Assembly: GCF_002289565.1 (NCBI RefSeq)
Contig: NZ_NTFY01000061.1
Coordinates: 124,001 to 188,000, forward strand
Direction of reading: 5' to 3'
Source: Rhodopirellula sp. SM50
Lineage (GTDB): Bacteria > Planctomycetota > Planctomycetia > Pirellulales > Pirellulaceae
Length of the DNA: 64,000 nucleotides
The notes below the pieces were generated by a model that was not told the origin of the DNA, ran no database searches, and saw nothing but the letters and a program-made list of their open reading frames with translations. The position numbers and the translations under genes were made by a program. Shown here piece after piece: positions 1-64,000 of this stretch (position 1 is the stretch's first letter; each line of letters starts with the position of its first letter).

Positions 1-1
1 C

Positions 2-370
2 GACCTGGTTCTAGAAATCCACGAAGCCAGTGTCACCAATCGCAAGGTCATGCGAGAGTTGTCCGCCGCGGTCAAAGACCTGGAAATCGAATTGGCCTTC
101 GACGACTTCGGTTCCGGACAAGCGCGGTTGGCAGAATTGATCGAAGCTCGCCCCGATTACGTGAAATTCGATATCTCGCTGATCCATGCCATCGATCACG
201 CCGATGAGCCACGGCACCGAATGCTCCAAACGCTTGTCCGTATGGTCCGCGATCTGGAAATCAAGGCGCTGGCCGAGGGCATCGAGACGTCGACCGAAGC
301 GGAGGCCTGTCAAAGGCTCGGCTTCGATCTGGCGCAGGGCTATTTCTACGGCCGCCCCGCACCGCTGTAG
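2..370 (+). CDS. EAL-domain protein, C-terminal part (cut by window edge)
   Basis: This is the 3' end of a gene that begins before the window; the frame is open from base 2 to the TAG at 368. It encodes the second half of an EAL (cyclic-di-GMP phosphodiesterase-type) domain. Visible motifs are LVLEIHEASV (the ExxE acidic motif), AFDDFGSG (the paired Asp motif), YVKFD (the Lys motif), LAEGIET (the late Glu) and the terminal AQGYFYGRP block. All positions expected to bind metal or substrate in this half are present, so activity is possible, but the EAL signature itself is outside the window. What lies N-terminal (FHA, GGDEF or receiver domains are common partners) cannot be seen. Confidence 0.85.
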   Translation, partial: DLVLEIHEASVTNRKVMRELSAAVKDLEIELAFDDFGSGQARLAELIEARPDYVKFDISLIHAIDHADEPRHRMLQTLVRMVRDLEIKALAEGIETSTEAEACQRLGFDLAQGYFYGRPAPL

Positions 371-585
371 TGCAACCAGCCTTTGCTGTCATTTCTCACC
401 TTTGGCGAACTTATGCCGGTTGTAGCAGATCAACCGTCTACAACCGCCACCGACAGCTGCCGATCGCCGAAATTACAGGGATCATCGTTGCGACCTGTCC
501 GATCATCACAACGGTGATCACTCTCTCAACAGGGTGAGCACGTTTGAGATGACGCCCGACCGGACGGCACGGACACGGAAGACCA

Positions 586-2034
586 ATGAACCGAACAAAG
601 CGGAAACGGATGACGCTTCGCAATCGACAACGCGTTGTGCTGCTCGGCATCGTGCTCTCTGGGGCCGCTTCGACGCTGGACGCCGCAACGCAAGAGAATC
701 CGTATTGCGCCGACGCCCCGTCCATTGCCGGCACGACGAACCATCCCACCGTCACGGTGCCCCGTCGTTTGCCGCCGGTGCAATCACGCTCGATTCAATC
801 GCCACAGCAATCGACGACACCTACCCTGCCATCGGCACCACCGCAGAAGGCCGCTGAGCAGGTGGTTACGGCGCCGTGGTTGCAGTCGATCACGGCCGAT
901 TCCTGTTTGGCTCGAGCCGGTCGACATCTGGACGATGCGTACCGCGAGTATTCCGTCGGAGCATGGTCCTCGGCGGAAGCGTCGGCTTGGAAGGCGTTGG
1001 AATTAACCGCGACGGGAATCGACGTTGCCGATCGACGGACCGCATCGCTGCAGCGTCCCGCGACCGCTGCCAAAGACGTTCGCATCGCCCGCACGGCGAT
1101 TCGCGAAGCGAGGGATTTTGTCGCTTCGGGGGCGGCGGTCGATGACGAATTGATTGCCGCGATCGCCTCGTCGCACCAAACGCCCGCACTGGCCGGCGCC
1201 GGGTCGATCGGCTTGACGCCGACCCAGTCTGCCGACCGCTATCTGGATTATGCACGCGTGAAACTGGCGCCGCTTGCCGCCCGCCACGTGCAAGCCGCCC
1301 AGGCGATGGACTTGATTGCCGCAATCCAGCTGGGCCGCAATGAAACCAAATGGTTACCGGAAGAGACCTCGCTTTGTCTCCGTCGTGCAGCCCTCCAGGG
1401 ACAACCGTCCAACGCCAGTCTGGCGACGCGTTTGGGCATGCAATTAGCCGACATGGGGCTTGATGCTGAAGCACAATCGACGCTTCAACACGCGATGACA
1501 CTTTCACCCACACAAGAGATCGCAGCGGCTTTGGACCGCGTGGCGGCGAGAAAGCCCCATCCAGTCGGCGGCGTCTCGGTTGACCAACGAGTGGTCCAAG
1601 CCGCGACACCCACTGCCAAGCAGACACGTTTTCCGAAAGTGATTGAACTTTCGCCGACGCAGTTCGCTTCGATCTCACCGGCGGTCAACACGCTGACACC
1701 ACCTTCGACGGTTGCCGGCCCCTCGTCCGGCGAGAACGGCCGGCGTCAGACATCGTCGGTCGCACCGACCGCCCCGGTCACGGCGCAGCCGGAGAAAAAA
1801 ACGTCTCGATTCATCCCCGCCTCGCTGGCCGGGTTTCGGTTGCCGAAACTGAGTTCGAAACCGCAACCGAACGAGCCATCAACGTATGACACCGATGCGA
1901 TCGAAGCCAGGGTGGATCAGCGCTATCGCGCTGACGAGTTCGAGGTTTACGATGCGTCGGCGACCGGCCCCGCGCCGAGTCAGCAAGGCTCAGCGATCAA
2001 ACGATTCTTCGGTAAGTTTCCAAAATTGTGGTAG
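586..2034 (+). CDS. Exported protein of unknown function, Pro/Thr-rich C-terminal half
   Basis: A 482-residue protein I do not recognise. A basic N-terminus (MNRTKRKRMTLRNRQR) precedes a hydrophobic stretch ending near ATLDA, so an N-terminal signal peptide is likely. Residues about 90-330 are Ala-rich and helical in character with TPR-like spacing (for example around LATRLGMQLADMGLDAEAQ). Residues about 340-440 are low-complexity Pro/Thr/Ser, and the protein ends in a basic-aromatic tail (IKRFFGKFPKLW). GGAAG about 6 bases before the ATG supports this start; a second ATG at 610 is possible. The Wza-like export gene starts 77 bp downstream on the same strand, so the two may be cotranscribed and this may be an envelope accessory protein; that is inference. 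Confidence 0.75.
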   Translation: MNRTKRKRMTLRNRQRVVLLGIVLSGAASTLDAATQENPYCADAPSIAGTTNHPTVTVPRRLPPVQSRSIQSPQQSTTPTLPSAPPQKAAEQVVTAPWLQSITADSCLARAGRHLDDAYREYSVGAWSSAEASAWKALELTATGIDVADRRTASLQRPATAAKDVRIARTAIREARDFVASGAAVDDELIAAIASSHQTPALAGAGSIGLTPTQSADRYLDYARVKLAPLAARHVQAAQAMDLIAAIQLGRNETKWLPEETSLCLRRAALQGQPSNASLATRLGMQLADMGLDAEAQSTLQHAMTLSPTQEIAAALDRVAARKPHPVGGVSVDQRVVQAATPTAKQTRFPKVIELSPTQFASISPAVNTLTPPSTVAGPSSGENGRRQTSSVAPTAPVTAQPEKKTSRFIPASLAGFRLPKLSSKPQPNEPSTYDTDAIEARVDQRYRADEFEVYDASATGPAPSQQGSAIKRFFGKFPKLW

Positions 2035-2111
2035 CGACGTGTCACTCGTTGTTCATCCGCAAGCGTTTCCGTCGATCATTTCCAACGTCATTCGAGTCCG
2101 TGAGATTTGGC

Positions 2112-3347
2112 ATGCAGTCTCCATCATCCATTCGCCTAAATCTCGTCTCCACATTGATCGTGGCTGTCGCTGTCGCCGCGTGCCTGTTCACTTGCCAGGA
2201 CGGGTTCGCCCAGACGTCGGTGACAGCGGCACCCCAGCGGTCGGTTTCCGGCGCAAGCAGGGTCAACGAAACCGATTGTGGCTGTCGAAACGTCCCCGGT
2301 GGATATCCATGCCGGGGCGGATGCGCCAAATGCATGATGGCGGTCGACTGCCAGGACCATTGCGGGGCCGAGGGACGTTGGCGAGACATGTCGCCGATGC
2401 CGTTTGATTCCTACGGACCGGGCGGCTATGCCGGTCCATCACGCTACGCGCACCTGGGCGAATATCGTCTGCGCCCCGGCGATGAACTGCAAGTGATCTA
2501 TCTGATCACCCGACGCCAAGACCAGGGCGACTATCGGTTGGCCCCCGGTGACGAAGTCTTGATCGAGTCGGTGGCGGATGCGGATCTGCAACGTGGAACA
2601 CTCGAACGTGGTTTGGAAATCCAGCCCGATGGAACGATCACGGTTCGTCTGTTGGGTCAAGTTCACGCCGCTGGTCTTTCGATCAGTCAGCTGCGAGATG
2701 TGCTGGAGCAGAAGTACAAGAAACTTTATGACGAACCGTCAATCGATGTCACGCCCGTTCGAACCAATCGATTGGCCGATGACATTCGAAACGCCGTCGG
2801 TGGACAGAGCGGATTGCAGCAACAAGCACTCACGGTCACCGTGATGCCCGACGGAAAGATTCGGCTGCCGGGAATCGGCGGTCTGTGTGTTCAGGGGTTC
2901 TCGCTTCCCGAATTGAAGAAAGAAATCAACCTGCGTTATCGCGAGTTGGTCGTCGGATTGGAAGCCGAACCGATCTTGACGCAGCAGGCCAGCCATTTCG
3001 TTTACGTGCTCGGCGAAGTCGCGACGCCCAATCGCATTCAATTGGAAGGCCCCACGACGGTGCTCGGCGCGATCGCCCAAGCCGGCGGCCACTTGCCCGG
3101 CGGAAACATGCGTCAAGTCGTGGTGCTGCGACGGGCCGAAGATTGGCGTTTGATTTCGACGATGCTGGATTTGCAAGGAGCGGTTTATGGAAAGCGACCG
3201 ACACCGGCGGACGAAATCTGGCTGCGAGACAACGACGTGGTGATCGTGCCCCAGCGTCCCATCGTCCGCCTGGACAATTGGATCGAACAGATCTTCACCC
3301 GCGGCGCGTATGCGGCGATCCCGCCGTTGAACATCGAAGTGCGATAA
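2112..3347 (+). CDS. Wza-like polysaccharide export lipoprotein with Cys-rich N-terminal segment
   Basis: This is a polysaccharide export (Poly_export/SLBB, Wza/BexD-type) protein of 411 residues. Residues about 115-210 form the export domain (LRPGDELQV, YRLAPGDEVLI, IQPDGTITVRLLGQV), followed by a second IMPDGKI-like unit (MPDGKIRLPGIGG) and an SLBB-like segment (FVYVLGEVATPNRI). The family forms the outer-membrane channel for capsule or exopolysaccharide. The N-terminus (LIVAVAVAAC, Cys24) fits a lipobox. Unusually, residues 56-84 hold seven cysteines (CGC...C...C..C.....C...C), not normal for Wza. I chose the ATG at 2112; an in-frame GTG at 2028 overlaps the upstream gene but lacks a signal-like sequence. 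The partner Wzc is about 18 kb downstream rather than adjacent. Confidence 0.88.
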   Translation: MQSPSSIRLNLVSTLIVAVAVAACLFTCQDGFAQTSVTAAPQRSVSGASRVNETDCGCRNVPGGYPCRGGCAKCMMAVDCQDHCGAEGRWRDMSPMPFDSYGPGGYAGPSRYAHLGEYRLRPGDELQVIYLITRRQDQGDYRLAPGDEVLIESVADADLQRGTLERGLEIQPDGTITVRLLGQVHAAGLSISQLRDVLEQKYKKLYDEPSIDVTPVRTNRLADDIRNAVGGQSGLQQQALTVTVMPDGKIRLPGIGGLCVQGFSLPELKKEINLRYRELVVGLEAEPILTQQASHFVYVLGEVATPNRIQLEGPTTVLGAIAQAGGHLPGGNMRQVVVLRRAEDWRLISTMLDLQGAVYGKRPTPADEIWLRDNDVVIVPQRPIVRLDNWIEQIFTRGAYAAIPPLNIEVR

Positions 3348-3415
3348 ACGATTTCTGTAAAACCCAGCGAAACATCGCCGGCGAAGTGATCGAGTGATCA
3401 CACCATCGACTCATG

Positions 3416-4318
3416 CTACTTTTCCTGTTGTGCGTGCGGGGCATCCACCGGCTGGATGATTTCCCCGTAAAACTCGGGCCGTCGATCGGCAAATCGATCA
3501 ATGACATGCGTGCCGGGAGTCCGCTGGATGGTTTTATTGCGGGCGATCGCCAGATCGGCTTCGGCAAAGAGGATCGTTTCCTGGTCATCGTCGCTCCTTG
3601 CCAGCACCACGCCATCGGGGCCGCAAATCGAACTTCGCCCACAGAATTCGAATCCGTTTTCGCGGCCGACTCGGTTGGCCGCGACGAAATAGAGGTGGTT
3701 TTCCATGCTTCGCGCCGGCGGGATGATCATCGACGTGTGGATACCTTCCTTGGGCCAGTTGGTTCCCAGCGCGATCACGTCGGCCCCGGAAAGCCCCAGC
3801 ACACGTATCGGCTCGGGAAACGAAGCGTCATAGCAGATCGCCAATCCGATTCTGGCGTCACCCGATCGGGCGGTCTCAGCTGGATAGGACTGATACGCTT
3901 GTTCGCCGCGGTCGACGAAGCGATCCACCCCCAAACCCGGCAAATGGATTTTGCGGTAGCAACCGATCATGCCGTCGGGCCCCAGCAGCGCGGCGGAGTT
4001 GTGGAGTTGCTCTCCAGATCGCTCCAAAAAACCGATCGTGACCAGTTGATTCCAATCACTCGCCGCTTCGACCAAACTGGTAAAGATTGGACTGTCGATT
4101 TCCAGTGCCACCTCAAAGGCCTGCTCGCGCGAGTCAAACGTGTATCCGGTGAGCATGCACTCGGGAAAAACGACGAATTCTGCGGCGGCGGGGCCTGCCG
4201 CGTGGGTCGCCGAATCGGGCGGGCCATGAGCCGCTTTTTGCATCCACGCCAGGACTCGCGCTAAATTGGCCTCAGGCTGAGCAAAACTCACATCGGATTG
4301 GACACAAGCGATCAACAT
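3416..4318 (-). CDS. Carbon-nitrogen hydrolase (nitrilase superfamily amidohydrolase)
   Basis: A 300-residue cytosolic hydrolase of the nitrilase/amidase superfamily, which cleaves or forms amide or nitrile C-N bonds; the substrate cannot be told from sequence. The full catalytic triad is visible: Glu53 in [12 protein letters not shown], Lys123 in [10 protein letters not shown] and Cys162 in [13 protein letters not shown]. The length is typical of one-domain members. The ATG at 4318 was chosen because the family starts with a short beta strand ([10 protein letters not shown]); a longer frame upstream would run antisense into sthA. It is divergent from sthA with only 54 bp between start codons, so both promoters must lie in that gap or inside the opposite gene. 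It converges with the Wza-like gene. Confidence 0.9.
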
Positions 4319-4372
4319 CGTAAAACAAGCGGAGTAAGAACTGAGAACTCGAACGGAAAAAACGGGACGCAC

Positions 4373-5758
4373 ATGAGTGACAACGACTTTGATTTTGACC
4401 TGTTTGTCATCGGGACCGGCCCCGGTGGCGAAGGGGCCGCGATGCAGGCTCGCAAGGGCGGCCTGCGCGTCGGCATCGCCGAACGATACCGACAGATCGG
4501 CGGCGGGTGCACGCACTGGGGGACGATCCCCAGCAAAGCCTTACGGTACACGATCACGAACACGATGAACGTGTTGAAAAACCCAATCTTCCGCGAACTC
4601 GGGATTCACACCACCCCGACGATGGAGCAACTTCGTCGCGGGACCGCCGAGATCATCGCCAAACAGGTGACGATGCGTCAGTCGTTTTACGACCGCAACA
4701 ACGTCCCGATTTATTTTGGCCATGCGCGATTTGTCGATGACCACACCGTTGAGATCGAGAATGGTGAAACCATTCGCAGCAAGGCGTTCGTGATTTCCAC
4801 CGGAACACGACCCTATCGGCCGCCGGAAGTCGATTTCAACCATCCGCGAATCTTTGACAGCGATACGATTCTGGATCTCCCTGAAAAACCGGGTTCCATC
4901 ACGATCTATGGCGCCGGCGTGATCGGCACCGAATACGCCTCGATGTTTCGAAACATCGGCGTCAAGATCAATCTGGTCAACACGCGGGGTAAGCTGCTGG
5001 AATTCTTGGACGATGAAATCGTCGACGCGTTGTCGTATCACCTGCGTGACCAAGGCGTCGTGATTCGTCACAATGAAACGTTTGATCGTATCGAAGGCCA
5101 GGACGACGGCGTCGTCTTGCACTTGCAAAGCGGCAAACAGATCAAGACCGACGTCTTGCTGTGGGCCAACGGACGCACCGGGAACACCGACGATCTGGGG
5201 CTGGAGGCGATCGGTTTGGTCCCCAACAAGCGTGGGCAATTGGATGTCGATGAACAATTTCAAACGGCCAAAGAGCACATCTATGCCGTCGGCGACGTGA
5301 TCGGGTATCCCTCGCTGGCCAGTGCCGCCTATACCCAAGGCCGGGCGGCGGGGATGCACGTCCTGGGACGCAAAGACGGCAACCTCCGCGTCAAGGATCT
5401 GCCCACCGGAATCTACACCAGTCCCGAAATCAGCTCCGTCGGCCAAACGGAACGAGAATTGACCGAGAAGCGTATTCCGTATGAGGTCGGCCAGAGTCAG
5501 TTCAAAAGTCTGGCGCGGGCTCAAATCATGGGCACCACCGTCGGGATGCTCAAGATTCTGTTCCATCGCGAAACCTTGAAGATTCTGGGGGTGCATTGTT
5601 TCGGGGCCAACGCGTCGGAGATCGTTCACATCGGGCAGGCGGTGATGGATTCCGAAGACCTGACGTTGGAATACTTTGTCGAAACAACGTTCAATTACCC
5701 GACGATGGCCGAAGCCTACCGCGTCGCGGCGTTGAACGGTTACAACCGGCTGTTTTGA
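4373..5758 (+). CDS. sthA: Soluble (Si-specific) NAD(P)+ transhydrogenase
   Basis: A 461-residue flavoprotein of the pyridine nucleotide-disulfide oxidoreductase family. SthA moves hydride between NADPH and NAD+ in the cytosol and balances the two pools. The FAD-binding GTGPGGEG motif is at residues 14-21. The active-site region reads [16 protein letters not shown] as in E. coli SthA: only one cysteine of the usual redox pair remains, which separates SthA from lipoamide dehydrogenase and glutathione or mercuric reductases. A second Rossmann motif ([15 protein letters not shown]) and the dimerisation domain ([17 protein letters not shown]) are intact. Start: ATG at 4373 preceded by GGGAC; an in-frame TTG/ATG region further upstream gives an extension without family similarity. 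Confidence 0.95.
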
Positions 5759-5852
5759 GGATCGCCGTACCGGCATCAACTCCTAGCCCGAGAGCGGCGT
5801 AAACGCGTACAATGAAGCCGCCGGTGTTTCCGTGGTGCCGCCGGTGAACCGA

Positions 5853-7010
5853 ATGACGTCTTCAAATGGACTTCGAATGACCCCAACATCCGATGCTGCG
5901 ATGACGTCTTCGCCGCGCGCGCGATCCCGCCAGCCGATGCCTCAGAGCGAGGATCCCGGCCCGGCGGAGTCGTCCGGCCCGGCCACCCGATCACGCTCCG
6001 CCATCGCTTGGCTGTTGATCGGTCTGTTACTCGGGGCCGGATCGTGGTTGATCATCGTCTCCACCGGCGCGTTCCAGCGGGGAGCGGTCGCGGTGGAGAG
6101 CCCGACGCGAAACCCGATTCCCGGTCGCTATGATGCCGAGCGGGCGATGTCGTACGTGAAACAACTGTGCGATCTGGGACCGCGTCCCTCCGGCAGCGCC
6201 GCGATGGTGCGTCAACAACGTCTACTGGAAGCGTTCTTCAGCGAGCGCGGCGGCGCGGTGACCCGGCAAGCCTTTGAAACACGCGACCCCCGCGACGGTT
6301 CGCCGTTGACGATGGTCAATCTGATCGCGTCCTGGCATCCCGAGCGTCCGAAACGTTTTCTGTTTTGCGCCCACTATGACACCCGCCCCTATCCGGATCG
6401 CGATCCGAACAATCCACGAGGCGTGTTTGTCGGTGCCAACGACGGCGCCAGCGGTACCGCCGGATTGATGGAACTGGCCAATCAGCTGCATGATCTGCCC
6501 AGCGACATCGGCGTCGATTTGGTCCTGTTTGACGGCGAAGAATTCATTTGGCAACGCGATGGCGGTCGTTATTTTCTCGGATCAACTTACTTCGCCGAAC
6601 AATACCGAAACGATCCTCCCGCGGTGCCCTACGCCGCCGGCGTGTTGTTTGACATGATCGGGGACAAGGAGCTGAAGCTTTATTATGAAGTCAACAGCAT
6701 CCGATTCGCCAAAACGGTGGCGCGATCGTTTTGGAAGAAAGCGGATCAGCTCGGTGTTCAAGCCTTCGTCATGCGGACGCGGCATGAATTGCGAGACGAC
6801 CATCTGCCGCTCAACCAGATCGCCAGGATTCCCACGATTGATGTGATCGATTTCGATTATCCGCGGCCGGGAATCGGGGCGCCGTCGTACTGGCACACCG
6901 AGCAAGACGTGCCCGAAAACTGCAGCGGCGAATCGATCGCGGCGGTCGTTTGGGTCGCACACCAGTGGCTCGTCTCGTTGAGTTCCACCGCAACCGATCC
7001 GACTCGATAG
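5853..7010 (+). CDS. Membrane-anchored M28 peptidase, glutaminyl-peptide cyclotransferase-like
   Basis: A 385-residue protein with a disordered cytoplasmic N-terminus, one transmembrane helix (about residues 50-70, IAWLLIGLLLGAGSWLIIV) and an extracytoplasmic M28 zinc-peptidase fold. Metal and catalytic residues are visible: His174 (FCAHYDTRP), Asp197 (GANDGASG), Glu229/Glu230 (LFDGEEF) and His348 (YWHTEQD). The DFDYP...SYWHT block near the C-terminus is characteristic of the glutaminyl cyclase branch, so either aminopeptidase or pyroglutamate-forming activity is plausible. A GTG at 5832 and ATGs at 5877 and 5901 are alternative starts; none has a clear ribosome-binding site. The stop codon overlaps the Shine-Dalgarno of the next gene. 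Confidence 0.87.
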   Translation: MTSSNGLRMTPTSDAAMTSSPRARSRQPMPQSEDPGPAESSGPATRSRSAIAWLLIGLLLGAGSWLIIVSTGAFQRGAVAVESPTRNPIPGRYDAERAMSYVKQLCDLGPRPSGSAAMVRQQRLLEAFFSERGGAVTRQAFETRDPRDGSPLTMVNLIASWHPERPKRFLFCAHYDTRPYPDRDPNNPRGVFVGANDGASGTAGLMELANQLHDLPSDIGVDLVLFDGEEFIWQRDGGRYFLGSTYFAEQYRNDPPAVPYAAGVLFDMIGDKELKLYYEVNSIRFAKTVARSFWKKADQLGVQAFVMRTRHELRDDHLPLNQIARIPTIDVIDFDYPRPGIGAPSYWHTEQDVPENCSGESIAAVVWVAHQWLVSLSSTATDPTR

Positions 7011-7021
7011 GAGTGTCTGCG

Positions 7022-7375
7022 ATGTTCGCCGGAGGGTTGTTGCTGGGCGTCACGCTGTTGTTTTTCGCGTGTTGGTTGCAGTGGACCGAACACCGCGGTT
7101 GGCCCCACGACACCTTCGACGGCGATGAAGACGTCGAATACCGCCGCCGCCGCAAGAAGTCGCGTCTGCGCGTCAACGTGTTGATCGGAATCTGTGGGTT
7201 ACTGATCCTGGCGGCGACGTTCGCCGACGTGGGGGTCGTCTTTGTGGCGGCCTGGTCGATCGTGTCGTTGATCCTGATGGTGATCGTGATCCTGGCCGGA
7301 CTGGATGCCTTTCGCACCCACCGTCATCATCAAGACAAGGTTCGGCGAATGCGGAAACGGGCACTGGAAGAGTAA
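7022..7375 (+). CDS. Small two-helix membrane protein, unknown function
   Basis: A 117-residue integral membrane protein not assigned to a family. The ATG at 7022 is preceded at good spacing by AGGAG, which overlaps the stop codon of the M28 gene, implying translational coupling. An N-terminal hydrophobic segment (MFAGGLLLGVTLLFFACWLQ), an acidic then basic loop (DGDEDVEYRRRRKKSR), two more hydrophobic segments (LIGICGLLILAATF and VVFVAAWSIVSLILMVIVIL) and a basic His/Arg-rich tail are visible. It lies 3 bp before the BatA-like gene, so it probably belongs to the same membrane complex or operon. Confidence 0.75.
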   Translation: MFAGGLLLGVTLLFFACWLQWTEHRGWPHDTFDGDEDVEYRRRRKKSRLRVNVLIGICGLLILAATFADVGVVFVAAWSIVSLILMVIVILAGLDAFRTHRHHQDKVRRMRKRALEE

Positions 7376-7378
7376 TCT

Positions 7379-9907
7379 GTGACGTTCGTTAACACCGCCC
7401 TGTTGTTCGCGCTGGCCGCGGTCGGGATTCCGATCGCGTTGCATCTGATCGCGCGAAAAGAACCCAAGCAGGTGATGTTTCCGTCGGTCCGCTTGCTGAC
7501 TCAACGGTTCGAGACCAACCGCAGCAAGGTCCGGGTGCGGCGATGGTGGTTGCTGGCGCTTCGCATCGCCGCCTTCGCCGTGGTCGCATTGGCCCTGGCC
7601 CGCCCGGTGATCGCCGGTGCGCTCTCGCTGACCTGGTCGACGATCGGAATCCTGTCGATCGCCGGGATCGCACTGTTGGCGATGGCATCGGTTGCGGCCG
7701 GCAAACCGAATCAGAAAACGCTGGTTCGGTCGTTGCTCGCCGCGGCTGCCCTCGCGTTGATCGTGGCGGTGGGTTGGGGCGGGTTCACGTTGGCCAGCGG
7801 CACCAAGCCGGAGATTGATGACGCGTCGCCGGTCGCCCTGGCGATCGTCGTCGACAATGCTCCGTTGGCGGCGTGGCGAACGGGCGATGAAACACAACTG
7901 AATCGTCTCCGCGCGGCCGCCAAGCAGTTGATCCTGGCCGCCAATCGGGAAAGCCGGTTCGCCGTGATCGATCGATCCAGCGCCCCCGCCGCGTTTTCAC
8001 TCGACGTGACCGGTGCGCTCTCCAAAACCGATGCCCTGCGTGCACTGGAAGTGGTGCAACCGCTGGAGTCGCGGGTCGAAGCCGCGGCCCGATTGTTGCA
8101 AACGAGCGAGATTCCATCGCGACAAGTGGTGATCTTCAGCGGATTGACCGAGTCGAGTTTCGCCAATGAATTCTCGGGGCAGTCGATGGCCGCACTGCTG
8201 GAATCGTCCGGGGTCGGTGTGACGGTTTGGGACGTCGGCGGGCCCGTCGGCACCAATCGCACCGTCTCGCTGCCAACCCTTTCCGATGTGTCGCCGGCTC
8301 CGGAAACCTCGATCACCGTCGCGGCAGTCCTGTCGCTCGAAGCCGCCGCCACTCCCGTTGACGAGGCGGCCGACTCGGGGACCAATCCAGACGGTGCAGC
8401 GGGCGAGACGAGCGAAACGCCACCGGGTTCACTCAGCGTCACCGCCGAATGCGTGCTGTTCCCCAGCAGCCCCGCCCTGCCCGTGGTCCGCGACGGCGAT
8501 ATCGTTCGCCCCCAGGCCAAGCCGGTCGATCGCCTGAGTGTCACGATGCAACCCGGCCGCGACGTCGAACTGCAGATGACGTTGCCGCCGCTGCCGGTCG
8601 GGTTGCATCACGGTGCGATCCGATTAGTCGGTGCCGACGCGTTGGCGGTCGATGACGCGAGTTACTTTAGCGTGGCGGTGTTGCCGCCGAGTCGATTGTT
8701 GTTGGTCAGCGACCAACCCGAAGAAGCCGAAGAAATTGCCTGGGCCGTCTCGGCGCCGGCGCCGATCGATGACCCGGCATCCCAGTACGCGATCGAACGC
8801 ATCGGCTACGATGACGTGGCCGCCTCGCGGATGACGGACTTTGACGGAGTCATCCTGCTCGACCCGCCCGACAGCGCGCTCGGCGAGCCCGAGTTGATTC
8901 GGTATCGCGAACAGGGCGGTTCGGTGTGGGTCGCCGCAGGTGATCGGCTGGGCGAAGAAAACGTCTCGGTCGAAGGTTGGCCGGTGTTTCGGCGACGTTG
9001 GCGCGTCCCCGAACCGGGAACGTTCCTGGAAATCTCTGCCGCATCCCATCCCGCCCTGGTCACGCTGGCCAACACGCCCGGCGGTGTCCCCTTTCAAGAT
9101 TTTCGAATCTACCAGTATTGGCAACTCGCCCCCTCGGACAATGCCCAGGTGCTGATGCGATACGCCGGCACGGACCATGCCGCGGTCATCCAATGGCGTT
9201 CGAAATCCGCCGCCGAAGTTTCAACACCTCAGAACGCGTCGGGCTCCGGACGGATTGTGTTGATGACCACTCCGATCCCTGCCATCACGCCCCCCTCTTC
9301 GTCCTGGAACGAACTGTTTCAAGCCGACGAATACTGGCCGGCGTTTTCGTTGGTCCGCGATGTCACGCGTTATGTGACCGGCCGCAGCGCCGAAAGCTGG
9401 ATGACCCGCGTCGGCGCACCGGTTTCGATTCCGGTTCGTCAACAAGCTGCGATCGAAGTCGACGGCAAACCACGACGATTGCAATGGTTTCCTCCGGTCG
9501 GTGCGACTCCGGTTCCGATCAATGTCCCGCAGGGCGACGACGCGGGCAGCGGTGGGACGCTGCGAATCGTGGTCGGGCAACCTAAACACAGTGGCGTGCA
9601 TTGGATTCGTGGCGATGAAATCGGGCTCGGCTTCACGGCCAATTTGCCCCGCGAGCAATTGGCGACCACGCGGATCGATGCGGCGCGATTGGAACGCCTG
9701 TTCGGTCCCGACCGTCTGCGACAAATCGATTCGCTCGATGAAATGGAGTGGACCTCCAGCGATGACGCTCGGGTCATCTCGCTTTGGTCGCCGATCATGC
9801 TCTTGGCGTTGTTCGTTTTCATGCTGGAACAAGTATTGGGCAACCGATTTTATCGTCGCTCGCCGGCGGCAAAGTCCGGCTCGACGAGGCGGAGATCGGC
9901 GGCATGA
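7379..9907 (+). CDS. BatA N-terminal-domain membrane protein with degenerate vWA domain
   Basis: An 842-residue protein. The N-terminus (FVNTALLFALAAVGIPIALH) followed by basic residues and a second helix is the BatA N-terminal domain found in Bacteroidetes and planctomycete membrane proteins next to vWA proteins. Two more helices follow (to about residue 140). Residues about 145-300 resemble a vWA fold (VALAIVVDNAPLAAW), but the MIDAS DxSxS motif is not conserved. The large remaining part is extracytoplasmic, and a C-terminal helix (SPIMLLALFVFMLEQVL) returns to the membrane. The start is GTG, 3 bp after the previous stop. The end overlaps the next gene by 4 bases (ATGA), so the two are coupled. 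The MoxR ATPase and DUF58 gene often found with this family are not next to it. Confidence 0.85.
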   Translation: MTFVNTALLFALAAVGIPIALHLIARKEPKQVMFPSVRLLTQRFETNRSKVRVRRWWLLALRIAAFAVVALALARPVIAGALSLTWSTIGILSIAGIALLAMASVAAGKPNQKTLVRSLLAAAALALIVAVGWGGFTLASGTKPEIDDASPVALAIVVDNAPLAAWRTGDETQLNRLRAAAKQLILAANRESRFAVIDRSSAPAAFSLDVTGALSKTDALRALEVVQPLESRVEAAARLLQTSEIPSRQVVIFSGLTESSFANEFSGQSMAALLESSGVGVTVWDVGGPVGTNRTVSLPTLSDVSPAPETSITVAAVLSLEAAATPVDEAADSGTNPDGAAGETSETPPGSLSVTAECVLFPSSPALPVVRDGDIVRPQAKPVDRLSVTMQPGRDVELQMTLPPLPVGLHHGAIRLVGADALAVDDASYFSVAVLPPSRLLLVSDQPEEAEEIAWAVSAPAPIDDPASQYAIERIGYDDVAASRMTDFDGVILLDPPDSALGEPELIRYREQGGSVWVAAGDRLGEENVSVEGWPVFRRRWRVPEPGTFLEISAASHPALVTLANTPGGVPFQDFRIYQYWQLAPSDNAQVLMRYAGTDHAAVIQWRSKSAAEVSTPQNASGSGRIVLMTTPIPAITPPSSSWNELFQADEYWPAFSLVRDVTRYVTGRSAESWMTRVGAPVSIPVRQQAAIEVDGKPRRLQWFPPVGATPVPINVPQGDDAGSGGTLRIVVGQPKHSGVHWIRGDEIGLGFTANLPREQLATTRIDAARLERLFGPDRLRQIDSLDEMEWTSSDDARVISLWSPIMLLALFVFMLEQVLGNRFYRRSPAAKSGSTRRRSAA

Positions 9908-12225
9908 CACGATTCACCCTGGAACCGCTGTATGGATCGCTCTGGGTTGCACTGGCGGCAATGATCGCCATCGCCGCAGTGATCACGCTGGTCACACCGC
10001 CGACCGACGACCCCAGAAAGCGAAAGTGGTTGATCTTGCTGCGGTCCTTGGCCGCGATCGTGCTGTTGATCGCCGCGATGCGCCCGACGGTGGTACGAAC
10101 CGACAATCGCCCCGCCGCGGCGACGCTGGTCGTTGCGGTCGATACCTCACGCAGTATGTCGCTGCCCGACGGTGACGGGGCGGATCGATGGACCAGCCAG
10201 CAAACGGCACTGAGACGCTTGTTGTCGGAAGTCGGCACGCTGGATGAAATGTTGGAAGTGCAACTGCTCCGTTATGATTCCCGATCCGAATCGCTCGCCC
10301 AGGCCAGACAACGCGATGCGATCGCGCGACTGGCCGATGCCATGGACTCGATGCAACCGGCCGGCGATGAAACGAACCTGGGGTTGGCGATGCAGGGCGC
10401 CATCGATGCAGCCGCCGGCAAACCGATGGCGGGCGTCGTTTTGTTCGGTGACGGAACGCAAACAGCGGTCGCGGATTCCGAAAGTCAGACGGCGGACCAA
10501 AGTACCGCCGCCCGGCGCGGCGCCGAAGTGCTCGATGCGTTGGCGGTTCCGCTGTGGACCGTCCCGATCGGGCCGCCCAGCACCGATGCGTCGGCTCGTG
10601 ACGTGGCACTGTCCAATCTGCCGGACAGTTTTCAATTGTTTGCCGGAAATCAATTCGATGTCTCCGTGACGGTCGAGGCCAGTGGTTTGGCGAATCGACA
10701 AATCCCCGTGACCGTGTCCTGGATCGATGCCGAAGGAACCAAGACCGAAGCGCGGTCACGTCAGATCGATCCCCGCGGCGCTCGTGAATCCGTCGCGCTG
10801 ACCATCCCGATGACGGCTCCCGCGCCGGGGCTGTATCGCTTGCAAGTGGAAGCGGCGCCGCAAGACGGCGAATGGGTGACCAGCAACAACGCTCAAACGG
10901 CGTTTGTCGATGTCCGCGAAGGCGGCGGTCGTATTCTGATTTTAGAAGGCCCAGGGCGGCCGGAGCAAACGTTCTTGCGCCGGTCCCTGCGACGTTTCCC
11001 CGATCTGGAACTGGACTACGCGCCGATTCGCGGTGACCGAACCTGGCCGGTTTCGCTGGACGCCGTCTTGAAACCGGGACGCTACGACATTTTTATCATC
11101 GGCGATCTAGACTCCAGTGCCTTGGGCGATGCACAGCTGAAACAACTTGCCGAGCGGGTCAGCCAGGGCGCCGGCCTGATCACGCTCGGCGGACTGCAGA
11201 CCTATGGCACCGGCGGCTACGCAGACGGAGTCTTGGCCGACGTGCTGCCGATCAAAATGGATCCGTCGCGACGTCGCCAACCGACACGCGGTGTGATGAG
11301 CGCGGCAGAGCGGGCGGCGCGATCCACGGCGCAAATCCCCGGACCGATCAAAATCGAAGTCGCCCGGCGCCACCCCATCGTTGATCTGGGCGGACGAGAT
11401 CCCGCGTCGGTTTGGCAGTCGCTGCCCGAACTGTCGGGCGCCAACCGACTGGTCGGCGCGAAGGCCGCCGCCGGGGTGCAAACGTTGCTGGCGACCGACA
11501 AGCAACAGCCGCTGTTGGTGATCGGCGGTTACGGCAAGGGCCGCGTGGCGTCCTTGGCGATCGATGAAACCTATCGTTGGTGGCGGGCAGGCAAAGCGGA
11601 AGCCCATCAACGGTTCTGGCGCCAGCTGATGTTGTGGCTGATGTCGCGCGAAGAATCCGGCGGCGATCGCTTGATCGCGGAACTGGACCTGCGGCGATTC
11701 GAATCCGACCGCGGACCGGAGTTTCGTGCCAGGTTGATGCGTGTCGGTGAGACCGCGACCGACGTGACACTTTCCGCGACGGTGGTCGACGATCAAGGCA
11801 ACGAAACGTCACTGGATGTGACCGCAACGGCCAGCGGCGAACCGAGGATCAGCGGAACGATTCCCAAATTGGAACCGGGCTTTTACAAGCTTGTTGTTCG
11901 GGCCAGTGACGAATCAATCGAGCCCGATGAAGTCGCCTTTCAAGTGACCGCAACCAGTCGCGAACTGGCGCGACCGATGGCCGATCCGGTGTACATGAAA
12001 CAATTGGCCGACCTGACCTCCGACCACGGCGGTGCCTCGTTCGATCCGCAACAGATCGATGCGTTGATCGATGCGATCGCCCAAAAACGCCGCAGTGCCG
12101 AAACGCCGGTGATCGAAAAGAATCGCTTGGGCGATGGGCCCGCAAGCGGCTGGCTGGTGTTCACCCTGTTCGCCGGGATGTTGTCGGCGGAGTGGTTTCT
12201 GCGACGGCGTTGGGGAATGGTCTAG
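9904..12225 (+). CDS. vWA-domain membrane protein with glutamine-amidotransferase-like region
   Basis: A 773-residue protein with two N-terminal helices (WVALAAMIAIAAVITLV and WLILLRSLAAIVLLIAAM), then a vWA domain with an intact MIDAS (VAVDTSRSMS, the Thr in DETNLG, and the Asp in VLFGDGTQ), so it probably binds a divalent metal and a protein partner. Around residues 400-440 a class-I glutamine-amidotransferase-like fold is suggested by YDIFIIGDLDSSALG and LITLGGLQTYGTGGY, the standard architecture of this planctomycete family. A C-terminal helix (WLVFTLFAGMLSAEWFL) ends in a basic anchor. It starts by ATGA overlap with the BatA-like gene and is the last gene of this operon. The degenerate BatA-like partner plus this intact one suggests a heteromeric envelope complex; its function is unknown. 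Confidence 0.87.
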   Translation: MTRFTLEPLYGSLWVALAAMIAIAAVITLVTPPTDDPRKRKWLILLRSLAAIVLLIAAMRPTVVRTDNRPAAATLVVAVDTSRSMSLPDGDGADRWTSQQTALRRLLSEVGTLDEMLEVQLLRYDSRSESLAQARQRDAIARLADAMDSMQPAGDETNLGLAMQGAIDAAAGKPMAGVVLFGDGTQTAVADSESQTADQSTAARRGAEVLDALAVPLWTVPIGPPSTDASARDVALSNLPDSFQLFAGNQFDVSVTVEASGLANRQIPVTVSWIDAEGTKTEARSRQIDPRGARESVALTIPMTAPAPGLYRLQVEAAPQDGEWVTSNNAQTAFVDVREGGGRILILEGPGRPEQTFLRRSLRRFPDLELDYAPIRGDRTWPVSLDAVLKPGRYDIFIIGDLDSSALGDAQLKQLAERVSQGAGLITLGGLQTYGTGGYADGVLADVLPIKMDPSRRRQPTRGVMSAAERAARSTAQIPGPIKIEVARRHPIVDLGGRDPASVWQSLPELSGANRLVGAKAAAGVQTLLATDKQQPLLVIGGYGKGRVASLAIDETYRWWRAGKAEAHQRFWRQLMLWLMSREESGGDRLIAELDLRRFESDRGPEFRARLMRVGETATDVTLSATVVDDQGNETSLDVTATASGEPRISGTIPKLEPGFYKLVVRASDESIEPDEVAFQVTATSRELARPMADPVYMKQLADLTSDHGGASFDPQQIDALIDAIAQKRRSAETPVIEKNRLGDGPASGWLVFTLFAGMLSAEWFLRRRWGMV

Positions 12226-12255
12226 TGCTCTGGCTACTTTTAGATTTGGGGTGCC

Positions 12256-12333
12256 GCGGAAAAGGGGTCAGGTACCAAAAATGCGAAGCACCCGACGGGC
12301 CATTTGGTTTTTGGTACCTGACCCCTTTTCCGC
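12256..12333. repeat. Long perfect inverted repeat (GGGGTCAGGTACC element)
   Basis: Two 26-base arms, 12256-12281 and 12308-12333, are perfect inverted repeats around a 26-base spacer; the arm core is AAAAGGGGTCAGGTACC. RNA from either strand would form a very stable hairpin. It sits between convergent genes, 30 bp after the vWA gene stop, so a bidirectional terminator role is plausible. A single degenerate arm occurs again at 20368-20387, marking it as a dispersed family. Confidence 0.85.
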
Positions 12334-12339
12334 TCGAAC

Positions 12340-12365
12340 AACGCAAGCTGGAAGCTTACGCCACT
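12340..12365. repeat. Dispersed 26-bp repeat (core CAAGCTGGAAGCTTACG)
   Basis: An identical 26-base sequence is present at 21573-21598. Its end at 12365 coincides with the last base of the stop codon of the minus-strand gene at 12365-13102, so read on that strand the element starts directly at the stop. The core contains the palindrome AAGCTT. Confidence 0.8.
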
Positions 12366-13102
12366 CACAGTCGCTTCGTCGCGACCATCCGTTTACCGGT
12401 GCCACGGAATTGAATTCGGATCGGTGCGGTCAGGTTGTAGTGGTCCGGGCCAAGTAACGTGGCCACGGTCGCGTTGATCACCGGGTTGATGGTGCTGGAA
12501 TTGAAATCCCAATTGTCGTCGCCGGCACCGATCTCGGCTTCCACGCGGCGTTCAGCCGAGGTCACCACGAAGACGGTGTTGCGTTTCAAGGCAAAGCTGA
12601 CGGTGCCGTGAATGTAGGCGGCGTCACCGGCCGAAATGCTGCCCGGCGTGATGCCGTAGTCCCCCCAACCGTACAGGTTGGTTGAGATGAACCGATCCCT
12701 GTTTCGCACGGTTCCCCGAGCAATCAGGTGCCCCAGTTGGTGCCGGCCCGACGGCAATCGATCGATCGCGCCGATGGCTGACAAGATGGCATCGGCACCG
12801 CGTTCGACCACTTGGGGCATGTAACGGGTGTCCCCCATCATCACGCCGTTGTCCAAGAAATGGTTGACCAACGGGAAATCGAGCGCCGTGATGTTCTCGC
12901 CGTAGCCGCTGTTCATCACCGCCGCCTGCGTCATTTCGATCACCACGTTGCCAAAGTCCGGAACGTGGTCGTGGTCGTAACCCGATTGATAAGGGCTGAC
13001 GGGTTGGCCGTATTCGGCAAAGTGATTGATTTCGGCGTACTGCAAATCTGAAAAGTTGGTGCAGCGCCACACTTGGCTTGCACCGTCATAAGACCAGCTC
13101 AC
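12365..13102 (-). CDS. Hypothetical protein, possibly 5'-truncated
   Basis: A 245-residue protein I do not recognise. It is Tyr/Asn/Gly-rich with beta character (NLYGWGDYGITPGSIS, GDAAYIHGTVSFAL) and has no signal peptide or membrane helix. The only start in reach is a GTG at 13102. The same frame stays open upstream to about 13228 with normal-looking composition (EFPDATKTGDHAGDRILNGE just before the GTG) but without ATG, GTG or TTG, so the gene may be the 3' remnant of a longer one or use an unusual start. Its stop abuts a dispersed repeat. It is flanked by repeats on both sides and shows no operon partner. Confidence 0.5.
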   Translation of the reverse strand: MSWSYDGASQVWRCTNFSDLQYAEINHFAEYGQPVSPYQSGYDHDHVPDFGNVVIEMTQAAVMNSGYGENITALDFPLVNHFLDNGVMMGDTRYMPQVVERGADAILSAIGAIDRLPSGRHQLGHLIARGTVRNRDRFISTNLYGWGDYGITPGSISAGDAAYIHGTVSFALKRNTVFVVTSAERRVEAEIGAGDDNWDFNSSTINPVINATVATLLGPDHYNLTAPIRIQFRGTGKRMVATKRL

Positions 13103-13298
13103 GTTGAATTCCCCGTTTAGAATGCGATCGCCTGCGTGATCTCCTGTTTTCGTTGCGTCAGGGAATTCGTTGCTGATTCTTTTTGATTTTGTCGCAATCT
13201 GTTCCGTGTCTGGCTTGATGCGGCCTGCTCTCCGTCATGCCGATTCCCGTAGATGGGGGCAAGACGATGGGTACCAACTAGAGCTTCACAGTTCGCAT

Positions 13299-13341
13299 TC
13301 TCCTTGTCTCCCTGTCTCCTTGTCTCCTTGTCTCTCCCTCC
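13299..13341. repeat. 8-bp tandem repeat (GTCTCCTT) abutting a stop codon
   Basis: About four copies of an 8-base unit, GTCTCCTT with one CCCT variant, lie at 13299-13341. On the minus strand (AAGGAGAC units) the tract begins directly after the TGA (13344-13342) of the BRCT-like/MerR/TPR gene. Confidence 0.8.
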
Positions 13342-14895
13342 TCAAACCCCCAGCCGCTCTTTCGCTTCGGCCGCCCAAGGGCTGTCGGGGGCGAGTTGCA
13401 GGATGCGTTGCCAATGCTGGAGGGCTTGCAGGTCATCGCCGATGCGATCGAGTGTTTTGGCGAGCGTGTAATGGACGTCGGCGTAGTCGTCGTGCATCGA
13501 CAGGGCACCACGTAGCGCGGCGACGGCCAGTTCGAATTGCCCGAGTTCGGCCAGCACGGCGCCCAAGCTGGCGCGGGCTTCGACGAATTCCGGATCAATT
13601 TCAATCGCGCTGTAGTAGCGTTCGCGGGCCGCGATCAAAAAGTTCATGCGATAAAGCAGCTCGCCGATCTGGAAACTGACATCGGCACGTGCTCCGTCGC
13701 GGGCCAGAATGGTGTGGTACAGATCGATCGCGGTTTCCAGATCGTCCTCGTCTTCGGCTTGATAAGCAGCCAGCAGGATCGGATCGTGCTCGGCGGTACT
13801 GACCGCGCGCAGCATCGGCGGTTGGTCGGGCGGTTCAAACGCGAACACTTCCGGCGTCGATGCCCCGTCGCTTTCCAACGCATCAAAATCGAACCGCATC
13901 TGTCCGCCAGGCTCGACCAGGCCATCGCCTTGTCGCAACAGCACGTGCTTTCCCTCGACCAAGATGGAGAGCTGATCGAGGGGTCGGCGGATGTTAGGGA
14001 GCACTTGAACCAGGTCCACCAGTCGACGTTCGATCGCCGCGGGGCTGGCACCGGCGGAGATCCATCCGGCCAGACGCTTCGCGGTCGCCACCTCCGCGTA
14101 GTCGAAGTAGGGCAGCTTGTGCAACGTCGTCACCGGAGTGATCAGCCCCCTGCGGTGCCACCGCCGGATCACGCGCACCGAAACCCCCAATAAGTCCGCC
14201 AGCATGACCGGTGTGTAATAACGCTGGGCGGAGCGTCCGACATCGAACAGTCCCAGTCGCTGCCAGAGTTCGGTTTCATGGATGATTTCAAGCTCACCGC
14301 GGCCGGCGGCATCGATCACGCCGGGCGGCAATAACTCGTCTTGTGAAAGCGGCGGTTGGTCGGCACCGATGACGACCAGGTCAAGCATCATGCGGTCGGC
14401 GGGCGGGTCCGACGGATCGTCGCGTTTTTTTCCGCTCTGAGAAGCGGAGGAACGCCGGGGCAGATCGACGACCACCGCTTGGAACGACTGCAACACGTTG
14501 GCAGCTTCACGTCGACTCATGCTGCCGAATCGGCCGACCAAGGCAACGCGTTTGTCGGCGAAACTTGCCGGATCGGCGTCGCCAGATTTGTTCGGGGACG
14601 GCTCGCCGTCGAGCAACTCCGTGTCCGATTCCCCGTCTTCGCCGTCGCCCACCGGGGGTTCCGTCGGGATGGGAGCCTGCGTCGCGATGGGTGGCTGCGT
14701 TTCGGTATCCGCAGCCCTCGTCATGGAGGACGCCGCCGCATCGTGCGGCTGGTCAGCGTCTTGCGACTGGTCCGCGTCTTGCGGCTGGTCAGCGCGGGGC
14801 GGTTCGGCGCCATCCCCGCCGTCGCGTGGGTCGTCGCCCGGGAACGAGAGGATGCGAAGGGGGGCCGGATCGTTTGTGTCGGTCGGCTCGGGCAA
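13342..14895 (-). CDS. BRCT-like / MerR-type HTH / TPR fusion protein
   Basis: A 517-residue cytosolic protein with an unusual order. Residues 1-105 are low complexity with an Asp/Gln repeat (DQPQDADQSQDADQPHD). Residues about 110-200 look like a BRCT domain (DKRVALVGRFGSMSRREAAN then LDLVVIGADQPPL). Residues about 225-300 are a MerR-type winged helix (YYTPVMLADLLGVSVRVIRR, then LPYFDYAEVATAKRLAGWIS). From about residue 380 there are three to four TPR motifs (ADVSFQIGELLYRMNFLIAA, EARASLGAVLAELGQFELA). This suggests a DNA-binding scaffold rather than a classical metal-responsive MerR. The start is TTG with no good ribosome site; an in-frame TGA lies about 48 bp upstream and the next ATG is at 14724, so the start is uncertain. 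It is divergent from the ABC ATPase gene. Confidence 0.82.
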   Translation of the reverse strand: MPEPTDTNDPAPLRILSFPGDDPRDGGDGAEPPRADQPQDADQSQDADQPHDAAASSMTRAADTETQPPIATQAPIPTEPPVGDGEDGESDTELLDGEPSPNKSGDADPASFADKRVALVGRFGSMSRREAANVLQSFQAVVVDLPRRSSASQSGKKRDDPSDPPADRMMLDLVVIGADQPPLSQDELLPPGVIDAAGRGELEIIHETELWQRLGLFDVGRSAQRYYTPVMLADLLGVSVRVIRRWHRRGLITPVTTLHKLPYFDYAEVATAKRLAGWISAGASPAAIERRLVDLVQVLPNIRRPLDQLSILVEGKHVLLRQGDGLVEPGGQMRFDFDALESDGASTPEVFAFEPPDQPPMLRAVSTAEHDPILLAAYQAEDEDDLETAIDLYHTILARDGARADVSFQIGELLYRMNFLIAARERYYSAIEIDPEFVEARASLGAVLAELGQFELAVAALRGALSMHDDYADVHYTLAKTLDRIGDDLQALQHWQRILQLAPDSPWAAEAKERLGV

Positions 14896-15057
14896 TGGAA
14901 CAGATCGTCGGGGGGTTTCAAGGTGTCATGGACCGAGATCGGAAGGTCCGCAGCATGGATTATCGCAGAACGGGCCGCTGGGAGTAGTCGAGTCGGCGGA
15001 TTCTCGGTAACAATGCACCGAAACGAGAGTCGCTGCGTGTCGTGCTTGTCGACTCTC

Positions 15058-15095
15058 TAACCTGACTCGGGCGATCCCGGGCGGCGGTCAGGTTA
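15058..15095. promoter_or_regulatory. Inverted repeat between divergent genes
   Basis: Nine-base perfect arms TAACCTGAC (15058-15066) and GTCAGGTTA (15087-15095) surround a GC-rich centre and are followed by CCTTTTCTTC. The site is 44 bp before the ATG of the ABC ATPase gene. It could be an operator, possibly for the divergently encoded MerR-type protein, or a weak terminator. The sequence alone does not decide. Confidence 0.4.
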
Positions 15096-15138
15096 CCTTT
15101 TCTTCACTCATTGCCCGTTTCGGTGGTTGCGGACGTCC

Positions 15139-15867
<729 letters not shown>

Positions 15868-15873
15868 CCGAGC

Positions 15874-18045
15874 GTGTCAAACGACCCCCAAACTCGCAGC
15901 GCGACGACGCCACACCGCCCACGCCGGCAGAAGCACCAACCCGGCAATCGGCTCGTCCGGATGTGCCAGAAAGAACTGCGTGAAACGATGCGTGACCGGC
16001 GGACGATCATCACGCTGGTCATGATGCCACTGCTGGTCTATCCGTTATTGAGCATGGCGCTGAATCGTTTTTTGGTTTCGTCCACGGCGGGAACGTCCGA
16101 GCAGACGCCGTACACGATCGGCGTCGAAACCGACGACGAAGGTTCGCTGTTGCTGGCGTGGCTGGAAGATCCGATGAGCCAGCCGCCCGCGGCGATCTTG
16201 AAAGCCAGCAAGGGGAACCTCGCCACGTTTCGTGTGGTCAACACCACGTCCGTCGGACTCCATCCCAAGCAGGCGCTCCAAGAGAAAAAAATTGATTTGG
16301 CGGCCCGTATCGAACTGGGAAATCCGCCGCGATTGCGATTGACGGCGTTCAACGGTGATCCGGCCAGCCAGGGGGCGCAACGCATCTTGACCGAGCGGTT
16401 GCATTGGTTGCGATTGGCGCGTGCCGAAGCGCTTGCCGCGTCACAGTTGACTGACTACACGCCGCCGACGGACGTGTCTGTTGAGAACATCGGGGTCGCC
16501 GAAAAGCCGTCGATGTTGGGCACGATCGTGCCGCTGGTGTTGGTGCTGATGACGATCACCGGTGCAGTCTACCCGGCGATCGATTTGACGGCCGGCGAGC
16601 GGGAACGGGGGACGATGGAATCGCTGATGGCATCGCCGGTGCCGCGCTCGTACATCTTGTTCTCAAAATACGTGGCCGTCGTCGTCGTGGCCTTGCTCAC
16701 CGCGATGGCGAACTTGCTGGCCATGTTCACGACGCTATGGGCCGGCCGTTTGCTGCCGCTGTTGACCGGCGGTGAAGACGCGTTTCCGTGGCTGGCTGTG
16801 CTGCAAATCTTGGGCTTGCTGGTGCTTTTCAGTGGCTTCTTTGCGGCCGTGCTGCTGTCGTTGACCAGTTTCGCTCGCTCCTTCAAAGAAGCCCAAGCGT
16901 ACTTGATTCCCGTGATGCTGCTGTCGTTGACTCCGGGGATGCTGTCCTTGATGCCCGGCGTGACCTTGAACGGTCCGCTGGCGATTGCCCCGTTGATCAA
17001 CATCGTGTTACTGGCACGCGAGGTGTTGCAAGGCACGGCGCAAGCCGCCCCGGCGGTGATCACGGTCCTCAGCACCGTCGGTTATGCCGCGGCCGCGATC
17101 GCCATCGCGTCGAAGCTGTTCGGCAGCGACGCGGTCAGTCGGACCAGCGGGCAATCCTTCGGCGCGATGTTGAAACGACCGACGCGGTCGACGCCGACGC
17201 CGTCACCCCAAGCGGCCGCGTTGACGTTGGCGTTGTTGGTCCCCATTTATTATCTGGTCAGCAATGTCCTGATGCGAATCGTCCCCGAATTGTCGATCAC
17301 CTGGGTGTTGTTGCTCAACGCGATCGCGCTGGTGTTGACGTTCGGCCTGATCCCGCTCGCCGCGGTCGTGCTGGCACGCTGCAATTTCTCGACCAGTTAT
17401 CAACTGGCGACCCCCTCTCCGCTGACGCTGTTCGGCGTGTTGCTGGTCGGGCTGGGGGCTTGGGGGTTTGCACACGAGTCGTTTGTGCTTGCCAAACAGA
17501 TGGGCATCGGCGGACTGGACGTCGATCGGATCGAAAAGACGCGACAAACCGTCGAGGCACTCAAAGTCGCTCCGGCGTGGTTGCTGGTGGGGACGTTGGC
17601 GCTGGCACCCGCGGTGATCGAAGAATTGTGCTTTCGCGGTTTTCTGTTCACCGCACTGCGCAAGGTCTTGTCGCCGACTCGGGTGATCGTGACCACGGCC
17701 GTCATTTTTGGACTGTTCCACGTCGTGACCGGCAACATGTTGCTGATCGAGCGATTTCTGCCAACGACGCTACTGGGGCTGATCCTCGGCTGGATCGCCT
17801 ATCGTACCCAAAGTGTTTGGCCCGGCGTCCTGATGCACTTCACCCACAACGCCCTGCTGAATCTGGCCACGAAGTATCAGGACAAGATCGCATTTCTCGG
17901 CGAAGGATTCGAGAACCAAATGCACCTGCCGGCATCCTGGCTGATCGTTTTATCGACCACGACGTTGACGGGATTGGCGGTCGTTTGGTTTTCGACTCGC
18001 AAGCCGTCGGTCGCCAATTCGAATTTGGCAACCACCCCCGCCTGA
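15874..18045 (+). CDS. ABC permease (NatB-like) fused to CPBP intramembrane protease
   Basis: A 723-residue polytopic protein. Residues about 25-430 are an ABC-2/NatB-like permease: a first helix at MMPLLVYPLLSMAL, a large extracytoplasmic domain, then a helical bundle with the GERERGTMESLMASPV loop. After more helices, residues about 575-670 form a CPBP (CAAX protease and bacteriocin-processing) domain with all three motifs: EELCFRG, FGLFHVVTG and HFTHNALLN. CPBP enzymes are membrane glutamic-type proteases, so transport and proteolysis may be joined, for example processing of an exported peptide or clearance of a signal. GTG start, 6 bp after the ATPase gene. This fused family is known in planctomycetes; its substrate is not. 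Confidence 0.9.
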   Translation: MSNDPQTRSATTPHRPRRQKHQPGNRLVRMCQKELRETMRDRRTIITLVMMPLLVYPLLSMALNRFLVSSTAGTSEQTPYTIGVETDDEGSLLLAWLEDPMSQPPAAILKASKGNLATFRVVNTTSVGLHPKQALQEKKIDLAARIELGNPPRLRLTAFNGDPASQGAQRILTERLHWLRLARAEALAASQLTDYTPPTDVSVENIGVAEKPSMLGTIVPLVLVLMTITGAVYPAIDLTAGERERGTMESLMASPVPRSYILFSKYVAVVVVALLTAMANLLAMFTTLWAGRLLPLLTGGEDAFPWLAVLQILGLLVLFSGFFAAVLLSLTSFARSFKEAQAYLIPVMLLSLTPGMLSLMPGVTLNGPLAIAPLINIVLLAREVLQGTAQAAPAVITVLSTVGYAAAAIAIASKLFGSDAVSRTSGQSFGAMLKRPTRSTPTPSPQAAALTLALLVPIYYLVSNVLMRIVPELSITWVLLLNAIALVLTFGLIPLAAVVLARCNFSTSYQLATPSPLTLFGVLLVGLGAWGFAHESFVLAKQMGIGGLDVDRIEKTRQTVEALKVAPAWLLVGTLALAPAVIEELCFRGFLFTALRKVLSPTRVIVTTAVIFGLFHVVTGNMLLIERFLPTTLLGLILGWIAYRTQSVWPGVLMHFTHNALLNLATKYQDKIAFLGEGFENQMHLPASWLIVLSTTTLTGLAVVWFSTRKPSVANSNLATTPA

Positions 18046-18387
18046 GGCGGATGCAGGGGGGGTGGACGAACGGAGGGCTGGTCAAAAAATGGGCTGGTCA
18101 AAAAATTTCAGAATCGGCTTTGGGCTTGTGGTCGATGGCTGAGGTTTGGTCCCCCCCATTTTTTGACCACTTCATTTTTTGACCAGTCCATTTTTTGACC
18201 AGTCCATTTTTTGACCAGTCCATTTTTTGACCAGTCCATTTTTTGACCAGTCCATTTCTTGACCCGCCCATTTCTTGACCCGCCCATTTTTTGACCCGCC
18301 CATTTTTTGACCAGATTCTTTTCCATCCGATATCGTGTAGGATGCCCAGATTAACGCCCGCACGGTTCGAATTCGATTGCACCACGA
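18046..18387. other. Intergenic region before dnaX
   Basis: A 342-bp gap almost wholly taken up by the 16-bp repeat array. The last 73 bases before the dnaX ATG (18315-18387) are unique sequence and must hold the ribosome-binding region and probably the dnaX promoter; TTCCAT...TAGGAT is visible but no convincing -35/-10 pair is claimed. No gene is seen. Confidence 0.7.
18078..18314. repeat. 16-bp tandem repeat array with head-to-head copies
   Basis: Ten consecutive 16-base units (YCCATTTYTTGACCMG type) occupy 18155-18314 with no spacers. Two units in the opposite orientation (CTGGTCAAAAAATGGG, 18078-18093, and a variant to 18109) precede them, with 45 bases between. The two groups can pair as a long hairpin ending in T-rich stretches. 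The array fills the gap between the permease-CPBP gene and dnaX. The same unit recurs at 47064-47155 and 60689-60720. Confidence 0.95.
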
Positions 18388-20268
18388 ATGTCCGACGACC
18401 ATCCCGTCCCCGCAAATGACTCCTCGTACGTCGTTGTCGCTCGCCGTTATCGTCCCCGCAATTTCGAGGAATTGGTGGGCCAGGAGCACGTCGGCCGGGC
18501 GCTGACCAATGCGATTGAAACCGGGCGAGTCGGGCACGCTTACCTGTTCACGGGGGCTCGAGGGGTCGGAAAAACCAGTACCGCGCGGATTTTCGCCAAA
18601 GCGCTCAACAACCCCAGTGGGCCCAGCGCGACGTTTGACAACGAAGACGATGTCGCCCAGGCGATCGATTCGGGCGAAGACATCGACGTCATCGAAATCG
18701 ACGGAGCCAGCAACCGCGGGATCGACGAAATCCGCTCGCTGCGGGCCAACGTCGGCGTCCGCCCCAGCCGCTCGCGGTACAAAATTTACATCATCGACGA
18801 AGTCCACATGCTGACCCAGGCGGCGTTCAACGCGCTGCTGAAAACACTCGAAGAGCCGCCCGAGCATGTGAAGTTTATCTTTTGCACCACCGACCCCGAA
18901 AAGATGCCGATCACGGTCTTGAGTCGGTGTCAACGCTTCGATTTTGCGCCGGTCGAGGTTTCCAAGATCGTCAAACGGCTGCAGGAGATCGTGGCCGCGG
19001 AAAACGCCGAGGCCGATGAGGCGGCCCTCGAGTTGGTCGCACGCCGGGCCGCCGGTTCGATGCGGGACAGCCAATCGTTGCTCGAACAAGTGCTCAGCTT
19101 TAGCGATGGGCATTTGACGGCCGATCAAGTTCACTCGATGCTCGGGACCGCCGATGATGAACGGCTGCACAGGCTAGCCCAAGCGATGTGCCAGCGTGAT
19201 GCCGCCGACGCGCTCGCTCAACTGGATGCGGCAATCGATGCCGGTGTCGACGCCGGGCGGATTGCTGAACAACTGTTGGGGTACTTCCGCGATTTGATGG
19301 CCGTGACCGTTGGCTGTGACGCCACGCTGCAACGCCACACCGCCGCCTCCATGCACGGCGAACTGAAAACATTGGGGGACGCCTGGGGATTGCAAACCGT
19401 GCTGGCCGTCGTCGCATTGATCGACCAGACGCTCGTTCGGATTCGGCACAGCGTCTACGGGCGGGTGCTACTGGAGTCGACCGTGATTCAGATCTGCAAC
19501 TTGCCCGATTTGCAAGCGATCGCGGATTTGGCTGCCGCGGCCGGCAGCGGAAAACCGCTGTCCAGTGTCCGGACTGCACCACAAAAAAAAAAGCTAACGG
19601 CTGATCCGTCTCCACCAGTGGCAGTTGCTGCGGCGGCATCCCCTTCGCCGACAACCGCCGGTCCGCCGGCCCCGGCCGCGACTTCCGCGGCCGCGACTTC
19701 CCCGGCCGCGACTTCCCCGGTCGCTGATTCTCCGGTCGCATCACCAACCCAGCCTGAACCGCCGGCGCCGGACACGCGTTCCCCTGCCTCGGGTTCGCCG
19801 GTCGCGTCGCCGGCACCTTCTGGCCCCGCGGCTGCGTCGGGCTCGCCGCCGTCGCCCAAGATGAGATTGTCGGCGTCCAACGTTCAAGACGTCCTTGCGC
19901 AGGCGCTCCAGGGCGTTCAGCCGATGACCGCGTCGATCGCCTCGATGGCGGAGGCGCAGTTGGAAGGCAACTCCAAAATCAATTTGGTCTTTCCGGCCGA
20001 GTCATCGATGTCGATGAAGCGGATGGATTTGCCTGAGCATCGCGGGCCGGTCTCTCAAGCGCTGGCCGAGATCGTCGGCCATCCGGTCACCCTTCAATTG
20101 GTCGCCGGTGCCGCATCGCCCGGCCGCCCCCAGGCCCCCAAGCCTGCGCCGAAGGCGACAGCCAAAGAACGGATGGAACGGATGCGAGAGATCGAATCCC
20201 ATCCTTGGATCCAAGCCTGCGTGCAAACCTTTCAAGCCGAGATCGTCAAAATCGATCCCAAGCAATGA
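18388..20268 (+). CDS. dnaX: DNA polymerase III subunits tau/gamma
   Basis: A 626-residue clamp-loader ATPase subunit. Walker A is GARGVGKT (residues 56-63), Walker B IIDEVH (135-140), sensor 1 is in IFCTTDPEKM and the SRC motif (arginine finger) in VLSRCQRFDF. Domain III extends to about residue 395. A low-complexity Pro/Ala/Ser linker (about 405-490) and a C-terminal tau-specific domain follow. Two oddities are visible. The zinc module between Walker A and Walker B has no cysteine at all (residues 60-130), where most bacterial DnaX proteins have four. An A10 run at codons 399-402 marks the domain III/linker border and should allow a short gamma form (see separate entry). ATG start. Confidence 0.96.
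   Translation: MSDDHPVPANDSSYVVVARRYRPRNFEELVGQEHVGRALTNAIETGRVGHAYLFTGARGVGKTSTARIFAKALNNPSGPSATFDNEDDVAQAIDSGEDIDVIEIDGASNRGIDEIRSLRANVGVRPSRSRYKIYIIDEVHMLTQAAFNALLKTLEEPPEHVKFIFCTTDPEKMPITVLSRCQRFDFAPVEVSKIVKRLQEIVAAENAEADEAALELVARRAAGSMRDSQSLLEQVLSFSDGHLTADQVHSMLGTADDERLHRLAQAMCQRDAADALAQLDAAIDAGVDAGRIAEQLLGYFRDLMAVTVGCDATLQRHTAASMHGELKTLGDAWGLQTVLAVVALIDQTLVRIRHSVYGRVLLESTVIQICNLPDLQAIADLAAAAGSGKPLSSVRTAPQKKKLTADPSPPVAVAAAASPSPTTAGPPAPAATSAAATSPAATSPVADSPVASPTQPEPPAPDTRSPASGSPVASPAPSGPAAASGSPPSPKMRLSASNVQDVLAQALQGVQPMTASIASMAEAQLEGNSKINLVFPAESSMSMKRMDLPEHRGPVSQALAEIVGHPVTLQLVAGAASPGRPQAPKPAPKATAKERMERMREIESHPWIQACVQTFQAEIVKIDPKQ
19583..19592 (+). promoter_or_regulatory. A10 slippery run, probable gamma-subunit frameshift site in dnaX
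   Basis: Ten consecutive A residues followed by G span codons CAA AAA AAA AAG (399-402). One base slipped back or an extra A in the mRNA gives GCT AAC GGC TGA (stop at 19602-19604, product 405 residues). One A lost gives AGC TAA (stop at 19595-19597, product 402 residues). Both alternative frames thus end immediately, at the point where gamma ends in other bacteria relative to the domains. This matches the known A-run slippage in dnaX of Thermus and the A6G frameshift of E. coli. Confidence 0.8.
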
Positions 20269-20367
20269 TCGAACGCGTCGCGGGTGGCTGACGCCGATTG
20301 TCGTGATGCGCTACCCCGGTAGGGAAAGTGCTTTGCCCACTTTCAATTATCGGGTCGCGTCGTTGGA

Positions 20368-20387
20368 GCGGAAAAGGGGGCAGGTAC
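20368..20387. repeat. Degenerate single arm of the GGGGTCAGGTACC element
   Basis: The bases GCGGAAAAGGGGGCAGGTAC match one arm of the perfect inverted repeat at 12256-12333 with a single T-to-G change. No partner arm is seen nearby. Confidence 0.7.
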
Positions 20388-20425
20388 GAATGGGACGGGC
20401 ATCTGTAACCGGGGATTCAGCAATC

Positions 20426-20501
20426 GTTGGTGTCTAGCCTTTAGGCGATTCTCGATCGCTGCGACGCAGCGACCGTGGGCGGCTAAAGCCTGCACACCAA
20501 C
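20426..20501. repeat. Inverted-repeat element (GTTGGTGT...ACACCAAC)
   Basis: Imperfect arms at 20426-20447 (GTTGGTGTCTAGCCTTTAGG) and 20480-20501 (GGCTAAAGCCTGCACACCAA) enclose a GC-rich spacer that itself contains the hairpin GATCGCTGCGACGCAGCGACC. It has the form of a REP or small non-autonomous mobile element. Only one copy is in the window. Confidence 0.65.
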
Positions 20502-20865
20502 ACTCTTGCCCGTTGTGTTGAACGCCCGTCTTACGTTTTCCTTGACGTCATTCGTTCAATCGACGTCCCCTGCGAATGATTCTCCGACACTGCGCCGGCA
20601 ACCACATTGCAACGACGTGTGTGGATTGTTGATGCAGTTGGTGAGGAATACGTGAACCGATGTTCGTCCGCAAACTTCGTCCTGGTGTCGCAAAGAAATT
20701 CGGAAAATAAATGTTCGGTGAATCGCAGCGACAATCGGTTTGCGTCGGTTCGGCGAGGTCCCCTTCGTGTTGCGTAAGGGGGAACTGGATAACATCCCCA
20801 CAATTCTCCCGAAGCAGACTGGGGGGGGCGATGGGCCAACTTGATCTTGTCCCTGTCCCGATTGC

Positions 20866-20892
20866 TTGACACTTTTTGAATCGATGTAGAAT
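20866..20892 (+). promoter_or_regulatory. Candidate sigma-70 promoter
   Basis: TTGACA (20866-20871) and TAGAAT (20887-20892) are separated by 15 bases, slightly short of the ideal 17. It is the best -35/-10 pair seen upstream of the exopolysaccharide locus but lies about 800 bp before the first gene, which would imply a long untranslated leader. Confidence 0.3.
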
Positions 20893-21510
20893 CGGGACGT
20901 CGAACGGCGGCGACACAATCGAAACAGAACAGACCTTCGCTGGAGCGAAAACTTGATTTGCCAACGATCCGATGACGACCGCGTAAACGTGTTCTCATTG
21001 AAGCCGATTATGGAGATGACGCAGCGATGGACTGATCGCTGCCGTGGATTGCAACGGCTCATCAATCGCACGATTGACATCGCGGTGTGCCCGCTGACAA
21101 AACGAACCGATGCGGTGATGTTTGTTTCTTTCGGCCAGTTATGTCCTAGGCAGAGAATCTCTTCCTGGCCAATAGACCAGTTGCTTCTTAAACGCTGTAC
21201 CGCTGTTGTCGGGGCCGGCATGGTGCTTGCCGATCAAGGTCCTGGGGCGTCGCCGCCAGGTTCTTATTGCTGATCCGTTTAGCGGCATAAGGTTGCCCAT
21301 CCGATTTAAATCTTTTCATCGATTGAGCCGTCGATTGGCTCGCAGGTCGCTGAAGTTACGCACCGTTGGTGCCCCAAACTATTGAAGCGTGATCTCGTGA
21401 CGCCGCGCCGTACCGCGATCCAATGCTTGATACGCCAGATGTTGTCTAGTGAACAATTGCTATGTGAATGGGGTGAGTGTCACCCAAGCGGACGAAGTCC
21501 AGGTTTAGGA

Positions 21511-21598
21511 AGTGGGGTAAGCATCTTGCTTGCCTTTCCGAGCGAAGCTCGCCTGCCTATCGATCAATGCAGAACGCAAGCTGGAAGCTTACGCCACT
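21511..21598. repeat. Head-to-head pair of the 26-bp dispersed element
   Basis: The right copy (21573-21598) is identical to 12340-12365. The left copy (21511-21536, AGTGGGGTAAGCATCTTGCT...) is a diverged inverted copy 36 bases away, so the pair can form a hairpin. Confidence 0.75.
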
Positions 21599-21692
21599 TC
21601 GGCAAGTTACTGATGAACACGCGTCGGAACCTCTGGCTCGTGTTTAGCCGGCTTCTCGCTTCAAGCATGTCCCCTCCCTCCCCGCTGAAACC

Positions 21693-24116
21693 ATGAAACG
21701 TTACCAAGACGAAACGCTAGAGGCCGACGACGCCGCGGAGTTGAGTATTGATCTGCTCGGCATCGTTCGCCGGCGTTTTCATCTCATCATGCTGGGTGTG
21801 CTGGTCAGTGTGACAGGTGCCACGGTTTACTTCGTGCAGCAAAAGCCCGTCTACGAGTCGAAGCTGGCCGTCCTGGTCGGCCAGTTGTCCAGCGAGATGG
21901 CGAGCACGGGCGTGCGTGGCACGTCCGATGGTGCCGTGACGATGCAGGACGAGATTCTGTCCACGCATATTGAGTTGTTCGGGAGCCCCAAAGTGCTCCA
22001 GCAAGCGATCGACCGGGCGAAATTGAACCGCAGTGTCGGGCAGCTTCGCGGTGGTTTGTCCATCAGCAAGGGAGGCCAGGGGGCGGGCGCGAGTGCCAGT
22101 ATTTTGAGGGCGACGTATCGAGACAGTGATCCAGAAACCGCAGCCAAGGTACTGCAGGCCATTTTTGATTCCTATCAACTTTACATCGATGGTCAGTCGC
22201 GCGATGTGGGAGCCGAAGCGGTCGAATTGATCGCCAAGGCTCAAGTCCAAAACGAAATTGCACTTCAGAAAGCAGATCAGGAGTACCGCGACTTTGTGGC
22301 ATCCGTGCCCGCATTGTTGAATGTCAGCGGTAGCGGCGTGGGAAGCCTGGAGGACATTCACCGGACCCGGCTGAAGAGTATCGAAGTCGAGCTTGCCACC
22401 GTGCGGGCCGCCCTCGCATCGGCCCGCTCGCGACGGCTTGTGATCGCCGATGCGGTCAAGGGCAAGCGGGCAGATGAATTGACCGACGCCGGGGTAATGG
22501 CTCTTCTAACCGAAGAGGACATTGCTCGGCTGGAGACGCTGGTCAGTATCGCCAAGGAAAGGAAGGGGGGCGATAGTGGTATGGACATCGCTCGGATTGT
22601 GGCGAACACGTCCAGCACATCGAAAGTCAATCGATTGATGGAACTGCTCAGTCAGCGGCAGGTCATGCGTGCCAGCTATGGTGCCGGGCATCCCAGTGTG
22701 GTTGCTCTCGACACGGAAATCGCAAGCATCGAAAAATTCACTCCGCAGGAAGGCGATGAATCGTCTGAGAAGAAGGAAAGCGAGTTCGATGTCCCGCCTG
22801 CCGAAATTCTGGCCACCTACTACACCGTGCTCAAAAGTGACATCAGCGAGTTCGCCAAGCGTGAATCCGAATTGCTCGCGCTCTCGGAACAGGAGTCCAA
22901 ACTGGCCAAGGAAGTTGAACTGAGTTTTCTCAAGGGGACGGCGTTCAAGGCCAACCTCGATCGGGCACAGGCTCGTTATGACGAAGTGTTCAAGCGTCTG
23001 CAAGAATTGAATCTGACCAACGACTATTCTGGTTTTTCCACGGACTTGTTGGTGATGCCGGCGCCGGCCAATTTTCCCGTATGGCCGTCAAAGTCAAAGA
23101 TCGCCATCATGGGTGTGATGGGCGGAATCATGTTGGGGTTGGGGTTGGCGATGTTGGCCGAGCTGGCTGACCGCACGTTCCGAAATCCAGGGGAGGTCGA
23201 AAGCGTGGTCGGAGCACCGATCTTGGCGCACATGCCGATGCTTCGCGAGTCACGGCTTCAGAAACAAGCGATCAAGGATTCCGAGATTTCGCCGATGGTG
23301 GCTGCGTTCCACGTGCCCCGGGCGACCGATGCGGAAACCTTTCGCTTCGTGCGAACGTCGCTTCTGTTCTTGGCAAAGAAACAATCGAAGCAAGTGTTCT
23401 TGGTGACTAGCCCTAGCCCCTCGGACGGTAAGTCGACGACGATCGCCAACCTGGCTGTTTCGATGGCCCAGGCCGGCAAGCGGGTGTTGTTGGTCGACGC
23501 GGACTTACGGCGACCGATGGTCGCGAAAACCTTCGGCATTGAACGGTCACCCGGCCTTTCTGATTACTTGAATCACGTCGTCTGCTTTTCGGAAAGCCTT
23601 CACGAATGCGAACAAATCAATCTGACGTTGTGTCCAGCCGGTTCGCGGACCTCGGCTCCTTCGGAGCTGCTGGAGTCGGAGTCTATCGCGGAATTCATCG
23701 CGAACGCCCGGCAGTCCTTTGACATGGTTTTCATTGATTCTCCACCCCTGTTAGCGGTCACTGATCCGGCAATCATCGCTCTGCACGTCGATGGCTGCCT
23801 GCTGACGGTGCGGATCGAGAAGAACAACCGAACGCTCGTCGAGCGTGCCGCCGAGATCCTCCGGGATCAACGTGTGCCGATCGATGGTGTGATCGTCAAC
23901 GGTCGTGACTCGCGCCGTCGTAGCTACGGGTACAGCAGTTACAACTATTACGGAAAAGGCGAGTACGGATACGTCGACAGTTACCGACAGTATTACGAAT
24001 CCGAAGAAGAGGATTCTTCGCCGACTAGCAAGCGTTCACAAAAACGAATCAATGGTGAAGCTGCCAAGCTGAACGGGCGCAGTGCCCGCGATCGTTTGAT
24101 CTCGGGCAAACGTTGA
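21693..24116 (+). CDS. Wzc-like polysaccharide co-polymerase with BY-kinase domain
   Basis: An 807-residue inner-membrane protein. A Wzz domain begins after a short cytosolic part, with TM1 (HLIMLGVLVSVTGATVYFV, about residues 30-48), a long periplasmic coiled coil (about 50-460), and TM2 (IAIMGVMGGIMLGLGLAML, about 470-490). The cytoplasmic bacterial tyrosine-kinase domain has Walker A SPSPSDGKSTT (about 572), Walker A' LLVDADLRRP (about 599) and Walker B MVFIDSPP (about 677). The C-terminus is a tyrosine cluster (SYGYSSYNYYGKGEYGY) for autophosphorylation. This family sets chain length and gates export together with a Wza-type channel. It opens the exopolysaccharide locus. No Wzb-type phosphatase is seen nearby. 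The Wza-like partner is at 2112-3347. Confidence 0.93.
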   Translation: MKRYQDETLEADDAAELSIDLLGIVRRRFHLIMLGVLVSVTGATVYFVQQKPVYESKLAVLVGQLSSEMASTGVRGTSDGAVTMQDEILSTHIELFGSPKVLQQAIDRAKLNRSVGQLRGGLSISKGGQGAGASASILRATYRDSDPETAAKVLQAIFDSYQLYIDGQSRDVGAEAVELIAKAQVQNEIALQKADQEYRDFVASVPALLNVSGSGVGSLEDIHRTRLKSIEVELATVRAALASARSRRLVIADAVKGKRADELTDAGVMALLTEEDIARLETLVSIAKERKGGDSGMDIARIVANTSSTSKVNRLMELLSQRQVMRASYGAGHPSVVALDTEIASIEKFTPQEGDESSEKKESEFDVPPAEILATYYTVLKSDISEFAKRESELLALSEQESKLAKEVELSFLKGTAFKANLDRAQARYDEVFKRLQELNLTNDYSGFSTDLLVMPAPANFPVWPSKSKIAIMGVMGGIMLGLGLAMLAELADRTFRNPGEVESVVGAPILAHMPMLRESRLQKQAIKDSEISPMVAAFHVPRATDAETFRFVRTSLLFLAKKQSKQVFLVTSPSPSDGKSTTIANLAVSMAQAGKRVLLVDADLRRPMVAKTFGIERSPGLSDYLNHVVCFSESLHECEQINLTLCPAGSRTSAPSELLESESIAEFIANARQSFDMVFIDSPPLLAVTDPAIIALHVDGCLLTVRIEKNNRTLVERAAEILRDQRVPIDGVIVNGRDSRRRSYGYSSYNYYGKGEYGYVDSYRQYYESEEEDSSPTSKRSQKRINGEAAKLNGRSARDRLISGKR

Positions 24117-24176
24117 TCGTTTGTCTTCTTTTCTCTACTCAATGATGATTCTCATTTAACTGGGTCACGGAAGGGC

Positions 24177-25859
24177 ATGAATGCGATGAGTACGACAGTA
24201 AACGAATTGGCAGATGCCAGACCAATGGCAGCGAGCGCGGCGACGACGCACTCAACCGATTCGGGCAGCCGTATCGATGCCGCGTCGCTACAGAAGCTCG
24301 GCACGTCGACGGCGCTGACCTTGGGTAGAACACAGGCGTGGTATGATCTCCGATCGACCTTGCCCCTGTTGGTCTTCGACGTCCTTGCCAGCAGCGTTGC
24401 TGTGACGGCCGCGACGTTGGTTCACCGCTGGAACGGCGGAACGCCGCATCCGACGTTTTGCATCGGTGTGGTCCTGCTTGTCATCTTGATGCATCGAATT
24501 CACGGGCTGTACCCCGCTTGCGGCGCGAGTTATTCGCAAGAATTCCGCGGGATCATGCAGACCAACATTGTTGTGACAGTAGGAGCCGCGTTTGGGCTGC
24601 TGATGAGTTCCAGCGTGGGCGCATTTCCTTGGTTCTGTTGGTCAACGTTGTCGATCACATTGTTCTTTTGCCTGACCGCGGTGCGTCCGGTGGCCAGGCT
24701 CTTCCTCAGCCGATTCGACTGGTGGACCCAGCCGGTCGTGATCGTTGGCAATGGTGCTGCGAGTAGGCAGTTGTTTGACCGACTGGACCGATCGCGGCAT
24801 GAAGGGTTGCGACCGGCGGGAATCGTTTTTGACCCGACGCGACATTGGGACGGTTCCCCAGCGTCGAATGCACCTGAGCAGAAAACGGTGGAGTCCCAAG
24901 TACGCGAACAGGCCGACGGTCAGGTCTTTCGAATCGACTCGCCACAAGAAATGCGACGCCCGATCGGCAACGGCGCACCGGTGCGTCGCTCGGAGAGTTG
25001 TTGGTTGGGGCCGACGACGGAATTGGAATCGATCCTTCGTGGAACCGGCGCCTGCCGACTCGCCTTGGCCGAGCAGGACGCCGGCCAATGGCAGGACTAT
25101 CATGCCTTTCACGGGATCCCGCACGTGATGTTGCCGATGGACTTTTCCTACCATCCGACCGAATCGGTACGGTTGGCAGAGAAGGGATCGGGCATCGAAC
25201 TGCACTGTTACACGGCACTGACCAGTCCCCATGCCCAGTTGGCCAAACGGGTGATCGACCTAGGTCTGGTGTTGCTGACCGTTCCGTTCTGGCTGCCACT
25301 GATGATCGCGATCGGGATCGCCATCAAGATCTTTGATCCGGGCCCCGTGTTTTACTATCAGGATCGTGTCGGCAGGTATCGGAACCCCTTCCGGGCGATC
25401 AAGTTTCGCAGCATGGTCTGTGACGCCGATCGCCGGTTGAGTGAGTATCTGCAGAAAAACCCGCAGATGATGAAGGAGTGGAAGCGAACCCACAAGCTGC
25501 AGAAGGACCCACGCGTCACGAAGATCGGCGACTTCTTACGGAAGACCAGTTTGGACGAGTTGCCGCAACTGTTCAACGTGCTGGTCGGGGAGATGAGTCT
25601 GGTCGGGCCGCGTCCGATCATCGACAGCGGCGACTACGACCGCGAATACATCCAAGAGTATCCAGAAGTCTTTGAGCTCTATCAAATGGTGCGTCCCGGA
25701 ATCACCGGCCTGTGGCAAGTCTCCGGACGGAATTCGACCAGCTACACGCAGCGAGTTTTCATGGACCGCTTCTACCTTCACAACTGGTCGATCAGCCTGG
25801 ACATCTTCATCCTCTGGCGGACCGTCAAGACCGCTCTGCTCCGCGAAGGAGCGTGTTAA
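24177..25859 (+). CDS. Undecaprenyl-phosphate sugar phosphotransferase (WbaP/WcaJ type)
   Basis: A 560-residue polyprenyl glycosylphosphotransferase that starts repeat-unit synthesis by moving a hexose-1-phosphate to undecaprenyl phosphate. Several N-terminal helices (about residues 60-190) precede a nucleotide-binding-like domain (VVIVGNGAASRQLFDRL). The catalytic bacterial sugar transferase domain fills residues about 353-560: KRVIDLGLVLLTVPFWLPLM, FRAIKFRSM, LRKTSLDELPQLFNVLVGEM, LVGPRP and RPGITGLWQVSGRN. The large polytopic N-terminal part fits WbaP or WcaJ; which sugar (Glc or Gal) is used is not visible. GGAAGGG six bases before the ATG supports the start. It lies 60 bp after the Wzc-like gene. 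Confidence 0.93.
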   Translation: MNAMSTTVNELADARPMAASAATTHSTDSGSRIDAASLQKLGTSTALTLGRTQAWYDLRSTLPLLVFDVLASSVAVTAATLVHRWNGGTPHPTFCIGVVLLVILMHRIHGLYPACGASYSQEFRGIMQTNIVVTVGAAFGLLMSSSVGAFPWFCWSTLSITLFFCLTAVRPVARLFLSRFDWWTQPVVIVGNGAASRQLFDRLDRSRHEGLRPAGIVFDPTRHWDGSPASNAPEQKTVESQVREQADGQVFRIDSPQEMRRPIGNGAPVRRSESCWLGPTTELESILRGTGACRLALAEQDAGQWQDYHAFHGIPHVMLPMDFSYHPTESVRLAEKGSGIELHCYTALTSPHAQLAKRVIDLGLVLLTVPFWLPLMIAIGIAIKIFDPGPVFYYQDRVGRYRNPFRAIKFRSMVCDADRRLSEYLQKNPQMMKEWKRTHKLQKDPRVTKIGDFLRKTSLDELPQLFNVLVGEMSLVGPRPIIDSGDYDREYIQEYPEVFELYQMVRPGITGLWQVSGRNSTSYTQRVFMDRFYLHNWSISLDIFILWRTVKTALLREGAC

Positions 25860-25902
25860 TAGTCGGATAGGCTTCCAGCCTGTCAAATCCAGCTCGACAC
25901 TT

Positions 25903-25926
25903 CTGCCAACTGCTAACTGCCAACTC
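25903..25926. repeat. 7-bp tandem repeat (TGCYAAC)
   Basis: Three heptamers, TGCCAAC TGCTAAC TGCCAAC, lie between the sugar-phosphate transferase stop and the gmd start. They resemble the heptamer tract at 60903-60951. Here the tract is 44 bp after the stop rather than at it. Confidence 0.7.
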
Positions 25927-25930
25927 TACT

Positions 25931-27049
25931 ATGAAAAAAGCACTCATCACCGGAATCACCGGTCAAGACGGATCCTACCTGGCGGAGTTCTTGCTGGAGA
26001 AAGGCTACGAGGTCCACGGCATCAAACGCCGGGCGTCTTCGTTCAACACGGACCGGATCGATCACATCTATCAATCGCCGCACGAAGAGCAGCCGCAATT
26101 CAAGTTGCACTACGGCGACCTGACCGACACGTCCAACCTCACGCGGATCATCAACGCGGTGCAGCCTGACGAGGTCTACAACTTGGGTGCCCAGTCGCAC
26201 GTCGCGGTTTCGTTCGAGTCGCCTGAATACACGGCCGATGTGGATGCGATCGGAACGCTCCGGCTGCTCGAAGCGATTCGCTTCCTTGGCCTGGAAAAGA
26301 AAACCCGTTTCTACCAAGCCTCCACCTCAGAACTGTTCGGCCTGGTGCAAGAGATCCCGCAGAAAGAAACCACGCCGTTTTATCCTCGTTCGCCCTATGC
26401 GGCGGCGAAGATGTACGCCTACTGGATCACGGTCAACTACCGCGAGTCGTACGGGATGTATGCCTGCAACGGGATCCTGTTCAATCACGAATCACCGCGG
26501 CGTGGCGAGACCTTTGTCACCCGCAAGATCACACGCGGGATCTCCAACATCGCACAGGGCCTGGAAGAATGCCTGTACCTGGGCAACATGGATGCCCTGC
26601 GAGATTGGGGTCACGCCAAGGACTATGTACGGATGCAGTGGATGATGCTGCAGCAAGAAGAAGCCGACGACTTCGTGATCGCAACGGGGCAACAGATCAG
26701 CGTTCGAGAGTTCGTCACGATGTCGGCCAACGAGGCCGGACTGGAAATCGAGTTTTCCGGTGAAGGCGTCAACGAGATCGCAACGGTCACGCAGGTCACC
26801 GACAGCGAAAAATCGCCCTATGTGAACCCCGGCGACGTGATCGTGCGAGTCGACCCCCGCTACTTCCGCCCGGCGGAAGTCGAAACCCTACTCGGCGACC
26901 CCACCAAAGCCAAACAAAAGCTCGGCTGGGAATGCGAAATCACCGTCGAGCAGATGTGCGCCGAAATGGTCGCAAGCGACCTCGAAAATGCCCGCAAGCA
27001 CGCCCTGCTCAAACTCCACGGCCACACCGTCAGCGTGGCGGTGGAATAA
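25931..27049 (+). CDS. gmd: GDP-mannose 4,6-dehydratase
   Basis: A 372-residue short-chain dehydrogenase/reductase that converts GDP-D-mannose to GDP-4-keto-6-deoxy-D-mannose, the entry to GDP-fucose, GDP-rhamnose and related sugars. It shows the NADP-binding [15 protein letters not shown] motif (residues 7-21), the family signature [20 protein letters not shown], the catalytic YAAAK (155-159), and [18 protein letters not shown], all closely matching Gmd. The C-terminus [20 protein letters not shown] is also diagnostic. No GDP-fucose synthase (fcl) or rmd-type reductase follows, so the next step must be encoded elsewhere or the keto sugar is used differently. Confidence 0.96.
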
Positions 27050-27157
27050 CGTCCTCATCGGGCAGTGGCGTGCGATAGGCATGGAGTTTGTCGTCTCCTG
27101 AATCAACGTCACGGGAAGCGGTTCTAACAGATGAACGCATCAGCATGATCCTTTCTG

Positions 27158-28444
27158 ATGAGTAGTGAACTCGCAGCCCCCGGCGGCGTTGATCGAAACG
27201 CGCGCATCCTCCAGTGGTCTCGGTTGATCGCCGTCACTGGTACAGCTCAACTTGCGATTCAGTCGCTTGGAATGGCCTGTGGGATCATCGTCATCCGCCT
27301 GCTCTCTCCGCAAGAATATGCACTCTACACGCTAGCCAATACGATGCTCGGCACGATGACATTGTTGGCCGATGGTGGGATCGCGAGCGGTGTGATGTCA
27401 CAGGGAGGCAAGGTTTGGCAAGACAGGGACAAGCTTGGTGCCGTTCTGGTCACGGGGATGAAGCTGCGGAAACAATTCGCCGCATTTAGCTTTCTGATTG
27501 CCGCACCGTTGCTGTTATTTCTATTGCAACGTCACTGCGATTCGTGGTTGATGTCGATAGCGATCGTCTTGGCAATCATACCGTCGTTCTTAAGCGCCCT
27601 TTCAGGTACTCTTCTGCAGGTCGTCCCCAAGTTGACGCAAAACGTCGCGCCGCTGCAGCGAGCGCAGGTCTCAACCAGTGCGGGGCGTTTAGTCCTGAAC
27701 GGATTGCTGCTCACCCTCTTTCCCTTTGCCGGCGTTGCTGTGCTCGCCAGCGGCTTTGCACAGATCTATTTGAACATCCGACTTCGGAAAATGTCGGCTG
27801 GATCCGCCGACCGATTCCAACCCGAAGACGCGGCAGTACGAGTTGAGATACTCTCGATTGTCAAACGCATTCTGCCCGGTGCCATCTATTACAGCTTTTC
27901 GGCCCAGATCACGCTCTGGTTGATTTCGATCTTTGGCTCCACTGAGGCTGTTGCTCAAATCGGCGCACTCGGTCGACTCGCAGTCGTGTTAACGATATTC
28001 AGCACTCTTTTCGGAACGCTGGTGGTCCCCCGTTTCGCAAGACTCCCGGAAAACAAAAAACTCCTGCTGACGCGCTACTTTCAGATCCAGCTGGGATTCC
28101 TTGCCCTTGGACTGTGCATCGTCGGCTTTGTTTGGCTGTTCCCTTCTGAAGTGCTGTGGGTCCTTGGCAGCGATTACGCAGGCCTGACAAGTGAGGTCGT
28201 GCTGATGATCATTGGGAGTGTACTCAACCTGATGGCCGGAGCCTGCTTCGGACTTAGTTCTTCACGAGGTGTCGTCGCTCCACCATCTTTCAGCGTTCCT
28301 TACAGCATCGTCCTGCAGCTCATCGCGATCCTCTTGGTCGACCTTTCGGTAGTCAACGAAGTGCTTCTGATCGGAATCGCAGGTGGCATCGGACAGGCAT
28401 TACTTCACTCTATCTACTTCGCTCATTCACAGATCCGTTCATGA
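27158..28444 (+). CDS. Wzx-like polysaccharide flippase (MATE/MOP superfamily)
   Basis: A 428-residue protein with about 12 hydrophobic segments (for example GTAQLAIQSLGMACGIIVIR near residue 30 and LLTLFPFAGVAVLASGFAQI near 190) and few charged residues within them, as in Wzx/PST flippases that move undecaprenyl-linked repeat units across the inner membrane. The LLSPQEYALYTLANTMLGT segment matches the family's first loop. It lies between gmd and the glycosyltransferases, and its stop overlaps the next start (ATGA). Confidence 0.87.
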   Translation: MSSELAAPGGVDRNARILQWSRLIAVTGTAQLAIQSLGMACGIIVIRLLSPQEYALYTLANTMLGTMTLLADGGIASGVMSQGGKVWQDRDKLGAVLVTGMKLRKQFAAFSFLIAAPLLLFLLQRHCDSWLMSIAIVLAIIPSFLSALSGTLLQVVPKLTQNVAPLQRAQVSTSAGRLVLNGLLLTLFPFAGVAVLASGFAQIYLNIRLRKMSAGSADRFQPEDAAVRVEILSIVKRILPGAIYYSFSAQITLWLISIFGSTEAVAQIGALGRLAVVLTIFSTLFGTLVVPRFARLPENKKLLLTRYFQIQLGFLALGLCIVGFVWLFPSEVLWVLGSDYAGLTSEVVLMIIGSVLNLMAGACFGLSSSRGVVAPPSFSVPYSIVLQLIAILLVDLSVVNEVLLIGIAGGIGQALLHSIYFAHSQIRS

Positions 28445-29403
28445 ACACCACTGTGTGCACACTTTTCGAAGGCCATTACCACTATGGTGTGGCGGCGTTG
28501 ACAAACTCGCTCTACCAGAACGGGTATCGCGGTAAAGTGTATGCGGGATACCGCGGGAGCCTGCCTCATTGGACGGCAGCGGCAGAGCAACGCTCCGTAG
28601 GCCAATGGCCGAACGCAATGAGTCTGCACGTGGCCGACGGCCTTGAGATCGTCTTTCTTCCGCTTGAGACACCGTATCACCTGACCAACTACAAGCCTGA
28701 CTTCATGCTCGAGTTGCTCGATGGACCGGCCGCCGAGGCGGATGCGATCTACTACTTGGATCCCGATATCTGTGTCGCCGAAGATTGGCAGGTGTTCTGC
28801 GAGTGGGTCTCCTGCGGAATAGCGCTTTGCGAGGACGTTAACTCTCCCCTTCCCGAAAACCATCCGCGGCGAGTCGGCTGGCGGCGATACTTTGAAAGCA
28901 GAGGCTTTTCGTTGAGCTTCAAAGGACGTGAATATGTCAACGGCGGTTTCATCGGCCTGCGTTCCGATGCACGAGGTTTCCTCGAGCAATGGCGCGCTCT
29001 GATGACAAGCATGGGAGACGCGATCGGCGGGCTCGGTGCCGCAAAGGTTGAACTCGGCCAGGAGTTCACGGAAAAAGGATTCTTCTCCTGTTTTGACGCG
29101 AGTGATCAGGACGGGTTGAACGCAGCGATCGAAGCGACAGACTTTGAATTCAGCGTGATCGGACAGGAAGCCATGGGGTTCAAACCCGGAGCGGCGATCT
29201 TGCCGCACGCCCTCGGCCAGCCCAAGCCCTGGAAAAAGCGTTTCCTGGCCGATTCGCTCAAAGGCAATGCCCCGAGACTGATTGACAAGGAGTTTCTGAA
29301 AAACATGAGTCCCATCGGTTGTTACATGTCCAATGAAATCTTCATTCGCAGACTTTCGTGCCTGATGGCGTCGGGGATTGGCAGGGTGGTACGCCGCGTA
29401 TGA
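28441..29403 (+). CDS. Glycosyltransferase, GT-A-like fold
   Basis: A 320-residue putative glycosyltransferase. The N-terminus TVCTLFEGHYHYGVAALTNS and the metal-binding-type motif YYLDPDICV (DxD, about residues 104-112) fit a GT-A enzyme distantly like GT8. NGGFIGLR is a typical acceptor-loop sequence. The sugar is unknown. It starts by ATGA overlap with the flippase gene. Its TGA stop (29401-29403) is the first three bases of a 15-bp repeat array into which the next gene starts. Confidence 0.78.
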   Translation: MNTTVCTLFEGHYHYGVAALTNSLYQNGYRGKVYAGYRGSLPHWTAAAEQRSVGQWPNAMSLHVADGLEIVFLPLETPYHLTNYKPDFMLELLDGPAAEADAIYYLDPDICVAEDWQVFCEWVSCGIALCEDVNSPLPENHPRRVGWRRYFESRGFSLSFKGREYVNGGFIGLRSDARGFLEQWRALMTSMGDAIGGLGAAKVELGQEFTEKGFFSCFDASDQDGLNAAIEATDFEFSVIGQEAMGFKPGAAILPHALGQPKPWKKRFLADSLKGNAPRLIDKEFLKNMSPIGCYMSNEIFIRRLSCLMASGIGRVVRRV

Positions 29404-30608
29404 ATTCGGGGCCAGTGAAATCGGGGCCAGTGATCCCTAGGCCGGTGAATTCTGGGCCAGTGCAGGGCGGATCCTACCAGAGCAGTGAAGCAGCGTTGAA
29501 AATCGTCTTTCTATGCGGCAGTCTTGAGCCCGGCCGTGATGGCGTCGGTGACTATACCCGTCGTCTGGCTGCCGAGTGTATTCGTCAGGGATGCGATGCG
29601 TCGATTCTCGCGATTTGCGATCGTGAGGACGCTCGATTCAATCCTGATCAATGGCAGATCGAGGAATATCAAAGCGACCAAGAGACTCCCGTGAGATGCA
29701 AGCGTTGGAGGCGGAATCACAACTGGGCAGTGAAGACCAAGGGACTCGCTGAGATTCTCCGGGAGGAGTCACCCGATGTGGTGAGCATTCAGTTTGTTCC
29801 CTATTCGTTCAACGCAAGGGGAGTCCCCTTCGGGTTCCTGCGATGTCTTTCGAAGTGTCGCGACATCGGTCGCTTCCAATGGCACGTCATGTTTCATGAA
29901 CTCTGGATCGGACCTCAGAAAAAGCGGCCGTTATCTGGATGGGTGATTTCACGTCTGCAACGCGAGATCGTACGGAGGTTGCAGTTTTGCAAGATCGTGC
30001 ACACGCACGTTCCCCGATACAAAGAATCGTTGGAAGGATTGGGCATTCGCGCGAATCCGCTCTCGCTGTTCAGCAACATTCCATGCACCGCGCCGGTCGT
30101 CGAGAATCATTCGAGTGGCGAAGTGCTGAACATCGGTTTTTTTTCTCAGCAGAGACCCAACGACGATGTGCGTGATTGGATCCTCGACTTCATCGCCGCG
30201 GCAACGCTGGAGGATCGAAAAGTGCGTGTGCATTTCGCGGGGGCGCTGAACCGCGTATCGGAGAGTTACTGGAAAAAACACCTCGGCGGAAAAGCGGACG
30301 TTGTGGTCCGCGGATGGATGTCTCCCGATCAAATCTCAACCTACTTGCGATCGTTGGATCTTGGGATCACCACCGTCCCGCGACAACTGATTGGAAAAAG
30401 CGGGACCGTCGCCGCATTCATCGAGCATGGGACACCGATCGCCGCTCCCTGTCGCGCCAATGCGTGCATCGGATTGTTCTGTGACAGAGACAAGCAGTTT
30501 GTCGTCGATCGTTACAGTGATCTCAAAAAGACCCCGCCAACGGTGGGACTGCAACCAGCAAAGCTTGTTTCCGTTGGCAATGCGTTTCTCAGCTCATTGA
30601 GTTCTTGA
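29400..30608 (+). CDS. GT-B glycosyltransferase with repeat-derived N-terminus
   Basis: A 402-residue protein. From about residue 31 it is a GT4-like GT-B enzyme (LKIVFLCGSLEPGRDGVGDY at the start; IGFFSQQRPNDDVRDW and AFIEHGTPIAAP in the C-terminal half). The first 25 residues (SGPVK SGPVI PRPVN SGPVQ) are a translation of a 15-bp tandem DNA repeat and have no counterpart in the family. The ATG at 29400 overlaps the previous stop (ATGA). Because every repeat contains an in-frame GTG, starts at 29415, 29430, 29445, 29460 or TTG just before the conserved part are also possible. Confidence 0.8.
   Translation: MNSGPVKSGPVIPRPVNSGPVQGGSYQSSEAALKIVFLCGSLEPGRDGVGDYTRRLAAECIRQGCDASILAICDREDARFNPDQWQIEEYQSDQETPVRCKRWRRNHNWAVKTKGLAEILREESPDVVSIQFVPYSFNARGVPFGFLRCLSKCRDIGRFQWHVMFHELWIGPQKKRPLSGWVISRLQREIVRRLQFCKIVHTHVPRYKESLEGLGIRANPLSLFSNIPCTAPVVENHSSGEVLNIGFFSQQRPNDDVRDWILDFIAAATLEDRKVRVHFAGALNRVSESYWKKHLGGKADVVVRGWMSPDQISTYLRSLDLGITTVPRQLIGKSGTVAAFIEHGTPIAAPCRANACIGLFCDRDKQFVVDRYSDLKKTPPTVGLQPAKLVSVGNAFLSSLSS
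29401..29460. repeat. 15-bp tandem repeat starting at a stop codon, inside the next gene
   Basis: Four units, TGAATTCGGGGCCAG, TGAAATCGGGGCCAG, TGATCCCTAGGCCGG and TGAATTCTGGGCCAG, run without gap. The first unit starts with the TGA stop codon of the upstream glycosyltransferase. The units resemble the TGATTCGGGGCAGAA units at 60076. Confidence 0.9.
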
Positions 30609-30643
30609 GCGAGGTGTCCAGTCTCCTCGCGAAGACGAAGCAG

Positions 30644-31666
30644 ATGCAAATTCTTTTTATCAGTTACGCGTTTCATCCTCAGGTGGGCGGCATTGAATCC
30701 AGTGCAGTCATGCTGTTGCGTGAATTTCTGCAGCGGGGACATCGGGTCAAGGTGGTGACAGATGTTGCCTGTGATGATGGAGATGAATTGACGTGGATCG
30801 ATGTGATTCGTCGGCCAGGGCTGGGAACGCAGTGGCGTCTGGCGAGGGAAGCGGACGTGATCTACCACCATAACCCTGCATTCCGCTACTGGCTGCCGTC
30901 ATGCACGGGGCGCAATACTGTCTTTTCCATTCATACCTGGGTCAGCCGGGCGGACCGATCCATTTCATGGAAAGACCGCCTCAAGCATCACGTGTTGAAA
31001 CGTTTTCCGTGCATTTCGAATAGTCGGGCGACCGCTCAACATCTGAGCGGAGAATCGGTTGTCATCGAGAACGCCTACGATGACGATGTCTTTAGGACGA
31101 CCACCGATTGGAGCGGACGCGATGGTGCGGTATTTGTCGGACGGCTGGTCTCAGATAAAGGCGTTCCGACCGCGCTACGCGCCATCAGCAACCTGCAGGA
31201 ATGCGGACAGCCGATGAATCTCCGCATCATCGGGGCAGGCCCCGATGAAGATGCATTGAAGCGGCAAGCGGAATCGTTGGGAATCTCTGATCGAGTTCAA
31301 TTTCTGGGGCGTCGGGAACCTGCTGCGGTGGCCGAGGAACTCAATCGGGCGAAGTATCTGGTCATTCCGTCGCAATGGGAGGAACCCTTCGGGATCGTTG
31401 CGTTGGAGGGAATCGCCTGTGGCTGCATTCCGATCGGCACCAATCAGGGCGGACTCGTCGACGCGATCGGTCCGTGCGGTCCACTGTTCGAAAGGGGAAA
31501 CGGCGATCAACTCGCCGATTGGCTGGACCGGCTGGAATCTGAGCCGGACTTGGCATCTTCTTACCGATCAAATCACGCATCGCATCTCGAAAAGCATTCG
31601 CCGAGAGTGGTGTCAGAACGTCATTTGGAAGTCTTTGAGCACGCGATCGCTAGGCAGGATCGATGA
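30644..31666 (+). CDS. Glycosyltransferase family 4
   Basis: A 340-residue GT-B enzyme. The N-terminal MQILFISYAFHPQVGGIESS has the glycine-rich acceptor loop; the C-terminal half has VFVGRLVSDKGVPTALRA, RIIGAGPDEDALK and the E-x7-E motif (EEPFGIVALEGIACGCIPIG), which binds the nucleotide sugar. The ATG at 30644 gives the standard family N-terminus; a TTG at 30605 overlapping the previous stop would add 13 residues. The next gene overlaps by ATGA. Confidence 0.9.
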   Translation: MQILFISYAFHPQVGGIESSAVMLLREFLQRGHRVKVVTDVACDDGDELTWIDVIRRPGLGTQWRLAREADVIYHHNPAFRYWLPSCTGRNTVFSIHTWVSRADRSISWKDRLKHHVLKRFPCISNSRATAQHLSGESVVIENAYDDDVFRTTTDWSGRDGAVFVGRLVSDKGVPTALRAISNLQECGQPMNLRIIGAGPDEDALKRQAESLGISDRVQFLGRREPAAVAEELNRAKYLVIPSQWEEPFGIVALEGIACGCIPIGTNQGGLVDAIGPCGPLFERGNGDQLADWLDRLESEPDLASSYRSNHASHLEKHSPRVVSERHLEVFEHAIARQDR

Positions 31667-32916
31667 TCACTTTTTCTCACCCCACGGGCAACCAAAACGT
31701 CCGGCACGCCCTGTTGGCATTGGAGGATGAGGGTTTGGTGTCGCAATTCGTGACTTCGGTCGCGGCATTCCCGGGGAATGTTTGGCATCGGCTTTCGCAA
31801 ACCAGTCTCGCATCCGAGTTCTCAAGAAGGTGTTTTGATACCCGGGTGCGCAACAAGACAATCCAACTGCCCTGGCGTGAACTGGGGCGAATGATTGCTC
31901 CGCGCGTCGGCCTCCGTGCGCTCACCGCGCATGAGTCGGGTCCGTTCTGCATTGATCGGGTCTATCGGGCACAGGACCGTGCGGTTGCCGATCGGCTACG
32001 ATCGGGAAAGCTTTCGGGAGTCTCAGCCGTTTATTGCTACGAAGACGCGGCCTTGGAGACGTTTCGTGCGGCGAAGGAACTCGATATTCGTTGCATCTAC
32101 GATTTGCCCATCGGCTACTGGCGATCGGCGCGTCGCATCCAAACCGAAGAGGCTCAACGCCTTCCAGAATGGGCTGCCACGATGCCCGCCATCAAGGACA
32201 GTGATGAAAAAGTCGCGCGCAAAGATCAAGAGTTGCAGCTTGCTGATACGATCATCGTCGCCAGTTCATTCACCGCAAAAACGTTGGGTGATGTTCCATT
32301 CACGCTGCCTGAGTCAACGGTGATTCCCTACGGATGTCCCCAGGCTGAAGACGCTGGAAGTGGACGCGGCGCGTGCGAAGGCAGAAAACTGCGCGTGCTG
32401 TTCGTGGGAGGTCTGAGTCAGCGAAAGGGATTGGCCTATCTCTTCGAGGCGATGGAAACGCTTGGTAGTTCGGTTGAATTGACGATCATCGGCCGAAAAC
32501 CAAATGTCGAGTGCGCGCCGTTGGAAGCGGGGCTGCGACGGTATCGCTGGATCGAATCTCTGCCGCATGACGAGATACTCAAGGAGATGCGGAATCATGA
32601 TGTCTTTGTTTTCCCTTCATTGTTCGAGGGTTTCGGGCTTGTGATCACCGAAGCGTTGTCTCAGGGATTGCCGGTGATCGCGACTCCGAATACCTGTGCA
32701 CCCGACATCCTGACAGATGGCGAAGACGGATTTATTGTGCCGATTCGCAATAGTGATGCGATTGCGGAAAAACTGGAATTGCTGTCTCGAGATCGCGCAC
32801 GATTGGTCGCAATGAGCGACTCAGCGGTCGCAAAGGGCGCCGCCATTACATGGAATGCCTACCGAAATCGCCTCGTGCAAGCGATCCACTCCGGCATCGC
32901 AGTGGATGCCGCTTGA
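31663..32916 (+). CDS. Glycosyltransferase family 4
   Basis: A 417-residue GT-B enzyme beginning MITFSHPTGNQNVRHALLAL. The donor-binding half shows LRVLFVGGLSQRKGLAYLFE and LFEGFGLVITEALSQGLPVI (E-x7-E). The middle IYDLPIGYWRSARRIQTEEA block is seen in marine bacterial exopolysaccharide transferases. It overlaps the previous stop by ATGA. The donor and acceptor sugars are not visible from sequence. Confidence 0.9.
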   Translation: MITFSHPTGNQNVRHALLALEDEGLVSQFVTSVAAFPGNVWHRLSQTSLASEFSRRCFDTRVRNKTIQLPWRELGRMIAPRVGLRALTAHESGPFCIDRVYRAQDRAVADRLRSGKLSGVSAVYCYEDAALETFRAAKELDIRCIYDLPIGYWRSARRIQTEEAQRLPEWAATMPAIKDSDEKVARKDQELQLADTIIVASSFTAKTLGDVPFTLPESTVIPYGCPQAEDAGSGRGACEGRKLRVLFVGGLSQRKGLAYLFEAMETLGSSVELTIIGRKPNVECAPLEAGLRRYRWIESLPHDEILKEMRNHDVFVFPSLFEGFGLVITEALSQGLPVIATPNTCAPDILTDGEDGFIVPIRNSDAIAEKLELLSRDRARLVAMSDSAVAKGAAITWNAYRNRLVQAIHSGIAVDAA

Positions 32917-33004
32917 TGGTCGCCCTGCGATCCCTGGCTAAGTTTCCTGCCGGAACCGATCGAATCGCTCTCGCTATCCATTCGTTTTGCCAGGACGTGA
33001 TCTA

Positions 33005-34219
33005 ATGCCAGCGCCTTCCGAAGCCTCACCGATCAGCGGTTCCTTTTCCGTCTTTCTTGATCTTCTTCGTATCTACGCGGCGTTGTGTGTCTTCGTCTGC
33101 CACGCCGAGTTCGGATGGTTCGGCGATCTTTCCATTCCAGGCTTCCTGGAAGGGCACGATGCCGTCGTGGTCTTTTTCGTGCTTTCAGGATTTGTGATCG
33201 CGTACTCACAGAACCAGAACAGAAGGGAGTTCACCGATTTTGTGATCGCCCGACTGACACGGCTGTATGTGACCCTGCTGCCCGCATTGTTCTTGACTGT
33301 CGCGTGCACCATGGCCGTCGCCTACCTCAACCCGTCATTGAGCGAATCTCTATTCAAGTCGTTCGAGTCATTACGGTACGTTGTTTGTCTGCTGTTTCTG
33401 CAGGAGCTTTGGTTCCGCAACCTGACTCCAGGTTTCAACGGTCCATTGTGGTCACTCAGTTACGAGTTGTTCTATTACATTCTTTTTGCGGCGGCGACGC
33501 TCATTCGCGTCCGTTGGCTGCGGTCGGTTAGCGTCTTGTTGATCGCAGTGATCGCGGGGCCAAACATCCTATTGCTGTTGCCTGCCTGGCTCATTGGGGT
33601 TGCTGTGCTGCGGTTGGAGTCGAGGCGTCCCAGGAACGTGGTCGCACAATGGATGTTGCTGCTTGTTGGGATGGTTGTCGGAGCAGTGCTTGTCCATGGT
33701 GGTTTGGGGTTTCCCCATCGTGAAGGGCGTCCGCCGCTGAACTATTCCAGCGCGTTTGTCACCGATTGGATTCTGGCGGCGTCCGTCGGCATGATTCTGT
33801 TCGCAATGCGGGGACTGTTGCGAACAGGAGCCTCGCCAATTGTGATGAGGGTAGCTCGGAGACTCGGCGACTTGACATTCCCCGTCTACATCTTCCATTT
33901 CCCATTGCTGGCGTTCTTTGCCGCCCTGTCGGGCGCGGAAAGTTTTAATCGAGGGCCGATCAATCTGCTTGGGATTGGTTGCGCGTTTGTCGCGTCGGTG
34001 GCGTTGGGTTTGATTTCGGAACGATTTCGGCCCCGCCTTGCAAGCATGATCAAGTTGCGGTTTGCCTGGCTTCGTCGGACCATTCGACCTCGCAATCGTC
34101 CAGAGTTGGCCGCTCCGATCCAAATGGTCGTGCGTGAGTGTAATAACAAAGACGTCCTGCCTGTCATCGAGCTTCCCCCCCTGAGTCCCGTCGTGCGTTC
34201 TGCGTCTCACCAATCGTAA
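33005..34219 (+). CDS. Acyltransferase 3 family membrane protein
   Basis: A 404-residue polytopic protein of the acyltransferase 3 (OafA/ExoZ) family, which acetylates or succinylates polysaccharides across the inner membrane. Seen are the first-helix motif (FLDLLRIYAALCVFVCHAEF, with the conserved His), VVVFFVLSGFVIAYS, LWSLSYELFYYILF and the late FPVYIFHFPLLAF. The ATG at 33005 follows AGGACGTG; a TTG at 32987 is possible. The next start overlaps its stop by one base (TAATG). Confidence 0.92.
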   Translation: MPAPSEASPISGSFSVFLDLLRIYAALCVFVCHAEFGWFGDLSIPGFLEGHDAVVVFFVLSGFVIAYSQNQNRREFTDFVIARLTRLYVTLLPALFLTVACTMAVAYLNPSLSESLFKSFESLRYVVCLLFLQELWFRNLTPGFNGPLWSLSYELFYYILFAAATLIRVRWLRSVSVLLIAVIAGPNILLLLPAWLIGVAVLRLESRRPRNVVAQWMLLLVGMVVGAVLVHGGLGFPHREGRPPLNYSSAFVTDWILAASVGMILFAMRGLLRTGASPIVMRVARRLGDLTFPVYIFHFPLLAFFAALSGAESFNRGPINLLGIGCAFVASVALGLISERFRPRLASMIKLRFAWLRRTIRPRNRPELAAPIQMVVRECNNKDVLPVIELPPLSPVVRSASHQS

Positions 34220-35544
34220 TGTCGAATCGAAAAAGACAGATTCGCCGTTTGCTGTGGGCTTACTTTCTTCTGGTCATCTTTGAGGGTGCCCTGAGGAAAT
34301 GGGTCTTACCTCAGCTTGCGACGCCGCTACTTGTGATTCGAGATCCGATCTGCATCGCCGCGTTGTATTTGGGCTACAAATATTTGCTGCGAAACATTTG
34401 GGTCTGGGGCTTTGTCGGGGTCGGTCTCGTTGCGATTCCGCTGGCCGTCGGCCTCGGTCATGGCAGTCTTTCTGTGGCGCTGTTCGGCGCAAGGATTTTG
34501 GTTTTACATTTCCCGCTGTTTTTCCTTTTCCCTGCGGTCTTTGACCGGAGCGATGTGTGGGAGTTTTCGAAAGTAACATTGCTGATCGCGATCCCGATGA
34601 CGATTCTGCTGGCGATGCAATTCTATTTGCCCCAATCTCACTTCGTGAACGTAGGCGTTGGTGGCGAGGGAACGTCGGTGTTCAGCGGTGCGGGCGGTCG
34701 GCACCGCAGCGCGGGGACGTTCAGTTTTTCGAACGGTGTTGCCTGTTTCTATTCGTTAGCCGCCGCATTGTTTGTCGGCTGGTTGGTGAGCGGGCCACGA
34801 CCGCTGCCCAAATGGCTGTGGATATCGGGCGGTTGTTTAGTGATCGCGATGCCATTGGCGATCAGCCGGGCAATCGCGTTTCAATATGCGATCACATTCC
34901 TCTTCGCCGCGTTGGCGGCAGGGATTTCTCCAAGGCTTTTGAGAAACATTCTGCCTGCTTCGGTGGGGTTGGCGATTGTTGTCGCGTGCGCGTCTCAAAC
35001 GGCAGTATTTCAGACCGCGATGGAAGCGTTCAGCACCCGGTGGGAAGCAGCAACTCGAGTCGAAGGTGATGGCGAGGGCGTCGCCGGAGTTGTTGAGAAC
35101 CGGATCATTGGCTATGGGGTGCTGAGCGCATTCGAATCGATCGACAGCGTTCCCGTGACCGGGCTAGGAATTGGAATGGGGACCAATGCGGGTGCCAAGT
35201 TGCTGACCGGTAGCAGTCACGCTTTTCTGATTGCAGAGGGAGGCTGGGGGGCAACGATTGGAGAACTGGGGCCGCTGCTGGGGCTCATGATGATCATGTT
35301 TCGTGGTCTGCTGTCCGCTTCGATGACACTGCGATCACTTCTCGCTGTGAAGCTTGGCAATCCGTTGCCATTGATTCTCGGAAGCGTTGGAATCCATTCG
35401 CTGTTCATGGGAAACACCTCCCAGCCAACGGCTTTGGGTTTTATCGTGTTGAGCGGCGGGCTGATGCTGGCGGCGTTGAAAAAGCCGAGGCCTGTGTCAG
35501 AGTTGCCGGTTTCCCGTCCCAAGAGGCGATTCACGCGTGCCTAA
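34219..35544 (+). CDS. O-antigen polymerase/ligase-like membrane protein (candidate Wzy)
   Basis: A 441-residue protein with about ten to twelve hydrophobic segments and a large loop between about residues 255 and 330 (RWEAATRVEGDGEGVAGVVE, then GLGIGMGTNAGAK). That layout fits Wzy polymerases and WaaL ligases, which share little primary sequence. In an otherwise complete Wzx/Wzy locus, the polymerase that links repeat units is the likeliest role. It starts one base into the previous stop; the following gene starts with GTG inside its 3' end. Confidence 0.8.
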   Translation: MSNRKRQIRRLLWAYFLLVIFEGALRKWVLPQLATPLLVIRDPICIAALYLGYKYLLRNIWVWGFVGVGLVAIPLAVGLGHGSLSVALFGARILVLHFPLFFLFPAVFDRSDVWEFSKVTLLIAIPMTILLAMQFYLPQSHFVNVGVGGEGTSVFSGAGGRHRSAGTFSFSNGVACFYSLAAALFVGWLVSGPRPLPKWLWISGGCLVIAMPLAISRAIAFQYAITFLFAALAAGISPRLLRNILPASVGLAIVVACASQTAVFQTAMEAFSTRWEAATRVEGDGEGVAGVVENRIIGYGVLSAFESIDSVPVTGLGIGMGTNAGAKLLTGSSHAFLIAEGGWGATIGELGPLLGLMMIMFRGLLSASMTLRSLLAVKLGNPLPLILGSVGIHSLFMGNTSQPTALGFIVLSGGLMLAALKKPRPVSELPVSRPKRRFTRA

Positions 35545-36700
35545 GCTGATCATCATCGGTAATTACCCGCCGGATCGCCAGCAGAGCATGGAACGATTTG
35601 CTCAGATGCTGCAGCGTGGTGCGGAGGAACAGGGGATTGACGCGGAGATTTGGCGGCCGGAGGTGTTTTTTTCGAAAGAGCATTCGAGCACGACGTCCGG
35701 AATCGCCAAGTGGCTTGGTTACCTGGACAAATGGGTGCGTTATCCACGCGTGCTTCGTAAACGGATTGCAAAAATGCGTCGCGACGGCACGCTGCAGGAC
35801 GCTTGCTTTCACGTCGCAGATCACTCCAACGCGTACTACATGCGACAGCTTCCCCCCGACAAATCTGCCATCACATGCCACGATGTTTTGGCGATACGCG
35901 GAGCCCGGGGCGACGCGGAGGCTCACTGCCCGGCGTCGAGGACGGGCAAGTTGATGCAAGCTTGGATTCTGAAGAATCTTACAAGGTCAAAGAAGGTTGC
36001 AGCCGTCTCTCACACCACGCTCTCGCAGTTGAAGTCGCTTGCGGGATCGGTGTCCGACGCCTGTCCACCGGATCAGCGTGACTGGAGGGTCGTACTGAAC
36101 GGTTTGAATGCGCCCTTCTCCCCAATGCCCTGTCACGAGGCGAAGCCACTGCTTCAATCCGCGGGCATCGGTTCAGAAGTATCATTTCTGCTTCACATCG
36201 GTTCATCGCTGGAACGCAAGAATCGGGCGATGTTGTTGGAGATGGCTGCGAAGGCCGGAGCAAAATGGAATGGTGCGATTGTTTTTGCCGGTGCTCCGCT
36301 GACGTCAAGTCTCCAATCGCGTGCGTCGCAACTGGGACTCGCAGAGCGAGTCATTCAGGTGCACCGTCCAGATCATGAGACGTTGCGGGCTCTGTATAGC
36401 CGTTGCTTTGCGTTTGTCTTCCCGTCGTTTTCAGAAGGCTTTGGATGGCCGGTGATCGAAGCGCAGGCATGCGGGGCACCCGTGATCGCGAGCGATAGAC
36501 AGCCGATGCCAGAGGTCAGTGGCGGAGCGGCCATCCACGCGAATCCGTACGATCCGCACGCCTTTGCTGAAGCGATCGCCGAGTTACAAAACGCTTCATG
36601 TCGATGCAATCTGATTGATGCAGGCCGACTCAACTGCGAACGCTTTCAACCCGAACAGATGATGCGCAAGTATTTTGCGTTGCACGGGCTCCGTGACTGA
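35537..36700 (+). CDS. Glycosyltransferase family 4
   Basis: A 387-residue GT-B enzyme (PKLIIIGNYPPDRQQSMERF at the start). The donor half shows FLLHIGSSLERKNRAMLLEM, VIQVHRPDHETLRALYSRC and SEGFGWPVIEAQACGAPVIA (E-x7-E). It uses a GTG start that overlaps the previous gene by eight bases. The stop is directly followed by the next ATG (TGAATG). Confidence 0.9.
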   Translation: MPKLIIIGNYPPDRQQSMERFAQMLQRGAEEQGIDAEIWRPEVFFSKEHSSTTSGIAKWLGYLDKWVRYPRVLRKRIAKMRRDGTLQDACFHVADHSNAYYMRQLPPDKSAITCHDVLAIRGARGDAEAHCPASRTGKLMQAWILKNLTRSKKVAAVSHTTLSQLKSLAGSVSDACPPDQRDWRVVLNGLNAPFSPMPCHEAKPLLQSAGIGSEVSFLLHIGSSLERKNRAMLLEMAAKAGAKWNGAIVFAGAPLTSSLQSRASQLGLAERVIQVHRPDHETLRALYSRCFAFVFPSFSEGFGWPVIEAQACGAPVIASDRQPMPEVSGGAAIHANPYDPHAFAEAIAELQNASCRCNLIDAGRLNCERFQPEQMMRKYFALHGLRD

Positions 36701-37366
36701 ATGAAGAAGCTGCTCTTCCTCGCAACCATCGTTCTACCTTGGGCGATCAAGCGAATCGTTCTTCAACGCTGGCTCGGCTATCAACTCCACCCAACTGCGA
36801 GAATCGGTCTCGCTTGGATCTTTCCAAACCACTTGGTGATGGGACCGTTCTCCCGAATTGATCATTTCAGCGTCGCAATCCATCTCGACAGGTTGGAGCT
36901 TGGTGAGGAGTCTAGGATCGGGCGTGGAAACTGGATCACCGGTTTCCCGAAGAATAACCCCAAACATTTCCAGCACATTTCCGACCGGCGGCCGGAACTG
37001 ATCGTCGGTACGCAAAGCGCGATTACCAAGAACCATCATCTCGATTGTACGGAGCGCATCTTGATCGGTGACTTTGTCACCATCGCTGGATACGGATCCC
37101 AGTTTTTGACTCACTCGATTGACGTGGTGGCGAATCGTCAGGACGCACGGCCAATCACGATCGGCGACTATTGTTTCATCGGGACCGACTCGGTCGTGCT
37201 GGGAGGCGCCGTCTTGCCGCCGCGTAGCGTGCTTGGGGCAAAGTCTTTGTTGAACAACGAGTACACGGACTCGCAACAGCTCTACGCAGGTGTACCGGCC
37301 AAGCGAATCAAGAATCTCCCAGATGATGCCAAGTACTTCACCCGAGAAACGGGATTTGTGAACTAG
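36701..37366 (+). CDS. Hexapeptide-repeat (left-handed beta-helix) acyltransferase
   Basis: A 221-residue protein. A basic-hydrophobic N-terminus (MKKLLFLATIVLPWAIKRIV) is followed by hexapeptide repeats (ARIGLAWIF, LELGEESRIGRGNWITG, ILIGDFVTIAGYGSQF, ITIGDYCFIGTDSVVLGGAV). Such enzymes O-acetylate sugars using acetyl-CoA. The catalytic His is probably in FLTHSIDVVA. Its ATG follows the previous stop with no gap. Confidence 0.85.
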   Translation: MKKLLFLATIVLPWAIKRIVLQRWLGYQLHPTARIGLAWIFPNHLVMGPFSRIDHFSVAIHLDRLELGEESRIGRGNWITGFPKNNPKHFQHISDRRPELIVGTQSAITKNHHLDCTERILIGDFVTIAGYGSQFLTHSIDVVANRQDARPITIGDYCFIGTDSVVLGGAVLPPRSVLGAKSLLNNEYTDSQQLYAGVPAKRIKNLPDDAKYFTRETGFVN

Positions 37367-37370
37367 CAAA

Positions 37371-38630
37371 ATGCGAATTCTACGTGCGATTCCTACGATG
37401 GATCCAAGTTCTGGTGGTCCCTGCCAGGGGATCCGAAACCTGGTGCCGGCGCTTCAATCGCTCGGTGTCGAAGACGAGGTCGTCTGTTTGGATGATCCGA
37501 TTCGAACTGAGGATCCGTTTCCGATCCATCGTATCGGCCGGGGAGCCGGCCCTTGGGCCTACTCGGCAGCTCTCCGCCCATGGCTCGATCGAAATTTTGA
37601 GCGTTTTGACGCGGTGATTGTTCATGCCCTCTGGTTGTATCACTCTTCGGCCGTCACACGCGCAATCATAGAGCACCGCAAGCAACATGCAAAAACACCC
37701 AAGCTGTTTGTGATGCCGCATGGAATGCTGGACCCCTGGTTCCAGAACGATCCCTCAAGACGCCTGAAGGCCTACCGCAACTATCTGTACTGGAAGCTAC
37801 TCGAAAACCGCGTGATCAATCAGGCCGATGGCATCCTATTTACTTGCCAACGAGAATTGGAACTTGCACGTGAACCCTTCCGACCCTACCGACCGCGTCG
37901 CGAGTTCAATGTGGGGTATGGTGTCGCAGAACCGCCTGAGTTTTCAGAGTCGATGCGCGAACAATTCCAACAGAAGTGTCCGCAACTGGAGGGCCGATCC
38001 TTTTTGCTCTACCTCAGTCGGATTCATCCCAAGAAAGGTGTCGACAATTTGCTACGAAGTTACGCTCAGCTCGCCAAAAACCACAGCGGAACACTGCCCC
38101 CGCTTGTCGTCGCGGGACCCTTGGATTCCGCCTTTTCTCGCCAGATGCAGGCTCTCGCATCCGATCTGGGGCTAACCGATGAATCCGATGGGGGCGAGGT
38201 TGCTCCGCCTACGGTTTACTTTCCGGGAATGCTACAAGGCGACGCAAAGTGGGGCGCGTTTTACGGATGTGAAGCCATGGTATTACCCAGCCATCAAGAG
38301 AACTTCGGAATCGCGGTCGTCGAAGCTCTCGCGTGCGGAAAACCTGTGCTGATTAGCAAGCAGATCAATATCTACCAAGAAATCGTCGATGACGGAGCGG
38401 CGATCGTCGACGAGGACACCGAGGAAGGAACGTTGCGGTTGCTGCGAGGATGGGCAGAGCTTTCCAATCCACAGCGGGCCGAAATGGCGACGGCGGCAAA
38501 GTCGTGTTACACGAATCACTTCTTGCCTGAGGCTGCTGCAAAGCGATTGGTTGCCGCGATCAATGAATCCATGGCCGGAGCGATAGAAGAAAACTGGCGG
38601 CACGATCGCGTTGTCGCCGGCGTGTCCTGA
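37371..38630 (+). CDS. Glycosyltransferase family 4
   Basis: A 419-residue GT-B enzyme. N-terminal MRILRAIPTMDPSSGGPCQG carries the acceptor-side glycine loop, and FVMPHGMLDPWFQNDPSRRL is typical of exopolysaccharide GT4 proteins. The donor half has FLLYLSRIHPKKGVDNLLRS and HQENFGIAVVEALACGKPVL (E-x7-E). It lies 4 bp after the acyltransferase gene. Confidence 0.92.
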   Translation: MRILRAIPTMDPSSGGPCQGIRNLVPALQSLGVEDEVVCLDDPIRTEDPFPIHRIGRGAGPWAYSAALRPWLDRNFERFDAVIVHALWLYHSSAVTRAIIEHRKQHAKTPKLFVMPHGMLDPWFQNDPSRRLKAYRNYLYWKLLENRVINQADGILFTCQRELELAREPFRPYRPRREFNVGYGVAEPPEFSESMREQFQQKCPQLEGRSFLLYLSRIHPKKGVDNLLRSYAQLAKNHSGTLPPLVVAGPLDSAFSRQMQALASDLGLTDESDGGEVAPPTVYFPGMLQGDAKWGAFYGCEAMVLPSHQENFGIAVVEALACGKPVLISKQINIYQEIVDDGAAIVDEDTEEGTLRLLRGWAELSNPQRAEMATAAKSCYTNHFLPEAAAKRLVAAINESMAGAIEENWRHDRVVAGVS

Positions 38631-38642
38631 TGAGAGGTCTTT

Positions 38643-39221
38643 ATGTCAACTAGTGCACTATTAGATGCGTCAACGACGAATCCCAGTGAAGGTGGCGCCA
38701 GTTACTCATTGAGTAACCGGTTGCTGCGCGTGCTTTGGAAGTTCGCGTGGATCACTCTCGCCGCGTGGACGCCGGCGCCGCTGCATCGATATCGGGTCGC
38801 GATCTTGCGGTTGTTTGGTGCGGACGTCGACTGGAATGCCCACGTGTATTCGAATGTCAAGATCTGGCTTCCGAGCCATTTGACAATGGAATCGCACGCC
38901 TGCTTGGGGCCTGGGGTGAATTGCTACTGCATGGCTCCGATCAGTCTTGGTCGTGGCGCGATTGTGTCCCAGGGGACGACGCTGTGCGCGGCAACGCATG
39001 ATATCCGCGATCCAGATTTCCAGCTCGTTGCGAAGCCGATTTCGGTTGGAGCGGGGGCTTGGGTCGCGGCCGAGGCGTTTGTCGGCCCCGGAGTCAAGAT
39101 CGGTGATCGCGCCGTCGTTGGGGCACGTGCCGTCCTCTGTCGCGACGCCGAAGAGGAAGGTGTGTATGTGGGAAACCCGGCAACCTTGATCAAGAAACGT
39201 GGGGGTTCAAACTGCAAATGA
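38643..39221 (+). CDS. WcaF-like hexapeptide acetyltransferase
   Basis: A 192-residue left-handed beta-helix O-acetyltransferase close to WcaF of colanic acid synthesis. The W-rich N-terminal part (LLRVLWKFAWITLAAWTPAP) is diagnostic, followed by NAHVYSNVKIWLPSHLTMES, GAIVSQGTTLCAATHDIRDP (likely catalytic His) and VGNPATLIKKR. It starts 12 bp after the GT4 gene, and its stop overlaps the next start (ATGA). Confidence 0.9.
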   Translation: MSTSALLDASTTNPSEGGASYSLSNRLLRVLWKFAWITLAAWTPAPLHRYRVAILRLFGADVDWNAHVYSNVKIWLPSHLTMESHACLGPGVNCYCMAPISLGRGAIVSQGTTLCAATHDIRDPDFQLVAKPISVGAGAWVAAEAFVGPGVKIGDRAVVGARAVLCRDAEEEGVYVGNPATLIKKRGGSNCK

Positions 39222-40117
39222 TCGACCTAACGATCGTCATTCCGACGAAGAATGACGGCGAACGACTCTCGGAGTGCTTGCACGCGATCGGGAAAGGATT
39301 CGCGTCCGAAATCGTCGTCGTGGACTCCTGCAGCGAAGATGCGACGGCGAGTGTTGCCGCAGAGCACGGCGCGTCACTGGTGCAGTTCCAGTGGAACGGC
39401 AAGTTTCCCAAAAAGCGAAACTGGTTCCTCCGCAATCATCCGCCCGAAACCCGCTGGGTGCTGTTTTTGGATTCGGATGAAATCCTCACCGATGACTTCA
39501 AGCGAGAACTTGCCAAGACGCTGCCGGAATCAAAGGCTTGCGGGTATTGGTTGAACTACTCGATCTACTTCATGGGACAGGAATTAAAGCACGGTTATCC
39601 GCTGAAGAAGCTGGCGCTATTTCGTGTCGGGGCCGGTGAGTACGAGCGGATCGATGAATCGCGATGGAGTCACTTGGACATGGAGATTCATGAGCATCCG
39701 ATCATTGAGGGTGAGGTGGGGAAGATCGAAAGCAAAATCGATCACCGCGACTTTCGTGATGTGTCCCACTACATCGCCAAGCACAACGAATACTCCTCTT
39801 GGGAGGCACGGCGGTTCTTGCAGATGAAGTCCCTCGGCGAGACGACGATTCCGCTGACGCTCAAGCAAAAAATCAAGTATCGGTTGATCGAGTCGCCGTT
39901 TGCCGGCATCGCGTATTTCTTCGGCGCATATTTCCTGATGGGTGGTTTCCTGGACGGAAAACGCGGGCTCGCGTTCGCCCTGCTGAAGATGGGCTACTTC
40001 ACGCAGGTGTATTGCAAAATCCAGGAACTCCGGGCGGAAACACGAGAATCGACCAAGACCGAGATGGCACATTCGTTGCTCGCTGATGCTGCGGTGGCGC
40101 ATGAGCCGCAGGGGTGA
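39218..40117 (+). CDS. Glycosyltransferase family 2
   Basis: A 299-residue GT-A enzyme. LTIVIPTKNDGERLSECLHA starts the nucleotide-binding half and VLFLDSDEILTDDF holds the DxD metal motif. WaaE/KdtX-like features (KFPKKRNWFLRNHPPETRW, IEHEP-like MEIHEHPIIEG) suggest it adds a hexose to a core-like acceptor. A C-terminal hydrophobic stretch (GIAYFFGAYFLMGGF) may touch the membrane. Its TGA stop begins a 15-bp-type repeat array. Confidence 0.9.
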   Translation: MIDLTIVIPTKNDGERLSECLHAIGKGFASEIVVVDSCSEDATASVAAEHGASLVQFQWNGKFPKKRNWFLRNHPPETRWVLFLDSDEILTDDFKRELAKTLPESKACGYWLNYSIYFMGQELKHGYPLKKLALFRVGAGEYERIDESRWSHLDMEIHEHPIIEGEVGKIESKIDHRDFRDVSHYIAKHNEYSSWEARRFLQMKSLGETTIPLTLKQKIKYRLIESPFAGIAYFFGAYFLMGGFLDGKRGLAFALLKMGYFTQVYCKIQELRAETRESTKTEMAHSLLADAAVAHEPQG

Positions 40118-40243
40118 TTGATGGGGCAAAACGATGGGGCAAGACGATAAATGGCAGAATGATGGATGGCAGAATGATGGATGGCAGAATGATGGCAGGG
40201 AACTTGTCGGACTCTCTCATTGTCTTGCCCCCATCGTTTTGCC
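40115..40243. repeat. 15-bp tandem repeat starting at a stop codon, with inverted partner
   Basis: The tract begins with the TGA of the GT2 gene (40115-40117). Clear units are TGATGGATGGCAGAA at 40160-40174 and 40175-40189. Earlier, GGGGCAAAACGAT and GGGGCAAGACGAT variants occur. Inverted copies (CATTGTCTTGCC, CATCGTTTTGCC) lie at 40218-40243 and can pair with 40123-40148. The rest of the 253-bp gap to the next gene is unique and holds nothing else I can name. Confidence 0.9.
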
Positions 40244-40370
40244 TTTTCACGTCTGCAATGCGTTTGGTCACCCGCTCGACGACTGCCGTTTCAAGCCCAA
40301 ACTTCCGATAGGCCACGCGAGCGACGTTTATCAATTGCGTCGATTATTAAACTAGGTTGATGTCTGTTAC

Positions 40371-41750
40371 ATGAAGATTCTGCTACACGGTCTGAACTAC
40401 GCTCCCGAAGAGATCGGGATCGGGAAGTACTCGGGAGAAATGGTTCGGGAGCTTGCCGATGGTGGGCACGACGTGGTGGTGGTGACCACACCTCCCTATT
40501 ATCCCCAATGGAAGATTTTGGATGGATATCGAGGGAGTGTCTATTCGCGAGAAGTGACCGAATCGGTGGACGGCAGGGGTCATGTTGAAGTGATTCGGTG
40601 TCCGTTGTGGGTGCCAAAAACTGTCACGGGACTGAAACGCGTGATCCATTTGGCGTCCTTCGGATTGTCGAGCATTCCGGCAATGTTTTGGAACGCAATT
40701 CGGTTTCGACCTGACGTCGTGTTTACCATCGAACCGGCCGCCTTTTGTATGCCGACGACTTGGATTGCTGCACGTTTGACCGGAGCGAAGGCCTGGCTGC
40801 ACGTGCAGGACTTTGAGGTCGATGCGGCGTTTGAATTGGGGATTTTGAAACAACCGTTGCTGAAGAAGATCGTCTTGGCGGCGGAAGCCTTTCTGATGCG
40901 GCGGTTTGATCGCGTCTCGAGTATCTCGCCGAATATGCTGTTAAAGCTGGTTCAAAAAGGTGTCGCTGAAGAACGCGTGGTTTCGTTCCCCAATTGGGTC
41001 GACTGCGAGGTCATGAAACCGATCGACGCGGATGCCGATTTGCGGGCGAGGTTTGACATTCCGCCGGATCGTTGCGTCGCGTTGTATGCCGGAAACATCG
41101 GCGCGAAACAAGGATTGGAGATCGTTATTGAGGCCGCCCGCCGATCCGCCGATCGTGACGATCTGCACTTCGTCATCTGCGGCCGGGGCGCTTCTTACGA
41201 GTCGTTGCTGGAGTCTTCGAAGGGTTTGTCGAACGTGCAATTTTTGCCGCTGCAGCCGATGGAACGCTTCAACGAATTGATGAACTGTGCGGACATTCAC
41301 TTGCTGCCCCAAAAAGCCGACGCGGCGGATTTGGTAATGCCGTCCAAGTTGACCGGCATGCTCGCGACGGGACGCCCGATCGTCGCCTGTGCTTCGATCG
41401 GAACGCAAATTGCCGATGTCGTCGCCGGACACGGCATCGTCGTGCCGCCGGCGGACTCTGACGCGTTTTGTGACGCGATTGTCAGTTTGGCCCGCGACCG
41501 CAGCCTGCGGGAAACACTGGGCACCGCGGCACGTGTCTATGCGGTCAAGCACTTGGGGCGAAAGTCGATTCTGACCCAATTTGTTCATGATCTGCGCGAA
41601 GTATGCTCGATCGGTCACGAATCCGTTTCGATCGACGTCACGAACCTACCGGGCTATCAAGTCAGAATCGACGCTGCTCAGTCCAAGTCAGATCTGGCCG
41701 TCGTTGATCGATCACGCGAGGTTTACGTCGAGCCCAAGAGAGTTCCATGA
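40371..41750 (+). CDS. WcaI-type glycosyltransferase family 4
   Basis: A 459-residue GT-B enzyme of the WcaI (colanic acid) type. The N-terminus MKILLHGLNYAPEEIGIGKY and VTTPPYYPQWKILDGYRGSV match the family closely, as do RCPLWVPKTVTGLKRVIHLA and LHVQDFEVDAAFELGI. The donor half shows VALYAGNIGAKQGLEIVIEA. WcaI is thought to add a fucose or related sugar, which would fit the gmd gene in this locus. It lies 253 bp after the GT2 gene and may have its own promoter. Confidence 0.9.
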   Translation: MKILLHGLNYAPEEIGIGKYSGEMVRELADGGHDVVVVTTPPYYPQWKILDGYRGSVYSREVTESVDGRGHVEVIRCPLWVPKTVTGLKRVIHLASFGLSSIPAMFWNAIRFRPDVVFTIEPAAFCMPTTWIAARLTGAKAWLHVQDFEVDAAFELGILKQPLLKKIVLAAEAFLMRRFDRVSSISPNMLLKLVQKGVAEERVVSFPNWVDCEVMKPIDADADLRARFDIPPDRCVALYAGNIGAKQGLEIVIEAARRSADRDDLHFVICGRGASYESLLESSKGLSNVQFLPLQPMERFNELMNCADIHLLPQKADAADLVMPSKLTGMLATGRPIVACASIGTQIADVVAGHGIVVPPADSDAFCDAIVSLARDRSLRETLGTAARVYAVKHLGRKSILTQFVHDLREVCSIGHESVSIDVTNLPGYQVRIDAAQSKSDLAVVDRSREVYVEPKRVP

Positions 41751-41871
41751 TTGTTCATTGGGACGCGACCGGTGAGGCGGAACAGAAATCGATCGTTTTA
41801 TTCCAAACGGATTCGCGAAATTGGCATCAAAAGAATTTACGGAGATCCCTGCTGCTGCCCTGGAACGTGAA

Positions 41872-42411
41872 ATGCCGAAATCGTGGCGACTGCGGTCGGT
41901 TGGTGTTTGGTTTGTGGTGACGTTGGGGCTCGCGGCTTACGCGATTGTCAAACCATCGACGACAGCGGCGGATTTAGTGTTTTTACCCAACCCGATCGTT
42001 TCCTGGCTCGATGTACAGTTTAATTTCCGCACGTTCGTGATGACGATGGCCGTCTGCTTCGTTCCCGCGTGCCTGCTGGGGGCAGCGGTTTGGGATCTCG
42101 TGCGACGCCAGTTTCTTTCCGCCGCTTTGGCGTTGTTGGTTGGTCTGGAGTTCTTTCAATTGTGGATACCGACACGTGGGTTCAGCTGGGCCGACGTGGG
42201 CTACACTTTCGCAGCAGCAGCGACCGTTGAGAGCCTCGTCTTATTCGGCCGCTGGACCGGCGGACTGGCCACTGGGGCAATACAAAAACACACCGACACC
42301 GTCAGATTCAGTCAACGAAGTCGATGGACGGTGATGTGGAGATGGATTCTTGCCTTGGTGTGCGCCGTGCTCGTCTTAGTACAGTTGACGTACATCATGC
42401 TTGTCGGTTGA
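41872..42411 (+). CDS. VanZ-family membrane protein
   Basis: A 179-residue protein with about four helices (VWFVVTLGLAAYAIVKPS, TFVMTMAVCFVPACLLGAAV, FLSAALALLVGLEFFQLWIP, WILALVCAVLVLVQLTYIML). The LEFFQLWIPTRGFSWADVGY segment is the VanZ signature. VanZ proteins are common at the ends of exopolysaccharide loci, but their role is unknown. The ATG at 41872 leads straight into the first helix; a TTG at 41821 in frame is possible. It converges with the VKOR gene 16 bp away. Confidence 0.8.
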   Translation: MPKSWRLRSVGVWFVVTLGLAAYAIVKPSTTAADLVFLPNPIVSWLDVQFNFRTFVMTMAVCFVPACLLGAAVWDLVRRQFLSAALALLVGLEFFQLWIPTRGFSWADVGYTFAAAATVESLVLFGRWTGGLATGAIQKHTDTVRFSQRSRWTVMWRWILALVCAVLVLVQLTYIMLVG

Positions 42412-42427
42412 GACGCGGCGCCCGCTG

Positions 42428-43861
42428 CTAGGGCGTCAGGTGCTGGTTGATCAAACGAATCATCGCGTCGGGGGATTCGATGGCTCCGTTGGTTGTCGCT
42501 TTGGGGAACAGGAATTTGGGGATCGTCCCCGCACCGGCTTTTTGATAGAGCGTGACGTGCTGCTTGATGAAGTCGGCGGGTAAGGTGCTGCGCAACTGCT
42601 GGTCAAGTTTTTCGCCGTCGACGGTCGCCTTTGCCTTGGCCAGCGCTTGTGCGTAGCCGGGTTGAGCTTCGAACAAGTAATTGTGAAATCCGTCGAATTG
42701 GCTGCGGTCGGTCAGCCAAACGGCGATCGCCAGCTTGGCAAGCTCACAGGATTCGCGATGGCTGGCATGGGTCGAACGAATGGTCGGGTTGCACTCGCCA
42801 TCGAGGGGGACCGGCAGCGTGACCACCGCCAGACGATCACCGTACTGCTTTCTGACCTGTTCCATGGTCTGGTGCGTTCGCTGGCAGTGCGGACAGGTGT
42901 AGTCAAACATCTCCACCAGCACCAGCTGCGCATCAGGCTTCCCCAACAACGGCCAACTGGTGGGGGCCAGTTTCATTCCGTTGAGAATGCTGACGGTGCG
43001 GGGCTGGCTGGCCGGCTCGGTGACTTGGAGCGTCAACAGTGAAGCCGGATTGACCAACATTGTGACGACGGACTTGAGCTCACGTCCGAGCTGGCTGGCC
43101 AGCTGACTTGAATCCGCATCCAACGATGCGACCGGTGATTCAAACAACACCTCTTCCGGCGGTTCGATTGGCGACGTCACGGACGTCCCAACCTGCGCCG
43201 GAGCCGCGTCGGGGTATTCGATCACCTCGAACGTTTCCGGTTCCGCATTCATGCTTTGCAGCGCGATCAAACCGATCAAGGAGAGGCCGGCAAACCCTGC
43301 CGACCATTTCAGCGCGGGCGAGGCGACCGGGCGGCTCCACAGGAACGTCGCGGCGAGAACGATCCCGCAGCTGTGTGCGACCAGACAGTAGGGACAGAGG
43401 TGATTGAGCGAAAAAACTTGCAGCCCGATAAACCAGATCGCCGCCATCCCAGCGGTCAGCGACGCAGCGCCCAGGACAGTCCCACGCGCTCGCGCGACGG
43501 CCCCCGACGCCGGGTTCCAAAACAGCAGCGAGATGACGGTGGCGTACAGCATCAGCGCGGGAACGCTGACCGGCAGGGACAGGACCGTCGACCAACGGCT
43601 GTGCAGCACGTGTTCACAATTGAAGAGGCTGCCTCCGTCACACCCCGCGACGGGGGATGCGGTGAAGGACGACCATGCCAGATAGCCGCTGGTTCCCAGG
43701 GCCACGATACTGGCGATCAGCATCACCCACCACGGCCGCGAGTGCCCGTGGATCTGGAAGGGGCGGTTGATCGTCTGCCCACCCGCCGCGCTCGAACGCA
43801 AAACGCGTCGGTTTTCGTGGCGAAGAGGAAGATAGGTGGGGTGAAGATTGCCGGCGGACAT
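42428..43861 (-). CDS. VKOR-thioredoxin fusion (disulfide-bond forming)
   Basis: A 477-residue protein. Residues about 45-200 are a VKOR membrane domain with four to five helices, the loop cysteine pair Cys74/Cys82 (GCDGGSLFNCEHV) and the quinone-side CPYC (Cys156/159, LNHLCPYCLVAH). After another helix and a linker, residues about 300-475 form a DsbA-like thioredoxin fold with CPHC (Cys323/326, FDYTCPHCQRTH). Such fusions oxidise exported proteins and pass electrons to quinone. I chose the ATG at 43861; a GTG at 43927 would add 22 residues. It converges with the VanZ gene. Confidence 0.92.
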   Translation of the reverse strand: MSAGNLHPTYLPLRHENRRVLRSSAAGGQTINRPFQIHGHSRPWWVMLIASIVALGTSGYLAWSSFTASPVAGCDGGSLFNCEHVLHSRWSTVLSLPVSVPALMLYATVISLLFWNPASGAVARARGTVLGAASLTAGMAAIWFIGLQVFSLNHLCPYCLVAHSCGIVLAATFLWSRPVASPALKWSAGFAGLSLIGLIALQSMNAEPETFEVIEYPDAAPAQVGTSVTSPIEPPEEVLFESPVASLDADSSQLASQLGRELKSVVTMLVNPASLLTLQVTEPASQPRTVSILNGMKLAPTSWPLLGKPDAQLVLVEMFDYTCPHCQRTHQTMEQVRKQYGDRLAVVTLPVPLDGECNPTIRSTHASHRESCELAKLAIAVWLTDRSQFDGFHNYLFEAQPGYAQALAKAKATVDGEKLDQQLRSTLPADFIKQHVTLYQKAGAGTIPKFLFPKATTNGAIESPDAMIRLINQHLTP

Positions 43862-44134
43862 CGCGGAGCTCCGAAACAAGCGGTCGTTACATGGTGCGGG
43901 AGAGAAGGTGTGCAAACCTCCGTTCACCCTTCTGCAGAATTTGTGCCAACACCAATATTCTTTAAGAACTTGGAAAAATAAACCACACGCAGGGGCCGGA
44001 TTGGAACCAAAGGAGCCACGCTGGTTCCTCCGCTGCCACAGTTCGCTCCATCCGTAGAGGGCGCCCCCCGGAGCGTTCCGATTTCGAGCGAAAAGAATGT
44101 TGCTTCTCCGGATAGTTCTTTTCCATCCGTTGGA

Positions 44135-46753
44135 TCAGCCAAGCGATTTGAGGAAACGCACTCCGAAATTTCCATAGTCTTGCCCGTCGACGTCACCGTC
44201 ACCGTCGTAGTCCAACTGGGCATTGAAATTCGGATTCAGCGAATTTTGCAGAAACGTCAATCCAAAGCGTCCATAGTCCTGACCGTCGACGTCTCGGTCG
44301 CCGTCGGTATCGCCGAAGAGTCGGAAGAAGTCGTCGGTCGCCTCTGAACCCGTGTAGAAATAGTCTTCGGACATTGAGATTCCGCCCTGTCCCATGACGT
44401 GGCTGGCGAGAATCCGCAGTTCATATTTGCCGTCGACCAAGGACGTTGTCGAGGCACCAGTTCCTTGGCGTGGCAACGTGGATGCTCCCGCGAAGGTCAG
44501 TTTTGCCGAGGTCTTGTTCCCGTTGTCGGCCGCGAGCACGTTGATTTGCCCCACCTGCGTCTGGGTAGACGTGTTTGTGAGGACGAATGCACTCGCCAGC
44601 TCGGCGTGCTCGACGAATTGATCGAAGTTCACAGTGACCTCGGTGACGAGGCTGCGAGAGGCTGATTGGCCAACCTGGATCAAGTCGACCTTCGGCGGGT
44701 GAGCGTAGATGGCGTCGGAATGCCATGCCAGCGCATACGTTTCTCCGGGGCCGGAATTAGCGACGTCACGACGGAGCACTTGTAATTCGTATCGCCCCGG
44801 TTGCAGATTGGTGACGTGCAGGTGTTCGACATTATCGACCGTACTTTCAGATCGCGCGACCGGGACCGAATCCCGTAACAGAACGAGATCAAGGTTATCC
44901 TGTGCGTCGTTAGGGTCGACATAAAAACTGTCGGCGGCATCGATACGCGCATTTGAATTGACATCGTTCCAGAACGTATGTCGATCCCAGGTCAGCGTGA
45001 CATCGATTTCGCCACCCACCGTGGCGCTGCCGAGATCGTAGGTCGCGATTCCGTCGCCGGAGTTGACCGTACCGCGTAGTTCGCCAAAGTCGTATCCGAT
45101 CGCTGCGACCTGGCCCGGAGGCTGTTGCCCGGACGAATACACGTCGTAAACACGTGACAGGTTGAGCACTCCAGTGCCTTGCTGGTTATCCAATGGTTGC
45201 GTGATGGAATTGCTCCAGGGTGAACCGTTCGCATCGAGCGTTTTGATTCCGGAATTCATCACGATTGCTTTGATCAGCCGATGGTCGGTGGTCAATTGAT
45301 TTCGTTTTCCGTAGTCGAGCATCTGGGCGACGGCACCGGTGACGAACGGGGTGGCGAAACTGGTGCCGCCAAATCCGCCACCGGCAAGGCGTCCGTCGCG
45401 CCAGTCGGCACGTGTGGAGACGACATCGACGGCGGCATTGCCGAGCATGTCTGGCTTGCTGCGTCCATCGAGAGTCGGACCGTAATCCTGTTGACTCCAC
45501 GCCCGGTCGAGGGTTTCTCGGAGTCCGCCAACGGTGATGACGTTTCGAGACGATCCGGGAGCAGTCGGCCGAGAGTGATTAGCCAACTGGTTGACCGCCG
45601 GCACAGCGACGATATCCCGTCCGTAGCTGAGATAGTCGACGAGCAGATTGGTTTTGGAGGTTTCGCCCCGATAGGAATCGGTTGCCGAACCCGCCCACCA
45701 CGACCAACTCATGTTGATCACCTCGGCGCCGTGCTCGACCAGGAACCCCGCCGCGTCGAAGACGTCTTGAACATTCAATCCGGGAACCTGTGCGCGGTTG
45801 ATGAATTCTGCGGTGACGAACCGCGCATCTGGGGCCAGGCCCGTGACGTCGCCATCGTTGTCACCTCGCGCCAGCACGATTCCCATCACTGCCGTCGCAT
45901 GGTTCGCATTGACCGGACTGGTCCCCGGGCCGTCGGTATTCTGCGATGAAGCGACCAAACGCTGCCGGCCCAAAGAATCCACTCCGGTGAACCAGGGGTG
46001 ATTAAAATCGAAAGCGTCGTCCATCGTCCCCACAATGACGTCGGTGCCGTCGCCGAGCAGGCTACGGCCCTGTTCTGCATCCACCAACGACCATTCGTGC
46101 GTGATGTCGCCACCGACCGAAAAGTTGACCGTGATCGAATTATCAGCTTCGTTCGATTCATCCACCGTGCCGTCGATATCCAGAGCCACCGTGATGCTGT
46201 AGGTCCCCGCCTTGTGCATCACCCAGGTTCCCCAAACGTGGTGCCACGTCGTCCGACCGCCCAGACCGGATCCCCAGGTGATCGGCGGGGCAACATGCTG
46301 CGGATTGTTGTTCACCGTGCGGCCGATGGAATAGGCGTCGGTAAGCGGATTGTCGTACGTAAACTCCACGCGGACAAAAAAAGGTTCACCGGCTTGCGGC
46401 ACAATCACGTTGTTGTTTCCGTCGACGGGGTGCACCGCAGTCGGAAAAAGATTGGCCGTTGAAGCATTTTCCGGGTCAGAAGACGCGTCGGACATCACTT
46501 CAGCGGCGTCAGAGAATGACGGAGCGGAGCTGACCAACGGGGGGCCGGTGGTGACGAAAGGGCCGCCGAATCCCGTTCCTCCAAGATCATCGGGGTGCCA
46601 GTTGTCCCCGCTATCGGCGGCGAGCAGGCAACGGGGCTCAAGTTGTTCGAAAAGCCTTCGTCTGGACCGTTGGTGTTGCAGGTATCGAGGCATTCGTCGA
46701 GGAGCGGATCTTCGTTGTCGGAAAACAGGAAGTGCCATTGGGGGAAAATCCAT
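44135..46753 (-). CDS. Secreted subtilisin-family (S8) protease with CARDB-like and dockerin-like domains
   Basis: An 872-residue protein. FEQLEPRCLLAAD (residues 35-47) is the LEPR/LLA export motif at the N-terminus of many large planctomycete surface proteins. Residues about 115-215 are CARDB-like (FFVRVEFTYDNPL, VDESNEADNSITVNF). The S8 domain has Asp245 (GTMDDAFDFNHP), His285 (NANHATAVMGI), the oxyanion Asn in AVPAVNQLAN, and Ser465 (GTSFATPFVTG), so it should be active. The C-terminus has two dockerin-type calcium motifs (DTDGDRDVDGQDYGRFG and DYDGDGDVDGQDYGNFG). The ATG at 46753 is used; a longer TTG start has no support. The 273-bp gap to the VKOR gene holds only a 6-bp-arm hairpin (GGAACC...GGTTCC) that I recognise. 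Confidence 0.92.
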   Translation of the reverse strand: MDFPPMALPVFRQRRSAPRRMPRYLQHQRSRRRLFEQLEPRCLLAADSGDNWHPDDLGGTGFGGPFVTTGPPLVSSAPSFSDAAEVMSDASSDPENASTANLFPTAVHPVDGNNNVIVPQAGEPFFVRVEFTYDNPLTDAYSIGRTVNNNPQHVAPPITWGSGLGGRTTWHHVWGTWVMHKAGTYSITVALDIDGTVDESNEADNSITVNFSVGGDITHEWSLVDAEQGRSLLGDGTDVIVGTMDDAFDFNHPWFTGVDSLGRQRLVASSQNTDGPGTSPVNANHATAVMGIVLARGDNDGDVTGLAPDARFVTAEFINRAQVPGLNVQDVFDAAGFLVEHGAEVINMSWSWWAGSATDSYRGETSKTNLLVDYLSYGRDIVAVPAVNQLANHSRPTAPGSSRNVITVGGLRETLDRAWSQQDYGPTLDGRSKPDMLGNAAVDVVSTRADWRDGRLAGGGFGGTSFATPFVTGAVAQMLDYGKRNQLTTDHRLIKAIVMNSGIKTLDANGSPWSNSITQPLDNQQGTGVLNLSRVYDVYSSGQQPPGQVAAIGYDFGELRGTVNSGDGIATYDLGSATVGGEIDVTLTWDRHTFWNDVNSNARIDAADSFYVDPNDAQDNLDLVLLRDSVPVARSESTVDNVEHLHVTNLQPGRYELQVLRRDVANSGPGETYALAWHSDAIYAHPPKVDLIQVGQSASRSLVTEVTVNFDQFVEHAELASAFVLTNTSTQTQVGQINVLAADNGNKTSAKLTFAGASTLPRQGTGASTTSLVDGKYELRILASHVMGQGGISMSEDYFYTGSEATDDFFRLFGDTDGDRDVDGQDYGRFGLTFLQNSLNPNFNAQLDYDGDGDVDGQDYGNFGVRFLKSLG

Positions 46754-47248
46754 GGAAACGTAGGCGGCGAATAGGCCGGTGGGGCGACAGGACAGGCAAG
46801 ACAAACGGAAACCGAGAGCGATCGGTACTCCTCTCAAAACACCAGACAAGATCCGCGTTCCGTTCGGGCGTTCAGGCAGGGAAATTTCTCTAAAATGATC
46901 GGGGGATCATTATAGGTCGATCGGCTTCGCACCGCGGCACGGTACCACAACACAGGTTCGGGGCGCGAGAAATGCCACAATCGATCACGGAGTCGTAGAT
47001 TCCGAGTCGGATTCGCGGGCGTCAACGGTGAGTCCGCTGCGGTCTTCTCTGTACCGCCTGAGGGTGGTCAAAAGATTTGTTGGTCAAAAAATGGGCGCAG
47101 AGCGCGGTGACGAATCCGTGCCCGACATTTTTTGACCAACCCATTTTTTGACCCATAATCGGGGCCTGCCGTGCAAGCGGTGTCGGATCATCTGTCATGA
47201 TGCACCGTTGTCCTCCCCGAAACCAAACCTTTTCGATCTCCAGTGCCG
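46754..47248. other. Intergenic region between divergent genes
   Basis: A 495-bp gap between the S8 protease (minus) and the DUF2891 gene (plus). It contains a 16-bp repeat cluster (47064-47155). The segment 46870-46930 is AT-richer (ATTTCTCTAAAATGATCGGG) and may hold the protease promoter. No gene is seen. Confidence 0.6.
47064..47155. repeat. 16-bp repeat cluster, two copies head-to-head with two
   Basis: Two units (GTGGTCAAAAGATTTG at 47064-47079 and TTGGTCAAAAAATGGG at 47080-47095) face two inverted units (47124-47139 and 47140-47155, CCCATTTTTTGACCCA) across 28 bases. The period is exactly 16, as in the dnaX-upstream array. The cluster can form a long hairpin. Confidence 0.93.
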
Positions 47249-48415
47249 ATGATATCGATCAGCCTATCGCTCCGTTCAAAGCCATCCTCGCCACAACGCG
47301 TTCGGTGGTGGTTGGTCGCCAGTGTCGCGTTTGCGATGCTCCAACCTGGGAGCCACGCGATCGCGCAGCCGTCCAGACCGGTCGTCATGGACGAGGCGAT
47401 GGCGGAGTCGTGGGCGCGACTGGTTCTGAAGGGTGTCGACACGGAATTTCCCAACAAGCTGTCGTTGGTGTACTCGAACAAGGATCAGATCAAAGCACCG
47501 CGTGAGCATTTCCCAGCGTTCTACGGTTGTTACGACTGGCACAGCAGCGTGCATGGGCATTGGGTGCTGGTTCGGTTGTTGAAACACTATCCCGAGATGG
47601 CGTCGGCACACCAGATACGCGAGGTGCTGTCGCGGCACTTGTCCGATGAGAACTTGAAACAGGAAGCTGCGTTCTTTGCCCGGGACGAGCAGAAGACGTT
47701 TGAGCGGATGTATGGTTGGTCGTGGTTGTTTCGCTTGGTGATCGAACTCGACGGCTGGGACGATGCGGACGCGAAACGCTGGCGAGACAATCTGCGCCCT
47801 TTGGAAGACGTCTTGGTGCGACGCGTGAAGCACTATTTGCCGAAGTTGACGTTTCCGATTCGAACCGGCCAGCACACCGATACGGGATTCGCGTTGGGGC
47901 AGATTTTGGATTATGCACGTGCGATGGAGATGCCCGCGTTACAGGATCTGGTCGTCGATCGAGCGAAAGCGTACTTCGCCACCGACCTCGACTACCCTGT
48001 GCACTATGAACCCTCCGGGCACGATTTTTTCTCATCGTGTTGGAACGAAGCCGATTTGATGCGCCGGGTGTTGCCGGGACCCGAGTTTGAGCACTGGCTG
48101 GCCAAGTTTGTGCCTGAGCTGGCGACGCAACTGACCGACGGCACGATCGCGCCGGTTGCGGTCAGCGATGTGACGGATCCCAAGATTGTTCACTTGGCGG
48201 GACTGAATCTCAACCGCGCCTGGTGCCTGCGTTCGGTTGCCTCGGCGCTTCGGGATGAACATCCGCTGAAACGTGTTTTGGTTGAGAATGCGGAGTCGCA
48301 TCTCGCGGCGGGATTGGCCTACATCAACAGCGGGCATTACGAGGGTGATCACTGGTTGGCGACGTTCGGGTTGTACGCGATCGCGGGCGTCGGAGTCTCC
48401 GATGGTCGACAGTGA
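47249..48415 (+). CDS. DUF2891 family protein, exported
   Basis: A 388-residue protein. A signal-like N-terminus (basic RSKPSSPQRVRWW then LVASVAFAMLQPGSHAIAQP) precedes the DUF2891 domain, which fills the rest: FPNKLSLVYSNKDQ, FPAFYGCYDWHSSVHGHW, YPVHYEPSGHDFFSSCWNEA. The family folds like an (alpha/alpha)6 barrel and has conserved His/Trp residues, suggesting a sugar-active enzyme, but no activity is established. A GTG at 47243 two codons upstream is an alternative start. Its last 14 bases overlap the next gene. Confidence 0.88.
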   Translation: MISISLSLRSKPSSPQRVRWWLVASVAFAMLQPGSHAIAQPSRPVVMDEAMAESWARLVLKGVDTEFPNKLSLVYSNKDQIKAPREHFPAFYGCYDWHSSVHGHWVLVRLLKHYPEMASAHQIREVLSRHLSDENLKQEAAFFARDEQKTFERMYGWSWLFRLVIELDGWDDADAKRWRDNLRPLEDVLVRRVKHYLPKLTFPIRTGQHTDTGFALGQILDYARAMEMPALQDLVVDRAKAYFATDLDYPVHYEPSGHDFFSSCWNEADLMRRVLPGPEFEHWLAKFVPELATQLTDGTIAPVAVSDVTDPKIVHLAGLNLNRAWCLRSVASALRDEHPLKRVLVENAESHLAAGLAYINSGHYEGDHWLATFGLYAIAGVGVSDGRQ

Positions 48416-49643
48416 GACGAGGGCAATAAAGCCGCGAGCTCGGTTCCGACTCGGACCGGGATTGCTAGTCACGGCCGCGTTCATCGGGCCGGGCACCGTC
48501 GTCACGGCCAGTCGAGCAGGCGCCCAATTCGGATGCGAATTGCTGTGGACGATTCTGTTCGCATGCTTCGGAACCATCGTGCTTCAATCGCTCGCGGCGC
48601 GGCTGGGAATCACCAGCGGGGCGGGTTTGGGCGAATCGATTCGACAATCACTTTCACAGTCGCGATGGCTGCGTCCGGCGATTGTGTTGGTGATCGCGGC
48701 GATCGGTGTGGGCAACGCGGCTTATCAGACGGGAAATCTCACCGGTGCTGCAGCGGGCATCACTTCGGTGACTCACGGGGACGCCGTCGTTTGGTTGGTC
48801 ATTCTGATCGCATTGACGTCGGGGGTGATCTGGCTGGGGCGTTACAAGATTTTGCACCGCGTCTTGGTCGTCTGGGTGATTCTACTGAGTGTTTCGTTCC
48901 TGGCCGCCGGAGTGATCTCCATGCCGCCTGCGACGCAGATCTTGCGAGGCGTTTTCCTGCCGCGGCTCAACGCGGAGAACTTGACGATCGTGATCGCACT
49001 GATTGGCACCACGATCGTGCCGTACAACCTGTTTCTGCATGCCAGCGGCGCCGCGGCCACTTGGCGAGGTACTGATCCCGATCAGGCGATGGTGCAATCG
49101 GATTGGGACACCGGCTTATCGGTCGCACTGGGCGGGTTGGTGACGGCTTCGATTTTGGTGACCGCAAGTACGGCTTTTCACCAGACCGGAACGCCTTGGA
49201 CATCGATCGATCAAATTGCCCAGCAGCTTCAGCCCGCCCTGGGCCGAGGTGGCGGAATCGCGTTCGCGCTGGGTTTGTTTGCGGCCGGGCTGACCAGCGC
49301 GGTCACGGCGCCGATCGCGACCGCGTATGCGATCTGCGGTTCGCTGCAGTGGGACGCGGATCCATCGAGTCGACGCTTTCGGGTGATCGCACTCGGCGTG
49401 GTGTTGGCCGGCGGGCTGGTTGCGATCTGGTTTGGCAAGAGTCCCGCATTGACGATTCAATTTGCACAGGTTGCCAACGGGTTGTTGTTACCGATTGTCG
49501 CCTGTTTCCTGTTAGGGGTTGTTGCTTGGCGGGGACGCACGACGCGAGAAAGCATTGGACGGGTGCGTCAAGGTTTGGCTGCGCTCGTCGTGTGCGGCGT
49601 CGCCCTGTTGGGGATCTGGCGCGTCGTCGGTGTGTTTTGGTAA
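48402..49643 (+). CDS. Nramp-related transporter lacking the canonical metal-site residues
   Basis: A 413-residue polytopic protein with about 11 helices and the Nramp/LeuT-fold layout. Normal Nramp proteins have DPGN in TM1 and MPH in TM6, which bind Mn2+ or Fe2+. Here TM1 reads GPGT (residues 29-32 in LLVTAAFIGPGTVVTASRAG) and TM6 reads VPY (206-208 in IGTTIVPYNLFLHAS). Both metal-binding motifs are therefore replaced, so another ion (Mg2+, as in Nramp-related magnesium transporters, which also differ at these positions) or another substrate is more likely than Mn2+. The ATG at 48402 lies inside the end of the DUF2891 gene, so the two are probably coupled. Confidence 0.85.
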   Translation: MVDSETRAIKPRARFRLGPGLLVTAAFIGPGTVVTASRAGAQFGCELLWTILFACFGTIVLQSLAARLGITSGAGLGESIRQSLSQSRWLRPAIVLVIAAIGVGNAAYQTGNLTGAAAGITSVTHGDAVVWLVILIALTSGVIWLGRYKILHRVLVVWVILLSVSFLAAGVISMPPATQILRGVFLPRLNAENLTIVIALIGTTIVPYNLFLHASGAAATWRGTDPDQAMVQSDWDTGLSVALGGLVTASILVTASTAFHQTGTPWTSIDQIAQQLQPALGRGGGIAFALGLFAAGLTSAVTAPIATAYAICGSLQWDADPSSRRFRVIALGVVLAGGLVAIWFGKSPALTIQFAQVANGLLLPIVACFLLGVVAWRGRTTRESIGRVRQGLAALVVCGVALLGIWRVVGVFW

Positions 49644-49718
49644 ATGGTGTTGCGATTAAATGTGCCGAGTCCGAATGGAAATGTAATCTTCGTTGATGTC
49701 TCGCTGCATCACGCAACC

Positions 49719-49837
49719 CCAATGCCTCCCGCTTTGACGCCATGCGGGGTGTTGCTTGTTAGCGGTAGGGCGCGAGCCCTCCGGTCTTTCACGGTGTTTT
49801 TGAAACGCGACCGGACGGCTCGCGCCGTTCCGCTAAC
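49719..49837. repeat. 119-bp inverted-repeat element, copy 1
   Basis: Arms GTTAGCGGTAGGGCGCGAG (from 49758) and CTCGCGCCGTTCCGCTAAC (to 49837) are imperfect inverted repeats. Upstream flank (CCCAATGCC...TTTGACGCCA) and core (CTCCGGTCTTTCACG, CCGGACGGCTCGCGCC) are shared with 61949-62058. It has the form of a REP-type or MITE-like element and sits between a plus and a minus gene that converge. Confidence 0.85.
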
Positions 49838-49859
49838 ACCTTTGGAACGGGATGAATCG

Positions 49860-52199
49860 TTAGTGTTGACCGTCGGTGGTGTGATGATGGTGATGGGAAT
49901 GATCGGGCGTTGCGGTCGCTGCTGCGGAAAACGGGGCTGGCTTGTACGGCAGCGGCTCGTAGTCGGATCGGCCTTCGGTGATACGGATGAACTGGTTCGC
50001 CCGCACATCCTCAAAGACCTGCGTCTTGCCTGTCGTGGGCCAAAACACTTCCAGTCGCGTGATACGATTGGACGGTCCCAGTCCGATGTGTTGACGCAGC
50101 GGGTTGCCGCCAAAACTGCCGCCGCTGTTGACCCAACGATAGATCGAACGCTGCGTTGATCCGTCGCTGAGATCGACGCGGATGCGCGCCCCGATCGCGG
50201 CGGCGTTCGACTCGGTACCAACCAGTTTGACGACGATCCAGTGGTTGCCGAACCCCGGGTTCTCGAACAACGCGTTTCCATACGCGTCGCCGGCGAACCA
50301 GCCGCCGAGTTCATGCATCACGTCCTGGTCTCCGTCGTGATCCAAATCGGCGAACGCGATTCCGTGGCCTTTCTGCAGATGCCCGAATCCGCCCGCGGTG
50401 GTCACGTTGGAAAACGATTCGCCGGCGACATTGCGAAACATCTGATTGGGGACCAGCGCTTCAAAGTCTGGAAAGCCGGTTCCCAGGTAAAAATCCAAAT
50501 AGCCGTCATTGTCCAGGTCGCCAAAATTGGAGCCCATCGGTTGTGTCACCCGTTGCAAGTTTCTTTCCGCAGCGACTTCGGTGAATCCGCCCGCCCCGTC
50601 GCCTTGGTACAGGCAATCCATTTCTGTTTGATGGGGAAGATCTAAAAAGTCGGCCGCGATCGGGTCAACGCTCTGTGAAAAGCTTGCGACATAGATGTCC
50701 AAGGCACCGTCGTTGTTGTAGTCCCAAAACCAAAGCGGAAAACTCACGTTCGGCCCCGCGACGCCTCGTTCCGGAGCCACGTCAACGAAGCGGCCGTTTC
50801 CCAGGTTGCGAAAAAGCCGGTTCGGGCCGTCTAAATTGGAAACGTACAGATCGGGAAACCGGTCGCCATCATAGTCGCCCCAACAGACGCCCTTGGTGAA
50901 TCCCGGATCGGCAACGCCGGCGTCCGTGCCGATCTCAACAAAGGTCCCGTCAGACCGGTTCTGAAAGAGCTGGTTGGGAAAACCTTCGTTGCCGACGTAC
51001 AAGTCCAGATCACCATCGTTGTCGTAGTCGGCCCACGAGGCGGTTTGCGTGGGGAAGTTGTGTTCGGCCAACCCGGCGTCAAACGTGACGTCGCGAAAGT
51101 GGCCGTCGCCGTCGTTGCGCAACAACGAGTTGGGGTGGCGACCGGACTCGCCCAACCAACCGCCGCGGAGGACCAACAGGTCGAGGTCTCCATCGTTATC
51201 AAAGTCTGCCTGCAGCAGGTTCAACCCACCGTAGATGCCCAGCAACCCGGCCTGTTCGGTTTGGTCGGAGAAGGTCCCGTTGCCATGGTGGTGGTACAAA
51301 CGCAGTTGCCCGGCTGGACTCCAAGACGAGACGACGAGATCCAGGAGACCATCACCATCAAAATCGTCCGCGATCGCTCCGCCGGCCAGACTGAAGGTGT
51401 TCAGCCCCAGTTCCGGGGCGCGGTCCACAAAGCGTGGAAAGGTCTGTTCCGATTCAAATGCGTCCGGTGGAATCAGAAACGATTCGGGAACGTCATCGGG
51501 ATAACGACCGATCGCCATGTAAGAAAGGTTCAACAACCATCGCGAGGGCAAGTGGTCCGGTCGCGTCTCAAGCACCCGGCTAAAGTAGGCGATCGCCCGG
51601 AGCGTTTCGTCTTGATGGACATGGACTCCATCCTCTCGGATCGGAAAGATGCAGCTTCCCGCGGTGTGGGCATCGATGCAGTTGTCGTTTTCCGCTTTTC
51701 GCAGGTGTGACACTCCGATGGAAAAGAACAGTTTGTCAAACACACTTTGCGGCACCTCGGCCTGGCGGAGCAGATTGAACGCCGCTTTCTGCTGTTGGAT
51801 GCCCTTGGACGTCTGCCCCAAGAAGACGTTTTTGCTGCCGATTTCAAACAGCAACGCACCCCGCATCGCATATGCGTGGTCCGGCTGGACGTCAAGCTGG
51901 TGTTGCAAATCGACCAAGTCGGCGTCGCCGAGGAAGAAGTTTTGCGTGGGGATATCGGCTTTGATTTTTGCCAGGGTGTCGAGCATTCGATCATGCGAGT
52001 CTTGGGAAGCCAGATCCCCGTGATCGGATCTCGGAGAATCGGCCGATCGTGGCGAGTGGCAACCCGTCGAACCGATCAAGGCGAGAATCAACGCGGTCAC
52101 AAGACGCCCGCGCATGAGCGACAGCATCGGCCGGGCGGTGTCCCAGGGAGATCGGCCCGCGAGAAAATCGGTGCAAAGCGGTGTGGTCGTCCGGCGCAT
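49860..52199 (-). CDS. CRTAC1-family protein (FG-GAP plus ASPIC/UnbV), lipoprotein, His-rich tail
   Basis: A 779-residue exported protein. The N-terminus ends in LILALIGSTGC, a lipobox-like sequence. A helical TPR-like part (about 60-200) is followed by FG-GAP/VCBS calcium-type repeats (for example DFDGDGLLDLVVSSW, DYDNDGDLDLYVGNEGF, DLDNDGYLDFYLG) that should form a beta-propeller. Near the C-terminus an ASPIC/UnbV domain (GARIRVDLSDGSTQRSIYRW) follows. The last residues (DHSHHHHHTTDGQH) are a natural His-rich tail that could bind metal. The ATG at 52199 has GAGGAG eight bases upstream; a GTG at 52229 overlapping the preceding stop is an alternative. It lies directly after the second CRTAC1 gene. 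Confidence 0.9.
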   Translation of the reverse strand: MRRTTTPLCTDFLAGRSPWDTARPMLSLMRGRLVTALILALIGSTGCHSPRSADSPRSDHGDLASQDSHDRMLDTLAKIKADIPTQNFFLGDADLVDLQHQLDVQPDHAYAMRGALLFEIGSKNVFLGQTSKGIQQQKAAFNLLRQAEVPQSVFDKLFFSIGVSHLRKAENDNCIDAHTAGSCIFPIREDGVHVHQDETLRAIAYFSRVLETRPDHLPSRWLLNLSYMAIGRYPDDVPESFLIPPDAFESEQTFPRFVDRAPELGLNTFSLAGGAIADDFDGDGLLDLVVSSWSPAGQLRLYHHHGNGTFSDQTEQAGLLGIYGGLNLLQADFDNDGDLDLLVLRGGWLGESGRHPNSLLRNDGDGHFRDVTFDAGLAEHNFPTQTASWADYDNDGDLDLYVGNEGFPNQLFQNRSDGTFVEIGTDAGVADPGFTKGVCWGDYDGDRFPDLYVSNLDGPNRLFRNLGNGRFVDVAPERGVAGPNVSFPLWFWDYNNDGALDIYVASFSQSVDPIAADFLDLPHQTEMDCLYQGDGAGGFTEVAAERNLQRVTQPMGSNFGDLDNDGYLDFYLGTGFPDFEALVPNQMFRNVAGESFSNVTTAGGFGHLQKGHGIAFADLDHDGDQDVMHELGGWFAGDAYGNALFENPGFGNHWIVVKLVGTESNAAAIGARIRVDLSDGSTQRSIYRWVNSGGSFGGNPLRQHIGLGPSNRITRLEVFWPTTGKTQVFEDVRANQFIRITEGRSDYEPLPYKPAPFSAAATATPDHSHHHHHTTDGQH

Positions 52200-52225
52200 C
52201 GTCTGCTCCTCGTTTTGCATTGCGT

Positions 52226-55200
52226 TCACTTCTGTCCGCGAAGGAGACTGGTTGCGGCGTCGTCGCCTTGGACGACCAAATAGTGGGTGTTGGTTGCCAG
52301 GGTGCCGATCCGATCGACCGAGCCGTCCGGCCAGATGACGTGAACGTTGTTGACTTCATCGGACGATCCGACGCCGGCTCGCAAGATGCGTTCGTTGCTA
52401 CACATGTAGCCATCGCCAGACAGGCACCACAACGATCGCTTTTTGCCGTCATGCGAAAAACGGACGATCGCGCCGGTCGCATCTCGCGCACATTCCCGAC
52501 CGATCAATCGAAAGGAGAGGTGACGGTTGGTGGTGGGCGTTTGGTTGATCAACAGTCGAGCATGTTCGCGCGTGTGGGTGATCATCACGTCATTGCGATG
52601 GTCACCATTGATGTCTACGGTCCAGAGCGCTCGACCGACGTGGGGGTGTGAAAAATAGTCTCCCCAATCGTCGTCGTCGAGCAACACAAACATGCCGTCG
52701 GTGCGGCGCTTGAAAATCTGGAACGGCTGCTCATAGGCATACTCTCCATCATCAAATTCACCAATGTGACCGTTCGTGACCACGATTTCGTCGCTCCCGT
52801 CACCGTCCAGGTCGATCGCTTCGGTTCCAAAGCCGACCGTCGCCAGGGTCGGTTGCAGCAAGCCGACCTTGCCGGACCGGTCGCTCCAAAACCCCGGCGC
52901 GACTTGTTCGTAGTAAATGTTGTACTCGTTGGCAAAACCGGTCACGTACAAGTCCAGATCGCCATCGCCGTCAAAATCACTGGCCGCAATTCCCATCGAA
53001 GCCTGGGGCCGGGAGGCGGCGTCGACGGCCACGCCGCGTGCGACCGCCGATTGGTCCAGTCGCACGGGTGATCGCTCTGTTTGCGATTGGGCGGTATGCG
53101 ATTGATCGCTTTGCGCTGGAGCGGTTTGCGTCAACAGTTCATTGGGCGACATGTCATTGGCAAAAAAAATACCCTGCGTGTCCGGTATCAGCATGCCCGC
53201 AAGCACTCCCATCGTTCGGCCGGACGAGATGGGATCGGTCAGGCGATCGGTGACTTCGGAAAAACGGCCGCAAGTATCTGCCAAGTAGAGACGGTTTGCC
53301 TGGGCGCGAAATCGAAGCGGATGACAGGTCCCCAGTTCGCCGGATTCGTTCGGGCAGGGCCGATCGGGGTCGCCGGCGGTCGAGCAATAATTGCCGGTCA
53401 CCAAGTCAGAGATGCCGTCGTGGTTGATGTCCACGAACGCGGCACAGGTCGTCCACTCGGCCGTCGTTTCGTCGCTGAAAAGGTCACCACAATTGCTGAA
53501 CGATCCGTCGCCGTTGTTTCGCAACAGTCGATTGGCACCGAGGTTGGCAAAGAACAGATCGGGGAATCCGTCTTCGTTGAAATCGCCGACGCAACATCCC
53601 TGACCGAAGTCGGTGTAGGCGACCCCGGCCAACTTTGAGACCGGCAGCAGGCGCTCACCGTCGTTCCTCAGCAATTCGTTGGGGTGCGAGTCGGATTGCA
53701 GCATCTCTCCACCGGCCCCCATCACCACGACATCCGACCAGCCGTCAAGATCGTAGTCGATGGCGCCGCCGCCGACGCCCGTCGACCGCGTCAGCGCGCC
53801 GCGTCGATCGTCGTCTGGATCGCTGTCGGCCCCCATGCCGGTCAGTCCCCAGCGACCGCTTTCATCACCCAGACGAATCGAAACACGCGGTGAAGCGGTG
53901 GCGATGTTCGCGATTTGAGGATCGACGTCGATGTCGTCCGGCGCTGGTGTTGTCGCAGGACTCGGCAAATGTGACAGGTCGATGTCGAACTCGTGGTTCC
54001 AGGTCATGGACTGCCAGCGTTGATCGCGTTTCAGTCGATCAACAATCTGTGTTCGTGTGCCGGCCAGATCTGCAACCGGCTCGTCGGCAAGCGTCGTGGC
54101 AACCGCGGCCCACGCTTCTGCTTCCCAGTTTCTGCCAAGACGGGAAAGCGATTTGGCGATCCCGACGGCGATCCGTTGGCTCTTGTGTTCGCTCCAAGTG
54201 AATGCGTTGAGATGTTTGCGCATCAGCAACAGGTTCTGCACACGCTGGTCGATCTGATTCAATTGGGCCTCCGACACCGAATCAGAAGACTTGTCGGCCG
54301 AATTCTGAAGCACACGCATCGAAGTTGCCAGTTGAGTCCATGCGACGCTGCTGTTGGGATCTCGCCGCGTCGCTTCGTGAAACGCCCGCGCCGCATGGGC
54401 GTGTTCGTTTCTGGAGGTCCACCACGTGCCCAGGGCAAGCCAGTAGTCAACCTGTTCCTTACAATCCTCCGACGTGCGGGCGATCCAGGCCACCAATTCC
54501 GATTCAAGCTGTTGGGCCGCCAGGACATACCCAAGCAGGGCTTGGGCGGGCGTAAAATCAGGATGTCGGTCAAGGATCTCGCGACAAACGTCCCGTGACG
54601 CTTCAAACTTTCGATTGTCCTTCAAATCGATCGCTTCTCCCAACCGAACTCGCCTGTCACCGGGATTTCGCTCGATCATCCATTGCACCGTTTGTGTTGC
54701 AAACGTGCGACTCTCGGCATCAGTCAACGCGACCAACAACTGCAGGTCAAAGTGACGTTCGCGAATCAGCGTCTGGTAATGTGGTTCGATCAATTCATTG
54801 CGTTGAGCTTCTTTCAAGAAGCCGACCAATTTGACGCGCAGCAGATGATCGGATGGATTGGCTTGGACCGTATCTTGCAGCAAGTCGATCACGTCGTAGA
54901 GACGCCCCACGTCGACCAAGGCTTGGATCGCGTGTTCAACCCGCTGCGGGTCGAAGTCGCTGTGCCGAGCAGCCTGGACCATCAGATCAGCCGCTTGCGA
55001 CGTGTGCCCCGTTCTCGCCGCGATCACTGCAACTTCTGTGATCATCGCTGGATCGTCCGGGGCCGAAAGCAATGCTTGTGGGGCCTGTTCCCAAGCGACG
55101 TCCCAATTGCGATCTGAAACCGCGCGCCGCATCGCCTGGATCGGATCGGACAACTGTTCCTGATCGCTGCCGACCTCGGGTTGAATCGTCTGGTTTACAT

Positions 55201-55255
55201 CAGCGCCACACCCCACGACCCAACAGAATGCGACGAGCAGAAACCAACGTTGCAT
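52226..55255 (-). CDS. CRTAC1-family protein with long TPR N-terminal half, lipoprotein
   Basis: A 1009-residue exported protein. MQRWFLLVAFCWVVGC is a lipoprotein signal. Residues about 50-430 are TPR/solenoid helices (DRNWDVAWEQAPQALLSAPD, HAHAARAFHEATRRDPNSSV). Residues about 480-900 hold FG-GAP repeats (DYDLDGWSDVVVMGAGG, DFNEDGFPDLFFANLG, DINHDGISDLVTGNY, DFDGDGDLDLYVTGF). The ASPIC/UnbV domain ends the protein (FSHDGKKRSLWCLSGDGYMC). The tandem genes overlap slightly if the downstream GTG is used. Paired CRTAC1 proteins divergent from DUF1559 and cytochrome genes suggest a surface complex; this is inference. Confidence 0.92.
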   Translation of the reverse strand: MQRWFLLVAFCWVVGCGADVNQTIQPEVGSDQEQLSDPIQAMRRAVSDRNWDVAWEQAPQALLSAPDDPAMITEVAVIAARTGHTSQAADLMVQAARHSDFDPQRVEHAIQALVDVGRLYDVIDLLQDTVQANPSDHLLRVKLVGFLKEAQRNELIEPHYQTLIRERHFDLQLLVALTDAESRTFATQTVQWMIERNPGDRRVRLGEAIDLKDNRKFEASRDVCREILDRHPDFTPAQALLGYVLAAQQLESELVAWIARTSEDCKEQVDYWLALGTWWTSRNEHAHAARAFHEATRRDPNSSVAWTQLATSMRVLQNSADKSSDSVSEAQLNQIDQRVQNLLLMRKHLNAFTWSEHKSQRIAVGIAKSLSRLGRNWEAEAWAAVATTLADEPVADLAGTRTQIVDRLKRDQRWQSMTWNHEFDIDLSHLPSPATTPAPDDIDVDPQIANIATASPRVSIRLGDESGRWGLTGMGADSDPDDDRRGALTRSTGVGGGAIDYDLDGWSDVVVMGAGGEMLQSDSHPNELLRNDGERLLPVSKLAGVAYTDFGQGCCVGDFNEDGFPDLFFANLGANRLLRNNGDGSFSNCGDLFSDETTAEWTTCAAFVDINHDGISDLVTGNYCSTAGDPDRPCPNESGELGTCHPLRFRAQANRLYLADTCGRFSEVTDRLTDPISSGRTMGVLAGMLIPDTQGIFFANDMSPNELLTQTAPAQSDQSHTAQSQTERSPVRLDQSAVARGVAVDAASRPQASMGIAASDFDGDGDLDLYVTGFANEYNIYYEQVAPGFWSDRSGKVGLLQPTLATVGFGTEAIDLDGDGSDEIVVTNGHIGEFDDGEYAYEQPFQIFKRRTDGMFVLLDDDDWGDYFSHPHVGRALWTVDINGDHRNDVMITHTREHARLLINQTPTTNRHLSFRLIGRECARDATGAIVRFSHDGKKRSLWCLSGDGYMCSNERILRAGVGSSDEVNNVHVIWPDGSVDRIGTLATNTHYLVVQGDDAATSLLRGQK

Positions 55256-55741
55256 CGGCGGGACCTTTAACCTAGCTCCAATCGAATCGAAAGGAGGGCA
55301 TGGCAGAACGATTTGAAGTGGCAGAATGATACGGGTCAGAATAATAATATACCCACTGAAAATTAGTGAACACAACCAATGCCACCTGTGGCCATTCCGC
55401 AAGCCCCATAGTGTGTGCAAGATATACTTTGGTTCTATAAAACAACAAAAGCGGCATTTTATGCGGAACATTTCGGCCTCTGCCGCGGTTCATTGCTCTA
55501 CATGACTGATAGCAAACCCATCGATGGGCCAGCGAATCAGTTGCCCGCCTAGACGCAATGCGTTCACCCACCAAACAAGCATTGAAACTTTCCCTGCTTT
55601 AGGGAAGTGGTTCGAAATCTATCTACGTTCATTGATTGGTATTTAATTCGTTGGATGCGATTGGATCTAGAACGGACCACATTGTGCGTGAGGCTTTTCG
55701 TCGGCGTTATCACTTCCTTCTTTGTTTCATTGGAGCACGAA
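55256..55741. other. Divergent promoter region with partial 15-bp-type repeats
   Basis: A 486-bp gap between the CRTAC1 pair and the DUF1559 gene. GGCAGAACGATTTGAAGT, GGCAGAATGATACGG and GTCAGAATAATAATA (55302-55350) are degenerate units of the 15-bp family. The segment 55345-55460 is AT-rich (AATAATAATATACCC, CACTGAAAATTAGTG with short palindromic arms) and likely contains promoters for both directions. No gene is seen. Confidence 0.6.
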
Positions 55742-57013
55742 ATGGTTCGAACCCGCACAGCAGGTCGCCCTGCTGGTTTTACACTCGTTGAGTTATTGGT
55801 GGTCATCGCCATCATCGGGATCTTAGTAGGGCTGCTCTTGCCCGCGGTCCAGGCCGCTCGAGAGGCCGCACGTCGTATGAGTTGCAGCAACAATTTCAAG
55901 CAACTCGGTTTGGCAATTCACAATTACCATGCCGCATTCAAACAGTTGCCTCCGTATGGTGGTGGCACTGGCAAGGGCCATGAGACACCGCCGGCATGGT
56001 GGCGCGCGAGCAATACGGCCAATCGCAAAAGCCTCAGCATCTGGGTCCCGTTGACGCCTTACTTTGAGCAGCAAGGCCTGTGGGATCACATCTCCAATCG
56101 AAGTATCCAGACGGTGACCGGCGCCACGCCTCCCGGACCACTTAATTTCTGGCCGGAGATGGGCCCGAGTCCCAAGTCGTATTCGACGAACCCGGGATAC
56201 ATTCCCTGGCAGTCAGAAATCCCAACGTTGCGTTGTCCGAGCGACGGGGGAACGGGACTGCCGGGACGTGGCCGCGTGAACTACGGTGCTTGCTTGGGCG
56301 AAGCCCCCAAGAACCAGATCATCTCCCACTTTGACACCGCTCAAATGGTGCCAACGACCAGTGCCGGCAATGCGAGAAACGCCAAAACACTGCACCGTGG
56401 CATGTTCGCTCCGTACACGAAATTTGCGTTTCGCGATGTGAAAGACGGCTTGTCCAACACGATCGCGTGTGGGGAAATTGTCACCGACCAAGGCGACAAG
56501 GCGGTAAAAGGATCGATCTCTTGGGACCCCGGCGGAAATGGGGATCACCATTTCTTCAATCCGTCACACTGTATCGAATCTGGTGAGATCGATCCGGATC
56601 GGCCACGGTTCTGGTGCGATTCGCAAAGCACCGGCGGGTGCACGCCGCCGGTTCGCGTTGTTGTCAATGAAACCAACGGCCGCGGAATGAGTTGGGCGTC
56701 GGCATTTCGAACGTCGATCCAGGCAGTCTTTACCGTCCGTCCGCCCAATAGCGAACTGTGTATCGGACAGTGGGCCGACAATCTGGGCAACTTTTCACCC
56801 AGTAGCTTCCATCAAGGCGGGTGCCACGTGCTGATGGGTGACGGTGCGGTCACGTTTATCACCGATTCGATCGAAGCCGGTGACCAGCGGGCCGCGGGGA
56901 TCTGGTACGACCAGAACCAGTCCCGTCCCGGTGCGGAAAGCCCCTACGGCCTGTGGGGCGCCCTCGGCACCAAGGCTGCCAGTGAAGTGATCGACGAGCA
57001 ACTGAATCAGTAA
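55742..57013 (+). CDS. DUF1559 pseudopilin-like protein
   Basis: A 423-residue protein. The type IV prepilin-like N-terminus ([20 protein letters not shown] followed by [13 protein letters not shown]) should be cut by a prepilin peptidase before Phe. The DUF1559 domain follows ([20 protein letters not shown] and internal RYGACLGE-like [10 protein letters not shown]), and the C-terminus has the H-X9-DG motif ([16 protein letters not shown]). This family is expanded in planctomycetes and is thought to be part of a pseudopilus or surface structure. The ATG at 55742 follows GGAGCACG. A 15-bp duplication of the sequence around the stop codon (CTGAATCAGTAATCG twice) begins at 57002. Confidence 0.93.
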
Positions 57014-57060
57014 TCGCTGAATCAGTAAACCCAATTACATCATCAGCTCGAAACCATCGC

Positions 57061-57100
57061 GTCTCGCCCTCTTTCCTAGGGGGCGAGACCTTTATTTCCC
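57061..57100 (+). terminator. Rho-independent terminator-like hairpin
   Basis: Nine-base perfect arms GTCTCGCCC (57061-57069) and GGGCGAGAC (57081-57089) are followed by CTTTATTTCCC. It lies between the DUF1559 gene and the small lipoprotein gene. The T-tract is short, so it may only attenuate transcription and set the ratio between the abundant pseudopilin and the downstream genes. Confidence 0.65.
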
Positions 57101-57119
57101 AGTTATCTATAAAGGTTCT

Positions 57120-57302
57120 ATGATGAGAAAGTATTTCTATACATCGATTTGCATACTCTGTTTGATTCCCGCCGTCGGTTGCGGAGGCTCCGGAGACACG
57201 GCGATCGTCGGGCCGCCCGAGACAGAAGCGACCAACGATGTGCCGGTTGAAGGCATGAGCGAGGAAGAATACGCCAAAGCGATGCAACAGTCGGCGAGTT
57301 AA
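57120..57302 (+). CDS. Small DUF1559-associated lipoprotein
   Basis: A 60-residue protein with a signal peptide ending in LIPAVGC, a good lipobox. The mature part is an acidic, Gly/Pro-rich stretch and an EEEYAKAMQQS end, a pattern repeatedly seen in short lipoproteins directly downstream of DUF1559 genes in planctomycetes. An ATG one codon later (57123) is equally likely. Role unknown, perhaps an assembly factor for the pseudopilin neighbour. Confidence 0.78.
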   Translation: MMRKYFYTSICILCLIPAVGCGGSGDTAIVGPPETEATNDVPVEGMSEEEYAKAMQQSAS

Positions 57303-57427
57303 TCGCTGCCACCGATTGCCTCGCATCACCCCTCCCGGCTATCGTTGCCGGATTGCCTGGGTCAAACGTCCCGGGCAATCCGGGCAACGGGGTCGCCATT
57401 GGATCGCCCGTCTCGTTTTCGTTGCCG

Positions 57428-58558
57428 ATGAATCGATTTGCAATTCACACCCGCGTTGCGGTTCCCGCAGTCGTCGCGGGTCTGTGCATGTTGGTGATGT
57501 CGTGCCCGTTTGCGACGTTCGATCAGGCTGGCGATCGCGTGGTCGCTCACGATGACGTTGGAGCGACTGAGCCGACCTATGTTGGCAAACAGGTTTGTCG
57601 GGAATGCCACCAAGAAAATTTCGAACTGCATCGGCACTCCGGCCACGCCGATACGTTTGCGACAACGCTTGAATCGAAGATCGCGAAGAAGTATGCCGAG
57701 AAAGCTCTGGATGCCGGAGAGCCGTATGGCGTTTTTCAGTATCGGTTCGGACAAGAGGGGCTGCAGTCCCGACGGACGGCCGACCCCAACGGAGGACCAT
57801 TTCCGCTGCATTACGTACTCGGATCCGGACGTAATGCGGTCACCTTGCTCACGTTGATCGACGACAACGGGCCGGATGTCGCCGGGGTCGAACATCGGAT
57901 CTCTTGGTTCGGCTCACATGGTGATTTCGGATTGACGCCGGGACACGTGGGCCTGGTTCCGCACAACGAATTGGAACATTGGGGCAATGTTGTTCGTGGC
58001 GAGAGCGTCAGGCAGTGTGTTGATTGCCACACGACGACCGGCACCATCGTCGGAACGGAGATCATCAATCTGGTCGCCGACGTGAACTGCGAGAAGTGCC
58101 ACGGCCCTGGCAGTGAGCATGTTCGCCAATCCAGAGTGTCCTCGTCACCGCCGCCGTATTCAGTGGGCCGCGAACAATGGGATTTAGAATCGGAGCTGCA
58201 ATTGTGCGGAGACTGTCATCGGTTGCCGCGCCACATCGACCCGGGAGCGTTACGTGCCTACGCCAACGAATTACTTCGCTTTCAACCCGTCGGGCTGCTG
58301 AGAAGCGAATGCTACTTGGAATCCGCAGGCACGTTCATGTGTTCGACGTGCCATAACCCGCATCAAGATTCAAAGACCAAGTCGACAGCCGACTACGAAC
58401 AGGATTGCCGGAATTGCCATCAACCGGATTCCGACGAGCATGTCGCTTGCAGCGTGTCGCCGACGCACGGTTGTATCGAATGTCACATGCCGGCGAAAAC
58501 GTTCGAACAAGGAATGGTCTTTCACGATCATTGGATTCGCATTCGGAAGGAACCATGA
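57428..58558 (+). CDS. Heptahaem cytochrome c, exported
   Basis: A 376-residue secreted or lipid-anchored protein. After an N-terminal hydrophobic stretch (VAVPAVVAGLCMLVMSC, possibly a lipobox), seven CxxCH haem sites occur: CRECH, CVDCH, CEKCH, CGDCH, CSTCH, CRNCH and CIECH. The spacing and the CRECHQENFELHRHSGHADT start resemble the cytochrome c554-like family. The ATG at 57428 gives the signal; an earlier in-frame start lacks it. Its stop overlaps the start of the TPR lipoprotein gene (ATGA), so electron carrier and TPR protein are made together. Its natural partner is unknown. Confidence 0.92.
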   Translation: MNRFAIHTRVAVPAVVAGLCMLVMSCPFATFDQAGDRVVAHDDVGATEPTYVGKQVCRECHQENFELHRHSGHADTFATTLESKIAKKYAEKALDAGEPYGVFQYRFGQEGLQSRRTADPNGGPFPLHYVLGSGRNAVTLLTLIDDNGPDVAGVEHRISWFGSHGDFGLTPGHVGLVPHNELEHWGNVVRGESVRQCVDCHTTTGTIVGTEIINLVADVNCEKCHGPGSEHVRQSRVSSSPPPYSVGREQWDLESELQLCGDCHRLPRHIDPGALRAYANELLRFQPVGLLRSECYLESAGTFMCSTCHNPHQDSKTKSTADYEQDCRNCHQPDSDEHVACSVSPTHGCIECHMPAKTFEQGMVFHDHWIRIRKEP

Positions 58559-60078
58559 AACCCCTGCCTGGATGCCGTCTGTCTCAAGCATGGTGCCCAT
58601 GGAGTTGGCCGAAATCGTTTCGACGAGACGCTTACTTTGTCGCGACTTGTTTCGGACTGCTGATTTGGCTCGCTGGGTGTGAGCACGCAACCCGAGAAAC
58701 GAACGGTGGCGGCGTGCCTCACTCCGCTGCTTCGACTTCGAACGCTTCAAACGGCGCGGCCGAAATCCAGGTCCACCAACGACGGAGTTCTGAACCGAAG
58801 CCAAACGCGCGTCCGATTCTTGATGGCGCCCCCACGAACGAAGCACGAATGCCCGCTCCGGCGGCGGCTGCCCTGCCGAGGGACACGCCGACGGATTCGC
58901 TGACGGCGGCCGCAGCGGGCAAACTTGCCACCGAAGCCTTGCGCAGCGGTGACATCGACGCGGCCTACCAACACGCGCGGGTCGCGATGTCCCAGACGCC
59001 CGAGGATCCGCAAGTGATCTTCTTGATGGCTCGTGTGCTGGGGTTGCGACACCGATTTCCCGAAGCGGTCCGGATGCTCGATCGACTGGCGGTCGCCCAT
59101 CCGGAAACCCGCTTACCCACTTTGGGACAGACGTCTGAGTGGCTTGTTCTGCACGGCGACTACGCGGGCGCCGAATCACGCCTGCGAAGGATCTTGGACG
59201 ATGCGCCCGATGCCATGATGGCCCATCGCGCGCTGGCAAACTTGCTGCTCGGCTTGGGAAGACGTCTCGAAGCGGCCGATCACCTTCGGACCCTCTGTCG
59301 CCAGGGGGACATCCAGGAATCGGAGCTGCTTTCCTTGTTCCATGTCTCGATCCCGATCGCTGGGACTGGTGTGACCGAGCCCCTGAATGATCTGGCCGCG
59401 TCGCTCGACTTGATCGCCGCGAACCAACTGCAAGAGGCGCGTCGCCTGTTGCTTGAATCTTCGCTTCACGACGCCGATCACAACGCACTGCTCGGACGAG
59501 TCTTGGTGCTTCTTCATGACACCAAGGGGCTTGAGGAATGGATCCCGAACCCAAACCCGGACCGCAGCGATAGCCATACTTGGTTCGCCATGGGGGCACA
59601 GCATGCCTGGTCGGGTGACCACGCATCGGCGACACGATGTTTTTGCGAAGCCGTCCTGCAAGATCCCACGGATGGCCAGGCGTATGAATTATTGAGTCGA
59701 TCGCTGTCCGAATTGGGACAGCAAGAATCTTCGCATGCTGCGGCCGAGCGCGCCGAACTGATCGAGCAGACCCAGGTCATCGCCGCGGGGTTGAAGCCAT
59801 CGGCCGACCAGCGACTGGCTCAGATCGACGAGCTGGTGCAGATTCTTGAACAACTGGGGCGTCGTGACGAGGCCCTCGCCTGGCAGTCCGTGCAAGTGCT
59901 GTACGGGCAATCGGTGCTCACCAAACAACAGGCGATCGAGCGGATGCGGCAGATCAATCAGCGTCGGTTGGAGCTTCGTCAATCCGGTGGATTTGGGCCC
60001 GGTGATCCGTTTGTCGTTTGCGGCGTGGAGCTGGATGGGTTGGTGGGGGGAGAGTTGGGGAGAAGGGAGGCAGAATGA
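58555..60078 (+). CDS. TPR lipoprotein partner of the heptahaem cytochrome
   Basis: A 507-residue protein. The N-terminal helix ends in LLIWLAGC, a clear lipobox. After a disordered stretch, residues about 110-500 are TPR repeats (SGDIDAAYQHARVAMSQTPE, GDYAGAESRLRRILDDAPDA, LLLGLGRRLEAADHLRTLCR, LGRRDEALAWQSVQVLYGQS). It starts by ATGA overlap with the cytochrome gene. A related TPR arrangement is fused to FG-GAP in the divergent CRTAC1 gene. The TGA stop at 60076-60078 is the first triplet of a 15-bp-type repeat unit. Confidence 0.88.
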   Translation: MKPLPGCRLSQAWCPWSWPKSFRRDAYFVATCFGLLIWLAGCEHATRETNGGGVPHSAASTSNASNGAAEIQVHQRRSSEPKPNARPILDGAPTNEARMPAPAAAALPRDTPTDSLTAAAAGKLATEALRSGDIDAAYQHARVAMSQTPEDPQVIFLMARVLGLRHRFPEAVRMLDRLAVAHPETRLPTLGQTSEWLVLHGDYAGAESRLRRILDDAPDAMMAHRALANLLLGLGRRLEAADHLRTLCRQGDIQESELLSLFHVSIPIAGTGVTEPLNDLAASLDLIAANQLQEARRLLLESSLHDADHNALLGRVLVLLHDTKGLEEWIPNPNPDRSDSHTWFAMGAQHAWSGDHASATRCFCEAVLQDPTDGQAYELLSRSLSELGQQESSHAAAERAELIEQTQVIAAGLKPSADQRLAQIDELVQILEQLGRRDEALAWQSVQVLYGQSVLTKQQAIERMRQINQRRLELRQSGGFGPGDPFVVCGVELDGLVGGELGRREAE

Positions 60079-60187
60079 TTCGGGGCAGAATGATGAGGGC
60101 AAAACAATGGGGGCAAAACAATGGAGGCAAGACAATGGGGGCAAGACCATGCGGGCGAGACGGTGGGTGCAGGATGATGGGGGAATG
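60069..60187. repeat. 15-bp-type tandem repeat starting at a stop codon
   Basis: Units GGCAGAATGATTCGG, GGCAGAATGATGAGG, then variants GCAAAACAATGGGGG, GCAAGACAATGG, GCAAGACCATGCGG and GCAGGATGATGG continue for about 115 bases. In TGA-phase the unit is TGATTCGGGGCAGAA, whose first triplet is the stop codon of the TPR lipoprotein gene. Confidence 0.9.
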
Positions 60188-60276
60188 AACTTCGGTAAAA
60201 TTCTGTGATCTTCCAATCCGTCTCTGTGGTGGAGTCGTCTATCTGGTGAACAGGTGGCTTCGCGGAGGAATGTGGA

Positions 60277-60675
60277 ATGTATTACAAGCTATTCGCCGAC
60301 CTGACCGTTGCGATTCACTTCGGTTACGTGGCGTTCGTCGTGTTGGGGGTTCCGCTCACGATCTTCGGCGCATGGAGGGGTTGGGGCTGGGTGCGGAACC
60401 GCTGGTTTCGCGGCATTCATTTGACGATGATACTGGTCGTCGTCTTGGAAGCCTGGGCGGGCGTGACGTGCCCGCTGACGACGCTAGAAAGGGACTTTCG
60501 GTCGGCCGCGGGAGGGCAGGCGTACCAAGGCGACTTCATCGCCAATTGCCTGCACGAGGCGATGTTTTTTGACCTGCAACCGTGGGTCTTCACGGTCATT
60601 TACACGCTGTTCGGTGCGTTGGTCGTCGCCACGCTGCTGCTCGTCCCGCCGCGCTGGCGAGGGCAACGCGGCTGA
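60277..60675 (+). CDS. DUF2784 family membrane protein
   Basis: A 132-residue protein with four helices: LTVAIHFGYVAFVVLGVPLT, GIHLTMILVVVLEAWAGVTC, a shorter AMFFDLQPWVFTVIYTLF and LVVATLLLVPP. The CPLTTLERDFR segment after the second helix is the DUF2784 signature. Function unknown. GGAGG precedes an ATG at 60270 and the start at 60277. Two copies of the 16-bp repeat begin 13 bp after its stop. Confidence 0.85.
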   Translation: MYYKLFADLTVAIHFGYVAFVVLGVPLTIFGAWRGWGWVRNRWFRGIHLTMILVVVLEAWAGVTCPLTTLERDFRSAAGGQAYQGDFIANCLHEAMFFDLQPWVFTVIYTLFGALVVATLLLVPPRWRGQRG

Positions 60676-60688
60676 CGGTAAAAAGAGG

Positions 60689-60720
60689 TTGGTCAAAAAA
60701 TGGGTTGGTCAAAAAATGAC
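60689..60720. repeat. Two copies of the 16-bp repeat
   Basis: TTGGTCAAAAAATGGG (60689-60704) and TTGGTCAAAAAATGAC (60705-60720) lie head to tail just after the DUF2784 gene. They match the arrays at 18078-18314 and 47064-47155 in unit and period. No inverted partner is seen here. Confidence 0.93.
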
Positions 60721-60723
60721 AGA

Positions 60724-60766
60724 GCGTACCCACGGATGAAAAGCAGCCAGGGATCCGTGGGTACGC
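60724..60766. repeat. Inverted repeat (GCGTACCCACGGAT arms)
   Basis: Fourteen-base perfect arms at 60724-60737 and 60753-60766 enclose 15 bases. It is directly next to the 16-bp repeat pair and downstream of both neighbouring genes (DUF2784 and the DUF6263-like gene converge here), so a terminator function is possible. Confidence 0.75.
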
Positions 60767-60902
60767 CTTGCCATCGGTAGGTGTTCTCCGTTGCGGTGAT
60801 ACCGGAGATCATTTGTTCGATCAGATCGATCGAGGGAAGCCGATCACAGACGGCACTTGCCCCACGCATGACATCTACCGATAGACGCTGCACTACCCAG
60901 CT

Positions 60903-60951
60903 ATCCCTAACAGCTAATTGCTAATTGCTAATTGCTAACAGCTAATTGCTA
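60903..60951. repeat. 7-bp tandem repeat beginning with a stop codon
   Basis: On the minus strand seven heptamers (TAGCAAT, TAGCTGT, TAGCAAT x3, TAGCTGT, TAGGGAT) run from 60951 to 60903. The first TAG (60951-60949) is the stop codon of the DUF6263-like gene. Confidence 0.92.
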
Positions 60952-61812
60952 CGGCCGACGGGCGGTTCGAACGACGCTGTCGATCAGTTGTTCGGTCATC
61001 CGGGCGCGGTATTCCATCATGCTGTTGGGGCCTTGGAACCCGACCACGGTCTCGTCCCAATTGAGTTCTTTGCTGATCATGTGACCGGCGTCCAGGTCGA
61101 ACTTGATCGTGCCGTTGCTGAGTTGTTGGACGACTTGGGCCCGCACGGATTCTTCTTCGATCGGCGTCAGCGGTTCACTGCGGACGGACAACGTGGCGAC
61201 GCCGGATTTCACTTTTTCCAGCGTGTAGAGTTCACGGATCTTGATCGGTTTGACCAACCCGTCTTCGGTCCGCGTCTTGATTTCTCGGGGGATCGCCCAG
61301 GAGTCGCCGATCGCGATCGGTTCATCGGGCAAGGCCAGGGACAGCGAGCCCATTCCCAGTGACGCTTTACTGCCGCCGTTGTCTTGGCGGTCGGTTTCTT
61401 GGCCGCGTGGGTTGATCGTCACGGTGGCCAGTGTTTTCCCGATCTGCTCGGCCACTTTGGAGAACACACGGGGGGGTGTTTCGCCGGATTGGCTGGACCA
61501 CCGGATCTCTTCTTTGTCGCCTTGTTGCTGGGTCATTTCGACAGAATCGACGACATGATCGAACGTCATTTCGTCGCCGTCGACGTGCGTGACGGCCCAA
61601 TGCCGGTGGCTGACGGTGTGGACCTGTGAGATTTCCTCGTCGCCTTTGAGCCGGGTCTTGGTCTTTGCCACATGCGTGACTTCGTAGCTGAGTTTTTGCC
61701 CGCCGGTCAACGAATAACGCAGCAAGTATTTGGTCGATTCATCATCGGCGGCAAAGCCGGTCGACCCCAAGGTGGCGAGGGTGAATGCGATGGCGAGGCA
61801 ATAACGGTCCAC
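60949..61812 (-). CDS. Exported DUF6263-like protein
   Basis: A 287-residue secreted protein. A GTG at 61812 with AAGGAG about 11 bases upstream opens a clean signal peptide (RYCLAIAFTLATLGSTGFAA). The mature part resembles DUF6263 of planctomycetes: LLRYSLTGGQKLSYEVTHVA, HRHWAVTHVDGDEMTFDHVV, ALPDEPIAIGDSW and IKFDLDAGHMISKELNWDET. The fold is probably beta-rich; function unknown. The frame continues upstream of the GTG into the inverted-repeat element and is not coding there. Its TAG stop is the first unit of a heptamer tract. Confidence 0.8.
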   Translation of the reverse strand: MDRYCLAIAFTLATLGSTGFAADDESTKYLLRYSLTGGQKLSYEVTHVAKTKTRLKGDEEISQVHTVSHRHWAVTHVDGDEMTFDHVVDSVEMTQQQGDKEEIRWSSQSGETPPRVFSKVAEQIGKTLATVTINPRGQETDRQDNGGSKASLGMGSLSLALPDEPIAIGDSWAIPREIKTRTEDGLVKPIKIRELYTLEKVKSGVATLSVRSEPLTPIEEESVRAQVVQQLSNGTIKFDLDAGHMISKELNWDETVVGFQGPNSMMEYRARMTEQLIDSVVRTARRP

Positions 61813-61948
61813 GGTTCCGGTCTCCTTACACTGACTCGAGTTGAAGGTGGGCCGTGAAACTCGCAGATTCGCAATCGCGGTGCAAGAGCGATTGGTGTGG
61901 CTCCTCGGAAGCCCGGAGCGGTTGGCACAACGCTTGCCGGTCGTGTCA

Positions 61949-62058
61949 GCCCAATGCCACATCCTTTGACGCCAAGCGGTGTGTTTTTTGTTAGCGGCAG
62001 GGCGCGAGCTCTCCGGTCTTTCACGTTGCAACCGGACGGCTCGCGCCGTTCCGCTAAC
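61949..62058. repeat. 110-bp inverted-repeat element, copy 2
   Basis: The same element as 49719-49837 in the same orientation. Arms GTTAGCGGCAGGGCGCGAG (from 61990) and CTCGCGCCGTTCCGCTAAC (to 62058) are joined by a loop that is 11 bases shorter, and the upstream flank CCAATGCC...TTTGACGCCA is also conserved. It lies between the sulfatase and the DUF6263-like gene. Confidence 0.85.
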
Positions 62059-62088
62059 GTCTGCAGCGCCAGGCGTCTCGTCGTGTGG

Positions 62089-63513
62089 TCAGGGAGCCAA
62101 GGGAGCCATTTGCGCGTCGAAGGCCTGCCAGCGGTTGATCAGCTCTCTCAACTTCTCACGCTGCATCCCGGCCAAGTCATGCTCTTCGGAGGGATCGATT
62201 TTTAGATGGTACAGCTCGATCGGTTGGCCCCGTTTGGGACGCACAATTTTCCAGTCGCCGCTGCGTAACGCCTGTTTTCCGCCGGGCATTCGCCAATAAA
62301 GATGTTGACGACCGGTCGCGATCGGGTTGTCGATCCATTGAAACAGACTGACGCCATCGGACCGGGCATCGGCCGGCAGCCCGGCCAGATCCAGTGCCGT
62401 TGCCGCGATGTCCAGACTGATCACCGGTCGCGGTTCGGAGACGCCTTCGGGCAACCGGCCTGGGAAACTCCAGACCATCGGGATTCGGATGCCGCCTTCG
62501 TACAAGGAGCCTTTCCCGCCTCGCAACGGGGCGTTGCTGCTGGTCAGTTCGGCGGTCGGGCCGCCGTTGTCGCTGAGAAAGACGACGAGCGTGTTGCGGC
62601 GTAATCGGTGCTGGTCGATCGCTGCGGTGATCGCGCCGAGGCCGCGATCGAGCGAAATCAGCATGCCGGCAAAGATGCGGCGTTGGATGTCGGTGATTCG
62701 CCGCAAGGCCTGGCAATCGGCGAGCTTGGCCTGCATCGGGCTGTGGACGGCGTTGTAGCAGACCATCAAACAAAACGGATCGTCGTGATGTCGGTCGATG
62801 AACGAAACCGCTTCCTCGGTGATCGCTTCGGTGAGATAACGCGACTCTTCGATGATTTCCGTGCCCCGCATCATCGGGTTGTCTTGGTCATAAGACGGTT
62901 CACTCATCCGGGCATAATTGCCGCGAATCAGGTTGTCGGTGCGGATGCGACTGCCGACTTCGAGACTGCTGTCGCGAATCATCGTCAGCACGTTCGGGTA
63001 GGGAACACCGTCGGCGTGTGATCCCGGGACATAGAAATGCCCTTCGTGCAAGAATCCATAAAACGAATCGAACCCTCGCTGCATCGGATGCCGCGCCGGG
63101 GTCGCTCCCAAATGCCACTTGCCGACCAGTCCGGTCCGGTAGCCCGCTTCGTTGAGTTTTTTGACGAAGGTGGTTTCGGAGGTCGGCAGCCCGGCGTCGG
63201 GTAGCAGATTTCGTTTTCCGGTCGGATTGATGTCGTATCCGAATCGGGACTGATACCGTCCGGTCAGAATGCCGGCCCGAGAGGGACTGCAATAGGACGA
63301 CGTGACGTATCCGGCGATGCAGCGGACGCCCGCATCGGCCAGGGTGTCGATGTGGGGAGTCGGGATTTGCCGGTTGCCCATCATCCCGGTTTCGCCGTAA
63401 CCCAAGTCGTCGGCGACGATCACGACGATGTTCGGGCGTTCGTCGGCCGAGGCCGATGCAGCGTGGCAACAGGATGCGGCAGAGAGCAGCGCCAGCCAAC
63501 AGAGTCTCATCAT
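62089..63513 (-). CDS. Secreted sulfatase (arylsulfatase family, Cys-type)
   Basis: A 474-residue hydrolase of sulfate esters. A signal peptide (MRLCWLALLSAASCCHAASA) leads into NIVVIVADDLGYGETGMMGN (calcium-binding Asp pair). The modification site CSPSRAGILTGR carries the Cys that is turned into formylglycine. Other active-site parts are GKWHLG, HSPMQAK and SDNGGPT. Sulfatases are numerous in marine planctomycetes and act on sulfated polysaccharides; the substrate is not visible. The ATG at 63513 has AAAGGG at good spacing; ATGs at 63528 and 63525 in frame are alternatives. Confidence 0.94.
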   Translation of the reverse strand: MMRLCWLALLSAASCCHAASASADERPNIVVIVADDLGYGETGMMGNRQIPTPHIDTLADAGVRCIAGYVTSSYCSPSRAGILTGRYQSRFGYDINPTGKRNLLPDAGLPTSETTFVKKLNEAGYRTGLVGKWHLGATPARHPMQRGFDSFYGFLHEGHFYVPGSHADGVPYPNVLTMIRDSSLEVGSRIRTDNLIRGNYARMSEPSYDQDNPMMRGTEIIEESRYLTEAITEEAVSFIDRHHDDPFCLMVCYNAVHSPMQAKLADCQALRRITDIQRRIFAGMLISLDRGLGAITAAIDQHRLRRNTLVVFLSDNGGPTAELTSSNAPLRGGKGSLYEGGIRIPMVWSFPGRLPEGVSEPRPVISLDIAATALDLAGLPADARSDGVSLFQWIDNPIATGRQHLYWRMPGGKQALRSGDWKIVRPKRGQPIELYHLKIDPSEEHDLAGMQREKLRELINRWQAFDAQMAPLAP

Positions 63514-64000
63514 GTGCCCTTTCATCATCGCACGGAAAATAAGTGTCGGAGTGGATCGTCGCGGAAGTCGCCAGATCCTGCAGCAAAAGATTCGACATCC
63601 CTACCGGCCGGCGACCAAGATTTGGCCGACAAACAGCCAGACGAAAGTAAAGAGGATTCCAAAGGAGGTGTGAAGCAGTTCGATGGACACTTGACGTTCT
63701 CGTGTAGATTTAGCGCTACTTAATTGGCCTGCCACCGCTCCCTGGCTGATTCTGATTCGCCGTTTCCGGCATTCGCAACGGTTCTGTTGGTTGTTGCCCG
63801 TCGATCATCCCGGCCGTCATGTCCGGTCACTGTACCATTGTTGCCGCTGGCGTCTGTGTGTCAGCAAAATTCGGCTCGAGTTGGGGGCAATGCGGCCGAT
63901 CGTGTCGCTCCAATAGCAGCTAGCAAAACCTTGACGATTGCCGAGCCTTGACCGGCTTGGCAAACCTTGCGGCGAGGGCAGGCTTTTTCGCTCGATCGGG
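63514..64000. other. Terminal intergenic region, no confident gene
   Basis: A 487-bp stretch from the sulfatase start to the window end. It holds one possible tiny membrane-peptide frame (63601-63690, minus strand). An open frame on the plus strand from 63724 has no signal, no ribosome site and no recognisable content. The last 60 bases (CTTGGCAAACCTTGCGGCG) may be the edge of another feature that the window cuts. Confidence 0.5.
63601..63690 (-). CDS. Possible 29-residue membrane peptide
   Basis: A GTG-initiated frame encodes a short peptide with a single strongly hydrophobic segment (LLHTSFGILFTFVWLFVGQI) and a basic end (AGR), then TAG. It lies 87 bp upstream of the sulfatase on the same strand. 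The composition fits a one-helix membrane microprotein. No Shine-Dalgarno is visible, so it may be chance. Confidence 0.3.
   Translation of the reverse strand: MSIELLHTSFGILFTFVWLFVGQILVAGR

Follow-up and report, generated by a model that had tools for sequence, protein, structure and literature searches.

Repeats at gene ends of the window

We analyzed a 64,000-nucleotide stretch of the Rhodopirellula sp. SM50 genome (hereafter the window; contig NZ_NTFY01000061.1, positions 124,001 to 188,000), numbering positions from its first letter. A DUF6263-like gene on the minus strand (60949-62031; PF19777 match, E 5.5e-7) ends in TAG, and an array of TTAGCNN heptamers (TAGCAAT TAGCTGT TAGCAAT and so on; 60907..60951, minus strand) has its first unit on this stop, such that TAG 60951-60949 forms the first three bases of the array. 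A preliminary description of this DNA had reported this arrangement correctly and had held, more broadly, that short tandem repeats of unrelated types begin exactly at stop codons. Of its six examples from the window, three lie at or directly past a stop and three are merely near one. A 15-bp array, TGAATTCGGGGCCAG (29401..29462, plus strand), begins on the TGA of gene 28441-29403. The REP hairpin GTGGCGTAAGCTTCCAGCTTGCG (12342..12364, minus strand) is found immediately 3' of TGA 12367-12365, in agreement with the report of a 26-bp element abutting that codon; a second exact copy (21575..21597, minus strand) does not adjoin a stop.

Fifteen-bp repeats had been placed on the TGA of three genes, which is accurate for 29401 and not for the other two. 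At 40115, 14/15-bp G-rich arrays (40120..40195, plus strand) start past TGA 40115-40117 of gene 39218-40117, with a 13/14-bp array 2 nt and a 15-bp array 33 nt beyond it, and the 14-bp unit has an inverted partner (TCATTGTCTTGCCCCCATCGTTTTGCC on the plus strand) at 40217..40243 on the minus strand. At 60076, an array with units GGCAGAATGAT and GGGGCAAAACAATG (60069..60183, plus strand) has the TGA of gene 58849-60078 within its first unit, GGCAGAATGAT, which starts within the reading frame, 7 nt ahead of the TGA. These repeats also do not make up a single 15-bp type but fall into two families: those at 40115 and 60076 belong to a 14-bp family (GGGGCAAAACGATG / GGCAGAATGAT), outside which the array at 29401 falls. 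The 8-bp tract assigned to TGA 13344 (GGAGACAA; 13299..13334, minus strand) starts, in gene direction, at 13334, 7 nt past TGA 13344-13342 of a MerR/TPR gene.

Further repeats follow genes elsewhere in the window. A 16-bp array, GGTTGGTCAAAAAATG (60687..60718, plus strand), starts 11 nt past the TGA of gene 60277-60675, and a REP-like hairpin, GGATAGGCTTCCAGCCTGTC (25865..25884, plus strand), lies 5 nt past the TAA of gene 24225-25859, its tag degenerate, with GTC where GTG is expected. Past gene 15961-18045, 16-bp arrays at 18075..18106 (plus strand) and 18156..18314 (minus strand) are inverted relative to each other.

The window holds other dispersed elements as well. An inverted repeat at 12264-12325 (AAAAGGGGTCAGGTACC ... 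GGTACCTGACCCCTTTT) separates convergent genes and resembles a two-way terminator in addition to being a repeat; its arm occurs in 11 copies in 1.82 Mb, 6 of them with an inverted partner. Another dispersed inverted element, with ends GTTAGCGGAACGGCGCGAGCCGTCCGGT, is present at 49718-49837 and 61950-62058 and is found at several stops in one strain while missing in the other. Its TTAGCGG end is identical to a unit of one heptamer array (C61), which may be descended from it. At about 27300-38600, genes with weak coding scores, mostly 30-60% identical to otherwise similar sister regions, are bounded by a sugar transferase gene and a glycosyltransferase gene; this block is probably a variable polysaccharide locus.

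An excess of arrays just past stop codons

The preliminary description had proposed comparing array-to-stop distances with random positions, and we carried out this comparison on 1.82 Mb of the 9.8-Mb genome (19%), taken as stretches and partly chosen, in that contigs with heptamer or transposase matches were included deliberately. Gene calls came from a home-made caller based on an inhomogeneous Markov model, and TRF supplied the tandem arrays; 313 merged arrays yielded 165 that were noncoding, 148 that lay between two called genes and 120 with at least one stop side. For the null, each array was placed randomly in its own gap, with 0, 60 or 120 bp upstream of starts kept free. Thirty-seven of the 120 arrays started 0..15 nt from the first base of a stop, against null means of 14.1, 18.0 and 20.9, respectively, a count reached in 0 of 2000 simulations. 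In this 19% of the genome distances were shorter than random, and the claim that repeats of differing families share closeness to stops is supported. The excess persisted when we excluded the window (31/111 against 13.5-18.1; 0 of 2000 simulations) and when we excluded both the window and the three contigs chosen for heptamers (28/103 against 12.1-16.2); a first pass over 1.17 Mb had given 26/79 against 8.7-11.1.

This excess is due mainly to dispersed families, namely GTGG/GTAG-tagged REP hairpins, a 14-bp G-rich unit and TTAGCNN heptamers. Starts at 0..15 nt were found for 12/26 REP arrays (4.4-7.4 expected), 6/13 14-mer arrays (1.4-2.6) and 3/4 TTAGC heptamer arrays (0.5), together with 2/7 16-mer arrays (0.6-0.8) and 2/6 8-mer arrays (0.3-0.5), the last two being too few for significance alone. 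On contigs not chosen for them, the four non-REP named families gave 7/18 against 1.6-2.0. The remaining arrays gave 12/64 against 7.1, 8.6 and 9.1, reached in 61, 219 and 300 of 2000 simulations, and those among them with a TRF score of at least 70 gave 5/35 against 4.4-4.5. Because the excess is carried mainly by dispersed families and is at most weak among other arrays, the property common to these repeats is dispersal rather than tandem repetition; REP hairpins counted singly place the same way. In G000, 14-mer and related arrays sit at the very ends of contigs C3, C39 and C60 and likewise at loci L040 and L048. The assembly thus breaks at arrays of the 14-mer type, so long arrays were probably undercounted.

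These counts bear on replication slippage, suggested earlier as a hotspot mechanism, under which arrays would grow by local duplication of a segment containing the stop. We observed one clear case, extra copies in a sister strain (G127) of a 19-bp unit containing the stop of gene 2-370, and the 15-bp array at 29401 does begin on its stop. Arrays outside the named families, however, are the expected product of slippage, and they are weakly enriched at most here and number 2/27 against 2.7 in other genomes; slippage is therefore not the main cause, and as a general explanation it is very improbable.

A second possibility, that the pattern reflects chance or a gene-calling artefact in which open reading frames run into arrays and end at the first stop met, draws on the fact that some arrays overlap the called stop and that a repeat can supply it, as seven GTAG REPs do. 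Yet arrays overlapping the stop (-20..-1) were not in excess (17 against 17.9-23.3 expected), while those at 0..15 were enriched, which argues against reading frames running into arrays, and orthologs that lack the array end at the same codon. We consider this the least probable of the explanations weighed here.

We also measured repeats without reference to families, as 16-mers present in at least four 500-bp bins; 12-mer masks were dropped in favor of 16-mers as too short, with 27.8% coverage in coding sequence. By this measure, dispersed 16-mers make up 0.06% of coding DNA; past stops their share is 8.5% in the first 10 nt and rises to ~30% by 70 nt, but in the final 20 nt ahead of starts it is 0.6%. 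Their first edges are commonest 4-28 nt past stops, after which they drop about two-fold, in convergent gaps likewise, and dispersed elements still often start 20-40 nt past stops. Both the strong 3' over 5' asymmetry and the starts at 20-40 nt fit an explanation by tolerance and deletion, in which insertions occur anywhere, are purged from coding sequence and promoters, and are drawn to the stop by deletion. The excess nonetheless persists in convergent gaps, which impose no promoter to avoid (non-REP arrays 13/28 against 5.4), and arrays outside the named families pass the same filter with a weak excess at most.

REP hairpins, inverted pairs and orientation

The REP hairpins of this genome have a GTGG or GTAG tag ahead of a stem of 7-8 bp, whose loop is 3 nt long (GTGGGATAGGCTTCCAGCCTGTC, GTGGCGTAAGCTTCCAGCTTGCG, GTGGGGTAAGCATCTTGCTTGCC, GTAGGTCACGCTGTGCGTGAC and others), and their stem pairs covary between types. 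In 1.17 Mb there were 164 noncoding GTRG hairpins with stems of at least 7, while eight control tetranucleotides gave 10-78. Of the GTRG hairpins no farther than 15 nt from a stop, 42 were sense and 1 antisense; the controls had 1-5 in each orientation. REP clusters comprised 31 sense and 0 antisense at 0-15 nt past stops, and only 3/147 clusters fell in coding sequence. One stem type alone has 316+266 matches in the genome with up to 2 mismatches. Copies also occur in direct tandem (~25-34 bp), and the seven GTAG REPs mentioned above provide the gene's own TAG. They thus share several features of the GTAG superfamily of REPs, being tagged hairpins of 20-40 bp, present in high copy, intergenic, often in inverted dimers and close to the 3' ends of ORFs.

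REPs are held to move by single-stranded DNA (ssDNA) transposases. We found eight Y1_Tnp genes in the genome, none clearly tied to the common REPs; of six encoded proteins scanned, four scored as IS200/IS605 and two as REP-associated tyrosine transposase, the latter below the NCBIfam cut-off. The sole common GTGG REP seen near such a gene is ~0.7 kb away (L075). At another locus (L071; G000:C46 near 168400), an IS200/IS605-like transposase gene has four GTAG hairpins, GTAGCCTRGGGCAACGCCCYAGG, around it, which are of a different stem type with 0 copies in the 1.82-Mb sample.

Opposite-strand partners within 150 nt were present for 77/147 REP clusters (random mean 3.4), 24/56 14-mer clusters (0.3) and 14/25 16-mer clusters (0.05), or about half of clusters in the 14-bp and 16-bp G-rich families, and for none of the 8-mers (0/9) or TTAGC heptamers (0/5). 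Since these numbers are far above random, many REP, 14-mer and 16-mer clusters are inverted pairs, which are oriented by their own symmetry and so explain a good part of the sense bias. REP clusters without a visible partner were all sense at 0-15 nt (13 to 0), while at 31-120 nt 19 were antisense and 11 sense, the mixture expected of decayed pairs.

Heptamers close to stops have TTAGCNN or GAAACYT as their unit, or one of a few other units. All five TTAGC clusters in the sample are sense and start -4..+11 from a stop; GAAACYT heptamers are an exception, for three of their six clusters lie at -40..15 relative to a stop and each of these is antisense. Among non-REP arrays near stops, the sense strand had more G than C in 29 and more C than G in 6 (n=38), against 26 and 26 farther away (n=58); the G-rich strand was sense in 14/14 arrays of the named families and in 15 versus 6 of the others. 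We also looked for a common GGAG- or GTAG-like tag ahead of the non-REP arrays, and this candidate was dropped, the k-mer scan past stops being dominated by REPs and giving no clear tag.

Fixed orientation and a G-rich sense strand would also be expected of functional 3' parts, that is, if hairpin or G-rich RNA acted on ribosome release, mRNA decay or 3' ends and strains swapped equivalents. In keeping with this, flanks with repeats fold to -18.9 kcal/mol against -15.7 for shuffled sequence, compared with -15.7 against -14.9 for repeat-free flanks, and an earlier study, cited in the portion of PMC12306157 considered here, reported lowered translation where E. coli REPs lie fewer than 16 nt away from a stop. 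Heptamers and 8-mers, however, are distinct from REP hairpins and lack inverted partners, and TTTT in the first 60 nt is no commoner in flanks with repeats (35/240) than in those without (70/411), so the repeats are not general intrinsic terminators. That role had been considered and was set aside for the repeats as a whole; individual families, GGGGTCAGGTACC for example, may behave otherwise. Scanning 12150-13450 for consensus terminators returned 2 hits against 1.9 expected, and Rfam gave no match in the window at gathering scores.

Turnover behind conserved stops in sister strains

Of 13 genomes searched, counting the window's own, 12 have an ortholog of gene 60949, and in seven relatives compared the DUF6263-like protein ends at the same place, one having 1 extra residue. 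Two of these relatives (G119 and G120) and four more distant ones carry the stop (TAG in five, TAA in one) and no such repeat, while G127, which is assigned to the same genus as the window and whose protein is 98% identical, has a heptamer array with a different unit. Because relatives have the same stop without the array, the array settled on a pre-existing TAG at 60949.

Other stops of the window were compared with the sister strains as well. Behind gene 24225-25859, where this genome has the REP-like hairpin, G127 has an 8-mer unit and G119 a heptamer-like array. The REP at TGA 12367-12365 is the same in G119 and is represented in G127 by a different GTGG-initial sequence. G119 further has a TAG and a shorter 8-bp array at the same stop of the MerR/TPR gene, a 14-mer array at the same stop as gene 39218-40117, and an array of the 16-bp GGTTGGTCAAAAAATG type that begins 1 nt past the TGA of the ortholog of gene 60277-60675. 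In G127, the ortholog of gene 58849-60078 keeps its TGA and lacks the 14-bp array, and that of gene 28441-29403 ends in TGA followed by unrelated sequence. The stretch of G120 examined is not syntenic over the window (3/40 orthologs).

We compared 58 orthologous 3' flanks with G127 (median four-fold site identity 0.864). Flanks were continuous from the stop in 19/58 cases against G127 and 12/32 against G119; the 39 non-continuous G127 flanks comprised 20 without detectable homology and 19 with homology starting elsewhere. Because some non-continuous flanks keep a short homologous stretch past the stop, we applied an anchored test to the first 15 and 30 nt, which were non-homologous in 30/58 and 33/58 flanks, respectively, for G127 and in 15/32 and 13/32 for G119. 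Homology breaks past stops occurred at 49 per 1000 positions at 0-6 nt, 5.9-6.3 at 7-60 nt and 2.8 at 61-150 nt, and upstream of starts at 9.3, 3.7 and 1.7, and 3.5 over the same ranges, rates that derive from gapped alignment of the 61/87 flanks with usable homology and include some breaks that are noise or reach the coding end.

This genome has a repeat within 70 nt in 25/39 non-continuous versus 4/19 continuous flanks for G127 (p = 0.002), and in 14/20 versus 4/12 for G119 (p = 0.05). Among the 39 non-continuous G127 flanks, a repeat was found in both strains in 10, in this genome only in 15, in the sister only in 1 and in neither in 13. Sister repeats thus sit where this genome has one in 10/11 cases (p = 0.03 for G127; p = 0.28 for G119). 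The repeat set, however, was drawn mostly from this genome, and the ten include cases of the same element in both strains. Same-stop repeats in both strains are what exchange of functional 3' parts would leave, but 15 of the 39 flanks have an element here and none detected in the sister. Function at termination is the main rival to the ssDNA landing that we propose below, and we judge it possible, if unlikely.

Some differences look like insertions right at the stop: 131 nt at +2 in this genome are missing from G127, and 38 extra nt are present in G127 at +1. Such differences, which keep a short copy in the sister, speak against tolerance and deletion as a sufficient account, while the 20/58 flanks without any detectable homology to G127 favor it; on balance, we regard that account as unlikely. 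Given the excess at stops and the differing repeats behind the same stop in different strains, gene ends look like recurrent landing sites for repeats.

Distribution in other genomes

The exact double 14-mer occurs in Stieleria sedimenti ICT_E10.1, Rhodopirellula sp. JC639 and TBK1r (46 stretches); with up to 3 mismatches it is found in 1/119 family genomes, which is the present one, three genomes of the same genus in that set being without it. In the 44 of these stretches that were long enough to use, arrays of the 14-mer lay near stops in 12/47 cases against 4.7-6.7 expected, and 14-mer clusters at 0-15 nt were 12 sense and 1 antisense. Arrays other than the 14-mer showed no excess in the same 44 stretches (2/27 against 2.7-3.2), and arrays in general showed no significant excess in an independent 340 kb of sister genomes (4/23 against 2.7-2.8). 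A further 160 kb, syntenic with the window and hence not independent of it, gave 5/16 against 1.2-1.7. The comparison with relatives that had been suggested therefore upholds stop proximity for 14-mer arrays and, in these small samples, not for arrays in general.

Heptamers of the TTAGC type occur in 25/119 family genomes. In six genomes of other genera, 7/38 clusters start -4..+11 from a stop in sense orientation; the count for G096 is 0/17. At two loci of that genome (L145 and L146), TTAGC arrays recur every few hundred bp within larger repeated modules, which are possibly cassette-like. One REP stem type is present in 39/119 family genomes, and in G109, of another genus, a search allowing 2 mismatches gave 588 places (an exact match gave 1); among the first 30 of them, 6/12 REP clusters begin in sense orientation at -9..+6 relative to a stop.

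A proposed explanation

The observation in the preliminary description is partly confirmed, and its interpretation partly supported. Direct results of the comparison are a joint excess at stops, a fixed orientation in most families, a headline stop older than its array and flanks that often differ from the stop on. Our preferred reading, to which we assign a probability of roughly one half (about 0.52), is that independent dispersed families repeatedly land on, expand in and replace DNA right past existing stops, the families being GTGG/GTAG REP hairpins and inverted REP pairs, 14-bp and 16-bp G-rich units, 8-bp units and TTAGCNN heptamers.

Insertions right past a stop would survive because they harm neither the protein nor the next promoter, the first base past the stop being presumably the first spot where both are spared. 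Within the 3' flank there may be an additional local preference, of ~2-3 fold, most likely because the non-template strand is single-stranded immediately behind the last ribosome translating the gene. Such exposed ssDNA would be a suitable substrate both for IS200/RAYT-type transposition of REPs and for the growth of G-rich arrays; we favor this cause because REPs are held to use ssDNA transposases and because stop-near arrays are G-rich in sense. Once placed within 15 nt, REPs might also affect translation termination, by analogy with what is reported for E. coli.

In a stricter version, the edge of translation would itself be the target: the transcript would re-anneal behind the terminating ribosome, and the exposed non-template ssDNA would take up any ssDNA-using element or G-rich array regardless of family, which would yield convergence of unrelated repeats on stops, fixed orientation and mutual replacement. 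We consider this version improbable.

Comparison with known systems

The preliminary description knew of no described stop-anchored set of repeats; the parts of PMC3733652 (for REPs) and PMC4692102 (for heptamers) that we compared describe just such placement. According to those parts of PMC3733652 (Di Nocera et al. 2013), REPs in convergent gaps mostly lie <20 bp from ORF 3' ends in two species, GTAG termini often supply the TAG stop, and Planctomycetes are among the named hosts. The REPs described here resemble that GTAG superfamily in being GTAG/GTGG-tagged hairpins, present in high copy, intergenic, often in inverted dimers and near ORF 3' ends, and in supplying TAG stops from GTAG termini, with 7 cases here. 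They differ in that stems vary by lineage and that direct tandem copies (~25-34 bp) occur, as judged from the same parts, which contain neither other repeat families at the same stops nor exchange between strains.

For the arrays, the nearest counterparts are the G-rich heptamers of Xanthomonas, which adjoin or overlap stops on the sense strand in the sections of PMC4692102 considered. The Xanthomonas and Nostoc heptamers of those sections and the arrays studied here are alike short-unit tandem arrays with a G-rich sense strand at or near stops; units there are GGGAATC or GGGGA(T/C)T, whereas those here are 14, 16 and 8 bp long or TTAGCNN. Beggiatoaceae TAACTGA heptamers, by the excerpted text of PMC4679880, mostly point at start codons and end just before them. 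They share with the present arrays an intergenic heptamer structure, stops in all frames and, in some cases, overlap with the upstream gene's stop, but repeats here are rare near starts. Heptamer repeats (STRR) are known from cyanobacteria too. The part of PMC12306157 drawn on here cites ribosome stalling by E. coli REPs within 15 nt of stops; hairpins of our genome fall in the same hairpin-stop distance class. In the open-licence literature, we found no paper on planctomycete or Stieleria repeats at stops, and a literature search for insertion sites at stops and for R-loops and stops returned nothing pertinent.

Published work thus already covers both REPs beside stops and heptamers on them, and the pattern here extends known REP placement. 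What is new, as far as the literature searched goes, is that several families share one kind of site and are exchanged between strains at the same stop. Stop-near REPs have so far been read as function, through mRNA stability or ribosome stalling; here, unrelated families share the site, relatives lack or swap them, and arrays outside these families have weak or no bias. The question of what 3' repeats do can accordingly be recast as a testable one of landing place versus translation end, with sister-strain sites available to test it on.
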